In this document: positions 1 through 64,000 of the stretch, in pieces
Numbering within the stretch: position 1 is the first letter of the stretch
How the letters are laid out: each line of letters starts with the position of its first letter
Assembly: GCA_002049455.2 (NCBI GenBank)
Contig: KV919116.1
Location: 1-64,000 of the forward strand
Source: Porphyra umbilicalis
Taxonomy: Eukaryota; Rhodophyta; Bangiophyceae; Bangiales; Bangiaceae
Direction of reading: 5' to 3'
Length of the DNA stretch: 64,000 nt
The notes under the pieces: generated by a model
What the model saw: only the letters and a program-made list of their open reading frames with translations
Databases searched by the model: none
Told to the model about the DNA's origin: nothing
Position numbers and translations under genes: made by a program

Positions 1-283
1 CTCTGTTTTTAGGGCGCGGATCCACCCTGAATGATGGGCACACTGTCGGCGACAAAGGGGGTTTGTGCCGGTCGCATTTGGCGGGGCGGGAAACGCTGCG
101 CGCGGCGCGCCGACCGCGGGGCCGCGCAGCCGCGGCGGCGGCACCGCCGCCCCGACGGCAGCGCGGCAACGGCGGCAACGGCGGCGGCCGTGGCAGTGGC
201 GGCGGCGGCGGCAGCGGCGGCAGCGGCTGGGTGCGAGGCGCCCCCGTGGCGGCGGCACACCCGCAGGGCGTCGTACCGACGGG

Positions 284-2386
284 ATGGAGGTGGACGGGCC
301 GCCGCGGGCGGCCGCCAACGGGGCGCCGTCGCGGCCGGCGGCGGCGGCGGCGGCGGCGACGGGGGCGGCGGCGTCGGTGGGCGCGGTGGCGGCGACGGCG
401 CCCCCCGCCCGCAGCGGCGGCGCCCCCGCCGTTGGCGGCGGCGCCCCTGCCTGTAGCGGTGGCGTCCCCGTCTGTAGCGGTGGCGTCCCTGCCTGTAGCG
501 GCGGCGCCACCACCTGCGGCGCCCCCGCCTGTAGCGGTAGCGTCCCCGTCCGTAGCGGCAGCGCCCCCGTCCGTAGCGGCAGCGCCCCCGTCCGTAGCGG
601 CAGCGCCCCCGTCTGTAGCGGCGGCGCCCCCGTCTGTAGCGGCGGCGCCCCCGCCTGTAGCGGCGGCGCCCCCGCCACCGGCGCCCCCGCCTGCAGCGGC
701 GGCACCCTCCCCTGCAAGGGCGCCTCTGCCGCTGGCAGCGATGGCGCCTGCGCCTGCGGCAACGGCGTCCCCGCCTGCAGCGGCGGCGCCCCCGCCTGCA
801 GCGGCGGCGCCCCCGCCTGCAGCGGCGACGCCCCGGCCTGCAGCGGAGGCGCCCCCACCTGCATCGGCGGCTCCGCCGCCTGCAACGGCGCCTCTGCAGC
901 TTGCTGCAACGGCGCCCCCGCCTGCTGCAACGGCGCCCCCGCGTGCTGCAACGGCGTCCCCGCCTGTAACGGCGGCGCCCCCGCCTGTAGCGGCGGCGGC
1001 GCCCCTGCCTGTAGCGGCGACGGCGTCCCCGCCTGTTGCGGCTGCGTCCCCGCCGGCAGCGGCGGCGCCCCCGCGTGCAGCGGCGGCGCCCCCGCGTGCA
1101 ACGGCGGCGCCCCCGCCTGCATCGGCGGCGCCCCCGCGTGCAACGGCGGCGCCCCTGCCTGCATCGGCGGCGCCCCCGCGTGCATTGGCGGCGCCCCCGC
1201 GTGCATTGGCGGCGCCCCCGCGTGCAGCGGCGGCGCCCCCGCCTGCATCGGCGGCTCCGCCGCCTGCAACGGCGCCTCTGCAGCTTGCAGCGACGGCGCC
1301 TGCGCCTGCTGCAACGGCGTCCCCGCCTGTAGCGGCGGCGCCCCCGCCTGTAGCGGCGACAGCGCCCGCGCCTTTAGCGGCCGCGCCCCTGCCTGTAGCG
1401 GCGGCGCCCCTGCCTGTAGCGGCGGCGGCGCCCCCGCCTGTAGCGGCGGCGGCGCCCCGCCTGTAGCGGCGGCGGCGCCCCCGCCTGTAGCGGCGGCGGC
1501 GCCCCGCCTGTAGCGGCGGCGGCGCCCCCGCCTGTAGCGGCGGCGGCGCCCCTGCCTGTAGCGGCGGCGGCGCCCCTGCCTGTAGCGGCGGCAGCGCCCC
1601 CGCCTGTAGCGGCGGCGGCGCCCCCGCCTGTAGCGGCGGCGGCGCCCCCGCCTGTAGCGGCGGCGGCGCCCCCGCCTGTAGCGGCGGCACCCCCGCCCGT
1701 GGCGGCGGCGCCCCTGTCTGTAGCGGCGGCACCCCCGCCCGTAGCGGCGGCGCCCTCTCCCGTGGCGGCGGCGCCCCCGCCTGTAGCGGCGGTGACCCCG
1801 TCCGTAGCGGCGACACTAGCGGCGGCGCCCCCGCCTGTAGCGGCGACGCACCCGCCTGCGGCTCCCCTGCCTGCAGCGGCGGCGCCCCCGCCTGCAACGG
1901 CGGCTTTGCAGCTTGCAGCGACAGCGCCCCCGCCCGCAGCGGCGGCGCCCCCGCCTGCAGCGGCTGCGCCCCCGCCCGCAGCGGCTGCGCCCCCGCCGCC
2001 AGGGGCGACCCGTCCGTCTGCGTCGGTGGCGGTGGCGCCTCCCACGGCGGCCGCATCGGCATCCCCGGCGGCGGCCGGTCCGCCACCCCCGCCGCCGGCG
2101 ACGGCGACGGCGCCGGCGCCGGCGCCTCTGCCAGAGAGTGGGGCGGGCGGTGATCCGTCGGCGGCGGCGGCGGCGGACGCGGCGCCCCCGCCACCAGCGC
2201 CGACGCCCCCGTCTGCGGGGCTGGCCCCCCCGCCCGCGGCGGCGGCGGTGGCACCCCGCTCCCCCGCGGCGCCGTCGTCCCCGACGGCGGCCGCGCCGCC
2301 GCCGCGCCCGTCGGCGGCGCCGGCGGGTGCGCCGGCGTCGGCGGCGGCGGGCGCGGCGGCGGGTGCGTCGGCGGCCCCGCCGCCGG

Positions 2387-2420
<34 letters not shown>

Positions 2421-3008
2421 GGCGGGTCCCCCGCGCCCGTGGCTAACGCGCAAGGAGCGGGGGCGGGTGCAGGTTGTGGCGACGCAGGCGGTACGTGTCG
2501 GTCGGGGGCGGGGGGGGGGGGAAGGGGGGGGGGGGGTGGGGGGGGGAGTGGGCGGCTGCGCGTGCCGCCGCCCGCGCCGACCGCGCCGTGTTGGTGGTTG
2601 CGGGGGGGGGGGGGGGGGGGGGGTGGCACGCCGCGCCGCCGCGGCGCGCCGCGCCGCCGTCGCCGCCGCACCCGCGGGGTGGGGACGATTTGCTGACGCG
2701 GTGACACGGGGCCCCATTGCTGTGTTCCCCGCTGCCGTGTGCGTGCGCGTGGGTGGGTGGGGGTGCCTCGCGGCTGGTGGTGGCGTGCGGCGCGCTCCCC
2801 CCTCTTCCCCCCCCCCCCTCTCTGTGTACCCCCCCCGCCCCCCTCCCACCCGCCCCCCGCCTCTGACGGTCCCCCCCAGACGGCCGCCGCACGGGCCCTC
2901 CGGCTGCTGCTGCTCCTCCAACCCGCCGCGTCCGCGTCGGCGGGTCTGCCGACGGGCCCCGCGGGGGCCGTCCCCTGGGCCGCCCTCCTCTCCACGGACG
3001 CGCGCCTC

Positions 3009-3042
<34 letters not shown>

Positions 3043-4036
3043 ACCGCCTCACCGCCGCCATTGTCGCGCACCTGCGGGTGGCCATGGCCGCCTCGCCCTA
3101 CATGCCGCCGCCGCCGCCGCCGGCCCCGCCCCCGCACCCGCACCCGCACCCGCACGCCGGGGCCGACACGGCGGCGGCGCCGCCGTCGCCGGCGCGGCGG
3201 CACCCGCCGCCGCCGCCGCCGCTGACGACGCTGCCGCCCGAGTGGGGGGTCGACCGCCCCGACGGCGGCGACGATGGCGGCGGGGACGGCAGTGACGGGG
3301 GCGGCGGGGGCGACACGCCGCCGCCGGGGGGGTCCCCCCCGCGCTGGGCGCCGCCGCCGCCGCCGCCCCGTTCCCCCCCACCGGCGGCGGTGGGGGGCGG
3401 CGCCCCCCCCCGCTCCCCCCCCCGCTCCTCCACGCCGACGGCACGCCGACGGTCGCGGTGCGGGCGCTCGCCGACGTCGTCGCCGCGCTCGCCCCGTCCC
3501 CCCAGTTGATCGGGACGGGGTCCGCGTTTGGGCGCACGCCCGCGGTGGCGGCGGCGGTGGCGGCGGCCGCCGCCGCGTGGCGGGCGGCCGCCGCCGCCGA
3601 CGCGCCGGCGGGGGCGCCAGTGGGTGTGGCGGCCGAGGCGCCCGCCGGGCGCGTGGCGGGCGCGGCGCCGCCGGCGCACGCTGCCGCCGCGGCGGCAGCG
3701 GGCGTCAAGGCCGAGGCCGTGGACGGGGGCGACGGCACCGCCGCGCCCGCGGCGGCGGCGGCGGCGGCGGCGTCGGGTGCCCTCGGCGGCGGAGGCGGCG
3801 CCTCCAGTACCGCCGGCCATGGGGGCGCGGCGACGGCGGCGGCGGCGCCTCCCCCCCCCCCCCCCCCGGCGGACCGCCGACGCCCTGGCCGTCGGCGGGC
3901 GGGGCGGTCCCGTCCGCCCACTCCACCGCGGGGGCCACGGCGGCGCGCCTGGCGGCGACGCTCGCGCCGCTGCGCGAGCCGAAAAAGGCGCGCAAGCGGC
4001 GGCTGGCGGCGGCCGCCGCCGCCGGTGCGGCCGCGG

Positions 4037-4085
<49 letters not shown>

Positions 4086-4159
4086 GGGGGGGGGGGGGGC
4101 GCCCCCGCCGCCGGCGGTCCGCCAAAGCGCGCGCGCGTCGCGGGCGGGTCGGCGGCAGA

Positions 4160-4190
<31 letters not shown>

Positions 4191-4392
4191 TCCGCGGCGG
4201 CCGCGGCCGCGGCGGCGGCCGACGAGGCGTGGCCGGCGGCGCCGCCGCCGCTGCCGCTGCCGCCACCGCCGGTGCGCCGTGCGGTCGCTCCGCCCCGCCC
4301 GGAAGCGTACAATGACCGGCCGTTTGTGTCGGCGCTCGTCGCCGACGGCACGCCCGGGTGTGGGTGGGGCATCTGCGTCGACCACGGCGACG

Positions 4393-4438
<46 letters not shown>

Positions 4439-5179
4439 TGCCGCCGCCACCGGCGGGCCGCCCGCGGCCGCCGACGCGGGTGCGCTGTCGGCGTCTGCGT
4501 GCCGGTCGGTGGCGCGCTCGCGGGTGGCGGCGGTGCTTGTGGCGGGCGGCGGGCGGGCGCCGGCGGGGCTCGTTGCGCAGGTGGCGTCGGCGCTTGCGCC
4601 CGAGGCGGGGGGGGGGTGGACGCTGCGTGGGCGGCGCCGGGCGCGCGGCCGCCGGGGGTCGGGCCGAGGGGCGGGGGGGGTGGCGCCAAGGGCAAGGGCA
4701 AGGCCAAGAGCAAGGCCAAGGGCAAGGCGCAGGCGCAGGGCAATGGTGGAGGGCCGGGGACGGGGGGCGGGGCCGGCGGCGGCACGCCGCAAGGCAACGG
4801 CAACGGCAAGGGCAAGGGCAAGGGCAAGGCCCAGGCGCATGGCAATGGCGGCGGGCCGGCGCTCGGTGGGGGGACGGGCGGCGGCGCGCCGCGAGGCGAG
4901 GGCGAGGCCACTGGCGGCGGCGGCGCGGCCAAGGCCGAGGTCAAGGCCGAGGCCGCGGCGCACGGGGCGGGCACGGTCGCGGGCGCGGCCGCGGGCGCGG
5001 GCGCGGGCGCGGGCACGGTCAAGGCCGCCAGTGGCGTGCCGGGCGTGGCGGCGGGGCGGGTGGTCAAGGCGCCGGCGCGCGGCGGCGGCGCGGCTGGTGG
5101 CGGCGGCGGCGACGGCGGCAGCGGCGGGGCGGCGGGGAGTGGGGGGGGTGGGGGGGGCGCCCCCGCAGAGTCGGCATGA
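284..5179 (+). CDS. Low-complexity Ala/Pro/Gly-rich, probably nuclear protein; one intron, apparent homopolymer frameshifts
   Basis: I do not recognise the family. A reading path can be followed from the ATG at 284 (MEVDGPP...) through a Pro/Ala repeat, a GT-AG phase-0 intron at 2491-2879, and on to a TGA at 5177-5179 (...GAPAESA). The exon join makes a continuous sequence (...VVATQA|TAAARALRLLLLL). The path changes frame at C or G runs near 402-408, 1455, 1501, 3404-3430, 3851-3866, 4085-4096 and 4606-4613, and nowhere else that I can see. This suggests miscounted homopolymers rather than a dead gene. Visible features are basic nuclear-localisation-like stretches (PKKARKRR near 3980, PPKRARV near 4130), a non-repetitive patch near 4300-4385 (AYNDRPFVSALVADGTPGCG), and a C-terminal Gly/Lys repeat (GKGKAKSKAKGKAQ, 4690-4850). 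A nuclear regulatory or scaffold role is inference only. It could also be several genes. Confidence 0.42.
440..2000. repeat. Pro/Ala-coding minisatellite
   Basis: Degenerate tandem units of 15-24 nt are built on GCGGCGGCGCCCCCGCCTGTA and read as PPPVAAA(A) in one frame. Unit length is nearly always a multiple of three. Two units (near 1455 and 1501) have CCCC instead of CCCCC, which breaks and then resets the frame. Variants with TGCAGC, TGCAAC and TGCATC replace TGTAGC in sub-blocks, so block duplications are visible. Confidence 0.9.
2491..2879 (+). other. Intron (GT-AG, phase 0) in the low-complexity gene
   Basis: The donor GTACGT follows codons for VATQA. The acceptor is a pyrimidine-rich tract ending CCCCCAG. 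Frames on both sides are in register without adjustment. The interior is rich in G and C homopolymers and in ACCCGC/TGCGCG low complexity, with no coding sign. Confidence 0.6.
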
Positions 5180-5419
5180 GGCGGCCGTACGCTGCGACAG
5201 CGTCTGCGACGGGCTTCTTCAGCCCCGTTGCTAGAGAGCGTCAGGTGCAGCTCAGCTGTGCTCGCTGGCGACAAACGAGCAGTTGAAAGGGCCATTGTTG
5301 TGCAGCACCGACACGCAGTTATTGTGACAGATTGCAGGACGGCCTTCTCTCAGCAGCTCCTTGTGTCGATATGCAGCGCACCCCAGGCTTTGAGGCGCCA
5401 CTCCGTCGTGGCTGCGAAT

Positions 5420-5912
5420 GCAACAGTCTGGCAGGCTGCTAGCGGGAGGGCTCACATGCCGCAACCAGGTTGCCCCACCGAGTCCCAAAGGTGACACACA
5501 CTGCCCATCCAAAGCGCACAGAGCGCGCTTTTTTCATCACAAGCTAGCGGCATGTGGCACACTGTCGCGGGCGGCGTGGGCACATCGGGCGTGGAGGGAA
5601 CAGAGCGATAGCTGGCGCCGCGCACGCAGCCGAAAGTATCTCCTTTGTTTTGGCAGAGCCGCCACGGGCGCCACCACCCACGCGTCCACGAGCAGCGCCC
5701 CGCCCGGCACTTGCCGACTGCACCACCGGAGCGGGGTCTCGATGGAGGCGTCCCAGTGGGCGCCCGCCGCCGCGTGCGCGTCGCTGACGAGCACCGTCCA
5801 GAGGGCGACGGCGGCGGCGGAGGTGGCGGCGGCGGCCACCTCGACGGCCGCGTCGACCGAGCCGCCGCCATTGGCCGTGGTAGCGGCGGCGGGGACGACC
5901 GCACCGACCGGC

Positions 5913-5957
<45 letters not shown>

Positions 5958-6350
5958 ACCGTCGCCATGGCAGCGGCGAGGGCCTTGAAGTCCCCCACGC
6001 CAACGGCGCCGCTGCCAAGCGGTACTGCGCCGACGACGAGGAGGGTGCGCCCCCCCCCCCCCCCCCGCCCACGCGCCGGGGAGCAGCCCGCGACCGCCGA
6101 CGCCCCCCCCCCGGCGGCGGCACGTGCGCGACGCGGGCGCCGAGCGCCTCCCCCCCGTGCGCCCGCCGCCGCCCCCTCCGCGCCCCCGCCCAAACCCATA
6201 CCCCCCATCCCAATACCACCGTCCTCGTCCTCCTCCTCCATCGATCCGCCGCCGTCGCTCGCCGGCGACGGAGACCACCGGCGCTCCACGTGCCCCAACC
6301 GAACGTCGACAAAGTCGGGTGGCACCCGCCCGCCGTCGCCGTCGGCGGAA
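5420..6350 (-). pseudogene. Repeated gene family, copy A (5'-truncated, uninterrupted C-terminal part)
   Basis: An open minus-strand frame reads from about 6367 to 5537. It contains an acidic patch (MEEEDEDGGIGMGGMGLGGG), a poly-Pro stretch and Ala-rich hydrophobic segments (VDAAVEVAAAATSAAAVALW). The same DNA recurs as copy B (9.9-10.8 kb), copy C (30.7-32.1 kb) and copy D (46.5-46.8 kb). Copy A lacks the N-terminal part: similarity to B and C stops at about 6350. It keeps the region that the 14.4-kb element interrupts between copies C and D, and so shows the empty site (CGCCCACTG on the minus strand, 5754-5762). The product family is not recognised. The hydrophobic Ala-rich stretches could be membrane segments. 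Confidence 0.6.
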
Positions 6351-6662
6351 TGAGGGTCGTTCCGCACCGGGCGGTATCGTCGGTAGACCGGTACGCGGAA
6401 TATACCGCGTACCGGTAAAACAAGAACCAGACATACCGTTGTTTACCGGTCGTACAGACGATCCGGTATTACTGAGCTGAACCAAATGATTGGGATTGGG
6501 GCCAGTTGGTCAGGGAGTTGTGTAGATCGGTGACGTTTAAATCCTGAGAGACTGTTCAACAAATCTCACAACTTGCCAGCCCCAGCCGCCGGCTTGCTTT
6601 TTCTGCCACCCCTGCCCAGCAGCCACGAAGACAGCAGGTCTCCCACTACCGACGTCCTAGCT
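6351..6662. other. Spacer with a 30-bp palindrome
   Basis: There is no gene here. A perfect inverted repeat lies at 6387-6416 (arms ACCGGTACGCGG/CCGCGTACCGGT, 6-bp spacer AATATA), with further CCGGTA fragments nearby. It lies just outside the truncation point of copy A, so it may be the end of another element. Confidence 0.6.
6387..6416. repeat. Perfect palindrome, 12-bp arms
   Basis: Arms ACCGGTACGCGG and CCGCGTACCGGT are exact reverse complements around AATATA. Confidence 0.9.
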
Positions 6663-7946
6663 ATGGCGTCGTCTTCACCCCCCCCCCCCCACCTGGGCGG
6701 CCGCCCCGACTCGGCCACGCGAATTGAGCGGCGCCGTCGGAGACGGCAACGCGTTGTCTTGGCGCTTGTGCTGGCGCGGTCGAAACTGGGCCTGCATGTG
6801 CAGGCTCGCGAGCGCGATTTGGCGTATGAGCGTCTCATTTGGGCAGACGAAGTGGCTGCGCTGGGCCCTCTTTTCCATCGCAAGTACAGGATGTCGTACC
6901 CTGTCTTCACGAAGCTACTATCGGTGCTGCGAGGGAGTCTCGAGCGGAACGAGATTCAAGCACGGCGCCGACACGGGCGCGGCAGCGGAGTGGCCAGAGC
7001 AGTATGCACCGAGACGCAGGTGGCGATGGCTCTACGTTTTTTCGCAGGCGGATCCTACCTCGATATTACGGCCTCCCACAAGATACAAGTATCAACTTTT
7101 TACGACATTGTAAAACGCGTCACCTCGGCCATCCACGAGCACCTCGACTTTACGTCGGACCTAGAGACGGAGGAGGGTCGAGAGCGTCTGTCGAGGTCCT
7201 TCTCTGAGGCACTCCCGCGTAACCCGCTTGCGTGCTTTGTCCTCGGCGCAGTCGACGGCCTCGTGGTCCGCATCCGCGGTCCGTGGGCTCGGGAGACCGA
7301 CGCGCCCGCCGACTTCTACGGGCGCAAAGGGTTCTTCAGCCTCAACGTCCAGGCGGTTTGTGACGGCGCCTGTCGCTTCATTTTTGTCAACACGGCGGCT
7401 CCCGGCTCTATGCACGACAGCTTTGCGTGGTCGTTGACCACCCTGTCGCGGCGCCTGGAGCTCAATGAGATCCTCTACGGCAACCGCTTCCTCGTCGGTG
7501 ACGACGCCTACTCGGTGCGAAACTACCTGCTGTGCCCATGGGCGGGGCAAGGCCTGCCAATGTCCAAGGACGCCTTTAACTTTTTCCTCAGCCAGGTACG
7601 ACAGACCATTGAGAGGTCGTTTGGCATTTTGAATGCACGGTGGGGAGTGCTGTGGCGTGCTTTGCGTGTGCCTTTAGCGGATTGCGGTAACCTCGTGGGG
7701 GCGCTCATGAAGTTGCACAACTTTATCATCGACCACGGCGGTGCCAGTGCGACCAACGTGCCTGCCGGTCACGGTACCCCAGCAGACCTGGTCGACACCG
7801 GTGAGCAGGCGACCTGCGACGGAGACTTCAATGAACGTGAGCGCAGGGAGTGTCTCAGGCGTGTGGAGTGGACCACTCGCCTTTGCCGCGCCGGGCGGGT
7901 TCGTCCCCCCGTGCGCCGCACGAGTGCGACGTCACGGCCTGAGTGA
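6663..7946 (+). CDS. PIF/Harbinger-type DDE transposase (DDE_Tnp_4 family), full length
   Basis: This 427-aa product should cut and join the ends of its own transposon in the nucleus. The start is the first ATG in the frame (MASSSPPPPHLGG). An N-terminal basic segment (RIERRRRRRQR) comes before a helical region typical of the family. The catalytic triad is visible: D198 in LGAVDGL, D252 in PGSMHDS and E317 in RQTIERSFG. The family signatures DFYGRKGFFSLNVQAVCD and VGDDAY are also present. The frame is intact, so the copy could be active. I could not find convincing terminal inverted repeats or a 3-bp duplication around it. The Myb-like partner protein usual in Harbinger elements is not visible either. 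A truncated relative lies at 11.2 kb. Confidence 0.9.
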   Translation: MASSSPPPPHLGGRPDSATRIERRRRRRQRVVLALVLARSKLGLHVQARERDLAYERLIWADEVAALGPLFHRKYRMSYPVFTKLLSVLRGSLERNEIQARRRHGRGSGVARAVCTETQVAMALRFFAGGSYLDITASHKIQVSTFYDIVKRVTSAIHEHLDFTSDLETEEGRERLSRSFSEALPRNPLACFVLGAVDGLVVRIRGPWARETDAPADFYGRKGFFSLNVQAVCDGACRFIFVNTAAPGSMHDSFAWSLTTLSRRLELNEILYGNRFLVGDDAYSVRNYLLCPWAGQGLPMSKDAFNFFLSQVRQTIERSFGILNARWGVLWRALRVPLADCGNLVGALMKLHNFIIDHGGASATNVPAGHGTPADLVDTGEQATCDGDFNERERRECLRRVEWTTRLCRAGRVRPPVRRTSATSRPE

Positions 7947-8011
7947 TAAATTTTGCAATAAGCACCCCACACACCAAGTCATTTTGAGCCTGGGGATTGG
8001 AGACTCCATCG

Positions 8012-8020
8012 TATATAAAG
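8012..8020 (+). promoter_or_regulatory. TATA-like box
   Basis: TATATAAAG lies in AT-richer sequence just downstream of the Harbinger transposase gene. No credible ORF follows within 150 bp, only a 54-codon frame from an ATG near 8143. It may be unused. Confidence 0.25.
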
Positions 8021-8269
8021 ACAACTAGAAGCACGCCTATTTCCGCGGTCACAGACATAACTGCCTTCCTTTCCCACAGCCACTCTGTTATTCACAGCTC
8101 ATACTGCCCAGTGACAGTGATATACCACTTACAAACTGACAAATGGACAGAGCGGCGCCCCACCATGCACTTGCCAGGGCACAAGGGCACAACGCACCCG
8201 TTTGTCACAAACAAAGCCATTGCTTCTTACCTACCTACCAGCAGTATGCCTTCACCGGCTCTCTCGCCC

Positions 8270-8620
8270 ACGCACTATCAACGCCCCGACCACGTCTCGC
8301 CTAAAACCCGGCCACGCCCCACCGACAACCCACACAAGCGCCGTCACAGCCCCGACCACGCATCACCTACAACCCACGCACGCGCCGTCCGCGCCCCGAC
8401 AACGCCCCACCCACAACTCGACCACGTGCCGTCAGCGCCCCGACCACGCGCCATCCGCAACCCGACAACGCCCCGCCCGCAGCCCGACCACGCCCCGCCC
8501 ACATCCCGCCCGCGCCCCGCTAAAGACCCCGCCGACGCCTCGTAGACGCCCCGACGACGCCCCACTCACGTCCCGCCAGCGCCCCGCCAACGACCCCGCC
8601 CACGCCGTGCTCATTTCCGC
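8270..8620. repeat. Degenerate minisatellite (CGCCCCGACCACG-like)
   Basis: Irregular 12-18 nt units of CGCCCCGACCACGCC/CGCCCCGACAACGCC recur across the interval. The unit is not constant and the frame is not conserved. Confidence 0.7.
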
Positions 8621-9913
8621 TCGTTGCCTGGACGTCAATGCATCCGGCTGCGAGCCGCCCAAACAGACAAACCGAATGTGCAACCTGACTAGAGAGAGAC
8701 ACAGCAGCCACAGAGCGAGTAAACAGTGCTTTATTTCCCCTGTTCCTGTACCAGTACGCAAGACAGAGAGATAGGGGTGGTGGTAGCAACAAGACGAAGC
8801 GAGAATTGGTCGGGGAGAGGCGGGTAAGGTTGCAGGCATCACAAAGGAAGGTAGAGTGGACAAGAAAAGTCCACAGGGAAATGGGCATGGGTAGGGAGCA
8901 CGGGAGGAGGGGCGCTCGGACTGGTCAGGTACGCGTTACTGAGCAAGCAGTCGGCCGTTCGTGCCAAAGTGCGTTCACAGGGCGGCTCACTGACATCAGA
9001 CCATTCTGTTAGCTCGTGCCTGGTCGGACGACGTGCCCGTCACAGCCGAGCCCCGAGTCCGTTGCTGAGCATCGCAAACCTTCCGTGGAGGACCACTTAC
9101 ATAACGAAAACGACAGAGTGAAAGAAGGCCGGGGAGCACACTGGATGCGCTCTCTGAGACAGGACAAGAATCACTGCCGTGCACGCAGACGGTGAAACCG
9201 GCCCCCGACGGAGTTGCAACCGTACCTACCCAGGGATGGAGAGGCCGAGTAGCTTCGGCGATGAATCCGAATCGTGGCAAGACGGTGAGGGCCAGAGCCG
9301 ATGCGCACGTGTGCGGTAGAGGCTGGACAGGCGGCGTGTGCGACGACGACGGAGAAACAGCAGCGGCCCGTTGGGCGCCTCCAAGTCGGTCGGAGCCGGC
9401 TGGTGCGGTGCGCACCGCGGCCTCGGAAAACAGTGGCCCGGCTGGGCGGATTGGGCGGTGGGTGGGGGCACCACAGCGAATGTGGCGCGGTCGAAGAAAC
9501 AGTGGCCTGACTGGTCGGATTGCGGGGGGGGGCTCACGCAGGCATTCTGGGCGGGGTGGCGGAAAATTGGGTGCTAGAGCAGCCACGGAGGCCGGCGGCA
9601 GCGCACGGCACGTGGTGACGATGCGTACCCGCGTGACGATGTGTGGCACAGGGCCATTCGGCCAAAAGGGGCAATATCCCATTCGCTCTCACGGCGAGCA
9701 CTTTCAGTTCCAGCCTCCACCACCCGTGGGAATCGATGCCGCGGGGGCGAGAGCGGCGCGATTGCAGCTGTCAGCTTCGATGTGATCGCGTTCCGTGGGT
9801 CTGTTTTCTGGCCGTGTTTGATGCCGAAGGCTGCTCTGTTGCGGTGATCTGGCTGGCTCCATTGGACAAGCTTTGTTCATCGAATTCCTCAAAACTCTGC
9901 ATGACAGTACCGA

Positions 9914-10807
9914 ATGGCGGCGACGGAGACCACCGGCGCTCCACGTGCCCCAACAGGACGTCGACACAGTCGGGTGGCACCCGCCCGCCGTCGCCGTCGG
10001 CGGAATGATCAAGACGGTCGCGCGGGGGGCGCGCCCTCCGCCGCCGCCACGTGGCCACGTGGCTACTGGCGCCACCACCGTAGCCGCTGCTGCCGCCGCT
10101 GCTGCCGCCGCTGCCGTCCGCGGCGGCGGCGGCGGCGGCGGCGGCAGCGGGTCCCCTCACGACCGTCGCGGCAATGTAGGGCGCAGAGATTGGCAGCGCC
10201 GCAAACAGCCCCTGCACCGCCGGCGGGGCGTTGAGCACGCCGTCCGTGAGGACGGCAGCCGCCAATGCGGCCATGGAGCAGGGGGAGCGAGTGGGGGCGG
10301 CGACCGTCAGGCAACGGTGAAGGGAGGCACGTTTCACCATTGGCACCGCATGCAGGGGGGGGGCGAGGCGTCGGGGGCAGGTGGCACCCCCCGCGGCTGC
10401 AGCGGCGGCCGGGAGGGGAAGTGACGCCGCTACTCTCATCAAGAAAGCCGGGAGTGGCGCAGCAGAGGAGGCAATGGAACAAAAGATGTGCCGGCGGTAG
10501 GCCAGAGGGCCCACGACGCGCTGCATTAAGCCGGCAGCAGGCGGCCGTCTCGGCGTGAACCGGGCGAGAGCCGGTGCACTGCGACGGTGGGGCGGCCGAG
10601 GTGGCTCGCGCCAAGGCTGTTCGTTGCGCTTGCGCTCTCTTTAATGTCGGGCGACGAGGCCTGTTGGAGCTGCAGATGACAAGCAAAGATAAGGGCCCAT
10701 AGCTGCTCTCCACCGGCCCCGCCAGCAAAAGAAACACTTGACACACACACGTAAATCAGAACCAATACGCATCAATCACCGATGCGGTCCGTCACGAAGG
10801 CTCTCTG
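9914..10807 (-). pseudogene. Repeated gene family, copy B (N-terminal part)
   Basis: A minus-strand frame begins with ATG at 10526 (MQRVVGPLAYRRHIFCS) and runs through hydrophobic segments (MAALAAAVLTDGVLNAPPAV, GLFAALPISAPYIAATVV) and a GGS-rich microsatellite. It matches copy C at 30.7-31.6 kb in inverted orientation, including about 280 bp upstream of the ATG that starts at the shared AGAGAGCCTT. Similarity to A and C stops at about 9914, just before the acidic patch, and the frame then runs into unrelated sequence to 9771. B shows that copy C carries one extra A (CCAAATCT instead of CCAATCT). Confidence 0.6.
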
Positions 10808-11240
10808 GAGGCAATTCGGTAATCCCGGTTGGCTTCGATCCGCACGCTGGCTGCCGCGTTTTCGACCCCACCAGGGGGTGAAGCCAAATCCGTGGCTTCC
10901 CGTGCTTCTCAGGCTGCGAGAAGCAGCGCACTAGTCACGTGAAGCAGCGACGACGGTCGTGACGGTCGTGCAACTCCTACTCGTAACAAGAATTTATGTC
11001 TGTCGGAACATTCATTTGAGCCGACAAATTGGAAACGGTCATGGCGTGCCACCGGAGCGCCTGTCATCACGTCAACACGTCAGCACTGTCAACCCCAATC
11101 ACCAGGCCACAGGCGCACAGCAAACAGTGGACGCCACCCACTGGCCCTCCCCCCAGCGCGGGCGATCATCACTCACGCTCCCGCCACTCTCCCCATGTCC
11201 CATCGTGCCCCGTCACGCTGCCACTTCGGCGTGCGCCGCC
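10808..11240. other. Spacer before a truncated Harbinger ORF
   Basis: No gene or clear motif is visible. GACGGTCGT is repeated near 10955. Composition becomes less extreme than in the flanking GC arrays. Confidence 0.4.
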
Positions 11241-11906
11241 ATGGAGACATCATCGGCCGAGCTGCGCGACGGCGGTCGGTTTGGTACAACAACGTTGGGT
11301 AGCTCTATCAGTGCTGTCTCGACTCCGGGGTCGGTGCCGACGACGTCGGAGTCATCATCGAGCAGCGGCAGCAGCAGCGCGGACCCGGAGCTGGACCTGT
11401 TCTTTGAGTTGTGTGCTCACTTTTTGGGGCGCTCTCGTTTTGGCGGCGGCGCCTCGCGCCCCAACTACCGGCGCGACAACGGGCAGACTTGGGTTGAGCG
11501 CCTGCTCCGATCGGAGGAGACCTTCAAAAAGCGCATCCGCATGTCCGTCGCGTCCTTTGAGCACCTCTACGGGCGCGTACGCCCATTCTTGCACCGTGCA
11601 GGAGACGGCAAGGTGGGCCGGCCGCCGACTATTCCGCCACGTGTCCGACTCCTTGTCGTTCTCTTTTGGCTCGCGCACGGCGGGTCGCAGTTTGTGGCGT
11701 GCGAGGTGGCCAACCTGGCTGAGTCAACCTTCTGTGCGATCCTGCGAGAGGTGCTCGCAGCTATCATCAAAGGGTTGCCGCCTATTTGCGTTCCCATGTC
11801 GCTGGCGTCACAGCGGCAGAGCGCCGCGGACTTTATCTCCCGGCTGGAGTGCCGCATTGCTGGTGTCGTCGGCGTGATTGACGGGACGCTAACAGTGGGA
11901 CGATAA
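11241..11906 (+). pseudogene. PIF/Harbinger-like transposase, 5' fragment
   Basis: This frame of 221 codons starts at ATG 11241 (METSSAELRDGG). It carries the N-terminal half of a DDE_Tnp_4-type protein: a Ser-rich leader, FKKRIRMSVASFEHLYGRV, GRPPTIPPRVRLLVVLFWLA (a helix-turn-helix-like region), and SRLECRIAGVVGVIDGT, which holds the first catalytic Asp. The sequence departs from the family straight after GVIDGT and stops. The region with the second Asp and the Glu is absent downstream. It is a different lineage from the 6.7-kb transposase. It is most likely a dead remnant cut by a deletion or insertion at about 11895. Confidence 0.75.
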
Positions 11907-13800
11907 AGTACAGGATGGGTGGGTAGGGCGTGTCCCATGGGCGGGAGTCGGGGGAGGGGAGGGGGGAGGCCCCACCGGAGCAGGTACAAAAAATGAGTGG
12001 CGCCCGGAGGCAGAATAAAAAGGGGGATAGAAGGTGCCCGAGGGGAGGAGCACGGGGACCAGCCCAACGCATGTAATGCGCACGTGCGCAGGTGCGGGGG
12101 GAGATGGTTGGCCGGAGCGGCAGCGACCGCTTGCGCAGACGCCGTGAGGCGAGAAGAGAGAGGGCGGGCTGCACGGGCCACCACATAAAGCGGTATCGGT
12201 GCCTCGTCCCTCGGCAGGGAGCTATATGTGCAACCGGCGACCGCCCGTGGTGCCGCAGCCGCGGCTGTCTCAGGTGGGCGCACGCATGCCCATACGGGTG
12301 CACCGGTCGGAACCCCCCGTGACGCGCTCTTGTGGCAACACCATCGTACCCACGCCCACACTGGACCAAATTGCTAGTTCCAGATGGTTCCGTGTACACT
12401 GTGAAAACATGACGAGCTACAGAGGGCGCTCGACTCATGCCCGTGACGGCGTTCCGGCGTTGGCCGGCATCAGGCTGGGCTCTCCTCGCTGGCGCTTGGG
12501 GCGTGCAACGCATTCGCCCACGCTCGCGTCGTGCCCCCCTCGATTCGCCCCCTGGGCGTTGCTTACTGGTCACCGAGCGAGCAGCAGGGATGCGGAACGT
12601 AGCTTCCGTGCCACACGGCTCCTCCGCTGGCCGATTGCGTGGCCGTTCCGCTTCAGAGTTGCAGCTGACACTTCACGCCTCTTGCAGCATACAGAAGATT
12701 TGAAAGCAATTCTCGTCACATCGTTTGTATTTTGCAGGGATTTTTCATCGGGCGACCACGGATGCCATCACGGCGCGCCGAAAGCGACGCCTTGAGGAGG
12801 GGTCCCCCTCCATTGCGCGATCAAGGCCGCTTTTCGCATCGATCGTCAAAGCAGAGGCGAGCGCAGCGTGTTGCGCCCTTGGATTACCGAATCGGCCACT
12901 GGCCAGAGCTAAAGAGCCCAGTCGACCTCGTTCACTCGCCATCGCGGCCAATCACTAAATGCTTGCACGGCAGTTCTTCATGAGTCACGCCCAGTTAAGA
13001 CGGGGCTTCCTGTCCGATCTGGGTTTCACAGCAAATTATCGCATCTGGTTGGCCCCCTGGAACAAATCTGAACAGCGATTGGCTCCAGCTCTCCATGTCA
13101 GAATCATTGCAAAATCTTGGAGTTATTCTTCGCCCAGGCTTGAAGAACGCGAGAACCCGGCCCCAGGTAGCAGCGAAGGGGGTGATCATTGTGACGTGGC
13201 AGGGAGGAACATCGAAACAAGCTTTGAAAATATAAATGGCGGATTCTGTTCTCGTGATCGCGAGGTGGATGACGCCTAGCTGCGAAGAGATGAGTCCCAG
13301 ACTGAAGTTAGAACGGAAAGGATGACGGACACATTAGGTACAGTCGGCATGGTCTTGAGAGCAAAGCTATCTTGGTCATTACCCCCCCCTCACCAACCGT
13401 GCCAAGAATGTCGCAAACGTCCGATCACCCTCGGCAAAAATCGTCTGCGCCCACTGCCGGCCTTCCCGAATGGCCTTCTCACGCGGAGCCCGACACTCGT
13501 CCGCACCACCCTTATTCACTCTTAGAGCAAGTCTATCCGTGGGCCATTGTGCTATCGCCATCTGGCCATATTTTTTGGCTATGGCCAGGAGCATCTCTAT
13601 CAGTCAATTCTTGTGCTATATATGCAAATCCAGCTGCTCACCCCCTTCTGAAGGCCCATACCTCTCGGATGACTCGCAAAGCACCTTCCAGTACAGATGA
13701 TGGCCTTGTATGGTTCGAAGTCCGCGCACAGAGGGCCTGTGGTAAGGTAGCCAAAACAATTCCGAACTGGCGCGTTCGAGAGACGCTGTTGCTCGTCGTT
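11907..13800. other. Gene-free stretch with repeat relics
   Basis: I see no convincing coding sequence. It contains an 83-bp inverted copy of the end of the 30.4-kb small gene (12904-12986). From about 13550 on it contains short words such as GGCCAT, GGCTAT and ATGGCAAAATG repeated in both orientations. These words continue into the 3' end of the next ORF and may be subterminal repeats of that transposon. Confidence 0.5.
12904..12986 (-). repeat. 83-bp inverted copy of 30635-30717
   Basis: Apart from one C/G difference this is the reverse complement of 30635-30717. It covers the last ten codons or so of the small secreted protein gene and about 50 bp after its stop. Similarity ends sharply at both sides. 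At 30717 the end coincides with the start of copy C of the repeated gene family. Confidence 0.85.
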
Positions 13801-16737
13801 CTATTGGTCCACGTCTTTGGCACAAAGGATGGCTATAGCTATCCTTCTGGCTATCCTGCGCACATTTGGCACGAAGGATAGCAATATGGCACAGGATATG
13901 GCAAAATGACCTCCCGATAGAGATGCCCTTGGCCATCGGATGGCAAAATGGCACACCGATAGACTTGATCTTAGTCTCCGATCGGTAGCCTTGCGTGCCC
14001 GTCTGGCCCCGTCTTTCGCCGGACGTCTCGTGGTTCTCACGAGACTGGCGTCGCTCGCCTCTCGGGCAATCGCCATCGCCCGAACCAGATTAGCGCACCC
14101 ATCCGCCTCAGTCGCAGCCGAGAACTTAGCCGCGTTTTGGTTGTAGAATCCATGCCAGGCCTCAATGGACTGCTCGCCGCAGATGCCAATACTGCCAAAC
14201 CGGGACGGGAAATCAGCAGCGTGCCGAAACAGGATGTGCAGCTTCGGGGAAGTAGACACCCAGGGAAAGCACAGCTTCAGGTGGCGAACAAACAGGTCGG
14301 CGCAGCTGCGGAAGTCCCTCACCTCCGCGGGGCTCACGTCCACAGCCCTGTTCAAGTTCCGCACCAGCTTTCGCCAAAGAGCCCACAACCGCTTATACGC
14401 GACGTGGTCTCTTTCGGGTACAAGACCGAGCAGGGTGCGACAGACAGCGTCACCGCCTTCGGCGATGGCGTGGCAGGCCCGCCCTATGAACACCCCCCCG
14501 TCGTAAGGCGCAGGGGAGACGCGCACGGACGTTCGTAGCGTCTCAGCAAGCTCATATGCGTAAGGTAGCCCCACAGCGCGCCCACGACAGGATATTATCA
14601 GCTCCACGGCCAACCGCAGAAGGCGCGTCGTCACTCCCATTGTGATGTGAAGAGGAATCGGAACGACTTGCCGAGGATCTAAGGACAGCAGCGGCGCCCT
14701 AGCGATAGACCGGTGAGCGTCCTGAGAGAGCCTTGAGGTAGTCGCGTGAGGTAGAGTCGCGGGAGCGAAGGTGTCAGCCATGGTGCACAAGTGCTCAGCC
14801 GTTCGTAGATTGGTAGCGGCGGGCAACTCCAGGTCTTGCAGGGTCCCAAACCGCTCGTCTAAGTCCGCGTGCAACGCGCAGGCAGTCTTAGTACTGTAGC
14901 ACATAAGGCATGGCATTGTTGCACTTGCCCCTTTGTGCCCATGAAAAGTACACAGGGCCTCGTAGTCACCCGACAAAAACAATCGCACAGCGCGCCGTTC
15001 GCCATTCACGACGACGCCGTCGCGCACAAGGTCCCGTACGTGCTGCAGATGCTCCTTCAGCATCTCGGATACCTCATCGTAGGAATCCTTCTCCGCCGGG
15101 CAGACAGCGACGAGGATGGTATTACTGAGCCGGTGGGGGTGCTTCTGGTTTGCCAGCGCAAGAACGACCTTCACCGAGCTAGGAGAGCCCCCCTTATCCA
15201 AGCCCAACGCGATGTGAACATCCTTCACGTTAGGCGGGGGTGACGCCGCCAGAGGGCAGCTGCCACTACCTACCGACGGTGGTGAGTAGGCCTCCGTTTG
15301 AGGAATTGGCACCAAGTCGGCGCCACGAATGAGACGCTCCACGAATCCATTGGAAGCGCTCAGAGCAATCAGCTTCTCAGCGACCGCTTCCTTGAGGTTG
15401 ACCAGATGAGCCCCTGTACTTGTCACGGTGACGCGTTTTGCCGGTAGATCAGCCAATCGGGCACGTGCAGCTCTCAAAACCGGCTGGCTTGCGAGACCCG
15501 CACGCGATCCGCCAAGCCCACGCCGGATGCCATTAAAGGCAGTCAGGCTCACTCCGTAGGTCTCGATAAGACCAAGCTGCTGCTCTGGGGTCAGCGGGAG
15601 TGGTTGAGCGGCCTTGCTACGTCGCCTCTGAGCCACGGTCGCGCGACCGCTCGCGACCGCTCCCAGCGCTATGGATTGCACATTAGAAGCCACGTCAGCA
15701 TCCTCCTGGGACCCGACCACCTTAGCCAATAGGCTCGAGCCAATCGCAGTTCGACGATAGCGCTGACTGCGCTTCACGCGTGCCTTAAGTGGCGACATCC
15801 GCTTAACGTACACGCTCTCGCGACCGTTCGCCCGCTTAACGCGAAACTCAGGTGGACAGTCGTGTAGCAAGATGGCCGCCGCAATCTGCTGCAGTGTAGG
15901 ACCGTCGCGGTCGTTCCAAAACGCGCCACTGCGGAGAAGCGCCAAAAATTCCGAGCAACTAGGCGAATGAGGTGGAGGGGCGCGGGCTGACGCAATCGCT
16001 GATTGGGCCGCCTTTAGCTGCTCGTTCAGGCGGACGACACACCGCCTCTCAAAATCAGCTTGGTTCAGCGCCTCTGCACGCTCGCGTGTCAATGTGCACA
16101 CGCGTGCGGCAAGGTGGGAGAGGTTTGGACCTGCCAAAACGTGAGTGGTCGCCAATGAGCTGGCCAGTGACGAACCACCGACGGGAGCACTGCCAGACGC
16201 CGCGCTGGAGTGACCACGCCAATTCTCACACGAGATTGGGGCCACCAAAGTCGGCGTGGAAGAAGGTGGCACAGGGCCATCGACGACATCCGTCTCTGCG
16301 GAAGCCTTGCGTAGCCGTGCCCGCTTACTCCGACAGTAACAGCGGTCGCAAGTACCGTGCGGAATACCAAAATCTTCGGTGGCACGTAGGGACTTGCAGG
16401 GGATGGCAGGCAGCGCACGCACGCATGCAAGCAGCACCTCTTCCAGCTCGGGGAAAGCTCGGTTTTGCCAGGCTCGCAGTCCATTACTGGGCCGTAGAAA
16501 GGCGTCTGAGCATCCCGTGCACCGATACGCCCAGACAGCTCCAGGGAACGCGCTCCTGATATCAGCATCGGACAGACTGCAGGTGGAACGCAAAGTAAAT
16601 GAGAGAAAGAAGAGCAACAGAGGGCTTCGTAATAGTGTGAGCATACATACAGCGTATATGGATTGACACCTGTCCGTCGAAAAATTTGTGGCGCCTCTGC
16701 AACAGGCAGGCCCTGCCGATGTCCTTTCTCGCGCCAT
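13801..16737 (-). CDS. DDE-like transposase protein of a poorly characterised family
   Basis: This 978-codon frame probably encodes the transposase of its own element. Conserved-looking landmarks, in order, are a Cys/His patch (CSDAFL, CDRCYC), a coiled segment, GLDKGGSPSSVKVVLA (Asp codon 15196-15198), RLFLSGDYEALC (Asp 14965-14967) followed by TMPCLMC, PIPLHITMG, and SIEAWHGFYNQNAAK (Glu 14161-14163). From memory, this GDKGG / GDY-CxxC / PLHI.LG / IE.WH order occurs in a widespread set of unnamed eukaryotic transposase-like proteins. It only loosely recalls RAG1/Transib. The first 50 residues look wrong. A 70-nt intron (16646-16577, GTATGC...CTGCAG) would join an upstream exon starting MAGKRGRERYGARK (ATG 16765) to LSDADIRSAF. 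The last 50 codons run through subterminal-type repeats. Confidence 0.6.
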   Translation of the reverse strand: MARERTSAGPACCRGATNFSTDRCQSIYAVCMLTLLRSPLLLFFLSFTLRSTCSLSDADIRSAFPGAVWAYRCTGCSDAFLRPSNGLRAWQNRAFPELEEVLLACVRALPAIPCKSLRATEDFGIPHGTCDRCYCRSKRARLRKASAETDVVDGPVPPSSTPTLVAPISCENWRGHSSAASGSAPVGGSSLASSLATTHVLAGPNLSHLAARVCTLTRERAEALNQADFERRCVVRLNEQLKAAQSAIASARAPPPHSPSCSEFLALLRSGAFWNDRDGPTLQQIAAAILLHDCPPEFRVKRANGRESVYVKRMSPLKARVKRSQRYRRTAIGSSLLAKVVGSQEDADVASNVQSIALGAVASGRATVAQRRRSKAAQPLPLTPEQQLGLIETYGVSLTAFNGIRRGLGGSRAGLASQPVLRAARARLADLPAKRVTVTSTGAHLVNLKEAVAEKLIALSASNGFVERLIRGADLVPIPQTEAYSPPSVGSGSCPLAASPPPNVKDVHIALGLDKGGSPSSVKVVLALANQKHPHRLSNTILVAVCPAEKDSYDEVSEMLKEHLQHVRDLVRDGVVVNGERRAVRLFLSGDYEALCTFHGHKGASATMPCLMCYSTKTACALHADLDERFGTLQDLELPAATNLRTAEHLCTMADTFAPATLPHATTSRLSQDAHRSIARAPLLSLDPRQVVPIPLHITMGVTTRLLRLAVELIISCRGRAVGLPYAYELAETLRTSVRVSPAPYDGGVFIGRACHAIAEGGDAVCRTLLGLVPERDHVAYKRLWALWRKLVRNLNRAVDVSPAEVRDFRSCADLFVRHLKLCFPWVSTSPKLHILFRHAADFPSRFGSIGICGEQSIEAWHGFYNQNAAKFSAATEADGCANLVRAMAIAREASDASLVRTTRRPAKDGARRARKATDRRLRSSLSVCHFAIRWPRASLSGGHFAISCAILLSFVPNVRRIARRIAIAILCAKDVDQ
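16577..16646 (-). other. Candidate 70-nt intron at the 5' end of the transposase-like gene
   Basis: On the minus strand a donor GTATGC (an overlapping GTATGT lies 4 nt earlier) is followed 70 nt on by a strong pyrimidine tract and acceptor CCACCTGCAG. Using GTATGC keeps the frame from the upstream ATG at 16765 into LSDADIRSAF. The alternative is no intron and a start at ATG 16737. Confidence 0.4.
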
Positions 16738-17493
16738 ACCTTTCGCGTCCTCGCTTGCCTGCCATGTTTTCCGGCGAAGAACTCCGAGTGTTCTCAGGAG
16801 TTATTTCCTGCTGCACCATAGTACACGGAAGTAGAGACGTTGAGGAATACCATTCAGTCGTTAAGCGGAAGAAAAGATGCCCGTGCACGGATAATGTCAG
16901 TATGGCCATCACGCGATTACCATTGGCGACATCGTTGGAGTGCACAATCTGCCTTAGTTTGGGTGTCAGCGGCGCACTTACTCTCGTACGGTCCTAGAAG
17001 ACGGAGCGGTCGGACGCAAATCGAGAAGGGGGAGGAGGGGGGGGGCGGAAGAGGCACGGATGGTGCGTGGCACGTGGATCTGCTGTGTCCCATGCTTGGA
17101 CACACGAGACGGATTGGACGCGGTCGTCACCACGCTGCTCCAGTGGTCGGTTCATTTGACCCTCTGCGTTGGGTCAACAGGGGTGGGGTCACACCCCTCT
17201 GACAAGCCGTGAGACGGTCCAATTCTAGGGTCGCGGGTCGCGACCCTTCGCTCCATTCACATTTCTCCACGTAGTAAAATCATTTTCATACACGTCTGTA
17301 AGCTTGAAAGCCAGATCGGACACCTTAACTGGGCGTGGAGTCGGAGGGCCTCCTGGCTGCTCTTCTGGGTCTGAGCTTTACACGGGCCAGATGAAAGCCA
17401 GGCTGCAGCGTGCTAAATACTCACTGGTCGAGAGCGATTGGGAACGCTCCCCCCCGCGTCCCAATTTTCTGGGACGCGTCCCAATTTTCTAGG
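16738..17493. other. Upstream region of the transposase-like gene; hairpins
   Basis: It contains the possible first exon on the minus strand (to about 16830) and a perfect hairpin at 17227-17247 (AGGGTCGCG/CGCGACCCT). An 18-20-bp direct repeat, GCGTCCCAATTTTCT, occurs twice at 17457-17491. No other gene is seen. Confidence 0.5.
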
Positions 17494-17911
17494 CCTTCAC
17501 AGCGGAGCGCGCGGCAGCCCGCGCCGCTACCGCCCTCCTCGGTCGCCTCGGCGGCATGGAGGGGCACGATTGGCCTGCGGACGGCCGCGGCCCGTGCCGT
17601 TTGTGAAGGGTGTGGGGGGGGCGACCGCGGGGTCGAAGAAAGCCGACCATCCGCAGGCTTCGTCCCCCCCCCACAGCGCCCATCGACGAGCCCGCGCGGC
17701 GGCGGCGGTGCCGCTCAAGTTGGCGGGCCGGCCGGCGCCACCTAAGTCGGCCGACGCGCCGGTGCCGACGCCACTGTCGCGGCGGCCCGCAGCATCCGCC
17801 TGTCCCGCCGCGGCCACGGCGGCCGTTGTTGTGCCGGCCACGCCGCCCCGTGCTGCCGTCAAATTGTCTTCATTGGACAATGCGGGGACGGTGTGGGAGG
17901 TGCTCGAATGA
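17494..17911 (+). pseudogene. Unrecognised coding-like fragment with one frameshift
   Basis: A frame from 17494 (AFTAERAAARAATALLGRL, GMEGHDWPADGRGP) stops near 17596. The adjacent frame continues with KGVGGATAGSKKADHPQASS and ends KLSSLDNAGTVWEVLE at 17911. Amino-acid usage is more protein-like than in the other frames, but no family is recognised. It may be the 3' exon of a lost gene. Confidence 0.22.
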
Positions 17912-18185
17912 GGCGGCGTTGTGGCTGCCGGAGCCGCGCTCCCTGCCGGCGGGGGGGAGGGATTCGCCCAGCAGGAGGGCTCTGTGGATGGTGTGGCTAT
18001 AATTCCATGTCTCTTTCACGAACAGCTCCGCCGTCTCGTGGAGGGGGGCGGGGGACGCTGCTATGAAAACATTCTCACATCTCTCCCTCGGCACGATCCC
18101 GCCACTTTGGGAGCGGGTACGTACCATCCAGGTCGATCACCCTCTTCGCTCCCGCAATCACCAACGCATGTACACGGCAATGAAA

Positions 18186-19358
18186 CTAAGGAGAAGGGCT
18201 GGCCGCCACACAATGCACAAGGTCCCCCCGAAAGATGACACACGCAAGAAGGGGAACGCGCACCTCAAAAGGCTCGCCTTCTACACACCTGGCACCCGCC
18301 AACACGTCGGTATGAGACCTCCGCCACTAAGGGAGGCGGATCTCGTCCTGCACAGCCAAAAGAACCCCCTTAAGTCTGGACGGGTCCGAAACGGTGCAGG
18401 GCGGGAAGGCATCGCAGTGAGGCATCTGCTCATCGGCTCCCGGGGAGGAGACCAACATGACTGGCTTGGCCGGTCGATAAAGAACAGAAAAAGCGACGGA
18501 AAGCGAACGACTGACCCGGTCGATTGCATCCAGAACCTTCGACAGGCCGGGGCCCCCCCCACAGCCCGCAAGGAGCTGCAAGGTGAGGGGCACCATTGAC
18601 CGCCCATGGTCCCCATTCCGCCCCGTCAAGTTGATTGTCTCAACAGAGGTGGAGTTGAATATTTTCACCCGCCCCAACGAGTCCACGATGGATGGCAGCT
18701 CTGCGGCCACGACCGGCAGCTTCGCTGCAGGGATGCCAAACTTGAAGACACCAAAACCATCCCCACCCATCATCAGCTTCCGCCGCATGGCAGGCAGCGG
18801 GCCTCCCAGCGTCCAGGACGATCCTGACATGGCGCCGGCCACCCGGTCGGCACACACGGCCGCGTCGGCGCTGCGCACCAGAAGGGCACGCAGAGAGCAG
18901 TAGTCAGCACCAAAGATGTCGGCAAAGTCGACCGCGGCGGACGCATGACGGCCACTGACCGCAACAGGGGAGCACACGGCGGCCGCAGAAGGAAGAAGTG
19001 CATCAGCGGTGGTCATGGTCGCAGGGGGAGGATGAGGAGAAGAGGAGGCACACGGGGGGAATGGCAGGACGCTCGCCGTGGGGCATGTTGCTGCCGGAGG
19101 GTGGGTGGAGGTGCTGGCTCCCACGAGAAGAGAGGCAGATGCCGCGCGGACCGGAGCGGGGGCAGAAGGGGCGGCAAGAGACAACCGAAAGGCAGCGGCT
19201 GCCCGGCTCCTCCGCTTGGATATGCGGGCAGTCTCCAACGCGACAGCGTGCTGCTTCGAGGTTGGTGAGCCACAGGGACGCGCCTTGCGCGCCGGTCCAA
19301 AACCTAGACGCCTGCGGGCGCGCATGGCGCGAGAACGCTCGGTGGCTGAGGAAGCCAT
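18186..19358 (-). pseudogene. 2OG-Fe(II) dioxygenase-like ORF with an in-frame TAG
   Basis: The start is ATG 19358 (MASSATERSRAMRARRRL) and the frame runs 343 codons to TAG at 18329-18327. It then continues in the same frame for 46 sensible codons to TAG 18188-18186. Iron-ligand-like residues fit the double-stranded beta-helix pattern: H314 and D316 in EQMPHCDAFP upstream of the stop, and H382 in VIFRGDLVHCVAA downstream. LKGVLLAVQDEIRLP leads into WRRSHTDVLAGARCV, which is the usual spacing, so the TAG most likely replaces a sense codon. The N-terminal half is Ala/Ser/Pro-rich. From memory, KDZ transposons of fungi are linked to TET/JBP-type members of this superfamily, but nothing here shows that specificity. 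Likely substrate unknown. Confidence 0.5.
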
Positions 19359-21338
19359 GGTGACGACTCGCCTCCGACGATAGAGGCAAAGAAACAACGC
19401 CGTGTGCGGCGGCGAATGTCCCCGGATGTTGCTGGCGCACGTTTTGCCTGTTTCAAATCCTGCAGCACTTCTTTTGACATGAACCCCGCCTCGCTGCTCA
19501 GAGGTGAGGCCTGCTACGATGTCAAGTTCCAAACCAAGAAAACAGGCGGCTTCTCCGCCATTCCAGGGATCTCGATAGCGGTGGGGGTGGGAGAAGGCAC
19601 AAAGATGGCGGCGGCGGGGGGCGGGCGAAAAACCCGCAGTCTCATCCCCGCCCCCACCGCCGCCGAACTTCGCCACCACCCGCGGGGCCTCCGTCTTGAC
19701 CGTCACCTGCCGCACGACATCGTCAAGGCCGCCACCAAAGCGGGCAAGCGCGGCAGCCGTGCGTAACGCGCCGCCGCAGCCGCAGCGGAGGCTTCCACAC
19801 ACGCTCCCGCTAGAAGAAGCGTTAGCGGTAGGCAACAAAAGGCTCTTTTTTGGCCCACGTCCGCCACTGCGCCCCCGTCAGTATCCCCGTCGACGGCCGC
19901 GCCGGCCGCTCTCACTCCGCTGGCAGCGAGGATCGGCCCTGTCGCCGCCCAGCCCGTGTCGTCTCCCGGCGCCGCTATCGCCGACGCGCCGCCGCCCACC
20001 GACGCCCCCAGCACTGTCCCCCCGCCTCTCGTTCTGTCACATATTCCGTCCACCTGCGCCGGACGGCTAGTGGCGACGCCGCTCGCCGTTGTCCCTGTGT
20101 CCCTGTTCCCGCTCGCCGCCGCCGACGCACCAACGCTGGTGGGTGCCGTGCGCGACGCGCCGCCGGAGCCGTGGACGACGGCGCGCCGCTCTTGCGTGCC
20201 TACGCCACTGGCGGCGGCCGACAACCAGTCGGCTTTCCGCCAATGTGGCCGACGCGCTGTGGTCGCAGGGGTGGGGCGGGGAAGGCGACAACCAGACGGC
20301 CCGGGGGGTTGCCGGCGGCATCGCACCCAACACCCCCGTCGCGGCGTTTTTGTACTCTGAGTTACAAGGGCTCTGCGAGTGTTGTGACGCCGCCTGTGTG
20401 TCTGTTGGACAAACAGCGGCGCTGTGGAGCCTCTGTCTGTGTCTGCACCCGCAGAAAGAGGGTAGCGCGCGATGGTTCGCGAGTGTGGGTGGCCCACGGC
20501 CACGGCATGTGAAAGTAGGAAAACTGAAACGACGATGATGCACGGTGTCGGCAACGGCAGACACGTCCTTTTATGTCCCCTTCTTCCGTCCCAAGTACAC
20601 CTCTCCCATCTCGCGTACGACATTCCCAGACGACCACTCGCCAGCTCACCGCCCCGTCAGGATCGTGAACACCGCCTTCACCCCCACTACCCTCCCGCGC
20701 TCCGAGAACAGGCGCTCGAACGCCTCGTACATGGGCAATAGCCGAGAGTGCTTGTTGTTGAGGCGTCGTCGCTGCTCGTGATCTGACTCCATCAGCCGCC
20801 ATAGGTTGCCAAACTGCTGCTCGATGTCACGGAGGGGCGCCCTCGCCGGCGTTCCCAGAGCGTACTCGTCCAGCGCCTCTGACCACCCCGTGCTCTCCAC
20901 GTATCACATCAGTGGGGCTCAGCGCACCCCGTCGTCTGCCACGCGCACCCCCTCCATCTTTTCCAATATCCGGAGGTCCCGGACAGCGGCGCAGTCGGCC
21001 AGCAGCAGCGGCGACACCGTCGGTAGATGCAGCGGCTGCATGCTCACCACGGGCACCGAATCGGCTCGCACTGGGGCAGAGCGGGCAACGGCAGCGGCGT
21101 CGTTGGCGGCGGCCGCCACAACGAAGCGGGGGGGGTACAATGAGGAGCGGGAGGGGATGGATGTGGGGCAGGGGGGGTGCGACGTGCGGGGCGGGTCACC
21201 GAAAGGTGGTGGTGGGAGGAGGGCGTGGGGGGCGCCCTGCCGCGGCAGGGCGGGCCACGCGCCGCCGCGCCCATGCACATCGTGGCAAAGTAGATCCTGC
21301 AGGCGTGTCACCTGTGCCGTTAAGGCAGCGTAAAGCGC
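19359..21338. other. Stretch with weak plus-strand coding fragments, no assignable gene
   Basis: Two plus-strand pieces look more like protein than their shadows. One is 19956-20240 (VLSHIPSTCAGRLVATPLAV, PLAAADNQSAFRQ). The other is in another frame at about 20230-20538 (APNTPVAAFLYSELQGLCEC, TAALWSLCLCLHPQKEGSAR). They would need a frameshift or intron to join. No family is recognised. From 20800 to 21330 there is only GC-rich spacer. Confidence 0.3.
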
Positions 21339-23670
21339 CTATTTCTGGGTCTGCGCAGAGGCGACGGACGCGTCCGTGTGCTTCATGAGCGCCGCCGCGT
21401 GCTTGTCCGCTTGTGTGTGGACGCCCGAAAAGCCCGCTTCCAGCCGCCCCTCCATGTACCGCTCGTGCCGGTGTGAGTCCGCCATCGCCTCCGCGGCACT
21501 TGCCTCCACCACTGCCTCCACCACCAGCGCCAGCTGCGGGATCATCTGCTCCACCGCGCTCACGGCGGACTGCGCCACGCCGCTGAGCGTACGCTGGCTC
21601 AGGTTCTCAAAGTCTTTGAAGAGGGGGTCGGCCAGGAGGGGGTGGCGCCGGATGTAGGCGTCGTCAGGGATGCCACCCGTCGCAAACCGGGCGGCCCAAG
21701 ACTGCAAGAAGGCGGAGCGCGCCCAGCGAATAAGGCGAAAGAAGTTGACGAGCGCCTCGTCAACGCATAACTCGTCTGCCGCAAGCCGCTCCTCGTACGC
21801 CTTCTCCTCGCTCTCAAGCCACGGGAAAAGCGTCGCCTGGAGGTCGGGCGGCACGGGGACCTGCAAGCGGGGGCTGGTGGGGCAGGTGGTTGAGAGCGGG
21901 CGCGACGACAAAGCCAAAATGACGTCCCGGTTGGGGATGGCCGCGTCGTACGCGCTTCTGGTCAGCCCGGGGTTCCAGGTCCCCTGCTTCTTGATGTCGT
22001 TTTCGGAGACGCCCGCCTCCTTGCCCTTCTGGGCGGCTGCCCGCCGGCCCAAATGCGTCTTCGCGGCGTTGTTCGAAACACTGCATTGAAGCAGAACATC
22101 CCGCTGATTTTGTTGGATAAAGGCGATTTTGATCTGCTGGAACAGGCAGCCGCGCGCCGACGGCCACAGAGGCACGCGGTACCACGGCCGAGAGCCGCAG
22201 GTCTGGTCGGCCGCCCGGTACAGCGCGGGAGTGACGCCGCCCACACGCAGCTCGTCGTCCGTCGGGTCGAATACAGGGGAAAGCGTCACGGGCGGCCGCG
22301 TCTGGTCCATCCCAGGGGAGTGGAAGGTTGCGACGAGCGCGTCGGCCATGGCACCGCCCGGACACAGCCAGGCGTTGACGCGCCCCAGCGCCCCAATGTT
22401 GTGCACGATATCGTCCGTCGTCTTTAACGCGGTATTGTACGTACACAGGACGTAGATTGGCCCTCCGAGCTCCGAGAGCGTCGCCGTAAAGCGGCCGACC
22501 GCGAGGTCGCTCCAGGTCACCCCCCGCGCCGTCCCCCCGCGGGCTTCCAGGGAAAACGTGAACACGAAAAGACCAGCGAGCACGGACTTGAGCTGGTACT
22601 CGGCGGCCGTCGTCGGCGTCAGCAGCAGGCGCCGCGAGGCCTCCTCCCGCTGCTCCTCGGTCACGGACGGGTCCCGCCGGCCCACTGCCTTTGAGGATCC
22701 TGCCGCGCCATCCTACACCACCTTCTCCCTCTTGCAATGGTTGAAGACCGCGCGGGCGGGGGCGTAGCTGCCCACGGAGTCGTATTCGTCCCGCAACCAT
22801 TGCTCGCGGCACGCGCACTTGGCGTCGCGCCACAGCAGGTTGAACGTGGTGCTCATCTTGGCTAGCGCGTTGACGGCTTTCAGAAGCGCCTGCGGCCCGA
22901 CCTGCGGCCCACGAGTGGCCCGCGACCGACCCGCTGCAACCCCCTCGTCGCGTGCGCTTCTTGCACCGCCGGGCGGCGGCGTAAGCCGCTCGTCCTCACC
23001 AGCACCGCGCGACGCAAAGGACGCTGTCGCCCGCGAGCCCGCCCGCAGCGGGCTGCCCGTCCCGGGGGCGGCTGCTCCGCGCCGTCCATTAAGGTAGGCG
23101 CCGCCGCCCGCAACCCCTTCTCCCACCAGCACCCCTCCTCCGCTCTGCGGCCCCTCCCCCGTCGCATCGATGTCGCTCTCCCCCCCGCACCATCCGCCCT
23201 CCTATTCTTCCCCGTCCTCCGCGCTGCTGGTGCCCCCGCCGCCCGCAGCGTCCTCTTCGCTGTGCCGCCGCTTGCGGGGCAGCACGCGACGCACGCGCTC
23301 GGCCTCCGGAAGGTGACGGCCGCAGTGCGGCTGACGGGCAAAACCACCGCCTTATCGCCGTACTTCTCGGCCGCCCACGCACAGTACGCCATCACGGCGG
23401 TCCGGTAGCAACTCACCCTCGTCTTGCGCCCATGGTGCGCAGCTCTGACCGCGTGCTGCTGCCAGCTGTTGCGCACCGCGCTCGCCACCGTCTCAACCAG
23501 TGAGTGGCCGCCAGTGTCGACCAAGTGTGCCGCCTGCGTCGCGACGGCGCGCACGTTGTCGATCGAGAGGCCGAATGACTTGGCAAAGTTCGCCAGGGCG
23601 ACGATCTTGTCGTACGTGGCGCTGCCCAGGACCCGCTGCTGCTCGGTGCGGCTGTCCCCAGGTCTGGCAG
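21339..23670 (-). pseudogene. Crypton-type tyrosine recombinase, decayed
   Basis: The C-terminal 449 codons (from 22685) carry a tyrosine-recombinase core of Crypton style. They include SLEARGGTARGVTWSDL (candidate first Arg), NNAAKTHLGRRAAA (His 22053-22055, Arg 22044-22046), KKQGTWNPGLTRSAY (Tyr 21948-21950), and a helical tail. The same minus-strand frame is readable upstream to about 23300 (LPEAERVRRVLPRKRRHSEE, PQALLKAVNALAKMSTTF, NLLWRDAKCACREQWLRDEY). It is cut by TAG at 23204-23202 and TAG at 22715-22713. A one-base deletion near 23313 joins a still earlier segment (SATYDKIVALANFAKSFG, RKTRVSCYRTAVMAYCAWAA). The mutation load says the copy is dead unless TAG is read through. Confidence 0.6.
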
Positions 23671-24701
23671 GGGGAACAGGAGGGGGCTCGCCAAGGGGAG
23701 GATCGTCTCGCAGCTCCGTCGAGGGAGCCCAGGTGGATGAGGCGGTCGGCGTTCTCCTCCCGGCCCATAAAGAGGCGTCCGATCAGATTCCGCCGCGTGT
23801 ACGCCACAGCGCCGTCGACCCACTGCTCAAATTTCCGCCGAGCGCTCGCCCGCCACCCCCCCCGCGAGGTCGCCGTGCAGTCGGATGACGGGGCCAGACA
23901 CCAGGTGACCCGGAACCGCACGAGCGCGCGCAGCAGCCGCCACTGGACCAGTCCGGGAGGCGGCGGGGGTTGGTCCTTCCGCCTGAGACAGGGCCCCGCC
24001 GGGGGGACCCGCCGCGGTCGCGGCCCGGGCCCAAAGCGCCAGAAACTCGGTGGTGCTGCGGCTCCCGGGTGCAGTCAACGCACTGGGACCTTGGGGGGTA
24101 GCTCTCCGAGACGCAGCGCGCGCTGGCATTGCCCGCTCAGCAGGAAACAAACGGTGGGTGTGTCTGCCCAGCGCAGGAGCTGGAGCAGCGTGAATCCGGC
24201 GGGGGGGGGGGCGGGCAGGGGGGAAACGCGCCCGGCCACAAATATACCTAGCTCCTTGTCGGCTCCTGATCCCGTGGCGGTGGCGCCCAGTGGGCCCGTC
24301 GGGGGTACCCCGCTGCCTCCGCTCGGCGCGCTAGCATCCACAAGCCGCCCACTACCACTGTCGCCACCACCACCGCCGTGTCCGATCCCGCGCGGCCGCT
24401 GCCTAACCGCGTCGTCTTTCCCTCCCCCGCCGCCGACTGTGCTAGCAGCCATCCCGACGCTGCCGCGCCGGCCGCCGCGTGCAGCCCTACAGTCGTGGCC
24501 ACGGCGTGCCGCCCCCCCACCCCTACTTGCCCCCTCCCTTTCTCGTCGGACGGGAGCCACGTGTCGCAACCACCTCACGTCATCGAGGTGCACCACAGCT
24601 CCGTGCCAGCGGAGCGCCGCCGGCAAAGATGTCAAGGGGGGGAGAAGGGCGCGTCCGCGTCCGTCGGTCCACGCACCCAGCCGATAAAAAAGAAAATCCA
24701 T
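23493..24701 (-). pseudogene. Unrecognised open frame upstream of the recombinase
   Basis: The minus-strand frame from ATG 24701 (MDFLFYRLGAWTDG) runs to 23493 with a single TGA at 24075-24073. Readable parts include GFTLLQLLRWADTPTVCFLL, ALVRFRVTWCLAPSS and KFEQWVDGAVAYTRRNLIGR. It precedes the recombinase in the same orientation and may be the N-terminal part or a companion ORF of the same dead element. No family is recognised. Confidence 0.25.
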
Positions 24702-24779
24702 CAGTGCCAGAGCGTATGTACGGGGGCGGCTCTTGCGTGCGCAGGCCGACGCGCCCGACCCCCGAATACCCCGCCACAC

Positions 24780-26059
24780 ACTGTGCGGTCACGGGGCCCC
24801 CTTTGCGTGGCATTCTGCCCCCGCACGAAAGACACACGTGCTTCGTCCCCGTCGCCCCTACAGCTCTCCGCCCAGCCGCCCGGCACTTCGGCGACACGCC
24901 CGCCGGTCATGCACTCCCCCGCGGCGCTCCCGTCATGACCCGCACCAGGTACGGGCCACCGCCGCTCTGCCCTCATCCACCACTGTTCCATGCTGCCGCG
25001 CAGACCCCACTGGCCAGCTGGCGTCTTGCAATCACAGTGTTGCGCTCACGCGCTAGGACTGTGACAGCGCTCTGAGAGGGGGCGCATAGCCGACGGGACA
25101 GCACGGGGCTGCCGTCGCCGCAACCCACCGCCACGTGCCCGCACAAGAGAAGGCCGGGGGTAACCAATTTGAGACGTTCGTAGGGCGGTGCGAGGCAGTG
25201 GGGGGGGGGGGGGGTGGGGGGGGCGGTGGCAAGCAGCGGGAGCCCAGAAAAGGACGAGGGCGCGCTCGGGGGCCGGACGGGCGACGCGCTGGCTGGCGTG
25301 GCGCCGGCGCGCAGAGCCCACTGGGGTGTCGCCCCGCTGCCCCGCAGGCCGCGATGGTGATGATCCGCGGACCGGCGCGCCCTCGCCCGACGCACACCCC
25401 ACGCCGGCCCGCCGTTCCCCGACCAGTGGCTGTGACCCGAACCAGACGAGCGCCCCGACTCTCCGTCGATGCGGCCGTCGCTCCCGCGGCTGGGCGAAAA
25501 GGGGGGCTTCCCAACCGTCCGACGAGCGCTCCGACGCGGCGCGCGCTGGTTTATTTCCACAGGCGCGCAAAATTTTGGCGCCACACGGGCACCGGCAAGG
25601 GGGCGCAACTGCACTAGCGTCCGTGGAGAAGAAAACACTGGGGTGGGTCACGCCACCGTCGGGGGGGGGGGGGGGGGGGGGGCGAGAAGCTGAGCGGGGA
25701 GGTGCACCGAGTGCGTGCCGGGGGGTGGCTGTGGGGCTTGCTCCCCCTCAGTTGTCGACCACCACGGGGGCATGTGGGGAAGAAAACCGCCCGAGAGGGG
25801 ACACGGGCAGGCCGGGGGACTCCGTGTGCGGCCGTCAGCGATTCCAAAAACCAATTGAATTCTCACCTCTCCCACCAGCCCCTGGGAGATGCGCTCCGAC
25901 GCGCGCGTCGGATCGGACGCGGCTCTGACAGAGGCCCCCCCACGTCCGATGCTGTCGGTACATCTCCTGAGAAGTGACATGTCTAGTCCCGAGGCGCTGT
26001 CACGTGGGACTCAGGCCCGAACAAGCAGCAGGGTAATCTCAGAAGATCTTTTTACGAGG
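24780..26059. other. GC-rich spacer, no gene seen
   Basis: Long G runs (25200-25225, 25660-25682) and overlapping frames in both directions are present, with no motif I can support. Confidence 0.4.
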
Positions 26060-26103
26060 CAGCGGCAAGCACCCCAAACTGCGAGGGCTGACGCAGTACA
26101 GTC
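26060..26103 (+). repeat. Dispersed repeat R, left part (interrupted)
   Basis: AGCACCCCAAACTGCGAGGG and on to GTACAGTC matches the uninterrupted copy at 46956-47058. Its continuation is at 29066. The last eight bases, GTACAGTC (26096-26103), are repeated at 29066-29073 and form the target duplication of the inserted element. Confidence 0.85.
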
Positions 26104-26126
26104 AAGTGTCCATTCTACTGCTTCCG

Positions 26127-26184
26127 AGGCTCAAATGAGCCTCAGATGAGGCTCAAATGAGCCTCAGATGAGGCTCAAATGAGA
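26127..26184. repeat. 22-bp tandem repeat with palindromic core
   Basis: AGGCTCAAATGAGCCTCAGATG is repeated 2.6 times. Each unit contains the near-palindrome AGGCTCA-AA-TGAGCCT. Single related units recur at about 26359-26397. Confidence 0.9.
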
Positions 26185-26405
26185 CTCCCTCTCATATGGC
26201 CTGGAAACGCGGCCTTTTTGGGGTGTCTGGGGCACCCCCTCCGAGTTTTCATCGTACACAGCCGCCAAGTTGGCCCATAGGTAAGTGGACTGCGCTGAGT
26301 CCAGATCTTTTCTCAGAAAGAGCAGCCGAGGCCGGAGCCTAGTCACAGAGAGGCATCAAAAATAGGCTCAAATGAGCCTGAGAGGCTCAAATGAGGCGGT
26401 CAGTA

Positions 26406-26826
26406 CAGTGCATTCTCGTTATAACGTCCACCCTGATTCACATAAATCTGCCAGATTGAAGTTTAAAGTCGCTTGTATCCGATTCGCTCAAGAGATTTGA
26501 AGCCTTCGAACTATGCTGCGGCGGCTCGGCTTTCGAGGCTTCCTTTCAGTCTTGTCGCGTGCGATTGGACCGTGAAGGGCGTTGTCACGATCATAATTAA
26601 TTATCTGGCAGCGTCCCCCACTGCCCCAGCGCCTTTTTTCGGTCAGAATCCTGAGACCGTTACCTGTCGGCTCACTCCGTCCTCACATTGTCTGATATGG
26701 AGCCGAACTGTCCCACACCACCAGGCCCCGCACCACCAAATTTGGAACTGACAGAGGCTGTCCGCTCCAGAAGCCATGGCTTTTGAACAGCATCTGGCGC
26801 CTCAATTCTATAACGAGAATGCACTG
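26406..26826. mobile_element. pogo/Tc1-mariner-like MITE
   Basis: This 421-bp segment has perfect 18-bp terminal inverted repeats, CAGTGCATTCTCGTTATA, flanked by TA on both sides (26404-26405, 26827-26828). CAGT...CTCGTTATA ends with TA duplications are typical of pogo-type elements. There is no coding frame. It inserted into the right terminal repeat of element X. Confidence 0.8.
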
Positions 26827-27571
26827 TAGAATGGACACTAGGGTTGCACACGACGCCCCTATTTGGGGGGCGCCAGGGGCGCGCGACGGATAAGACGCCT
26901 TACTGACGCCCCATTAGGCAGCCAAAACGCCCTTACGACGCTCCAGGTAGCACCCTCTGTATTCATCATATGAGTCAAGTGGCACCCATACTGTGCACTC
27001 ATATGTCATTTTCTGTTTCAAGACTGGGTGCCTGTCCCCAACCAAGGTGCACAGCCGCCACCTGCTGAATCTTGTAGACGCCCTGAAGTCTTTCTCTTCG
27101 CGACGCCTTCCTGACGCCCTTTTGAGTTGGGGCGTCAGGGGCGCACGACGCCCAAATGACGCCCTGGTGACGCCCTTCACGACGCCCTTAACGACGCCGC
27201 TTGCGCAGTGCACCTCGTTGCTGGATCCACCACGAGCCCGTTTTTCCCTCGCATTCCTCGTAAACGCTCGTTGAAAATGGGTGTTTCCTCGCACGCTAAG
27301 AGTGTTTGCTCGTATCCCGTCCAAAAAACTCGTTCAGCCGTGTTGGCGACATGATTAGGACGTCATTACGAGCGTTATGAAGTCCGTTCAAATGCTTCCA
27401 AGTGCGACTTGATGCGCTAAGCGGGTGCCTTGTTCAATACGACAGCAGAGCCGATTACGACAAGAAATACGCAAAAGGACACCCTGCTCCCCCAACCCGT
27501 CGCACCAATGCTTCTGTCTGTTCTCGTGGAAGCAGCTACTGCGAGAGCTGGCGGTTACCGTGCGCGGCGGG

Positions 27572-27770
27572 CTGACGGCGGGGGCAGCCCCGCGGTGTTT
27601 GTCGAAAGGATACAGCAAGGGGGCCCTACGGTGGTGGCGGCGGGCAGGGAGACGGCGGGGTCAGCCCCGTGGTGGTGCTAGTAGGCCGTACACGGCTGGG
27701 GGAGCACGGAGGTGGTGGCGGTGGGCAGGGTGACGGCGGGGGCAACTCCGCGGTGGTGCTGGGCAGGGTT
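27572..27770. repeat. About 80-bp tandem repeat, three units
   Basis: GACGGCGGGG(G/T)CAGCCCCG followed by GGTGGTGGCGG(C/T)GGGCAGG recurs with a spacing near 80 bp (starts near 27572, 27652 and 27733). It lies within element Y. Confidence 0.7.
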
Positions 27771-28247
27771 TCGACGGTAGTTAGGTAGGGCCCTTGGGCG
27801 TTGAGGTGACGAGTCCCACCCGCGTATCTCGCCGCTTTCCGACGACGCCAAGTGGGGCGGACTGTCACGGCGACGTTGGCGGTGGTAGCAGAGGGCGAAG
27901 GGGGGGGTGGAGCATACGAGGGGGGCGAAGGGCGGGGGACAAGCGTCAAGGGCGGAAGCGGGGCGGCGGCGGGGGTACTGTGGCCGCGTGGGAGGTGGCC
28001 AGTGTCGAGGGCGGCCGCGGAGGAGGCGGCGATGCGGCGGGCAGGCGCAGCAGCGGGCAACCAGCGCTAAGTCGACGGATCCGCTGAGTGATGCGGATCG
28101 TGTCGCATCACCCCGGGATGGGGCGCGTCCGTGAGCCGCTTTTTCCGCACGAGATGCACAGTTCTTTGGCACTCCTCGAAGAACTTGGTGAAATGGGCAA
28201 TCGCAATACCGCAACCATTCTCCATCGCTGTTCACTGAAGGTCAGAT

Positions 28248-28588
28248 TGTGGCGCTTTATTTTAGAATTCTCATCTTATGAGGCTTGACGAGTTTGCAAG
28301 ATGAGACAATCACCTTATGCTCTTTGACGTGCTCTTTCTGATGGTGCTCCCTGCGATCTTCATGCTTCTCTCCTTGTCACGTAGCGCTTGTATCTGTCCA
28401 AGAACAAATGTCAGGTACGTTCGACCTGGACGGAGAGCCTTGCACGAAATCGCTCTCTCAGGGGCAGTCCGCATGGATTGGTAGGCTACTTCTGAACCAA
28501 GCGGCCCTGGAGACCTCGACCTTTGAATGCCTCTAGCTCCGTTCGGCACTGCACAAAAAAACTGAGATTTGTAAAGTAAAGCGCCACA
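28248..28588. mobile_element. 341-bp MITE with 3-bp duplication
   Basis: Terminal inverted repeats are TGTGGCGCTTTA(T/C)TTTA, flanked by GAT on both sides (28245-28247, 28589-28591). A 3-bp duplication fits the PIF/Harbinger group, although GAT is not the usual TWA target. The right half (28411-28588) has an inverted relative at 62216-62391. Non-coding; nested in Y. Confidence 0.7.
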
Positions 28589-29065
28589 GATGTCGATCAG
28601 GTGGATGGCAATAACTATCGTTAACTCGCACGCACGAAGAAGCTAAGTTCAAAAACCGGCACTTGCGCAGCACCTCGATGCCCCGTACGCGACTTGATAC
28701 GCACGCCTCGAGAACGGTCTCCTAATGCAGCGTGCAGAATTCTCGTAACCAACTCGTTGGGAAGGAGGGAGAGCTCGTACGCACTTGTTGAGCATATGCA
28801 TACGTTGGCATCCGGGCATTCACACCATGGTGCTCTACACCACAGGAGGCATTCTCAGAGACGCTTCTGATGCTTCCAAAAAGTCGGTGCAAAATGCCCG
28901 GATGTGAATGCATACATGATTTAACGAGTTTTTGACAAGAAAAATGCTCCACAGAGGTCATTACGAGGGGTCGTGCAAGAATCGTGCGAGCAATTCGAGT
29001 GAAAAACGAGCTCGTGGTGGATCCAGCAACGAGGTTCACTGCGCTGGGCGTTCTGAGCAACCCTA

Positions 29066-29140
29066 GTACAGTCACATGGACACGATTGTCACAAGCTCCT
29101 AAATACAGAACCAAGTACGTGGTGGCCCCCCCCAACCTGC
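29066..29140 (+). repeat. Dispersed repeat R, right part
   Basis: It continues R after the Y insertion (GTACAGTCACATGGACAC through TCCTAAATACAGAACCAAGT) and matches 46996-47060 with few differences. Confidence 0.85.
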
Positions 29141-29201
29141 GAGCCCGCTGACCCCCCCACCCCAGAAGCACCGAAATCAGCCTCGCCCCCTTCCACGTGG
29201 T

Positions 29202-29266
29202 GCACCACTCTCACAAATCGGCCTCTGCGACCCCGTGAAGGCCGATTTGTAAGAGTGGTGCGACAG
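29202..29266. repeat. Imperfect hairpin, about 22-bp arms
   Basis: CACCACTCTCACAAATCGGC and GCCGATTTGTAAGAGTGGTG are inverted copies with one mismatch, about 20 bp apart. Confidence 0.8.
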
Positions 29267-29520
29267 TTGGCGTGCGAGGTTTTTGCGAGAACGGCTGTAC
29301 CTCGTTGGCAACGACGCCCCGCGCGGCCGCGATTCCATGTGCTGATATGCCGTGAGTCGGCTCACGAACTGTACTGTAACCCACAAGAGCCACCACAAAA
29401 CCATGTCAATGTGTGTGGCTTTTGGCGTCCTGCGGGAGCCCCACACGTCGGTCAGGCCTTTCCACATGGTAAAAAGTCGTTTGTGTCCCACCCCCGGTTA
29501 GTCACCACTGCGTGGCCGCC

Positions 29521-29657
29521 TGACCCTGGTGTGTTTCCCTGAACACGTGTACCAACCAACTGATCGCGTGGGTTTTCTTAGTGTTCTCGCCTGACCCTGG
29601 TCTGTTTCCCTGGACACGTGTACTAACCAACTGATCGCGTGGGTTTTCTTAGTGTTC
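29521..29657. repeat. 71-bp tandem duplication
   Basis: Two units start TGACCCTGGT(G/C)TGTTTCCCT and include CCAACTGATCGCGTGGGTTT, offset 71 bp, with few substitutions. Confidence 0.9.
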
Positions 29658-29749
29658 CTTCTAGGACAACTGACAGCCTGGCGACGAGCTGGAACTGCGG
29701 GCCACGGTATCGAGCGCATGGGGAGCGTGCATCATGCACGCTCGTGACG

Positions 29750-30064
29750 ATGGCCAGCTGGTCAGAGCTCTCTTGCTTCAGTGAAGCGTCTTACGTATCA
29801 CGGAGTGCGGCACACGTAGAGTTGCACGGCGACACGTTGGAGCTGAGTATCTCGCTCACGGCGCCATACGTATGCTCCGCTCTGATGGATGACGAACTGT
29901 ACAACTCACAGTGGACTTCCACTGGGACGCCTGCGAGAGCTGCGTGGCCGAATATCTCGCTCACGGCGCCATACGTATGCACCGTTTTGATGGAGGACGA
30001 ACCGTACAACTCTCAGTGGACTTCCACTTGGACGCCTGCGAGAGCTGCGTGGCGCGACCTGTAG
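29750..30064 (+). CDS. Hypothetical 104-aa protein with a duplicated 35-residue unit
   Basis: ATG 29750 (MASWSELSCFSEASYVSRSA) opens a 104-codon frame ending at 30064. Its C-terminal two thirds is a 35-residue unit repeated twice (ISLTAPYVC...LYNSQWTST, TPARAAW). The 105-bp duplication has about eight substitutions and no indel, so the frame survived. No family is recognised and codon evidence is weak. The frame may simply be a by-product of an in-frame duplication. Confidence 0.28.
   Translation: MASWSELSCFSEASYVSRSAAHVELHGDTLELSISLTAPYVCSALMDDELYNSQWTSTGTPARAAWPNISLTAPYVCTVLMEDEPYNSQWTSTWTPARAAWRDL
29848..30057. repeat. 105-bp tandem duplication
   Basis: The units 29848-29952 and 29953-30057 share TATCTCGCTCACGGCGCCAT at the start and GACGCCTGCGAGAGCTGCGT near the end. 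Confidence 0.95.
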
Positions 30065-30188
30065 CATGTCGCCGAGAGCGATAGACGGGCACAATTGGGC
30101 ATGCTGTCAAGGCCCATGCGGGGGATGGCACGAAGCCGGCGTCGCTATGTGTGTACGCACAGAGGACCCAAGCAACATCTCAACTACC

Positions 30189-30196
30189 ATATAAGG
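30189..30196 (+). promoter_or_regulatory. TATA box of the small secreted protein gene
   Basis: ATATAAGG lies about 230 bp upstream of the ATG at 30420, in a GC-rich setting where TATA words are rare. Confidence 0.45.
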
Positions 30197-30419
30197 CGGC
30201 AGGAGACGTCACGTACATCTTTCGCACCGGGACATTCGCCACACCGCGCCATTACCCCTCCTAGAACCCCAACGCTTCAGCCTAAGACCACTGACCCCGA
30301 GCCGCCCAACTCCGCTCGCTTGCAAGCACCTGCTCTTCCAAGGTGCCCGCTGTCGGCCCCCCCAAGTGTCGTGTCGGCGCAACGCGGACGCACGCATCCT
30401 CCCCAACCGCCTTCTCAAG

Positions 30420-30665
30420 ATGGCCATCCTCCGCGTCACCGTGCTCGTCGCACTTGTGCTGAGCGTGGTGCACTGGGTCACACCCCAGGGATGCAGCGCT
30501 TCACCTGCCGGCGAATTGTGCGTGATCAACGCGTATGAGTGCAGAATTTTCCGCCTCCGATGCCGCGAGTGCGCCAACCTCTGCCGCCAACTCGCAAAGG
30601 AGAGCCATTGGGAGAAGCGCCAGGAGGCCCTCCGACTCATGAAGAACTGCCGTGCAAGCATTTAG
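30420..30665 (+). CDS. Small secreted cysteine-rich protein
   Basis: This 81-aa product starts at ATG 30420 with a signal-peptide-like leader (MAILRVTVLVALVLSVVHWV). A compact charged domain follows, with six cysteines in the likely mature part (ELC, YEC, LRC, REC, NLC, KNC) and a seventh near the cleavage site. It ends KNCRASI. Spacing is irregular (C-x6-C-x6-C-x1-C-x3-C within the core) and matches no family I can name. A TATA box is upstream. The last codons and the 3' flank are duplicated in inverted orientation at 12904-12986. A secreted or wall protein, or a defence-type peptide, is plausible; function is not shown. Confidence 0.5.
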   Translation: MAILRVTVLVALVLSVVHWVTPQGCSASPAGELCVINAYECRIFRLRCRECANLCRQLAKESHWEKRQEALRLMKNCRASI

Positions 30666-30713
30666 TGATTGGCCGCGATGGCGAGTGAACGAGGTCGACT
30701 GCGCTCTTTAGCT

Positions 30714-32114
30714 CTGACCAGAGAGCCTTGGTGACGGACCGCATCGGTGATTGATGCGTATTGGTTGTGATTTACGTGTGTGTGTCAAGTGTTTCTTTTG
30801 CTGGAGGGGCCGGTGGAGAGCAGCTATGGGCCCTTATCTTTGCTTGTCATCTGCAGCTCCAACAGGCCTCGTCGCCCGACATTAAAGAGGGCGCAAGCGC
30901 AACGAACAGCCTTGGCGCGAGCCACCTCGGCCGCCCCACCGTCGCAGTGCACCGGCTCTCGCCCGGTTCACGCCGAGACGGCCGCCTGCAGCCGGCTTAA
31001 TGCAGCGCGTCGTGGGCCCTCTGGCCTACAGCCGGCACCTCTTTTGTTCCATTGCCTCCTCTGCTGCGCCACTCCCGGATTTCTTGATGAGAGTAGCGGC
31101 GTCGCTTCCCCTCCCGGCCGCCGCTGCAGCCGCGGGGGGTGCCACCTGCCCCCGACGCCTCGCCCCCCCCCTGCATGCGGTGCCAATGGTGAAACGTGCC
31201 TCCCTTCACCGTTGCCTGACGGTCGCCGCCCCCACTCGCTCCCCCTGCTCCATCGCCGCATTGGCGGCTGCCGCCGTCACGGACGGCGTGCTCAACGCCC
31301 CGCCGGCGGTGCAGGGGCTTTTCTCGGCGCTACCAAATCTCTGCGCCCTACATTGCCGCGACGGTCGAGAGGGGACCCGCTGCCGCCGCCGCCGCCGCCG
31401 CCGCCGCCGCGGTCGGCAGCGGCGGCAGCAGCGGCGACAGCAGCGGCTACGGTGGTGGCCCCAGTAGCCAAGTGGCCACGTGGCGGCGGCGGAGGGCGCG
31501 CCCCCCGCGCGACCGTCTTGATCATTCCGCCGACGGCGACGGCGGGCGGGTGCCACCCGACTGTGTCGACGTCCTGTTGGGGCACGTGGAGCGCCGGTGG
31601 TCTCCGTCGCCGCCAAGCAACGGCGGCGGATCGATGGAGGAGGAGGACGAGGACGGTGGTATTGGGATGGGGGGTATGGGTTTGGGCGGGGGCGAGGAGG
31701 GGGCGGTGGCGGGCGCACGGGGGGGAGGCGCTCGGCGCCCGCGTCGTGCACGTGCCGCCGCCGGGGGGGGGGGGCGTCGGGGGTCGCGGGCTGCTCCCCG
31801 GCGTGTGGGCGTAGGGGGGGGGGGGGGCGCACCCTCCTCGTCGTCGGCGCAGTGCCGCTTGGCAGCGGCGCTGTTGGCGAGCGGAACTTCAAGGCCCTCG
31901 CCGCTGCCATGGCAATGGTGCCGCCGCCGCCGCCGCCGCCGCCGCCGCTTCCGCCGCCGGTCGGTGCGGTCGTCCCCGCCGCCGCTACCACGGCCAATGG
32001 CGGCGGCTCGGTCGACGCGGCCGTCGAGGTGGCCGCCGCCGCCACCTTCGCCGCCGCCGCCGCCCTCTGGACGGTGCTCGTCAGCGACGCGCACGCGGCG
32101 GCGGGCGCCCACTG
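30714..32114 (+). pseudogene. Repeated gene family, copy C (5' part, interrupted by the KDZ element)
   Basis: It begins at the shared AGAGAGCCTT and holds the upstream region, ATG 31000 (MQRVVGPLAYSRHLFCS), the hydrophobic N-terminal region, the acidic patch (MEEEDEDGGIGMGGMGLGGG) and the Ala-rich segment. It stops at ...GCGCCCACTG (32114), where the 14.4-kb element begins. The rest is copy D at 46504. Compared with copy B it has an extra A near 31336, and it shifts again at a G run near 31765, so its frame was probably already broken. Copy B is an inverted duplicate 20 kb away. Confidence 0.65.
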
Positions 32115-32179
32115 TGTGAAGGAATCGGGCGCATCACCATTCACGGGTGCCGGCTGTGAATGTCACCTGTGAATGCTGT
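32115..32179 (+). repeat. Left terminal inverted repeat of the KDZ element
   Basis: It begins TGTGAAGGAATC. The inner part holds ATTCACGG, GCTGTGAA and CTGTGAATGCTGT in the same order and spacing as the right end. By hand about 42 of 65 positions match, the inner 40 much better than the outer 25. TGTGAATG-like words recur in direct and inverted orientation and could be transposase sites. Confidence 0.75.
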
Positions 32180-32532
32180 ATTGACCAATCAGAGAGTGTT
32201 ACGGCCCCCATCTGAGCGCTCAGGCCCCCACCAGACACGACGACGTGTCGCAGGCACAGCCTGCCTGTTGCCTGTCTGACGCCAGACACGAGCGGCTCTG
32301 ACACGCTCAGACATGAGGCCAGTTCAGACAACAGCTCGGGCCCGGGCCCCAGACATCGAGCACGCCCGAGATCCACTGGCCGACAGTGGCTGCTGACGAC
32401 CCCCTCCTCGGCCGCCGTGCGGGCACCCCTGTCACCACCGTCGTCCCCGTCGCGGTCGCCACCGTCGCCCCCGTCCCCACCGCGGCCGCCCCGGGCGGCG
32501 CGGGCCGGCGGGGGGCCGCCGCCCCCCCCCCG

Positions 32533-33390
32533 GGTGCGCGGTTGGCCCCTGTCGTTGTGGGCGTCTACGCCGTGTACGCCGTGGTGGTTGTGCTCCTGTG
32601 CGATCCGCGGCGCGGCACGCTCGGCGCCGCGGGCGCGATTTTAGGCGCCCTTTTTTTTGGGCGCTTTTTTTTTTTCGGCGGCGGCTGCTGGCGGCGGTCC
32701 GCCGCCCACGCCCCCGGTGCGTGGCTCGTCCCTGTCTGTGCGGACGTCTACGCCGTGGTGGTGGTGTGGCTGTGCGATCCGCAGCGCGGCACGCTCGGCA
32801 CCGCGGGCGCGATTTTGGGCGCGCTTTTTTTTGGGCGCTTTTTTTATCGGCGGCGGCTGCCGGCGGCGGTCCGCCGCCCCCGCCCCCGGTGCGTGGCTCG
32901 TCCCTGTCTGTGCGGACGTCTACGCCGTGGTGGTGGTGTGGCTGTGCGATCCGCAGCGCGGCACGCTTGGCGCCGCGGGCGCGATTTTGGGCGCGCTTTT
33001 TTTTGGGCGCTTTTTTTATCGGCGGCGGCTGCCGGCGGCGGTCCGCCGCCCCCCCCCCGTTTGCGAGGTTGGTCCCTGTTGGTGTCGACGTGTACATCGT
33101 GGTGTTGGTGCGGCTGTGCGATCCGCAGCGCGGCACGCTCGGCGCCGCGGGCGCGATTTTGGGCGCGCTTTTTTTTGGGCGCCATTTTTATCGGCGGCGG
33201 CTGCCGGCGGCGGTCCGCCGCCCCCCCCCCGTTTGCGAGGTCGGTCCATGTTGGTGTCGACGTGTACATCGTGGTGTTGGTGCGGCTGTGCGATCCGCAG
33301 CGCGGCACGCTCGGCGCCGCGGGCGCGATTTTGGGCGCTCCTTTTTTCGGGCGCCTGCTGGCTGCGGTCCCCCGGTCGTTGCGCGGCGTT
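32533..33390. repeat. Five tandem units of about 172 bp inside the KDZ element
   Basis: Units begin near 32533, 32717, 32889, 33059 and 33231. Each contains TGTGCGATCCGCAGCGCGGC, GGGCGCGATTTTGGGCGCGC, a T run and the palindrome GGCGGCGG-T-CCGCCGCC. Spacing of the GATTTTGGG word is 174, 172, 172 and 172 bp. In one frame a unit reads as a hydrophobic segment (DVYAVVVVWLCDPQRGTLG, AGAILGALFFGRFF), but 172 is not a multiple of three, so a coding role is doubtful. The array lies directly upstream of the transposase ATG. It may hold promoter or transposase-binding sites. Confidence 0.85.
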
Positions 33391-33419
33391 GTCCATGTGG
33401 TGCCTCGTGGATCTCGGCG

Positions 33420-36400
33420 ATGGCGGATGGGGAAGGCCTGGCCCGACCGGCTGCGGAATGGGTGAGCTTCCCGTTTGTCGGGACGCAGGCGGCTGCTCAA
33501 GAAGTCGCAGCTCGAGTCGCCGCGATCCCCCCCTGCTCGTCACCCGGCCGTGTCGTTCATCTTCATCGAGGTCTCCTCTCTGGAGGACAAGTCGCTCGTG
33601 GGTGGTCAACCATGCTTGAGAATGCGCGACGTGGAGGAACCACGGCGCTGACCGGTCACACCAGCCGTCGACGACGTGCCGCGGGCCGCCGCCCGCCTGT
33701 TGCCGCCAAGCCGTCACCGCGCTCTTCTGGGGTGATTGAAGGAGATGGCGGGGACCACAACGCGCAGGGTGGTGGTCAGCCCCCCGCTCCGCGAGCTCCC
33801 CGTGATCACTCACGTCGCAATGCCGTGTTGGTGGAGGATTTCGTCGAGGAGGCACTCATAGCGTGCATCCGCCGCACCTGTGGGCTGCCGTCGTGCCGCC
33901 CCATGACCAAGCAAACGTCGGTGGTCACGGCTCGGGTCATTGGCGACAAGAACTCCCGCTCCCGCGCCATCGTCCTACGGCAAGGATCGGGCAAGCGCGA
34001 CTTGAGCATCCTGTGGGTGTCGAGCCGCGACGGCTTTTTATGCTCGTGCTTCTCCGGCCACGAGAACGCGCTGTTCTTCTCTGCGTCATCGAGGAGTACG
34101 ACGTGCGTGCACACCGTGGCGTTGCGCAACGCGCTGTCATCATCGAGCGTGAGCACCGAGACGTTTTGCGCACGCATGCGCCTCCGCGCTGACGCCGCCG
34201 ATTTTGCCGTGTGCGAGGACTATGGGTCGGCGGTCGTGTGGTCTGTGCTTTATCACTCGGTCTTCTCCCTCGTCACGTTCAACAGCTGCAACGTCGCCAC
34301 GTGCATCGCACCGTGCTGCCGGCGCTTCCGCGGGCGATGCGGCCACGTGCGAGTCGCGCGGGACCGCCTCGGACCGGACGGAATCAACGACATCAAGTTT
34401 GGGACGGCACCAGCGGCCGTCAAGGCCAGAGTCGATGCTCGGCGCCCGCCCCCCCGCATGTACGACAAGGTTGTCAACAACGAGGAGGAGGACGAGGGCC
34501 TCGAAAAGCTCGCCTCCGACACTATGCGCGGCCCCCTCGACTCGGCGCCGGTGGATCTGTCTGCAAGGACGTCTCGCAACTTGCTGCCTTGTGCCGGGGA
34601 GCTCATGCAAGGGGAGGTCTGGAACCGCACGGCGGATTGGAGGACACTGGTCCAGCAACGGCCGGCTGTTGACGCGGCGGCTAACGCGCAGCAGCTGGCA
34701 GCTGTCCTCGGTGCCGCGTGCAGTGGCGGTGTCATCCGCGACACGCGAGACGCGCTGGTCGAGCCCTATTGTGGGAGCTGCGGCCAGAAGCGAGAGGCTC
34801 GGCACAAGGTGCACTCGGAGCCGGCCCTTTTGACCACGCATCATCCGACGGCCGCGGCACTCAAGGTATGTTGCTTTGCGCTCTTGCTCCTGTTGTTTGC
34901 TTGCATGTTTCTTTGCCGTTGCGTGTGGATGGGCGTGCTCATATGCGTTAGTCCACTTCCCACTGGCATCAGGCAACTGACGTACTGGTGTTGATGTTGT
35001 GTCTTGTTCTGGTATGTCTCTGCCGCTGGATTTATGCAGGTGCTGGTCGGGCGGTGGGCCTGCAACACCAGAACGTGCAAGCGCATGGTTGAATACGACG
35101 GGACTGCAGACGGCCTCTTCTCTCTGCAGCGGCGCAACAGAAACGGGAGGTGGCTGCTGTTCACCCGGGGGTTGATCGACGAGCTGCTGTCGTTCATCAT
35201 TTCGGGGCGGACCACGTACACTGCGGCCACCCGCCACCTTTCCGCGGACGTGCTGTCGTTTGGCCTCAGGCGCCAGGACGTGGTGAAGCTCGGTACGGCG
35301 GCGATCAAGACGTTCCGCATCCCCGCTGAAACGGCCCGCTGCCCGCTGTGCGGCCCGAGCCCTGAGTTCATTGTGATTGACGCTCAGGCGCTCGGGTGCT
35401 CCGACCCAGATGACACCACTCCGTTCCGCCCCGCGGAAGATTGCCCGGTCCTGAACATCCCGGCGCCCAAGCTATGCGTTATCGAGCGGGCCCCTCTCCG
35501 GGCGACCATATCCCAGGTGCTCCGCACGGCGACGCCATTGACAACCCCGCAAGTAGATCTGCTCCGGTCGTGGCACGACACGATTGGCGCACCCGGCCGC
35601 TCCACGCCGGAAGCAGCGGCGGCGGAGCTGTTCTTCCGGTTCTTCCCCTTTGGCCGCGACCAGCCTGCCAATGCGCCCATGCCGGGTGGTGTTCCTTGTG
35701 CAAGTGGCAGTAGCGCGCCGACTAGTGCTGCTGAGACGCTCGCCGAGGGCGAGCGGCCGACAAAGCGCGGCCGGCTTAGCGCGGCCGGCGGCTTGGAAGC
35801 CGCCCTGCGTTTGGACAAGGACGGCGCCGTGGTGCTCGGTGGCAAGGGGCCGCTGGCAAAGATGCCGACGGCCACATGGCGCAACAGGTCGGGGCACTGT
35901 GCCCCTGCGTTTGATCGCTATCCCAGCGACGACGACGGCCTCTGGATTTGCGTGCGCCCCTTCCTCCAAGCGATGCTCACGGAGACGGTGACGGGAATGT
36001 TCCAGTCTTTTGACGAACGAGCGGTACGGTTGCTTGCCAACACGCTCCGGCTTATGCGGCGCGGCGCGTGGCGGTCGCTTACCCAGGCCGTCGACGGCGT
36101 CGGTTTTGTGGCCGGCTTTCTCGGCTGGTTCGCCAACCTTATCGATGAGGAGCCGAGCATGCGGAAGGCCGTCGGGGTGCTGCTACTCGCCACAGTCGAC
36201 GTTGAGAAGTATGTCGACGACACGTTCAAGGCGGTGGCTAACAACAAGGAAACGTTGGCGGCGGGATGCAAGAACGCGGCGTACTGCAACCGGTGGAAGG
36301 GGAGGCCGACCACGGCTGACTACAAGCGGTGGAGGGCTGAGCAAGAGCACCTGGGCGACATGGACGAGGACGACCCGCTCGTTAGCTTCGAGTTCTTCGC

Positions 36401-38570
36401 TGGTCTACCTCGCGTGCGGCCTGGTATTACGGACTCGGAGGCGGCCAAGCGCCGCGTGAAGTACCGCGGAAAGGACTGCCACAAGGCGGACCTGGAGGGG
36501 GAAGGCGACGCCTGCAACAAGGCATTCTCGGTGAAGGCGGGCTTGACCCAAGGCGTGTTTAATGTCGTTTGTCCACACGTGATTACGTTGGGTTTTCGCT
36601 GCTTGTTCCGCGCCGAGAGCGTGGGGGAGGCGTTGTCTATTGTGCTCGAGCGGTTTGCCAAGCTGCCCAAGGCCGTCTTTTACGACGTGGCATGCAAGCT
36701 GGACAAGAACGCGATGAGGCGGGTGAGGCAGCTGATGCGCGCGCACGGGGTGAGGTGTATACTCGACAGACCCCACTCCATCACACACTCATGCTCTCCC
36801 ATCTACATGCCCGACGAGTGCCTCGGGACAACTGCCGGCGTCGCCACCCAAGCAGCAGAGGTCTCCCGCTCGATCGCCGTCGTCAACAGGACGAGCCTCG
36901 CCTACATGTCGCCGGCCACCTACACGCACCATCGCATGGTGCAGGTGGCCTTTATGAACCTGCGCAAGCTGTATCGGCTGCACGCCGGCAACGGAGTGGG
37001 CGAGAATGACCACGTGCCCCTCGCCCCCTTCTTCCACAAGAAGATTTCGCACCAGTGCGAGCGCGTCTCCGTCTGCACTTGCGCTTCGGCAGCGGACAAT
37101 GGTGGCAAGGACGCCTTCGAGCAGCAGGTTGGCGAAGGCACCGTGCCTGCAGGTGGACAGACTGAGCCCGCGGGCCAAGGAGCAGGGGCTACTGCTGTTG
37201 CGGTGGCCGCACAAGTCCCTAGTGGGAGAGAGGCGGACGCGGCTGCTGCCGCCGCCGCCGATCGGGGAGCGCAAGATCCGTGGGGCTTCGAGGAGGGTGA
37301 AGGCGAGGTCCTTGTGCGAGCCGACCCCAACGCAGACTTGGGTGCGGCGGCGGGGGTGGCCCTCACGGACACGCCGGGCGTGGACAACGCCGACGGGTTG
37401 ATCGTGCTACGCCACACGCTGCTGTTGGCGGACTTCAACGCTTGGGCGGCGGCTCGGCCCACCCGCCACGCAGTACTCGACACCCGACCGGTCACGCGGG
37501 CGCAGCGCAAGCTCGTGGACGAGCTCACAGGCCGGCCACTCTCCAAGGCCGTCCGCCCGACCAACAAGGCCCGCATCCTGCTCTGCGGCTCCGATTTCCA
37601 CCGTCTGCGCGGCGAATCGTGGCTCACCGACGAGTTGATGAACTCCTACGCGGCGCTGATCAACTACCGCGCAAGAGCAGCTGCGGGCGTTGACGGGGAG
37701 GTGCCGTCGGTGGGCGAGAATAAGGTGCTCCGGGCGGTCATGTTCAACACTTTCTTCTTCTCTCGGCTGTCGGCGCGCAACGGCTGCGTCGACTACAACG
37801 GCGTCCGTCGCTGGGGCGTCAAGCTCGGGCTGGACTTGACGGCCATCGACGTCATCTTGGTGCCCATTCTCGTGTCGGGCTCCCACTGGGTGCTCGCTGC
37901 CATTGACGTCGCCCGGCGCGAGTTCAACTACTTCGACTCGCTGTCGGTGAGCGACTCCCATGGCGTTGTCGTGCTACTGATGCAGTGGCTGCACGACGAG
38001 GTGGACGCGCGGGTGGGGCGGGACGTGGCGGCCGCCTGGAACGTGTCCGAATGGCGCGTGGTGGTAGACCCGCTCCTGCCGCGGCAAGAGGACGGCGGCA
38101 GTTGCGGGATTTTCGTCTTGTCTGCTGCCAACTGCTTTTCCCTTGGAGCTCCGCTGGCCTTCTCCCAGGCGGATGTTGTGACTGTGCGCCGCCGCGTTGC
38201 TCTTTCTCTCTTTTTCGATGACCTTTCCTTTCCTGATGACATCCCCCTCACAAGTTGCGTGAGCGGGACGACGACGCCGGCTATGTCGGACGACGAGGCG
38301 ATGAGCGGCACTGACGGGCTGGAGTTGGAGGTCAACAACAAGGCGTCGGACGACGCTGAGGACACGGGGGCCGAAGAGGAGAAGTGCGGGGACGCGGAAG
38401 ATGAGGACAATGGGATGGACATGGTGGAGGACGGGGCGGTGGACGACGGGGGGGGGTCGGACGGTGGGGAGGATGCGGGGTTGGACGATGCGGAAGCTGA
38501 GGGGGTGGACGATGGGGAGGAGGACGGGGCGGTGGAGGACTACTATGACTTGGTAGATGACGGCCGTTAG
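33420..38570 (+). CDS. KDZ transposase with N-terminal SWIM zinc finger and C-terminal Ulp1 (C48) protease domain
   Basis: This two-exon gene (33420-34865, 35040-38570) encodes 1658 aa. The ATG follows the tandem array. Residues 208-231 form a SWIM finger, CxCx18CxH (FLCSCF...TTCVHTV). A second Cys cluster (CNVATCIAPCC...CGHVRV) and two CxnC pairs (YCGSCG, CNTRTC) follow. The KDZ-like core includes RCPLCGPSPEFIVIDAQALG (D596), VVCPHVITLGFRCLFRAESV and KAVFYDVACKLDKN (D1031), then DRPHSITHSCS. The C-terminus is a C48 SUMO-protease domain with H1431 (GSHWVLAAID), D1448 (YFDSL), Q1498 and C1504 (RQEDGGSCGIF), then an acidic tail (about residues 1575-1658). Zisupton-type transposons and HMGXB3-like proteins are the closest families I know. 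Expected role: DNA cleavage and joining, with a self- or host-directed SUMO/ubiquitin-like protease activity in the nucleus. Confidence 0.82.
34866..35039 (+). other. 174-nt intron in the KDZ transposase gene
   Basis: Donor GTATGT follows TAAALK, and acceptor TTTATGCAG precedes VLVGRWACNT. Phase 0. Without splicing the first frame runs into an unlikely hydrophobic tail and stops at 34994. The intron is less GC-rich than the exons. Confidence 0.8.
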
Positions 38571-40493
38571 GCGGGAGAGGGCTTGGCCGGGGTGCATGGT
38601 ACCATGGGTGGGGTGGCGGGAGGCATGGATTGGGGTGTGCTGGACGGGGAGGAGGACAACATCGTCGATGGCCGAAGTGAGGGCGGCGGGTGGGTGAGGG
38701 AGGACTCCTCTCAGGAAGATGTGGGCGAGGGGCTGGATAAGGACTGTTGATTGCCGTCTCGTGTACACTCTTCTACGTTTCAGGGCAGCAGGAAAGCAGA
38801 GCGGCGTCGCCTCCGCCTTCACAGCATCGCCTCTGTCTTTAATGAGCAGGAGCGCACATGAAAGAGAGCGGGACCAGTACGCGCTCAGTGCCCTGGGGAA
38901 GAAGAAGCCCAGCTCGACGGCGGGAACACAACTGGGCCCAAGTTCCGATAATGCCTCAAATTCTTCTGTCGTAAATGCCTCGTCATCACATCAAGCGGAT
39001 CACCCGGGAGATACAGTGCTGCCATCCGCTGCCATGACGCGAACACGAGATAGCCACCGATGTCGGCCCCGGTCCTGTCGACAGTCGGGACAGAAGTCCA
39101 TTCGATTTACGTCCTGGCCGGTAGCATTTACCGTTCAAGTCACCCACCGAGCTGCATGCGCGCTCCGAGATACAGCGTGGGCAGAGTCCCGGACGACGCC
39201 TTTGGTCGCCAGCACCCTGCTCTTGCTGCGGGACATGCACGCCTTGCTCTCGCTATGCAACAAACCAGACGCATTCAACTGGTGCTTTGTTATTAGGTGG
39301 TACCGTTTCAGCAAACAGAACGCGCGACAGCCAGACGACACCGGGCGACGCACCCGACGTTCTGCATAGAGTGTGCATCGCTGACTTGCCCCAATGTGGT
39401 GGGGTTCGAGCGTTCGGAGTGTGCAAAGCAGTGGTCGCTGCGTTTGATCGTCGCACCCGCACCGCTTCCCGATGTACTGAGTACAGCGGTATGAGTCCAG
39501 TGGCGCGGATGGGAACAGACGGGGACCATCTGCTGATTCTAGAACTGCGAGCAAACACGAAAGTGTGACAGAACAGCATGCCCTCAGCATAGCGATTGTG
39601 GTGCTCGGTTACACTCTTCGTACAACCAGTTGTACAGTGCTTCGACCGGATGATGCTGTGCTTGGCAGTCGTACTTTATGTCGGCTCCTGGTGCCCTCGT
39701 GATGGAAAGGGGCTTAGATGTGCTGGCCAGTACCTTGGCAGCTCTTGCTTGCCTGCCGGAGATTCACATGTGCTGCTGCACACTGGCACGTATTGAAACA
39801 CACACACACCCAGACATCACCTGTTTCTGGAGCATGCAGCACTCCCAAACGATTTGCGACGACTACTGCCTATGCTCAGATTGTTGGTCTGCTTAGCACC
39901 TGTCAATCCCATGAGAAGTGCATTTCTTCTCTGGGAACGGCCTGCACCCAGACACTTCATTGCTATGAGCTTCATGTCAGTTTATGTGATCATGAAAGAC
40001 AGCGTGCACTCCCATGTATGTGCGGTCACATGCCCCTTGTTACCAACATCTGCGCCATCATCAGGCATCCACTTCGACCAGACAACGGCGTGGCAGCAGA
40101 GCACCTGCTCCAATTCACAGCTGCACCGCCGTCGCTGTAGCGGTGCACAGTCCAGAGAGTCTCACACAGTCCGTAGAGCTCTTTCCTCACAAGGCAATGC
40201 CGTTGACACTAACGAAGGCGGAAAAAGCGGGATACCTGGGTACAGGGCGCGGCGCCATGGCGGTCATCTCTAACCCTAGGTGAGATACCGTAACCCTAGC
40301 CTGGCGATCCGCACTGTTTTCTGTGGCTCCGGTGCTTCCACTCCAAGGGCTTTCGGGGGCCAATCAGGTACAGGGATCACGATCATGAGACACCCGAATT
40401 TAAACAAGTGGCCCGCATTGATATTATTCTCGAATATGAAGTAGCACCTGCTGCTTTGGCCTTGACGCGGGCGGCTGCGCTTCTGCGTTGGCA
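38571..40493. other. 1.9-kb interval within the KDZ element, no intact gene
   Basis: GC content is lower than in the flanks. It contains the interrupted minus-strand frame described separately, and an AACCCTAG pair around 40270-40300. TG-rich, AT-richer sequence fills 39600-40250, where I see no gene. Confidence 0.5.
38750..39590 (-). pseudogene. Decayed minus-strand frame within the KDZ element
   Basis: One minus-strand frame reads from 39590 to about 38750 with three stops: one near 39135, then two TGA codons close together near 39000. Protein-like segments are MDFCPDCRQDRGRHRWLSRV (a CxxC...H pattern) and DDEAFTTEEFEALSELGP followed by SCVPAVELGFFFPRALSAYW. These look like a once-functional Zn-binding protein. 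Alternatively the stops mark short introns. No family is recognised. Confidence 0.33.
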
Positions 40494-42659
40494 ATGGTGC
40501 GCGACACCGTCGTCGGCACTTGCATTATCCGACGGTTCGTCTCGACGCCATCGGCTTGGAGATGGCTAGTTGCCGACGTGGGCAAGGTTCTCTTGGACGT
40601 GGTTCATTTTGTACCCTCACCTGGTGCAGGTGGCCCGTCGCGCGCGGCTCCTCTTCTTCTTTCCGGTCGGGCGCCGGCGGCCGCCGCGACCATGAGCGGG
40701 TCGCGTGCGTCGCGCAGTCGGGCACCGGGTCCCCACGCACTGGGTGCGCGGCCGATGCTCCCTGCTAAGCGCTCCGCGGCTGTGTCCGTGAGTAGCGACG
40801 ACTCGACGTCCGCCTCGGACGACGACGTTGTCGAGCTCGACTGCTCGGCCGCCGCCCATGTGCCTCGCCCCATGACGCCCGGCTCCGGGGTGCGGTCTTC
40901 CTCCCGCGACGGCTTGCCCAAGCCGTTCAAGCCAGTGCCCGTGTGCAGACCGGCTCCGTTGCAGTGGCGCGCACTTCCACACAATGCGGCTCGTAGCAAT
41001 ACGAGCGCTTTCTCTTTAGCAAGGACGGAGGGCTCGTCATCGTCGGGCGAGCACTCGCGGATTTCAGGGCTGGCCGACGTGCTGGACGCCCTCCCTTTCC
41101 CAGCGGCTCCAAGGGCCGCAGGTGGTGCCGGCGGCTCGCGCGCGTGTGACCGCGCCAGCGGCGTTGTGGGATTACCAGGCCGTCGCGCACACGGTGGAGC
41201 TCGACCTCGTGGCAGTGCCGCTCACTCGGCATGTGCTCCTTCTGAACCACCTACAATTGGTCATCTGGCGGCCAGCGGCCGGTGGGGCGACGTGTGCGAG
41301 CAGCTATTTGCCCGCATCAACAGCGCCTTTGTGTCTGGCGGTCCGGGTGCGGGTAAGTCGACTCTGCTGCGGCGGCTACGCTCCTTCCTGGTTGAGCGCT
41401 ACGGGTCGGAGGGCGAGGTCGTTGTTGTGGCCCCCACCGGTACGTCCGCCAAGACGGCGGGCGGCATGACGTACCATTCCTTTTTTGGGTTTGGCCGTGA
41501 GTACGTGCCGCTGCGAGCGAATCCGAGGGAGGAAGCGGAACGCCTGCTGGCGACCGACCGCTACGGGCCTATCAAGCTTCGTCTGCGGCAGGTGCGCGCG
41601 CTGCTGCTGGACGAGATCTCCCTCGTGTCTGCCGCCAACTTCAGCGTCATGTTTGAGCTGCTCTCCGTCGTCCATTCGGACGCCCGGCCGTGCCTATGGT
41701 TTGCGTTCGGAGACTTTCTTCAACTCGGACCGGTCAAGGGCAAGATGGCCTACATGGCGCCATGCTGGAAGGTCCTGTTTGGCGACTGTTTTTTGGAGTT
41801 GACGGGCACCTTCCGGCAGCGCGACCCCGGCTTCATTCGCGCCATCCGAGACGCCAGGGTTGGCAACTGCTCCGCCGCGGTGCAGGAGCTGGTCGACGAC
41901 TGCCGGGTGGAGGATAGTGCGTATGACAAAATCAAGACCACCATCCTGCACCTGACCCCGCGGCTTAAGACCGTCATCCAGCACAACCGGGACTGCCTGG
42001 CCCGCCTGGCACCGGATGTGGCGCCCAAGGTCTTCACCGCAGTGGACACCGTGCAGCTGGACCCCGACAGGGACATGTCGCGCACGACGCCCCGGCTGGA
42101 GAGCGTGAGTGCCAAGTCGAGGGCAGCTGCACTGGCCGACTGCGTCGCCTCGCCCTCGTTGGCGCACTGCCTCCACGCGCAAGTGATGGTGATCACCAAC
42201 CGCAAGAAGGACTTGGGTGTCTGCCACGGGAGCATCCGCTGCATTGTGGCCTACGACGAGACGGACGGGAGCCCCATCGTGCGTTTGGAGAACCACGTGC
42301 TGCCGGCGGGCATTGAGCGCGGCTGCTGGGGGTTGCATGACGTTGGGGACACGTGGATCGAGGTGGCCTGCCCCCCCATCGACTTCACCGCGCGCGTCCT
42401 CGCGGCGCCGGGTGTTTTGGCGGTGCGCACGCAAGTGCCGCTGGTGCTGGGGTGGGCCAGCACGATACACATGTCCCAGAGTTTGAGTATCTCCGAGGCG
42501 GTATTGGACTTGGCCGAGTGCTTCGAGGCAGGCATGGTCCACACCGCGCTGAGCCGTGTCCCGGACAAGGCGCGCTTGCACATCAAGTCATTTGCGGCGA
42601 GCCGTTTGTTTGCCGACCAGAGGGCTTTGAAGTTTTATATGGAGTGGCGACGCCTGTAG
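40494..42659 (+). CDS. Pif1-like SF1B DNA helicase carried by the KDZ element
   Basis: This 721-aa protein should unwind DNA 5'-3' in an ATP-dependent way. All core motifs are visible: Walker A GGPGAGKST (K288), motif Ia VVVAPTGTSAKTAGGMTYHS, Walker B LLLDEISLV (D373-E374), motif III WFAFGDFLQLGPV, motif IV-like LTGTFRQRDP, motif V LGWASTIHMSQSLSISEAVL and motif VI VHTALSRVPDKARL (R688). The N-terminal 270 residues are Ser/Ala/Pro-rich with an acidic patch. ATG 40494 is the first in frame. ATG 40692 (MSGSRASRSR) is an alternative, and an intron ending near 40630 (CCTGGTGCAG) is possible. No Rep/HUH domain is fused, so this is not a Helitron RepHel. It ends 68 bp from the convergent 974-aa gene. 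Confidence 0.85.
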   Translation: MVRDTVVGTCIIRRFVSTPSAWRWLVADVGKVLLDVVHFVPSPGAGGPSRAAPLLLSGRAPAAAATMSGSRASRSRAPGPHALGARPMLPAKRSAAVSVSSDDSTSASDDDVVELDCSAAAHVPRPMTPGSGVRSSSRDGLPKPFKPVPVCRPAPLQWRALPHNAARSNTSAFSLARTEGSSSSGEHSRISGLADVLDALPFPAAPRAAGGAGGSRACDRASGVVGLPGRRAHGGARPRGSAAHSACAPSEPPTIGHLAASGRWGDVCEQLFARINSAFVSGGPGAGKSTLLRRLRSFLVERYGSEGEVVVVAPTGTSAKTAGGMTYHSFFGFGREYVPLRANPREEAERLLATDRYGPIKLRLRQVRALLLDEISLVSAANFSVMFELLSVVHSDARPCLWFAFGDFLQLGPVKGKMAYMAPCWKVLFGDCFLELTGTFRQRDPGFIRAIRDARVGNCSAAVQELVDDCRVEDSAYDKIKTTILHLTPRLKTVIQHNRDCLARLAPDVAPKVFTAVDTVQLDPDRDMSRTTPRLESVSAKSRAAALADCVASPSLAHCLHAQVMVITNRKKDLGVCHGSIRCIVAYDETDGSPIVRLENHVLPAGIERGCWGLHDVGDTWIEVACPPIDFTARVLAAPGVLAVRTQVPLVLGWASTIHMSQSLSISEAVLDLAECFEAGMVHTALSRVPDKARLHIKSFAASRLFADQRALKFYMEWRRL

Positions 42660-42727
42660 ATCAGTGATCATGTACTGGTTGTGGTATCTTCTTTTACATT
42701 GGCTCCGACATCATTCTCTACGCCACC

Positions 42728-45652
42728 CTATGACTTGTGTCGGGAACTGAGGAGGTCCAAAACGGAAGCGTGTGCATCGGCCAAGTCGGCATTAACGCGC
42801 GCGTGTCGCAGTCTTTGCTCCTCACGGAACTCAGAGGCGCTACGCACATGGGGCAGCGCCAAGCCGAGTGCATCAGCGCCACCTTCTGAGGGAGTGCCAG
42901 TGCGTAAAGCAGACGAATTAGCAAGAGGAGGAAGCGAGTGAAAGGTATGCAAAGATGGAAAAGATTGGTCTGGGGCAGCAGCCGCTCCATTGAAGCCACC
43001 ATGTACAGCAGACGGGTTGATCGGGGCTGGTGCGCTTCGTGGTCTTGTCCCCGCGACTGCCGTGGCACCAGCCGTCGGCGGACCACTGGGAGTAGGCATG
43101 GCGCCCAATGGGGCCGGTGCGCCAGCAATACCTGCAAGAGCACCAGCAGCTTGGAGTGGTGGCACACCGGCATCGGCGCTTAACGCGGCTGTGACCGCGG
43201 GAGCAACGACGAGCCGGACCAAGCCAGGATGACCACAGACTTCGGCGCCTGCGGCTGCTGCATTAGACACGCCGACGCCGCCATGTGTCGGTGCACCGCC
43301 GCCAGCGCCACTGGAAGACGCGCCAGCAGCTCCAGTCCCCGCGGCGGCACCGGCGCTGGCCGGCGCAGGCCTCTTGCTTCTTTTCACCACAGCACCCTTG
43401 GAGGAAGCTGCTCGCGCCCGCTTGTCAATGGGACGGGGTGGAAGAGCTCCCGCCGCTTGTGCCCTTGAGCGAGCCGGGGGGCGCCGTGATGATCTTGACA
43501 AAGTAGCCGTGGAGGTGCCCGACGGTGGTGCAGCAGCCCGCACAGAGGCAGACCCCCCTGCACTTGACGAAGGTGCCACAGCCGGGGACGTCGACGCTCC
43601 CCTTGGCGTGGCGTGGGTGTACGCTTTGGCGTTGCGGGCGCGTACGCGCGCGGCACGATTGTTCTTCTTGATGGCCGTATCCTCGTTGTCCAGCGCCACC
43701 TCCATCTCGGCGTACTGCTGCGAAAGGTCCACAGGCTGGTCGTTGGGGGGGGCAGGATTGGTTTGGGAGAGCGATTGAGAAGCATGAAGGTCGGAAGAAG
43801 CTCCAGGAGGACAGTCGGGTGCCACGGGAGCTGATATTCCCGACGTGTTGAACTCGTGGCATGAAGCCGACAACAAAGACGCGTGCTTGGGGACGGTAGC
43901 GCGGCCCGCAGAAGCGAGCTGCGCGAGCGTCGTCCCGAAGTCCTCCTCCTTGGTCGCCAGCAACAGCATGCACGCCACCACGACGGGGAGCCGCATCGGC
44001 GCCCTGCCCCAGATCCGCGGCACCATCTCAAAGGGGACAAGGGCGTTCTTGGGGAAAAAGCGGGCTGACCGGACGGACAGGCCCGCAATGGTGTCGTTGA
44101 TTCCCTTCATGTCTACCAAGATGACCCACCGGGAGGCGACGCATTGCCGATGGCGGTTGAACGTGTGCGCCACAGTGCCGGCCGGCGGAACGGAGTTGGC
44201 GTTTGGAAGGCCATCCGGGGCGCGCCACTGGGGCCACCACCCATCCGTCCGCAAGCCGAGAGCCATCCGGTCGCCCCTGATGCCCTTCGGAAACAGCTTG
44301 CCGTTCGACTTGAGGGCCGGGCGTGAAGACGAGCGGCCGAGCACGAGCACGCTGTCGTCGAGTAGCTGGCGTAGCACAGCCATGCCATCAATGCGGTCTT
44401 GGAGACCCGTCAACACGGCCTTGACAGTCTCCAATGCAAAGCTTGTCGGCACGACGGTAGGCTGCCGGTCGTGGATGACGTGGGGGGGGGAGGCCGAGCT
44501 TCCTCCGTCGTCCTCCTCCTCCTCGTCTGCGTCAATACTGCCCTCCATCGATGGCGCCGCGCCCGCGGGTGCTGCGCCGCCACGAGCGCCGATCTCAGCA
44601 TCTGCTGCAGCACCGCTCTTGTCTTGCGGAAAGTTGGCAAGGGGGTTGGCACCGTCCAGCTGGAACTCAATCCCCCCCGTAGGTAGCGGCGTTTCTTGAC
44701 CCTCCGCTGCACCTGCAGCTTCGGCTGCTGGTGCCCCATCGGTCGCGGTCGTGGCATTGACCGACGTCACCACCGATGCCGACGGCCCGCCGGACCGACC
44801 ACCAGCATTGGCGGCGCCGAGCGCAAACGGCGGAGAAAGATTGGGGAAAGACATTCCCCCCTCGGGAAGGGCGCTCTCTTCCCCCTCCTCCTCCCGTTGC
44901 ATGGGCTCATCAATCGGGGGGAGCCCGTCCTTGTCGTCGCCCGTCGCGTCCACTCCCGCGACACCGCCCGCACCCGCGCCTGCGCTCGCGCCCGCGCCCG
45001 CGCCCGCGCCCGCGCTGGTGCCCCCACCCATCGGCGTCACGTCGACGCCGCCCCGTGGAAGCACCACGATCTCGTCCCCGTCCGTGGTTTGGTCGGCCGT
45101 CGTTTGCACGTTGCCCAATAAAATGGCGTTGGCCTCGGCCAAGGCGTCCACCTCCATATGGCGGTAGGCAAAGGACAAACCGACGTTAACGATACGCTCG
45201 GCGTGGGCGTTGCTGTCGGAGAAGAAGCCAAGGCGGTCCACCACGCGAATCCAGCGGTGCGTGGGCGCCTCCCGGGGGTTGTCCGACACCTGCATACGGC
45301 TGACCGCAGAGTGCAGTGACGCGCCGTGTGGTGCCAGGTGGGAGTCGAGCTTGGAGGACGCCTCAAACACGTTGCGCAGCAGCGCCGCCAGGAAGACTGT
45401 CTGCTTGTCGTCCGAGATCCCGAGGTTCTCAAAGAAGCTCACGTAAAGCCGGCGCTCGGCCTTGCTCATCTCCGGCTCCTCGGGCACAATCGGCACCCGC
45501 TGGCCCGTCGTGCCCGGCCTCGGTTCCCCCGGCGCACTTGGTCCCGGCTCCGCCACCGCGCTTGGCCCTGGCTCTCCGAGCGTGCTCATCTCCGCCTCCG
45601 CGACCAGGCTCCGCTGCGGCTCCGCGGCCGTGATCGGCTGCGGCCCGGTCAT
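42728..45652 (-). CDS. 974-aa protein of unknown function in the KDZ element
   Basis: The start is ATG 45652 (MTGPQPITAAEPQ). I recognise no family. An N-terminal globular block, about residues 60-185, reads AERRLYVSFFENLGISDDKQ, HRWIRVVDRLGFFSDSNAHA and ERIVNVGLSFAYRHMEVDAL. A long Gly/Ala- and Asp/Glu-rich linker follows. A second globular block, about residues 390-580, contains FALETVKAVLTGLQDRIDGM, GDRMALGLRTDGWWPQW, HRQCVASRWVILVDMKGIND and RLPVVVACMLLLATKEEDF. The C-terminal part is basic and Ala/Pro/Ser-rich, then a helical tail (REEQRLRHARVNADLADAHA). It is tail-to-tail with the helicase, 68 bp apart. It is intact and inside the element's terminal repeats, so an accessory role in DNA binding or transposition is inferred. 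Confidence 0.6.
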   Translation of the reverse strand: MTGPQPITAAEPQRSLVAEAEMSTLGEPGPSAVAEPGPSAPGEPRPGTTGQRVPIVPEEPEMSKAERRLYVSFFENLGISDDKQTVFLAALLRNVFEASSKLDSHLAPHGASLHSAVSRMQVSDNPREAPTHRWIRVVDRLGFFSDSNAHAERIVNVGLSFAYRHMEVDALAEANAILLGNVQTTADQTTDGDEIVVLPRGGVDVTPMGGGTSAGAGAGAGASAGAGAGGVAGVDATGDDKDGLPPIDEPMQREEEGEESALPEGGMSFPNLSPPFALGAANAGGRSGGPSASVVTSVNATTATDGAPAAEAAGAAEGQETPLPTGGIEFQLDGANPLANFPQDKSGAAADAEIGARGGAAPAGAAPSMEGSIDADEEEEDDGGSSASPPHVIHDRQPTVVPTSFALETVKAVLTGLQDRIDGMAVLRQLLDDSVLVLGRSSSRPALKSNGKLFPKGIRGDRMALGLRTDGWWPQWRAPDGLPNANSVPPAGTVAHTFNRHRQCVASRWVILVDMKGINDTIAGLSVRSARFFPKNALVPFEMVPRIWGRAPMRLPVVVACMLLLATKEEDFGTTLAQLASAGRATVPKHASLLSASCHEFNTSGISAPVAPDCPPGASSDLHASQSLSQTNPAPPNDQPVDLSQQYAEMEVALDNEDTAIKKNNRAARVRARNAKAYTHATPRGASTSPAVAPSSSAGGSASVRAAAPPSGTSTATLSRSSRRPPARSRAQAAGALPPRPIDKRARAASSKGAVVKRSKRPAPASAGAAAGTGAAGASSSGAGGGAPTHGGVGVSNAAAAGAEVCGHPGLVRLVVAPAVTAALSADAGVPPLQAAGALAGIAGAPAPLGAMPTPSGPPTAGATAVAGTRPRSAPAPINPSAVHGGFNGAAAAPDQSFPSLHTFHSLPPLANSSALRTGTPSEGGADALGLALPHVRSASEFREEQRLRHARVNADLADAHASVLDLLSSRHKS

Positions 45653-46440
45653 CACCACTCAAGTGTAGGCCTATGCAAAAAAAATAGGCGGACAAAGACG
45701 AAAGCAAGTGTACAGTAGATGAGGACATGGCGGAGTCAGTGCCTGCAACAAGGACAAAAACATGAAACAAGAAAGAACAGGAGATGCACATAGCTGACAG
45801 GGGGAAGATGCAAAAGTGAGCATCCCAGATGGTCGACAACACGTACTTAGAAGCACGTCGACAACCGCTACCGACCCAATGATGCAGGGAACGGCGCAGG
45901 CGCCCCGCGGGGAGTACCAACCAGCATCAGCGATCCAAACCACCGGCGGAAGCGCCAGCGGTCACAATGGGTACACAGACAGGCGGCCAGCAGAGCACAC
46001 AACAATGATGCGAGTACAGCAGTGGAATAGGTGGGGGGGGGGAGGGCGGTTGACGGCGACCACGTGAGGAGCAAGCGATACGGTCGCCGGCAGCACCACG
46101 CACGCAGCCGCATGGCAGCCGACCAGTGGGGCGGGGTGGGTCGGGGGTGTCGTCGGTTGCCCGCCCGCCCCACCCCCCCCCCCACATGCCCGCCGGCCAT
46201 TCCATCGGTGGCCGAGGGCCACGACTGACGTCGGCCAGCGGCCAGATCGCACAAGCGCGCGCGACGTCGGCCGTGGTGCCGGGCCCCAATCCCCAGGGTC
46301 AGGCCGCGTCAATGATGCCTGATGGGACAGAAATCGGCGCTGAACGCAAAAAATCGCCAATCGCATTTGTCTGGGATGGGCTAATTGACCCCCCCCCCCC
46401 CCCCCCAGAGAGCCCCCCCCCCCCCCCCCCAGCAGCGAGA
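45653..46440. other. Right internal spacer of the KDZ element
   Basis: No gene is seen. Two long C runs lie at 46389-46407 and 46416-46430. The upstream region of the 974-aa gene lies here. Confidence 0.5.
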
Positions 46441-46504
46441 ACAGCATTCACAGCTGCTTTCACAGCGGCCAGCCGTGAATGCAATTTTCGGCGTTTCCTA
46501 TCTC
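46441..46504 (-). repeat. Right terminal inverted repeat of the KDZ element
   Basis: Read inward on the minus strand it has AGGAAACG, then ATTCACGG, GCTGTGAA and TGTGAATGCTGT. This is the same order as the left end, with one 1-nt gap. Confidence 0.75.
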
Positions 46505-46820
46505 GCCCACTGGGACGCCTCCATCGAGACCCCGCTCCGGTGGTGGAGTCGGGAAGTGCCGCGCGGGACGCCGCTCGTGGACGCGTGGGGGTGGCGCCCG
46601 TGGCGGCTGCCGAAACAAAGGAGATACTCTTGGCTGCGTGCGCGGCGCCAGCTACCGCTTTGTCCCCTCCACGCCCTATGTGCCGCGACAGTGTGCCACA
46701 TGCCGCTAGCTTGTGATGAAAAAAGCGCGCTCTGTGCGCTTTGGATGGGCAGTGTGTGTCACCTTTTGGACTCAGTGGTGCAACCTGGTTGCGGAATGTG
46801 AGCACTCCCGCTAGCAGCCT
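46505..46820 (+). pseudogene. Repeated gene family, copy D (3' part after the KDZ element)
   Basis: It resumes at CGCCCACTGGGACGCC and reads HWDASIETPLRWWSREVP through to CGM and a stop. This matches the C-terminal end of copy A (minus strand, 5420-5760), including about 20 bp after the stop. Together with copy C it is one gene copy split by the 14.4-kb insertion. The downstream end of the shared repeat is near 46820. Confidence 0.7.
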
Positions 46821-48540
46821 GCCAGCGCAGTGGGGCTTAGACCGTGTACCTTAGAGCAAGCCCAGCGGAGCCCGCCAACGCCATCGTCCCGATTTGGTAC
46901 ACGTCCATCTAAACGCAATTTTCGTTCGGGTCCCGATTCGGCCACACAGTGCATCGGCGAGCGGAAAGCACCCCAAACTGCGAGGGCTGACGCAGTACAG
47001 TCACATGGACACGCCTGTCACAAGGTCCTAAATACAAACCAAGTACGGAGCGGCCCCCCCTCCGCCCCCCCCAACTGCAGATTTTTGCAATGTGATCGGC
47101 GTTGTCGAATCCTACCTCGCGCGTCCCCCCCACGCCTCCGGCCGCGTCGTTGCCGCCGCCCCCCCCTCCCCCTCCGCCCACCCCTACACCCGCACCCCCG
47201 CGCGGGGCGTCGTTGCCAACCGAGGGTGCTCCCCGCTTGCCGGCAGCTGCAGCTGCCGGCCACCTGCAGGTGGCAGGCGCCGTGGCGGCGCCGTGGCGCC
47301 CGCGCGCCGCCGCTCTGCATGCCGCGCACCCTTGCTTCTCGGTCTTTCACGCCTCGGCGGCTTCCCCCCCCCCTCCCCCCCCCCCCCCCCCCCCCCCTCC
47401 GCGTCGGATCTGCCGACGCCGGGGCGGCGGCACCGTGCCATCAAGGCACGGCGGCGGGCCTTCAACGGCGCCGGGCGTGGCGGGGGTGTCAGCCCCCGGG
47501 GGCGGCGACGCGCCCGCGGGTCGGCCCCTGGCGGGCGGCGGCGGGGGGGAGGCGGGGCCTTGCACCGCCCGTGGCAGGTGGGCGAGGTAAGCCAACGCGC
47601 GCGCGCCGGCCAGTGGCGGTGGCGGCGCGCGCCGGCCAGTGGCGGTGGCGGCCCGCGGCGGTACCGCCGCCGCCGCCGCCGCCGCCGCCGCCCCCGCCGC
47701 GCAACGGCAAGTTGCTGCGAGAGGCGCGGCGCCGTCACGGGCGCGACCGGCGGCCCCGCGGGCGGCGCGCGTCCATGGGGCGCTCCCGTCCGCCGGCGGT
47801 GGCGCCGCCGCCGCCGCCGTGGCCGGCACCCCCCCCCCCCCCCCCCCCCCCTCCCCCCGCCCCCCACCAACGACCCGTGCGTCGTGGCCCGACGTCCCCG
47901 CCGGCGGCGCCTCCCCCCCGCCTCCCCCACCGACTCTGGCGCCGCGCGCGCTCGCGCGGTCTGGCGGCCGCCCGGGTGCGGGCGGGGCGGCTGCCACCCG
48001 CGGCGCCCGCCACCCGCCGCGGCGGTGGCTCCGTGTTGTCCGCGCTCGTGGCGCGGCTGAGGGGGGGGGGGGGGGGGGGGGCCCGCCGCCGCGGCGGGCG
48101 GCTGACATTGCGGCGGGGAGGCGGCGGGAGCCCGCCGCCCTGACGCTGCCGCCGTGGGCGGTGGGTGGGGGGATGCGCGCGCGCGCGTGCGCGCGGTGAC
48201 GTGGGCGCGCCGACCCGCCGGCGCGGCAGTGCGGGCCGGCGGGTGCGCCGCGTCGCGGCGGCGTTGGGCCGCGCCGGCCGTCGGGCGCGCCGCGCCCCCC
48301 GCGGTGGGCGGTGCCCGCCGCGTCGGTGGCGGCGCGCGCCCCATGAGCGCCGCCGTCCGCCGCTGTGCCGCGTTTCGCGGTGCCGCGTGGGCGGCGGCGC
48401 CGCGGCTCCCCCCCGCCCGCACGTGGGGGGGGGGTGCGTCGCCGACCGGCGGGTGGCAGTCGCCGCGCCCCACCGCCAGCACCCTGTTGGCGGTGACGGG
48501 GATGGGGTGGCGGGGGGCGGGCGCCTCATGGGCACTGGCA

Positions 48541-48573
<33 letters not shown>

Positions 48574-49017
48574 GGACGGACGGACGGACAAACAGACGGG
48601 CGGGCAAGACGGGCGGGACGCGGGCAGGGGGGGTCCCCCTGGGGACCCCGCCCCGCCCCACCCCGCCGCGAGGCGGCGCGCCCCCATTGGGGGCGCGCCC
48701 TGTGTATCAGCGCCGCGGGCGGGCGGTGGGGCGCGGCGGGTGGGGCGCCCCCGTGGCGCGGACCCCCCGCGCACCGGCGGGGGGCCGCGCTCGACCGTTT
48801 GGTCGCGGTGTGCGGCCGCCACGGTCGTTGCTGGCTGACGCTGCTGCGGGCGCAAGTGGGGCGGGGGGGCGACGCCTGACGGAAGGGGCTGTCATGCCAC
48901 CACCGTGCGCGCCGCGTCGGCCGCGTTTTGCGGTTCGGCTGCCGTTTCTCCCCACCGCCGCCGCCTCGGCGGCCGCCGGGTTTGACGGCGGCGGCGACCA
49001 CCCCCGACGGGCGGCGG
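46821..49017. other. GC-rich low-complexity stretch, no assignable gene
   Basis: An intact copy of repeat R lies at 46956-47058. From 47100 on, long C or G runs (47365-47400, 47830-47860, 48061-48080, 48540-48570) and CCGCCG arrays create overlapping frames on both strands, none with a recognisable motif. Confidence 0.5.
46956..47058 (+). repeat. Dispersed repeat R, uninterrupted copy
   Basis: It contains in one piece the two halves found at 26060-26103 and 29066-29140. It therefore serves as the empty site that defines element Y. Confidence 0.85.
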
Positions 49018-49023
49018 TATATA
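49018..49023 (+). promoter_or_regulatory. TATA box of the large malectin/propeller gene
   Basis: TATATA, in GGTATATAGC, lies 107 bp upstream of ATG 49125, in otherwise GC-only sequence. Confidence 0.6.
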
Positions 49024-49124
49024 GCGGCACGGCGGGCGCCCGCCGTCCCCGCCCGCTCCCGCCCCTGCCATCAGCCCCGTGTGTCTGACGGCAACGGCGG
49101 GTACCGACGCGGCTGGTGGCGACA

Positions 49125-52100
49125 ATGGCGCCGTGCCCGTCCCCCGGTGCGAGCCGCCCGTCGCGGACGCGTGCCACGATGGGGGCGCCCGCACCCCCCC
49201 CCCCCTCCCCCCACCGCCGTTGCGCCGGCGTGCGGTCGCTGGTGGCGCTCGCCGCGCTCGCCGCCGCGGCGGCCGCCGCCGCCGTCACCGCCGTTGCCGC
49301 CGTCGACGCGCCGTTTCGCCTCAATGTCGGCGGCGGCGAGGCCGCCGGCGGCTTTATTGCCGACGCGGGCGCCGCCAACGGCTTGTACGTGACGGGCACG
49401 TCGCTGGGCGTCGCTGGCGCGACCGCCGCGATTGCGCGCACGGAGCAGGACGCGCTCTACCAGAGCTACCGCTACTACTGGGGGCGCCTCGAGTTTGCCA
49501 TCCCCGTCACGCCGGGCGACTATGAGGTGCGCCTGCACTTTGCCGAGCGGTGGCCGGGCGCTTTCATGCGCGGCGTGCGCGTCTTTCACGTCTTTCTCAA
49601 TGGCGCCCAAGCCGAGTTGGACGTCGACATTTACGGGCTCGTCGGCGCCAATGCGGCGCTCGTGCGGAGCTACACCACGACCGTCGGCAGCGGCGGGGTG
49701 CTCGCCATTGACCTGCGGGCGGTGCGCCAAAACCCGTCGATTGCCGCCATTGAGGTGCTCACGCCGGGCACGGAGCCGCCCGTGGCGACGCTGCCCCCGG
49801 TCGCGACGGGCGACCCCGACGCGCCGGGCGAGTCCCTCGACGTGCCCCTCCGCGTCAATGTGGGCGGGTCTGCGGCGGGCGCCCCCGCCGGCTTTGTCGC
49901 TGACGCGCCCGACCGGCTGCAGGGGTGGACGCAAGTCGGCTCGTCGGCGCCGACGGCGGCGGTCGGCGGCACCGAGGCCGACGCCTTGTACCGGGCGTAC
50001 CGCTTTGCGCCCGGCCGGGGCGCCTTTTCCGTGCGCGTGCCCCTCGACGCGGGCACCTACACGGTGCGCCTGCACTGGGCGGAGATGTGGAACGGCGCTT
50101 TTTCGGTCGGCGCCCGCCGCTTTGCGGTGGCCGTCGGGGACGGCGCGTCGGTCGAGACGGTCGAGGCCGACCTCGACGTGTTTGCGGCCGTCGGCGCGTC
50201 GACGGCGCTCGTGCGCGCCTACACCGTGACCGTGGCGACATCGCCGCTGGTTATTCAGCTCACGTCGCAGATCCAGAATGCAATGCTGTCGGCGTATGAG
50301 GTGCTGGCGGGCGACGACGTGGTGGGGCCGACGCCGTCGCCGACGCCGACGCCGTCGCCGTCGCCGACGGCCACAGCCACGGTCATTGCCTCGGCCACGG
50401 CCACGGCCACCGCCACGGCCACGGCCACGGCTGTGGGCACGGCGACCGCGTCGGCGACGCCGACGCCGTCGCTGCCGCCGCTGCCGCCGTCGACCGACCA
50501 CTTTGCGCACGCGGTCATTGGGCGCGTGGAAGACGTGTACGTGGACAATGACGGCAATGGGGAGGAGGTGGTGACCATTGGCGGGTTTGGCTCCCACACC
50601 CACTTTTTTGAGAGTGACGGCTCCCCCGGCTCCCTCGTCCGCACCGAGTGGTACAACAATGACACGGAGGTGCTGCTCGGGTCGACCCTCCAGTTGAGCA
50701 CCACGTTTAGCCTCGGCACGAGCAACGTGCGGCTGGAGGTGGAGGACACGACCGGGGACGTGTCGGCCGACTTTGCGACCGTGTCGGTGGTGGGCTCCTT
50801 GCGGCCCGAGGCCTACTGCTACTATTACGCCAGTGGCGCGACCTTCCCGCTGCCGCTGGACCCCAACGAAGCGCCCAAGGCGGTGTTTGCGGCGCAGGCG
50901 GGGTTCCTCGCCTTCCCCAACGTCGGCTCCTTCCCGCAAGGCCCCCACAGCGACGGCGACTGGGTGCAGCGGTGCGTCTTTTTCTACAATGCCCCGTCGA
51001 CGGCCAACTATACGTTTTCGGCCGACGTGACGGGCCGCGTGGAGCTCCACATGGACGCGGAGCGGGTGTTTGGCGAGGACGCGTCGGGGCGGGTGGAGCT
51101 GTCTGAGGGGCTCCACGAGGGGCAACTCTTCTTTGGCAAGACGGGCGACGCGGCGAGGCTCCTCCTCGCCGTCAATGGGACGACCATTGCGCCGGGCGCC
51201 ATCCGGCACGACCAAAACACGGTCGTGCCGGTAATTACCGGCCTCTTCCCCGACATGGGGGGGACGGGCGGTGGCACGTCGGTGACCATCAATGGCGTCG
51301 GCTTCTTCACCTCGGCCGTGCAGGTGCGCTTTGGCGACACGCCGGCCGCATCGATCGTGCGGCGGTCGTCGACGCAGCTGGTGGCGGTGTCGCCGCCCGG
51401 CCTGTCGGGGCCCGTTTCGGTGACGGTCGAGACGGGCGGGGACGTGGCGGTCGAGGGCGGCTCCTCCAACCCGTGGACGTTTACGTACGAGGGCAACGCG
51501 GCGCCGATCAAGTTCAACTGGTTCCTGCTTAAGGGCGCGACCGGGGATGACAAGTTTTTCCTCCCGTCGGGCATTGCGATTGTGTTTGGGCCAGACGGGC
51601 GGTACTACGTGTCCCTGTACGGCTCGCAGGTGATGGCGTTGACGGTCAGCGCCGACCACCGGGTGACGGACGTGTGTCGCTCCGAGGGGTTGGGCGCCAA
51701 CGTTGTCTCTGCGAGCCTGGCGTTTAACCCCGCCGACGGCGACGCCATCAAGCTGTACGTGTCAGCGGCGGTCCTCTACTTTCACGACCGGCTCGGTCGG
51801 CCGCTGTCCGCGTGGGACAACGGGCGGATTTTGTTGCTCGAGCCCAACGTCAATGGCCAATGCCTCGGCATCTCCCAGACGGTCATCTCGGGGCTGCCGA
51901 CCTCCAACCACGACCACAGTGTGTCGGGCCTCGGCTTTGACCAGGACGGTCGTCTGCGGCTGCTGTCGCCGGGGCTGACCAACATGGGCACCTCGGACGG
52001 CGGCGCGCGCCTCGGTGGCCTCGACGAGACGCCCCTATCGGCGGCCATGCTCATTGCCGACATTAACAAGCCGGGCTTTGACGGCGTCATCACGTACAAT

Positions 52101-53012
52101 GCGACCACCGACGAGCGGTACGCGGTGCAGACGGGCGGCTTTGACGTGGAAGTCTACGCCACGGGCATCCGGTCGGCGTTTGGGAGCACCCTCCACTCCA
52201 ATGGGGAGTGGTACGTGACGGACAATGGGCCTAACGGAGGTTTTGGTTTTCTTGCGCTCGGGTGCGACGACTCGCGCTACTCGCCGGGCCACGGGGATAA
52301 GGTGCTGCGGATGGTCCGCGGCGCCTACTATGGCCACCCCAACCGCAACCGCGCGCGGGAGGACTCGCGTCAGTGTTTCTACTACTGGCCGGCTCAGGCG
52401 GGCAGCGCCGCCTACATGCCGCCGCTGGCGTCGTTTGCCGAGGGCAGCTACGACGGCATCAAGGAGGTGCTCTCCAACGTCTTCCCCGCGATGAAGCACG
52501 ACCTGCTCGTCAGCCGCTTCTCGACGGGCAACCGGGGCAACAATGGGCTGATCAAGCGCCTGCAGCTGACGGGCGGGCCGACCGGCTCGGTGGTCGTGAC
52601 GGACCTCATTGCCGCGTCGGGGCTGGACATTGAGACGACGCCGTCGGGCGCCTACTACATGCCCCGCCCCCAGAAGGGGGAGCTCCTCGTCCTCGAGCCT
52701 GACTACCCGACGCCCCCGGCGGGCGGCGTGCCCGTGCCCATTGCGGTCAAGCCCCACCGGGGGCCCGCCGGCGGCAACCACACGGTGACGGTTGGGGGGC
52801 ACAACTTTGGGGGGGCGCCGACGGCCACACTCGGCGGCCGCCCGTGCACCAACGTGCGGGACGTGGCGGCCGACGGCACGCGCTTCCGCTGTACGGTGCC
52901 GGCGGCCGCGTCGCCGGGCGCCATGGTGCGGATTGCGGTGACCAACACCGAGACGGGGGTGACGAGCGCCACGACGCCGGGCAATGGCGACTACCTGTAC
53001 ATGAACGTCTAA
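49125..53012 (+). CDS. Secreted multidomain protein: malectin-like x2, PKD-like, PA14-like, IPT/TIG, glucose/sorbosone-dehydrogenase propeller, IPT/TIG
   Basis: This 1295-aa, intronless frame starts at ATG 49125 (MAPCPSPGASRPSRTRA); M19 is an alternative start. A hydrophobic leader, LVALAALAAAAAAAAVTAVA, should direct secretion. Malectin-like repeats span about 62-212 (RLNVGGGEAAGGFIADAG, YEVRLHFAERW) and 240-393 (RVNVGGSAAG, YTVRLHWAEMW). A Pro/Thr/Ala linker covers 400-452. A PKD-like domain is at 459-556, then a beta domain of PA14 type (562-687), IPT/TIG (702-789; PVITGLFPDMGGTGGGTSV), a GSDH-type six-bladed propeller (795-1192; FLPSGIAIVFGPDGRYYVSL, NHDHSVSGLGFDQDGRL with H931, AYYGHPNRNRA) and a final IPT/TIG (1204-1295). 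The role is probably binding or oxidising carbohydrate in the wall or matrix. Enzymatic activity is unproven. Its paralogue converges on it at 57.8-61.0 kb. Confidence 0.85.
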   Translation: MAPCPSPGASRPSRTRATMGAPAPPPPSPHRRCAGVRSLVALAALAAAAAAAAVTAVAAVDAPFRLNVGGGEAAGGFIADAGAANGLYVTGTSLGVAGATAAIARTEQDALYQSYRYYWGRLEFAIPVTPGDYEVRLHFAERWPGAFMRGVRVFHVFLNGAQAELDVDIYGLVGANAALVRSYTTTVGSGGVLAIDLRAVRQNPSIAAIEVLTPGTEPPVATLPPVATGDPDAPGESLDVPLRVNVGGSAAGAPAGFVADAPDRLQGWTQVGSSAPTAAVGGTEADALYRAYRFAPGRGAFSVRVPLDAGTYTVRLHWAEMWNGAFSVGARRFAVAVGDGASVETVEADLDVFAAVGASTALVRAYTVTVATSPLVIQLTSQIQNAMLSAYEVLAGDDVVGPTPSPTPTPSPSPTATATVIASATATATATATATAVGTATASATPTPSLPPLPPSTDHFAHAVIGRVEDVYVDNDGNGEEVVTIGGFGSHTHFFESDGSPGSLVRTEWYNNDTEVLLGSTLQLSTTFSLGTSNVRLEVEDTTGDVSADFATVSVVGSLRPEAYCYYYASGATFPLPLDPNEAPKAVFAAQAGFLAFPNVGSFPQGPHSDGDWVQRCVFFYNAPSTANYTFSADVTGRVELHMDAERVFGEDASGRVELSEGLHEGQLFFGKTGDAARLLLAVNGTTIAPGAIRHDQNTVVPVITGLFPDMGGTGGGTSVTINGVGFFTSAVQVRFGDTPAASIVRRSSTQLVAVSPPGLSGPVSVTVETGGDVAVEGGSSNPWTFTYEGNAAPIKFNWFLLKGATGDDKFFLPSGIAIVFGPDGRYYVSLYGSQVMALTVSADHRVTDVCRSEGLGANVVSASLAFNPADGDAIKLYVSAAVLYFHDRLGRPLSAWDNGRILLLEPNVNGQCLGISQTVISGLPTSNHDHSVSGLGFDQDGRLRLLSPGLTNMGTSDGGARLGGLDETPLSAAMLIADINKPGFDGVITYNATTDERYAVQTGGFDVEVYATGIRSAFGSTLHSNGEWYVTDNGPNGGFGFLALGCDDSRYSPGHGDKVLRMVRGAYYGHPNRNRAREDSRQCFYYWPAQAGSAAYMPPLASFAEGSYDGIKEVLSNVFPAMKHDLLVSRFSTGNRGNNGLIKRLQLTGGPTGSVVVTDLIAASGLDIETTPSGAYYMPRPQKGELLVLEPDYPTPPAGGVPVPIAVKPHRGPAGGNHTVTVGGHNFGGAPTATLGGRPCTNVRDVAADGTRFRCTVPAAASPGAMVRIAVTNTETGVTSATTPGNGDYLYMNV

Positions 53013-54769
53013 GCTGGAGATGACATGGTGGGGGGGGGGGGGGGGGGGCGGGGCGGGGGGGGGTGCCGTGGTGCCGCGGGCGTGGGAGGTGGCGGTGGGA
53101 TGGGTGCCCCGTGCGCCGCGCGCGTGTAATTTTGCCATTGTATTTTTTGGTGGATGGGGGGTTGGAGTCGGCCGAGGGGGAGGCCGCATGAGGGGGGGCC
53201 GTGTGGCGTGGGTGGGGGCCGCCCTGCCGCGTCGTGCGGCAGCCGCAGCCCGCTTCTGTTGGGCCGCACGGGCCAGTGCCCGCAGTGCACATATCGTGTC
53301 GCCGTCGACACGTAGACACGGGGGAGCGCCGTCGCAGCCACACAAAGCAGCAAGTGCGACTCCCCTTTTTTTTTTTTTTGTTGTGCGTGCGCTGCCGACC
53401 GCCACGGTGGTGCAGCGGGCAGAGGCCACCCCGCCCACCCGCCGGCGTGGCTTGCCCCACCGGTCAGACGGCCACTGGTGGCCGGCTGCCGCCGCACCGT
53501 GGCCGTCGTCACAGGTACCCACACGAGCGGCGGCGCCGTGCCGTGGGTGGTGACGCGCCGCACCGGCCCCCTGCCGTCGCGGAGCCGCCGCTGCCCGGTG
53601 CCCTGCCCCGCCGGCGGCGGTCGTCCACGCCGGCGGGCGCGCTCCCGACCGGCAGCCTGCCGACCCCAGCACCCCCGCCCGCACCCGCCAGCACCCGCCT
53701 GCCGTTGCGGCGCGCCCGGGGTGGGAGGGGCGGGTGGACGGGCGCCCTGGCGTCGGCCCCGCCACAACGTGGAGGGGGGAGGGCGCGTCGAGCCGCCAAC
53801 CGCGACGGGGGAGGACGGCGGAGCGACGGGCGGGCGCCGTCTCGGCCGCCACAGCGGCTGCCACTGTCATCTGCCTCGTCCCGCTTGCTGGCGGAAAAAA
53901 ACAGCCAGCCGGCGCGCAGCGGACCGCTGCGCGGCGCCGGCCACGAATTCCCACGACCGCGTCGTCGCCTGCGCCCGTTGCCGCCCCAAGGGGGCGGCGA
54001 CGGCACGGCCCCGGCCACCGCCGCCGTGCGTGCAGCGCTACCCTCTCCGCACCCGTCCCCGCCCCTGGGCCCGCCCCTCCGTGCTGCCGCGGCCGCCTGC
54101 CAGACGGCGTGCGCCCGCCCCCCCCCTCTCCCCCGCACCGCGGAACCGCCGCCCCGCCCCGCCCGCGGCATCGCGGGCGGCCCAGCCCGCGGTGTCCCGC
54201 GCCGCGGCCACCGCTTGTGGCGGATGCACCACGCCCATCGTTCCACCCCCGCTCCACCGCCCGTGAGACAGCGCCACCGCCGACGCCGGGCACCGCGCCC
54301 CACCATGCTGGGCGGTACACGCCTGCGGCCGCCGGCACGGCCTGCCCCGAGCGCCGGCGCGCAGGGGAAGGCGGCGGAGGCCACCACGGCCGCTGCCGCC
54401 ACTGGCGTCGGCCACGCCGGCGGGGACAGCCGCCGCCCGTCGTCCGACGGGCGCTGCCGCCCGGTGTGGCGGGCGCGATCCAAGCGGGCCAGACGGAGCG
54501 TCGACATCCGGCCAACCGGCGGGCCAGTGTCTGATTTTTGGGTTTGAATAGGTCACGGGGGGGGTGCAGGAGATTTTGAAACTCGATGGGCGTGGGGGGC
54601 GTCAGGGGCGGCACCGCCACCTGCCGGGCGGGGGGGATCCGACCCCTCTGTGGGGGGCAACGGCCGCGCGCCCCACCGTGCTCGTCTCCCACCGTCATCT
54701 CCCCGCCCCGCCCGTCCCCCCTCCCCCCCCCCCCCCCCCGCCCGCATCCGCCCCCCCCCCCCGCCCCCC
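53013..54769. other. Intergenic GC-rich stretch
   Basis: No gene can be supported. It contains a G run (53031-53060), a T run (53367-53380) and CGCCGC-rich sequence with many shadow frames in both directions. Confidence 0.5.
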
Positions 54770-55789
54770 TCAATTCACGCGCACGCACAGCACGAGCGAC
54801 AGGATGCCCGAGGAGGCGGCCACCACCGCCACCGCCGCGAGCACCCCCCACATCGAGTCGAGGATGCCGCCCATGCCCGACACGGCGGGCACCCACGAGA
54901 GCGCCACGTCCAAGCACCCGTCGGCCGACGCGGCCGCCGCCGCCGCCGCGCCGCGTCCGCCCACCGCCCCACGGCCGACGCGGGGCGACCAGTGCGCCGC
55001 CCCGAGCCGCCCCGTACAGTTGGTCGGACACGGGCGCGCGTCGCGGGGCGGCCGCGGCGCCCCGTCGGCCGCCGCCACCTCCCGCCGCCCGTGGCAGTCG
55101 CCGGTGCGCCAGCCGCGGCAGGTTAGGGTGTCCTCCAAGCCACACAGGAGGAGCGCCAGCTCCGCCGGGTGCGCGCCCCCCGTTGCCCACAGGGCGCGGC
55201 CCGCCGTGTCGACCGCCGACCGGTAGTCGTCCACGTGCTTGACCCACGGGGCGGTAGTGGCGGCCGGCGCCGCGCCCGCGGGGGCGCCCACCCCGCCGGG
55301 GTGCATCGCGGCGGCCACGTCCGTCGCCACCGCCGAGCCGAGGGCGACCGCCCACGCGGCGGCGGCAACGACCGCCGCCGCCGCCAGGGCGACGCCAAAG
55401 ACGGCGGCCGCGCCGGCAGCGACGGGCACCCGCGCGAGCGTCGCGAGCGTCGGCCACCGGGACGTGAGCGGCAGCGCCGTCGTCAACGCAATGCACACGG
55501 CGAGGGCGGCGGTGAGGGAGACGCCGCGCGCGTCGATCGTCGCCCACAGGGCGCACGCCGTTGCGGCGGCGGCGGTGAGGAGCAGCTGCAGGCGCACAAC
55601 GTCGCGGAGCGACGCCATGACCGCCGCCGTCCGCGAGCGGGGGGGGTCCCCCGCCATGCTCGGCGGCGGGCTGGACGGGCGGGCGGGGGGGGAGGGGGGG
55701 GGGCCCGGAGGGGGCACCCACGGACCGCCGCTAGACAGGGGGGCGGGGGGGCGGGAGGACGCGGGCGCGGGGGGGGGGGGGGACGCCAT
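54770..55789 (-). CDS. Four-TM membrane protein, tetraspanin-like topology
   Basis: This 339-aa product starts at ATG 55789. A Pro-rich N-terminus (1-45) may be cytosolic; MASLRDVVRLQLLL at residue 58 is an alternative start. Hydrophobic segments are TM1 67-83 (LQLLLTAAAATACALWA), TM2 90-108 (VSLTAALAVCIALTTAL), TM3 123-150 (GAAAVFGVALAAAAVVAAAA) and TM4 313-336 (WGVLAAVAVVAASSGILSLV). The 160-residue loop between TM3 and TM4 has six cysteines (LLCGLEDTLTCRGWRTGDC, CPTNCTG, DGCLD) and one N-glycosylation-like NCT. This is the layout of a tetraspanin large loop, but the CCG signature is missing. It is divergent from that family or unrelated. It lies between the two secreted paralogues. Confidence 0.6.
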   Translation of the reverse strand: MASPPPPAPASSRPPAPLSSGGPWVPPPGPPPSPPARPSSPPPSMAGDPPRSRTAAVMASLRDVVRLQLLLTAAAATACALWATIDARGVSLTAALAVCIALTTALPLTSRWPTLATLARVPVAAGAAAVFGVALAAAAVVAAAAWAVALGSAVATDVAAAMHPGGVGAPAGAAPAATTAPWVKHVDDYRSAVDTAGRALWATGGAHPAELALLLCGLEDTLTCRGWRTGDCHGRREVAAADGAPRPPRDARPCPTNCTGRLGAAHWSPRVGRGAVGGRGAAAAAAASADGCLDVALSWVPAVSGMGGILDSMWGVLAAVAVVAASSGILSLVLCVRVN

Positions 55790-57741
55790 TGCGCCTGCGC
55801 CGGCGCGGGGAGACGACGAGCGGGCGGGGCGGGGCGCAGGCGGGGGGCCGCCCGTCGCGGCTGCGGATCGCGGCGGCGGGGTGTGGCGGCCGCAGGGGGT
55901 GGCGGCGACGGTACAGCCCGGGGGGGGGGGGGGGGGTTGGGACGCGCGTCGCCGGAGAAACTGGCAAAAGCGGGGCGAGGCGCGCCCTCATCAAGGCGCG
56001 GCGGAGGCGGGCGCGTTGCGAGGCCGTGACGAGGAACGAGGGGCCACACGTCGACATGCCGGTGCGGGCGTGGTCGCGCGACCCGAAAGATGCCAGCGAG
56101 GCCACCGGGGCCAGTGACGTGAATGCAAGGCGATCAATGAAGGCTGCAGCTGTTTGCTACCGGTGCTCACAGACTGGAGTGTGGATATCCATATGGGAAC
56201 AGTTTGAATACCCATGGGTCATCCTCGCACACATTGGTTCCGTGTCGGGTACGACGCTGACTGCTGTCTTTTGTCACGTCCGGTGCTGGTATTATAATTA
56301 CTCATTTTACAACCGTTTGAAAATCAAGAATTCTTAGGGGCTCGCACCGAGGGCCCCTCGGTTGCCCTCACACTCAGTTTACAGTCTGGCCAGAGTTACC
56401 GAGCTGCTTCTAACAGCATTTGTCTGACATAAATGCGACTGCGTCGTCCGTAGCTCTTCTGGTCTGACTTGGAAGAGGGTCCCTTCACTTGACGTGGTTA
56501 CAGGTGTCAACTGTCAACCATAAGCCAGAAGTGTGTGTTCTCACCGTAGGCTCACAACGCACAAGCGGATAGGGCCAGTCTGGGTCGCCTTCGAATCCGG
56601 CATGGCATTGATAGGGACGGTATCCAGCAGAGCAACCCCATGTTTCCGTTAACCTCGTCACGGGGTGACGGGACGCGCGTGGTTGGTCGATGGGCGATCC
56701 GTGTTGGATAACGAGGCCACCTCTCGTGTGACTTTAGGGTCACGCCACGCTGCAGGCGACCGCAAGGTCCCCTGCCAACGAGGCGGGACACGACACCCGC
56801 GAGTGACCTCCTGTGTCTGGGCGCAACGCCCTCCCCCCCCGTGGCCCGGGTGCATCCTCGGTGGTGGCGCGTCGGCGCGGCCACGCCGCGGCGCCCCCTC
56901 TTGGGCGGGGCGCGCGCACCCACCCCGCGCGCGCCGCAGCGCGCGCCGGCCCCCCGCCGCCCCCCCGCTCACCGCCCTGCGGCGCGCGCCGCGGGCGGCG
57001 GCGGCGGCGGGGCGCACCCCACCCCCGCAGGGACACCGTGCCCGCCCCGCCCCCCCCCGCCCCTCCCCCCCGCGCCCGTGGCGGCGGCGGGCCACGTCCC
57101 CCGCGGGGCGCCCGCGGCCGCCGCGGGGCGGCGCCCCGCGCGCGCGCCGCGCCGGCGGCCGCCGGCGCCGCCGCACGCGCCGCCGCCGTCGGCGTCGGCG
57201 CGCGGCCGCGCCGCGCGCCCCCGCCGCGGGCGGGGGGGGGGGGGGCGGCGCGCCGCCGCCGCCGCCACACTGGCACCGCGCGGCGGGGGGGGCGGGGGGG
57301 GGGGGGGGGTGCCCGCGCGGCGCACGCGCGTGGACGGTGGTGGGTTGCGCGGCGCTGGGGGGGGGGGGGGGGGGGGGGGCGCCTGCGGGCTGCGAGGCCG
57401 ACGGCCGCCGCGCGCGCGCGCGCGCGGCGGCGGGGAGCCGCCCGCCGCTGGCCGTCGCCGGCCGCGGCGGCGGTGGCGGCGGTGCGGCGGTGGTGCGCCG
57501 CGGCGCTGGCGGGGGGGGGGGTGGTTCACCCAGCGGCGGGGGGGGGGCGGGGGGGAGTCGACGCCGCGCCGCCTGCTGCGCCCGTGGGCGGTTGCTCGCA
57601 AGCGCCGCGGTGGGTTGGGCGCTTTTTTGTCCCGCCGTCGGTCTGGTTGTGATACACGCGCGGCACGCGTGCCGCGCCGCCCCGCCGAGCCCGTCGGCGG
57701 GGGCGCCCCGCCCGCCGCCGTCCACGCCCTCTGTCGGCCCT

Positions 57742-57773
<32 letters not shown>

Positions 57774-57784
57774 CCCCCCACCGT
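55790..57784. other. Intergenic stretch; low complexity and an AT-richer island
   Basis: 55790-56030 is G-rich. 56100-56660 is AT-richer, ordinary-looking sequence without a gene. 56820-57780 is GC low complexity with long G and C runs ending in a 30-bp C run next to the stop of the following gene. Confidence 0.5.
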
Positions 57785-59274
57785 CTAGATGAACATGTAC
57801 TCAAAGTCATGGCCGTACGAGCGCGAGCCGTTGACGGTGACGGGCACCTTGCCGCTCCCCGCCGGCGCCGTGCACGTCAGCCCGTGCGGGCCGACGACCG
57901 TGACGGCCGTGCACGGCTTGCCGCCGACGCGCACCTGCGGGCGCCCCCCAAAGTTATACCCCGCCACGTACAGCCGGTAGCCGCCGCGCTTGGGCCCCCG
58001 GTCGGGCGCCACGCCGAGCACCTCGGGCGCCGCGCCGGGGCGGTAGGCGGGCACGGCGGCGGCGATGAAGCCCTGCTGGTTGCGCGTCATGAGGAAGGCG
58101 CCCATCGGGTTGGCCACCACCGACAGGCCGCCCGACGAAAAAAAGAAGCTGACGCCGCCCTGGAGACCCCCGCCCCCACCCTTGACCGTCGCCGTCGACA
58201 TGATGCCCGCCGCGCCCGCCGTGCCGCCAACGTACTTGGTGAAGAAGAGGTGGCCCTTGAGGGCGCCCCGAAACACCGACGACCGCATCTCGGTGAGGCC
58301 ATTGGTGGACGAGGGGAGCGTCGCGAGCGCCGCCGTCGCCCCACCAGCCGTCTCAAACGGCCGCCGCCACATGCACTGCGCGGGCGCCTTGCGGCCGCGG
58401 TTGACGTTCGGGTGCCCATAGTAGGCGCCCCGGCGGAGCGCGACGAGCGTGTCGGCGGGGTCGCCCCCCTGCGCAAACGGCTTGTGGGCGCCCGCTCCGC
58501 AGCCCGTGCGGATGTGGCCGTAGCCATTGTTGCCCCCATTGTCGAGCGCAAAGAGGGTGCCCGACGAGTGGCGGAGGATGCCAAAGCTGTTGCGCAGGCC
58601 CGCCGCGTAGACGGCCACGTCGCCGCCCGTTTGCACCGCCGTCGCGGGGTTCCCCATCTGGTTGTACGTGATGCGGCCGTTAAAGGCGGCGCCTTTGGAC
58701 GTGTAGGCGATGAGGGTGGCGCCAGAGAGGGGCGACTCGTCGACCATCCCCGACAATTCGCTGCCGGGGCCATTGTAGCCGGCGTTGGTGCTGCCGCCAG
58801 CTTGCAGCAGCAGGTCCCCCCGCTGGTCAAACGCAATGCCGGCAATCGTGTGGTCATTGGCGCTGACGGGTAAGCCCGTGATGACGTCCTTGACTTTGAC
58901 GAGGCACCCGCCGCTCGACAGGGACTTGTACAACTCGACGCGCCCGTTGGCCCAGCCTTGCGCAACGGAGAGGCCCTTGGACCGGTACTTGATGATGCTC
59001 GAGGAGGCATACACAAACGAGCCGTGTGTGAGCGCGGGGTTGACCGCCACCCCCGTGATGACGCGGTTGGGGCCCGACCAGGGGCCCTTGCACCACGACG
59101 CGACGGTCATGGACGCGTGGTCGGCCACACGCACCTGGTACACGTTGCCCTTGAGGGATCCGACAAAGTAGGTGACGCCGTCGGCGCCGAGCGCGATGGA
59201 CGTGGCCAGCGGCACGGCGGTGAATTTTGAGCCGCCCTTGTTTTTGAGAAAGCTGCTCGTGTACCGCACGTGCG

Positions 59275-59314
<40 letters not shown>

Positions 59315-60952
59315 AACGTACCGGAACGGGCGCGCGTTGCTGACGCCATTGCCCGTCCGCACCGTCACGGGCACGGTCGTGCCGGCCACCCCCGGCGGGC
59401 TCCGCACGTACATCGTATCCGACGACGAGCCGCCGCCGTCATTGATCGTCGCCGCGGCCTTGTCGCCAAAGTAGACGACCTCCCCGTTGAAAAAGCCCAA
59501 GCCGCTGAGCTTAACCGTCGCCCCGCCGGCGGCGCCGCCCGTGGCCGTCGACAGCCCTGCGAGCACGGGGAGGAGCCGCGGCGCCGCGTACGCGACGGAA
59601 GAGCCCGGCGGGGTGTCGAGCTGCACGGTGCCCAAATTCGGGTGCCGCTTCCAAAACACGACCGTCACGTCGTTGGCGCCCGCCGCCAGCTGCGCCCACT
59701 GCGTCGTCACGGCGCGCGCGCCCGACGCCCACGGCTTGGACAGCACCGCCTTGGTGCCGACGTACAGGCCGACGGGCCCATTGGCGGTGACCTTGAACGG
59801 GTAGGCCCCCGCGCGGCCGACCGACACGGACGTGACGCAGCGGAGGCCCCAGCCGGTGCCAAACGGGCTGGGGTAGCCCGCCCACCCAAACTTGCCATCG
59901 CCAAAGCGCACCGCCCCCGACGGCGCCGCGTAGACGGGCCGCGGGGCGGCCTTGAGCCACACCGGTGGCAGGCGGGTGACGCCCTCGAGCCAGTAGCACC
60001 ACCACCCGGCGGATGCGCCGGCCGAGACCGTCACGGTCGTCACGTCAGACGCCACGTCCCCGGTATTGTCCGTGACGGTGAGCTTGACGGGCGTGCGGCC
60101 GCGGGGGAAAGTTGCCGTCATGGTCGGCTGGTTGCCCATCCAAGCGCCGCTGCTGCCGTGCGTCCACAGATACTGGACGATGCGGCCGGCGGCGCCGGTG
60201 CCAGCATTGAAATAGTGCGAGTGGGAGCCGCGGCCGTCGAGCGTGACACGCTCCTTGCCGTCGCCGTTAAAATCAAGGGCGTTGTACCCCTTGGGGCCGG
60301 GCACCGCGTGCGCGCGGTGGTCAAAACCCCCATTGCTGCCTTTTGGGGGGCCACCCCCACCACCGCCGCCGCCGCCACCCAAAAAGCCCGCCCCCGCCGA
60401 CCGCGTGCTAACGGTGACCCCGCTGATCATGCAGTTCTCCTCGACCGACTGGCACTGCACGACCAGCTTGCGGCTGCCGCGGACAACGACGCGGTACAGC
60501 ACCACGTCGGTGGCCTTGCCCCCCGCTCCCGCGCGGGCAAACACGTCCACCCCGTTGACGCGCGCCGACACCGTCGCCCCGTCGCCCGCCGCAAAGTTCA
60601 TCCGCCGCGCGCCGCGACGATAGTTGGGCGCCCACGTCTCGGCCAAGTGCAGCCGCACCTCGTAGGTGCCCGGCTTGGCGGCGACGGTGTAGCGGAAGGT
60701 GCCTGCCCGGTGGGACTGGTACAAGCCGTCGAGGTCGGTGCCGGCAATGGCCCTGCCCGAGTTGAACGACCACCCGCCCACGACGGATACGCCGGGGGGG
60801 GTGTCGCCGGCAAAGCCGCCGCCCGTTGACCCACCACCGGCGTTCCACCGCAGCACCGCCGCGGAGGCGGCAGTGGCGCCGGCCGCGGCGGCGGCGGCGG
60901 CGGCGGCGGCGGTCAGGGCGAGCCGCCAGTGGCGGCCGCAGCGGGCGGCCAT
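57785..60952 (-). CDS. Secreted multidomain protein, paralogue: malectin-like, PKD-like, PA14-like, IPT/TIG, GSDH-type propeller, IPT/TIG
   Basis: This 1055-aa, intronless frame starts at ATG 60952 with a signal peptide (1-32, RLALTAAAAAAAAAAGATAA). One malectin-like domain (33-185; VLRWNAGGGSTGGGFAG, YEVRLHLAETWAP) is followed by a Gly linker, a PKD-like domain (about 215-310; HAVPGPKGYNALDFNGDGK), a PA14-like domain (about 313-450), IPT/TIG (about 455-545), a poly-Gly spacer, a GSDH-type propeller (about 565-960; TSIALGADGVTYFVGSLKG, SANDHTIAGIAFDQRGDLL with H701, GAYYGHPNVNRGRKA) and a final IPT/TIG (965-1055). H701 aligns with H931 of the first gene, at the place of the catalytic His in soluble PQQ glucose dehydrogenase. 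It differs from the first gene by having a single malectin-like domain and Gly instead of Pro/Thr linkers. Role: wall or matrix carbohydrate binding or oxidation, inferred. Confidence 0.85.
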
Positions 60953-61772
60953 GGTGGCCCGGCAAATGCCGGTGGCCGGGTCGGCGGGATGGTGCCGGGC
61001 GTGCGGGAGCGACCCCGCAGTGTGTCGGTCTGGGACGCACGGGCGCGCGACCGCGGGCGCGCGACCGGCCTGGCAGCCGGTTTTGGTCTTGTACCGCTCG
61101 GAGAAGGCTCCGTACCGCCCACTGCACGTGATCCTCGAGAGCCCCCAAATGCATGGAAAAGCGCAGCTTGCGCAATGGATTGTAGAGAGGGGGGCGGCGT
61201 CAGTACGACTGGAGGTACGACGGCCGCTGCTCGCCGAGCGCGCGCTCCTTCCATGGCCGCTACGATGGACCCGACACCATCGTCACACCAGAAGACGACA
61301 GGGCAGTGACCGCCAGCCCAATTTCCAACAGTGATTTACGTTGCGATGCTGGTGCGGCCGCGCCCCTCAATGGCTCCAGGCTGCCCCTGTGACCGGCTGG
61401 ATCAGACCAGCATGTCAGACAACACGGACGGCACCGCCTCGGAGCCAAAAGGCGGCATGGGGGGCAGCCCCAGCAGGCAGCACAACCAGTCGGTTGTCAT
61501 CGGCGGTTGCGGCACCACCATCGCCCATGGACGTAGCAGCGTGAGTGGCGTAACGATGTGATGGTTCGCCTGGCGGCCCGCCAATGGTATTGCGGAAGTC
61601 CCCACATCCGCGAGCCGCGGTGGATGTAAGGCTGACGTGGAAACGTAGACCGTTCGGAGGACGTACGCACCGCCACTTGTGTGCGGGTGAGCTACGCAGC
61701 CCGGCGCGACATCGAGAACGCAAGCCAAGTGGCCGCCGCGGATTTGCTGACATAGCGCACTGCGCCACTCAT

Positions 61773-61794
61773 CTGTCCCACAGGTGTGGGACAG
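61773..61794. repeat. Perfect hairpin, 10-bp arms
   Basis: CTGTCCCACA and TGTGGGACAG are separated by GG. Confidence 0.85.
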
Positions 61795-62215
61795 GGTTCA
61801 CCCCACATCCCTGACACCCTCAATTGGGGACCAACCAGCAGGAGCCTTTTCTGAAATCCTCGTGGGGGACGCGCTCCCAACCAATAAAAATGAAGAACGC
61901 GCATGCGCAGATGCTCCTGTCTGCCTTGCTGTGAACGGAAGACACCGAACCGGAGGGCGCAAGCCTCGCGCGATTCCCAAGCGTAGCACAGCTGTGCTAC
62001 CGGTGCGTTGCATCTGCTGCATGATCAAGGAGCGACGGCGGGCCACTCAATCGTCTCGTTTCAGTAGAGTTGAGACAGACGCTCGGGACGCTTGTCAGGG
62101 GCGGGGGCTCGTGGATTAGGGATGCCCAATTGGTTCGCGCGGCCGAACCAGTTCATGCGATGTTTTCGGTGGCCAATAACCAGTAGTTAGTGGGCCACGG
62201 CCGAGCGCCAGCCAC

Positions 62216-62391
62216 ACATGTGGCGCTTTACTTTAGAATTCTCAGTTTTTTTGTGCAGTGCCGAACGGAGCGAGAGGCATTCAAAGGTCGAGGCCTCCAG
62301 GGCCGCTCAGTTCAGAAGTAGCCTACCAATCCATGCGGACTGCCCCTGAGAGAGCGATTTCGTGCAAGGCTCTCCGTCCTTGTCGAACGTA
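62216..62391 (-). repeat. Partial inverted copy of the 28.2-28.6 kb MITE
   Basis: TGTGGCGCTTTACTTTAGAA through to TCGAACGTA matches the reverse complement of 28411-28588, with few changes (GGCCTCCAGGGCCGCT, CCATGCGGACTGCCCCTGAG). The other half of the element is absent. Confidence 0.85.
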
Positions 62392-63126
62392 CAGTCGTTC
62401 CACAAAAAACCTAGCACTCCGGCGGGATCAATAGTGCCCTCGACATCTCACATGTGCCTCTTTTGCGATGCAACGCTCTCGATTTTGGACAGGCGCTCTC
62501 GAAAATTCCTTTAACGTGACCAATCCACGATTCCAGGAGACGCCCAGCGGTCCTGGGGGACCCTCTCGTGAGGGACTTGAGATTTCTGAAACAAACTTTC
62601 GGGAACAGCCGACGCCGCGCCCGACTTCGGCGTTCGTGGCAGGTCCATTGCAGACATGGCTCCAGAATGTCGCCCGCGTTCCCACGTGGTGGGCACTATC
62701 GCGTAGGCCGGCAAATTGTTGCCTCAATAGTTCCCACGGCTCTGCGCCCTCATTGGCACGAGGGTCTAGGAGGCACTGCCCACTTTGTCGGTGATGTGGT
62801 GGACCAATGAGAAAGCGCCAGAGCGTCTCTATTGAGAAAGGGCCCTTCAATAGATACCCCACTTGTCACCGGCTCACGGACTGCGTGGAGGCAGGTCACG
62901 ACTGAGCGGGTTGGTGCCGTCGGAATCCTTCACCTTTTTCGGGAATGGCCTCATCAGACGCGGGCTGGTCTGACACACGAGGCAGCACATGACAGCAATG
63001 TGCCCTCCATCGCTCTTTGTGGCCCCCCAAATCGTGAAGCCGGGCCCAGCCGCCAATCTGGCTGGTCTCCCACTGGCGGGCGTGCCAGGGGTCACTCGTC
63101 CCGTTGAAATTTCTGATCGCGGTGAC

Positions 63127-63156
63127 GGGCCCGTCAGCCAATTTAGCTGACGGCCC
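63127..63156. repeat. Hairpin with one bulged base
   Basis: GGGCCCGTCAGC and GCTGACGGCCC surround CAATTTA. One extra C sits in the left arm. Confidence 0.75.
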
Positions 63157-63872
63157 AGTGCGAGGTGGACAGAGACCATAAGATCTCCTCTTGCGAGCTA
63201 TTTTGGGACGATGGCAAGTCCATTGCGAAATCATCGGGAATCGCAGCATGTTTTGATCCTGGTCTGATCCCTGAACAATGGCCCGACGGTCGAGATCATG
63301 GGCCCGTTCTCGGTCGCTCAAAATTGCAGTCTGAAACTTGTGACGAGCCGGGCGCATATGTCGACCGGACGACGGCGTCGCCGATCCGGTCGACGTCGCC
63401 ACCGCGATCCGTTACCGCCCCACCCCCCCCCCGCTCCCCCCCCCCCCCGCACCGCCGCCACCGCGATTCGCGCCCCCCCTTCCCCCTCCCCCTGCCCCCC
63501 CCCCCCCCCACGCCGCAGTTGTCCGGTCCGCAGCCCGCGCCGCTTCCCCGCCCTCGCCCTTTGGTGCCGATCACCGCTGTGGCTGCCTTGTTGGTGTTCT
63601 CTTTTGCCTTTCGTTTGCTGTGTTGTTGTCTCAGGAATAAATGGGCTCGCGTTTTATGTTTGTGGCCTCTCCGAACTGGTCCGAGGGCGCGTCCCCTTCT
63701 CGCTCTCAGCGAGTATGTTATGTGCATTTTAGAACCGGCCATGAGAAACGTTTTCGACGAAGATGCGATGCACTCAGTCGCGAGGACTCCGCTTCGAGTC
63801 CCATAGCAACAGCTCCATGACGAGGTGGCAAAGAAAGAAACAACAGCGAGAGTGATTTACGTCTCCAGGCGA

Positions 63873-63880
63873 TATAAAAA
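63873..63880 (+). promoter_or_regulatory. TATA box near the right edge
   Basis: TATAAAAA lies 102 bp upstream of ATG 63975. This spacing is close to the 107 bp seen at 49018/49125. Confidence 0.45.
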
Positions 63881-63974
63881 CAGCCACGAGAACAAGCCAG
63901 AGGACAACAAAAAACGTGCAAAAGAGCAAGGACGCCAGACGAGAGCAGCAACAGCGGTGACGAGCGCAAACAGA

Positions 63975-64000
63975 ATGGGGGGGCCGGCGCCGGCCTCGAC
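63975..64000 (+). CDS. Possible first codons of a gene cut by the window edge
   Basis: The ATG is followed by GGPAPAS, all in frame to the last base. It is the first ATG after the TATA box at 63873, with an A-rich, GC-moderate leader between them. Only eight codons are visible, so the product cannot be judged. Confidence 0.3.

Follow-up and report, generated by a model that had tools for sequence, protein, structure and literature searches.

The segment at 32115-46504 of the window, by which we mean the whole 64,000-nucleotide stretch of Porphyra umbilicalis DNA analysed here, is supported as a complete, precisely inserted transposon of the KDZ superfamily with a defined empty site. The identification, first proposed in an initial annotation of the window, holds because there is an uninterrupted paralogue of the target, an 8-bp duplication in independent copies, a KDZ domain, and a pair of ends common to long and short relatives. 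As far as sequence can tell, it is highly probable that this is a complete and probably autonomous KDZ-superfamily DNA transposon, whose companion genes would have roles in the transposition machinery.

Insertion site and target-site duplication

32115..46504, + strand: KDZ transposon, 14,390 bp (from the empty site and independent copies)
32107..32114, unstranded: left 8-bp target-site duplication, GCCCACTG (from flanks and other insertions)
46505..46512, unstranded: right 8-bp target-site duplication, GCCCACTG (from flanks and other insertions)
5428..6353, - strand: copy A, uninterrupted target paralogue, empty site at 5754-5762 (from the flank alignment and copy-A search)
31522..32114, + strand: copy C, left piece of the interrupted target repeat (from the copy-A search)
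46504..46825, + strand: copy D, right piece of the interrupted target repeat, whose first base is the last of the element (from the copy-A search)

The word CGCCCACTG is present at both junctions (32106-32114 and 46504-46512), and host homology ends at it on either side, as originally described. When the flanks are joined, they align with copy A (6353-5428, minus strand) continuously across the junction, at 93% over 928 alignment columns. With copy A as the query, 31522-32114 corresponds to copy-A bases 1-600 and 46504-46825 to bases 592-926, so that the two flank matches overlap by 9 bases. Alignments crossing the insertion site were also found at six more places (C243, C344, three in C18, and C319; 79-84%) among the 40 of 94 candidates that were scored. 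The target locus is repetitive and very GC-rich.

The duplication reported at both junctions is real, but its length is 8 bp (GCCCACTG) and not 9. The genome search with both ends that had been suggested for recomputing this length yielded ten further insertions, giving, with the window element, 11 insertions in which both ends are present. An 8-bp duplication is exact in 10 of these, the exception being C143 (6 of 8 bases), while a 9-bp duplication is exact in just four and was therefore rejected. The base that follows TATCT (TATCA in C106) is C in all 19 right ends read, a tally for which C223 and the second C20 element were compared by eye. This ninth base, being constant, belongs to the element.

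Terminal regions

32115..32178, + strand: left terminal region, forming an imperfect inverted repeat; element positions 25, 40 and 53 carry ATTCACRG / CYGTGAAT boxes
46443..46504, - strand: right terminal region, imperfect inverted repeat, ending TTTCCTATCTC; element positions 14332 and 14359 carry boxes

The ends are real and imperfect inverted repeats do lie at the junctions, but they are weak: an ungapped comparison of their first 32 bases gives 17 identities, and the repeated ATTCACRG boxes accompany them. The termini read CGTGAAGG, which in the window is TGTGAAGG, and CTATCTC. A search with the end patterns, allowing at most 3 mismatches, returned 13 left and 18 right matches, whereas the reversed control returned none for either end. 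Copies with the left end in common begin at 32116, apart from C129 (32110), and those reaching the right end finish somewhere from 46502 to 46509. Homology thus extends at most 5 bases beyond 32115 or 46504 (C129 on the left, C115 on the right), and since the flanks differ, these few bases look like chance matches.

Non-autonomous copies of 2.0-2.6 kb have ends in common with the long elements. Within the stretches fetched, 17 other copies (assembled from 20 stretches) comprise eight with both ends, eight with the right end only and one, C284, with the left end only; no left end of C91 was found up to C91:109500. One family member, C115, contains nested DNA.

Coding capacity

32494..33445, + strand: 4-5 tandem copies of a unit of about 172 bp, ahead of the predicted transposase start and running slightly into it
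33420..34865, + strand: predicted transposase exon 1, 482 codons from MADGEGL, with a SWIM-like CxC...CxH motif
34866..35039, + strand: predicted intron (GTATGT...CAG), containing a TGA in frame
35040..38570, + strand: transposase exon 2, KDZ core and Ulp1-type protease
40440..42659, + strand: PIF1-type helicase, open frame of 739 codons (from Pfam and conserved motifs)
42728..45658, - strand: ORF4, 976 codons, convergent with the helicase, without a Pfam family

The three large frames noted earlier are open, but they are better described as four conserved coding blocks that belong to three genes. The splice-site sequence of the predicted transposase intron is identical in C20 and C143, and the spliced transposase would be about 1,658 aa long. 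Elements of the KDZ superfamily have a SWIM or CxC zinc-binding region ahead of the core; the CxC...CxH motif of exon 1, which has no Pfam match, is presumably SWIM-like. The KDZ domain (PF18758) is matched by the window protein at E=7e-5 with 23.1 bits, below the Pfam cut-off of 26.6. Across the aligned sequences 25 of 27 match it at E<=0.01 (best 8.3e-9), and it appears in the precomputed annotation of 11 of 85 homologues. In the numbering of frame 35004-38570, the residues of the putatively RNase-H-like KDZ core are D502, D561 and E619, the first invariant and the other two at least 90% conserved in a 27-row alignment, and we infer that they form the catalytic triad. AlphaFold confidence is low in the KDZ core (mean pLDDT of the transposase model 57.9). 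The Ulp1 domain is matched at E=4.3e-28, with residues H961, D978 and C1034 and with SENP1/Ulp1 as structural relatives.

The second gene scores 33.7 bits against PF05970 (PIF1; cut-off 25.9), with AAA_30 scoring slightly higher, and has the Walker motifs GAGKST and LLLDEIS. Its coordinates are those of the open frame, and further exon sequence may lie upstream. ORF4 matched no Pfam family at E<=0.1 with the window protein, nor at E<=1 with three relatives, and nothing among PDB sequences better than E=0.4. The best Foldseek match of its AlphaFold model (mean pLDDT 44.8) is meaningless at E=1.9.

A conserved cassette

The arrangement of these genes is repeated across the genome. Drawing on all 54, 72 and 48 rows of the transposase, helicase and ORF4 searches, we found that 33 of 35 transposase loci are followed within 16 kb by a helicase on the same strand, and 31 within 10 kb, where chance would give 0.017 matches per locus; at none of the 35 was it downstream on the opposite strand. 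ORF4 lies beyond the helicase, on the opposite strand, at 30 of the 35. Identities of the cassette proteins to those of the window fall as low as 48% for the transposase, 44% for the helicase and 31% for ORF4. In 13 pairwise comparisons dN/dS was 0.21-0.26 for exon 1, 0.16-0.32 for exon 2, 0.21-0.28 for the helicase and 0.33-0.37 for ORF4, these being plain ratios, with dS close to 1 and stop codons excluded. The conservation of the cassette across loci suggests that the helicase and ORF4 belong to the transposition machinery and are not passengers.

The alternative that both genes are cargo, hitch-hiking on the element and dispensable for its movement, is unlikely though far from negligible. 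Giant brown-algal transposons are reported to have accessory genes, mostly of unknown function (PMC12477816), and identities to the window are only moderately correlated among cassettes. For 29 other cassettes the Spearman coefficients are 0.40 (transposase-helicase), 0.43 (transposase-ORF4) and 0.53 (helicase-ORF4); a first count with 27 cassettes gave 0.46, 0.62 and 0.69 respectively. Since the correlations are only moderate, modules may also have been exchanged between elements. Cargo, however, would be expected to vary between copies, and the observed cassette is nearly constant and constrained.

We consider it very improbable that the element is a composite, formed when a KDZ element later received a helicase element, such as a Helitron, and another gene. 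PIF1 helicases are known from Helitrons, and nested DNA has a precedent in the family (C115), but the recurrence of one order and orientation at 30 of the 35 loci, at identities down to those given above, and a dN/dS below 0.4 in the coding blocks speak against it. A recent nested helicase insertion was rejected, the search for inner ends covering the listing of repeats in the element. The inner block may nevertheless have an old, fixed nested origin. Finally, a misassembly wrongly joining two parts of the repeated gene to unrelated sequence, for which the repetitive, GC-rich locus might speak, can be dismissed, as the same ends occur in independent copies on other contigs, each with its own 8-bp duplication.

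The insertion had been called probably recent, a claim we do not retain, because its basis is only the intact duplication and the open frames. Among full-length relatives with both ends, the nearest has a transposase about 70% identical, no near-identical copy was found among the genome matches to both ends and the transposase, and no close copy points to recent movement.

Comparison with known elements

Helitrons join a Rep/HUH nuclease to a helicase and make no target duplication; here there is no Rep/HUH nuclease among the Pfam matches and an 8-bp duplication is present, so a Helitron was rejected. EnSpm/CACTA elements, with a 2-3 bp duplication, CACTA-like ends and an EnSpm transposase, were rejected on the duplication length, the ends CGTGAAGG and CTATCTC, and the KDZ domain.

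An 8-bp duplication is described for Zisupton (PMC12730594). In the Cryptococcus neoformans study, as far as its main text goes, KDZ1 is about 11 kb with 241-bp TIRs and 8-bp duplications, and KDZ2 and KDZ3 have duplications of 4-8 bp (PMC12810828). These three resemble the Porphyra element in the KDZ core, a zinc-binding region (putative in Porphyra) and the large size, and KDZ1 also in its 8-bp duplication. They are described there with KDZ and CxC1 domains, the main text mentioning neither helicase nor Ulp1 (PMC12810828). In contrast, the inverted repeats of the Porphyra element are weak, its transposase is fused to an Ulp1-type protease, and it carries a PIF1-type helicase together with ORF4. 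The initial annotation placed its size far above that of a typical DNA transposon; at 14.4 kb it is indeed large, but ordinary within KDZ, where the accounts consulted extend to 31.7 kb (PMC12477816; PMC12810828). Very long algal KDZ elements are also described from Ectocarpus (up to 30.3 kb) and Chlamydomonas (31.7 kb), and the giant families in that account have extra genes, said to be of mostly unknown function (PMC12477816). In the passages of its main text that were examined, the word helicase turns up solely in the title of a cited work about a chromatin protein.

KolobokH and Kolobok-1_CCri, one of them red-algal with the helicase on the other strand, are also DDD/E transposons with a helicase, but they differ in having a Kolobok transposase, a RecQ rather than a PIF1 helicase and a TTAA 4-bp duplication (PMC9587614). 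The red-algal giant EnSpm elements (Bostrychia; via PMC12477816) are similarly giant DNA transposons with several accessory genes, and belong to another superfamily, a separation made by description and not by sequence. No description of a PIF1-type helicase and ORF4 as KDZ companion genes was found in the open-access literature searched, and within that literature the novelty is the conserved helicase and ORF4 cassette in KDZ elements.

Possible mechanism and significance

We envisage that the spliced transposase would bind the repeated ATTCACRG boxes at both ends, that the D502/D561/E619 site would cut, and that the ends would be joined to target cuts staggered by 8 bp. The fused Ulp1-type protease may act on SUMO-like modification, whether of the transposase or of host proteins, while the PIF1-type helicase could help in excision, strand separation or repair of so long an element, and ORF4 might be a DNA- or protein-binding partner. 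It is a rather doubtful further step to propose a red-algal KDZ lineage that needs all four functions (DDE transposase, SUMO-type protease, PIF1-type helicase and ORF4) and perhaps moves in a helicase-assisted or partly replicative manner, and not by plain cut-and-paste.

ORF4 constitutes a new protein family to characterise. The element represents a well-delimited red-algal KDZ lineage. Its ends and empty site, together with the short non-autonomous copies and the candidate helper genes, offer a defined substrate for asking how very long DNA transposons move, and whether the machinery that moves them includes a helicase and a SUMO-type protease.

Insertion site and element ends

The 14,390-bp element interrupts a copy of a repeated sequence. 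The initial annotation reported the same word at both junctions and an uninterrupted copy, and this is borne out: CGCCCACTG is found twice, at window 32106-32114 and 46504-46512, and the joined flanks match copy A, the uninterrupted paralogue of the target (window 6353-5428, minus strand), at 93% over 928 columns in an alignment that spans the junction. Window 10611-9915 is a 97% match to the left flank. In a search of the genome assembly (83.8 Mb, 665 contigs) with copy A, in which 40 of 94 candidates were scored, window 31522-32114 corresponds to copy-A bases 1-600 and window 46504-46825 to bases 592-926, and the insertion site is crossed by alignments at six further places (one each on contigs C243, C344 and C319, three on C18). 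The target is therefore a repeated sequence, interrupted in the window copy and uninterrupted in copy A and six others.

A genome search with the element ends, which the initial annotation had proposed, found 11 insertions with both ends, including the window. The left end starts with TGTGAAGG in the window; the other 11 left ends read start with CGTGAAGG, except C143 with CGTAAAGG. All 19 right ends read (the window, 16 in fetched stretches, C223 and the second C20 element) have C immediately after the TATCT position (TATCA in C106), even in copies with A or G at that place in the left flank. This fixes the target-site duplication at 8 bp. Its two copies agree exactly in 10 of the 11 insertions (window, C20, C115, C36, C74, C129, C512, C290 and, compared by eye, C223 and the second C20 element), and in C143 six of the eight bases match. 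A match over 9 bp, the length of the junction word first reported, is exact in only four of the 11. The boundaries first proposed, 32115 and 46504, hold, with homology overrunning into the flanks by at most five bases in a few copies (C129 on the left, C115 on the right), which we read as chance matches. The terminal inverted repeats are imperfect, with 17 of the first 32 bases agreeing without gaps. Common to both ends are ATTCACRG/CYGTGAAT boxes, six in the element, five of which start within 60 bp of an end.

Related elements

Complete long elements with both ends, and non-autonomous copies
Window: complete long element
C20: complete long element, 14.7 kb
C20, second element: complete long element, 15.5 kb
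C223: complete long element, 14.5 kb
C143: complete long element, 17.9 kb
C36, C74, C129, C512: non-autonomous copies, 2.0 kb
C290: non-autonomous copy, 2.6 kb

The non-autonomous copies are 95.7-98.9% identical to C36 over the aligned parts and have only the ends in common with the window element; none of the five has a match to its four coding blocks. One more non-autonomous copy of 2.0 kb (L021/L022, G000:C115:128936-142939), with 96% identity to C36, is split near its right end by other DNA of about 12 kb. On C20, two full-length elements belonging to different subfamilies face each other head to head (G000:C20:354330-369010 and 369109-384644), with about 98 bp between them. Both are flanked by exact 8-bp duplications of their own; this pair may reflect local or preferred insertion.

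Coding capacity and selection

33420-34865: transposase exon 1
34866-35039: predicted transposase intron (GTATGT...CAG), whose in-frame stop divides the gene into two open frames

The splice-site sequences of this intron are identical in C20 and C143. In exon 2 the KDZ core is fused to an Ulp1-type protease. The KDZ match of the window protein falls below the Pfam cut-off, and KDZ is found at E<=0.01 in 25 of the 27 aligned sequences. Transposase residues D502, D561 and E619 are conserved in the alignment, and protease residues H961, D978 and C1034 are present. Around the predicted transposase start lies a tandem repeat of 4-5 copies of about 172 bp (32494-33445), which could be regulatory.

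The second gene encodes a PIF1-like helicase. ORF4, on the opposite strand, matched no family in a Pfam search of the window protein; at least 15 homologues besides itself were found among the 7,993 scored candidates sharing most words. Neither the KDZ core nor ORF4 yielded a reliable fold in structure prediction, and a fold comparison for ORF4 gave no meaningful match. Pairwise dN/dS is 0.16-0.37 in 13 comparisons over the four coding blocks, with C20, C91 and C143 as partners for the blocks present in each, which argues that selection maintained each block during the divergence of these elements.

A conserved gene cassette

We compared 35 transposase loci (from 54 matches; a lower bound, with 39 of 735 candidates scored) with all 72 helicase and all 48 ORF4 matches. 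At 33 loci a same-strand helicase is found within 16 kb downstream, and at 31 within 10 kb, a distance over which 0.017 hits per locus are expected by chance. None of the 35 has a downstream helicase on the opposite strand, and one has a helicase upstream within 10 kb. At 30 loci ORF4 lies past the helicase, in opposite orientation. Counting from hand-picked matches gave the same result.

Exceptions to the cassette
C312, C257: helicase match absent
C442: helicase near contig start
C400, C342: ORF4 match absent

Sixteen of the 48 ORF4 matches lack a scored transposase nearby (within 20 kb), most transposase candidates being unscored, and 11 of these sixteen have a helicase within 6 kb. Helicase and ORF4 matches adjoin in C129, and the P. 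umbilicalis proteins BU14_0219s0028 (helicase) and BU14_0219s0029 (ORF4 relative) are on one record. Two of the three proteins occur on some metagenome records of equal length, which is no more than suggestive. Across the 29 other cassettes, identities to the window covary moderately (Spearman 0.40 for transposase-helicase, 0.43 for transposase-ORF4, 0.53 for helicase-ORF4); coefficients from an initial count of 27 of these cassettes were higher (0.46, 0.62 and 0.69), and partial matches blur both sets. Distant helicase matches (31-33% identity) occur in C230, C172, C24 and C342, with weak ORF4 matches nearby in the first two; these could represent deeper KDZ lineages that share the cassette.

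Other features of the window and genome

A 978-codon open frame (13801-16737, minus strand) with a weak DUF1280 match below the Pfam cut-off is possibly another mobile element. Two large proteins (49116-53012, plus; 57785-60952, minus) have domains of the malectin, IPT/TIG and sorbosone-dehydrogenase-like types and are probably host proteins, either secreted or at the surface. Phycobiliprotein genes are present on contig C665, one closest in PDB to phycocyanin beta chains.

Comparison with known elements and a proposed model of transposition

Published accounts describe Cryptococcus KDZ1, which is about 11 kb long and makes 8-bp duplications (PMC12810828), Ectocarpus KDZ elements of up to 30.3 kb and a 31.7-kb Chlamydomonas KDZ element that moved (PMC12477816). 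Beside these, the window element's size and duplication are ordinary; the large size first noted is not unusual for KDZ. KolobokH and a red-algal Kolobok (PMC9587614) provide a precedent for a helicase in a DDE transposon, although the helicase there is RecQ and here PIF1-like. An open-access search, with the founding KDZ papers outside it, found no literature linking KDZ/Zisupton to PIF1, or to a helicase plus Ulp1.

That the helicase and ORF4 are passengers, with no part in movement, we think unlikely. The fixed ends, 8-bp duplication, conserved genes and non-autonomous relatives are established. In the proposed model the DDE transposase would bind the end boxes and move the element by cut-and-paste, the SUMO-type protease domain might act on the host or on the transposase, the helicase would aid movement of so long an element, and ORF4 would be a partner in transposition.
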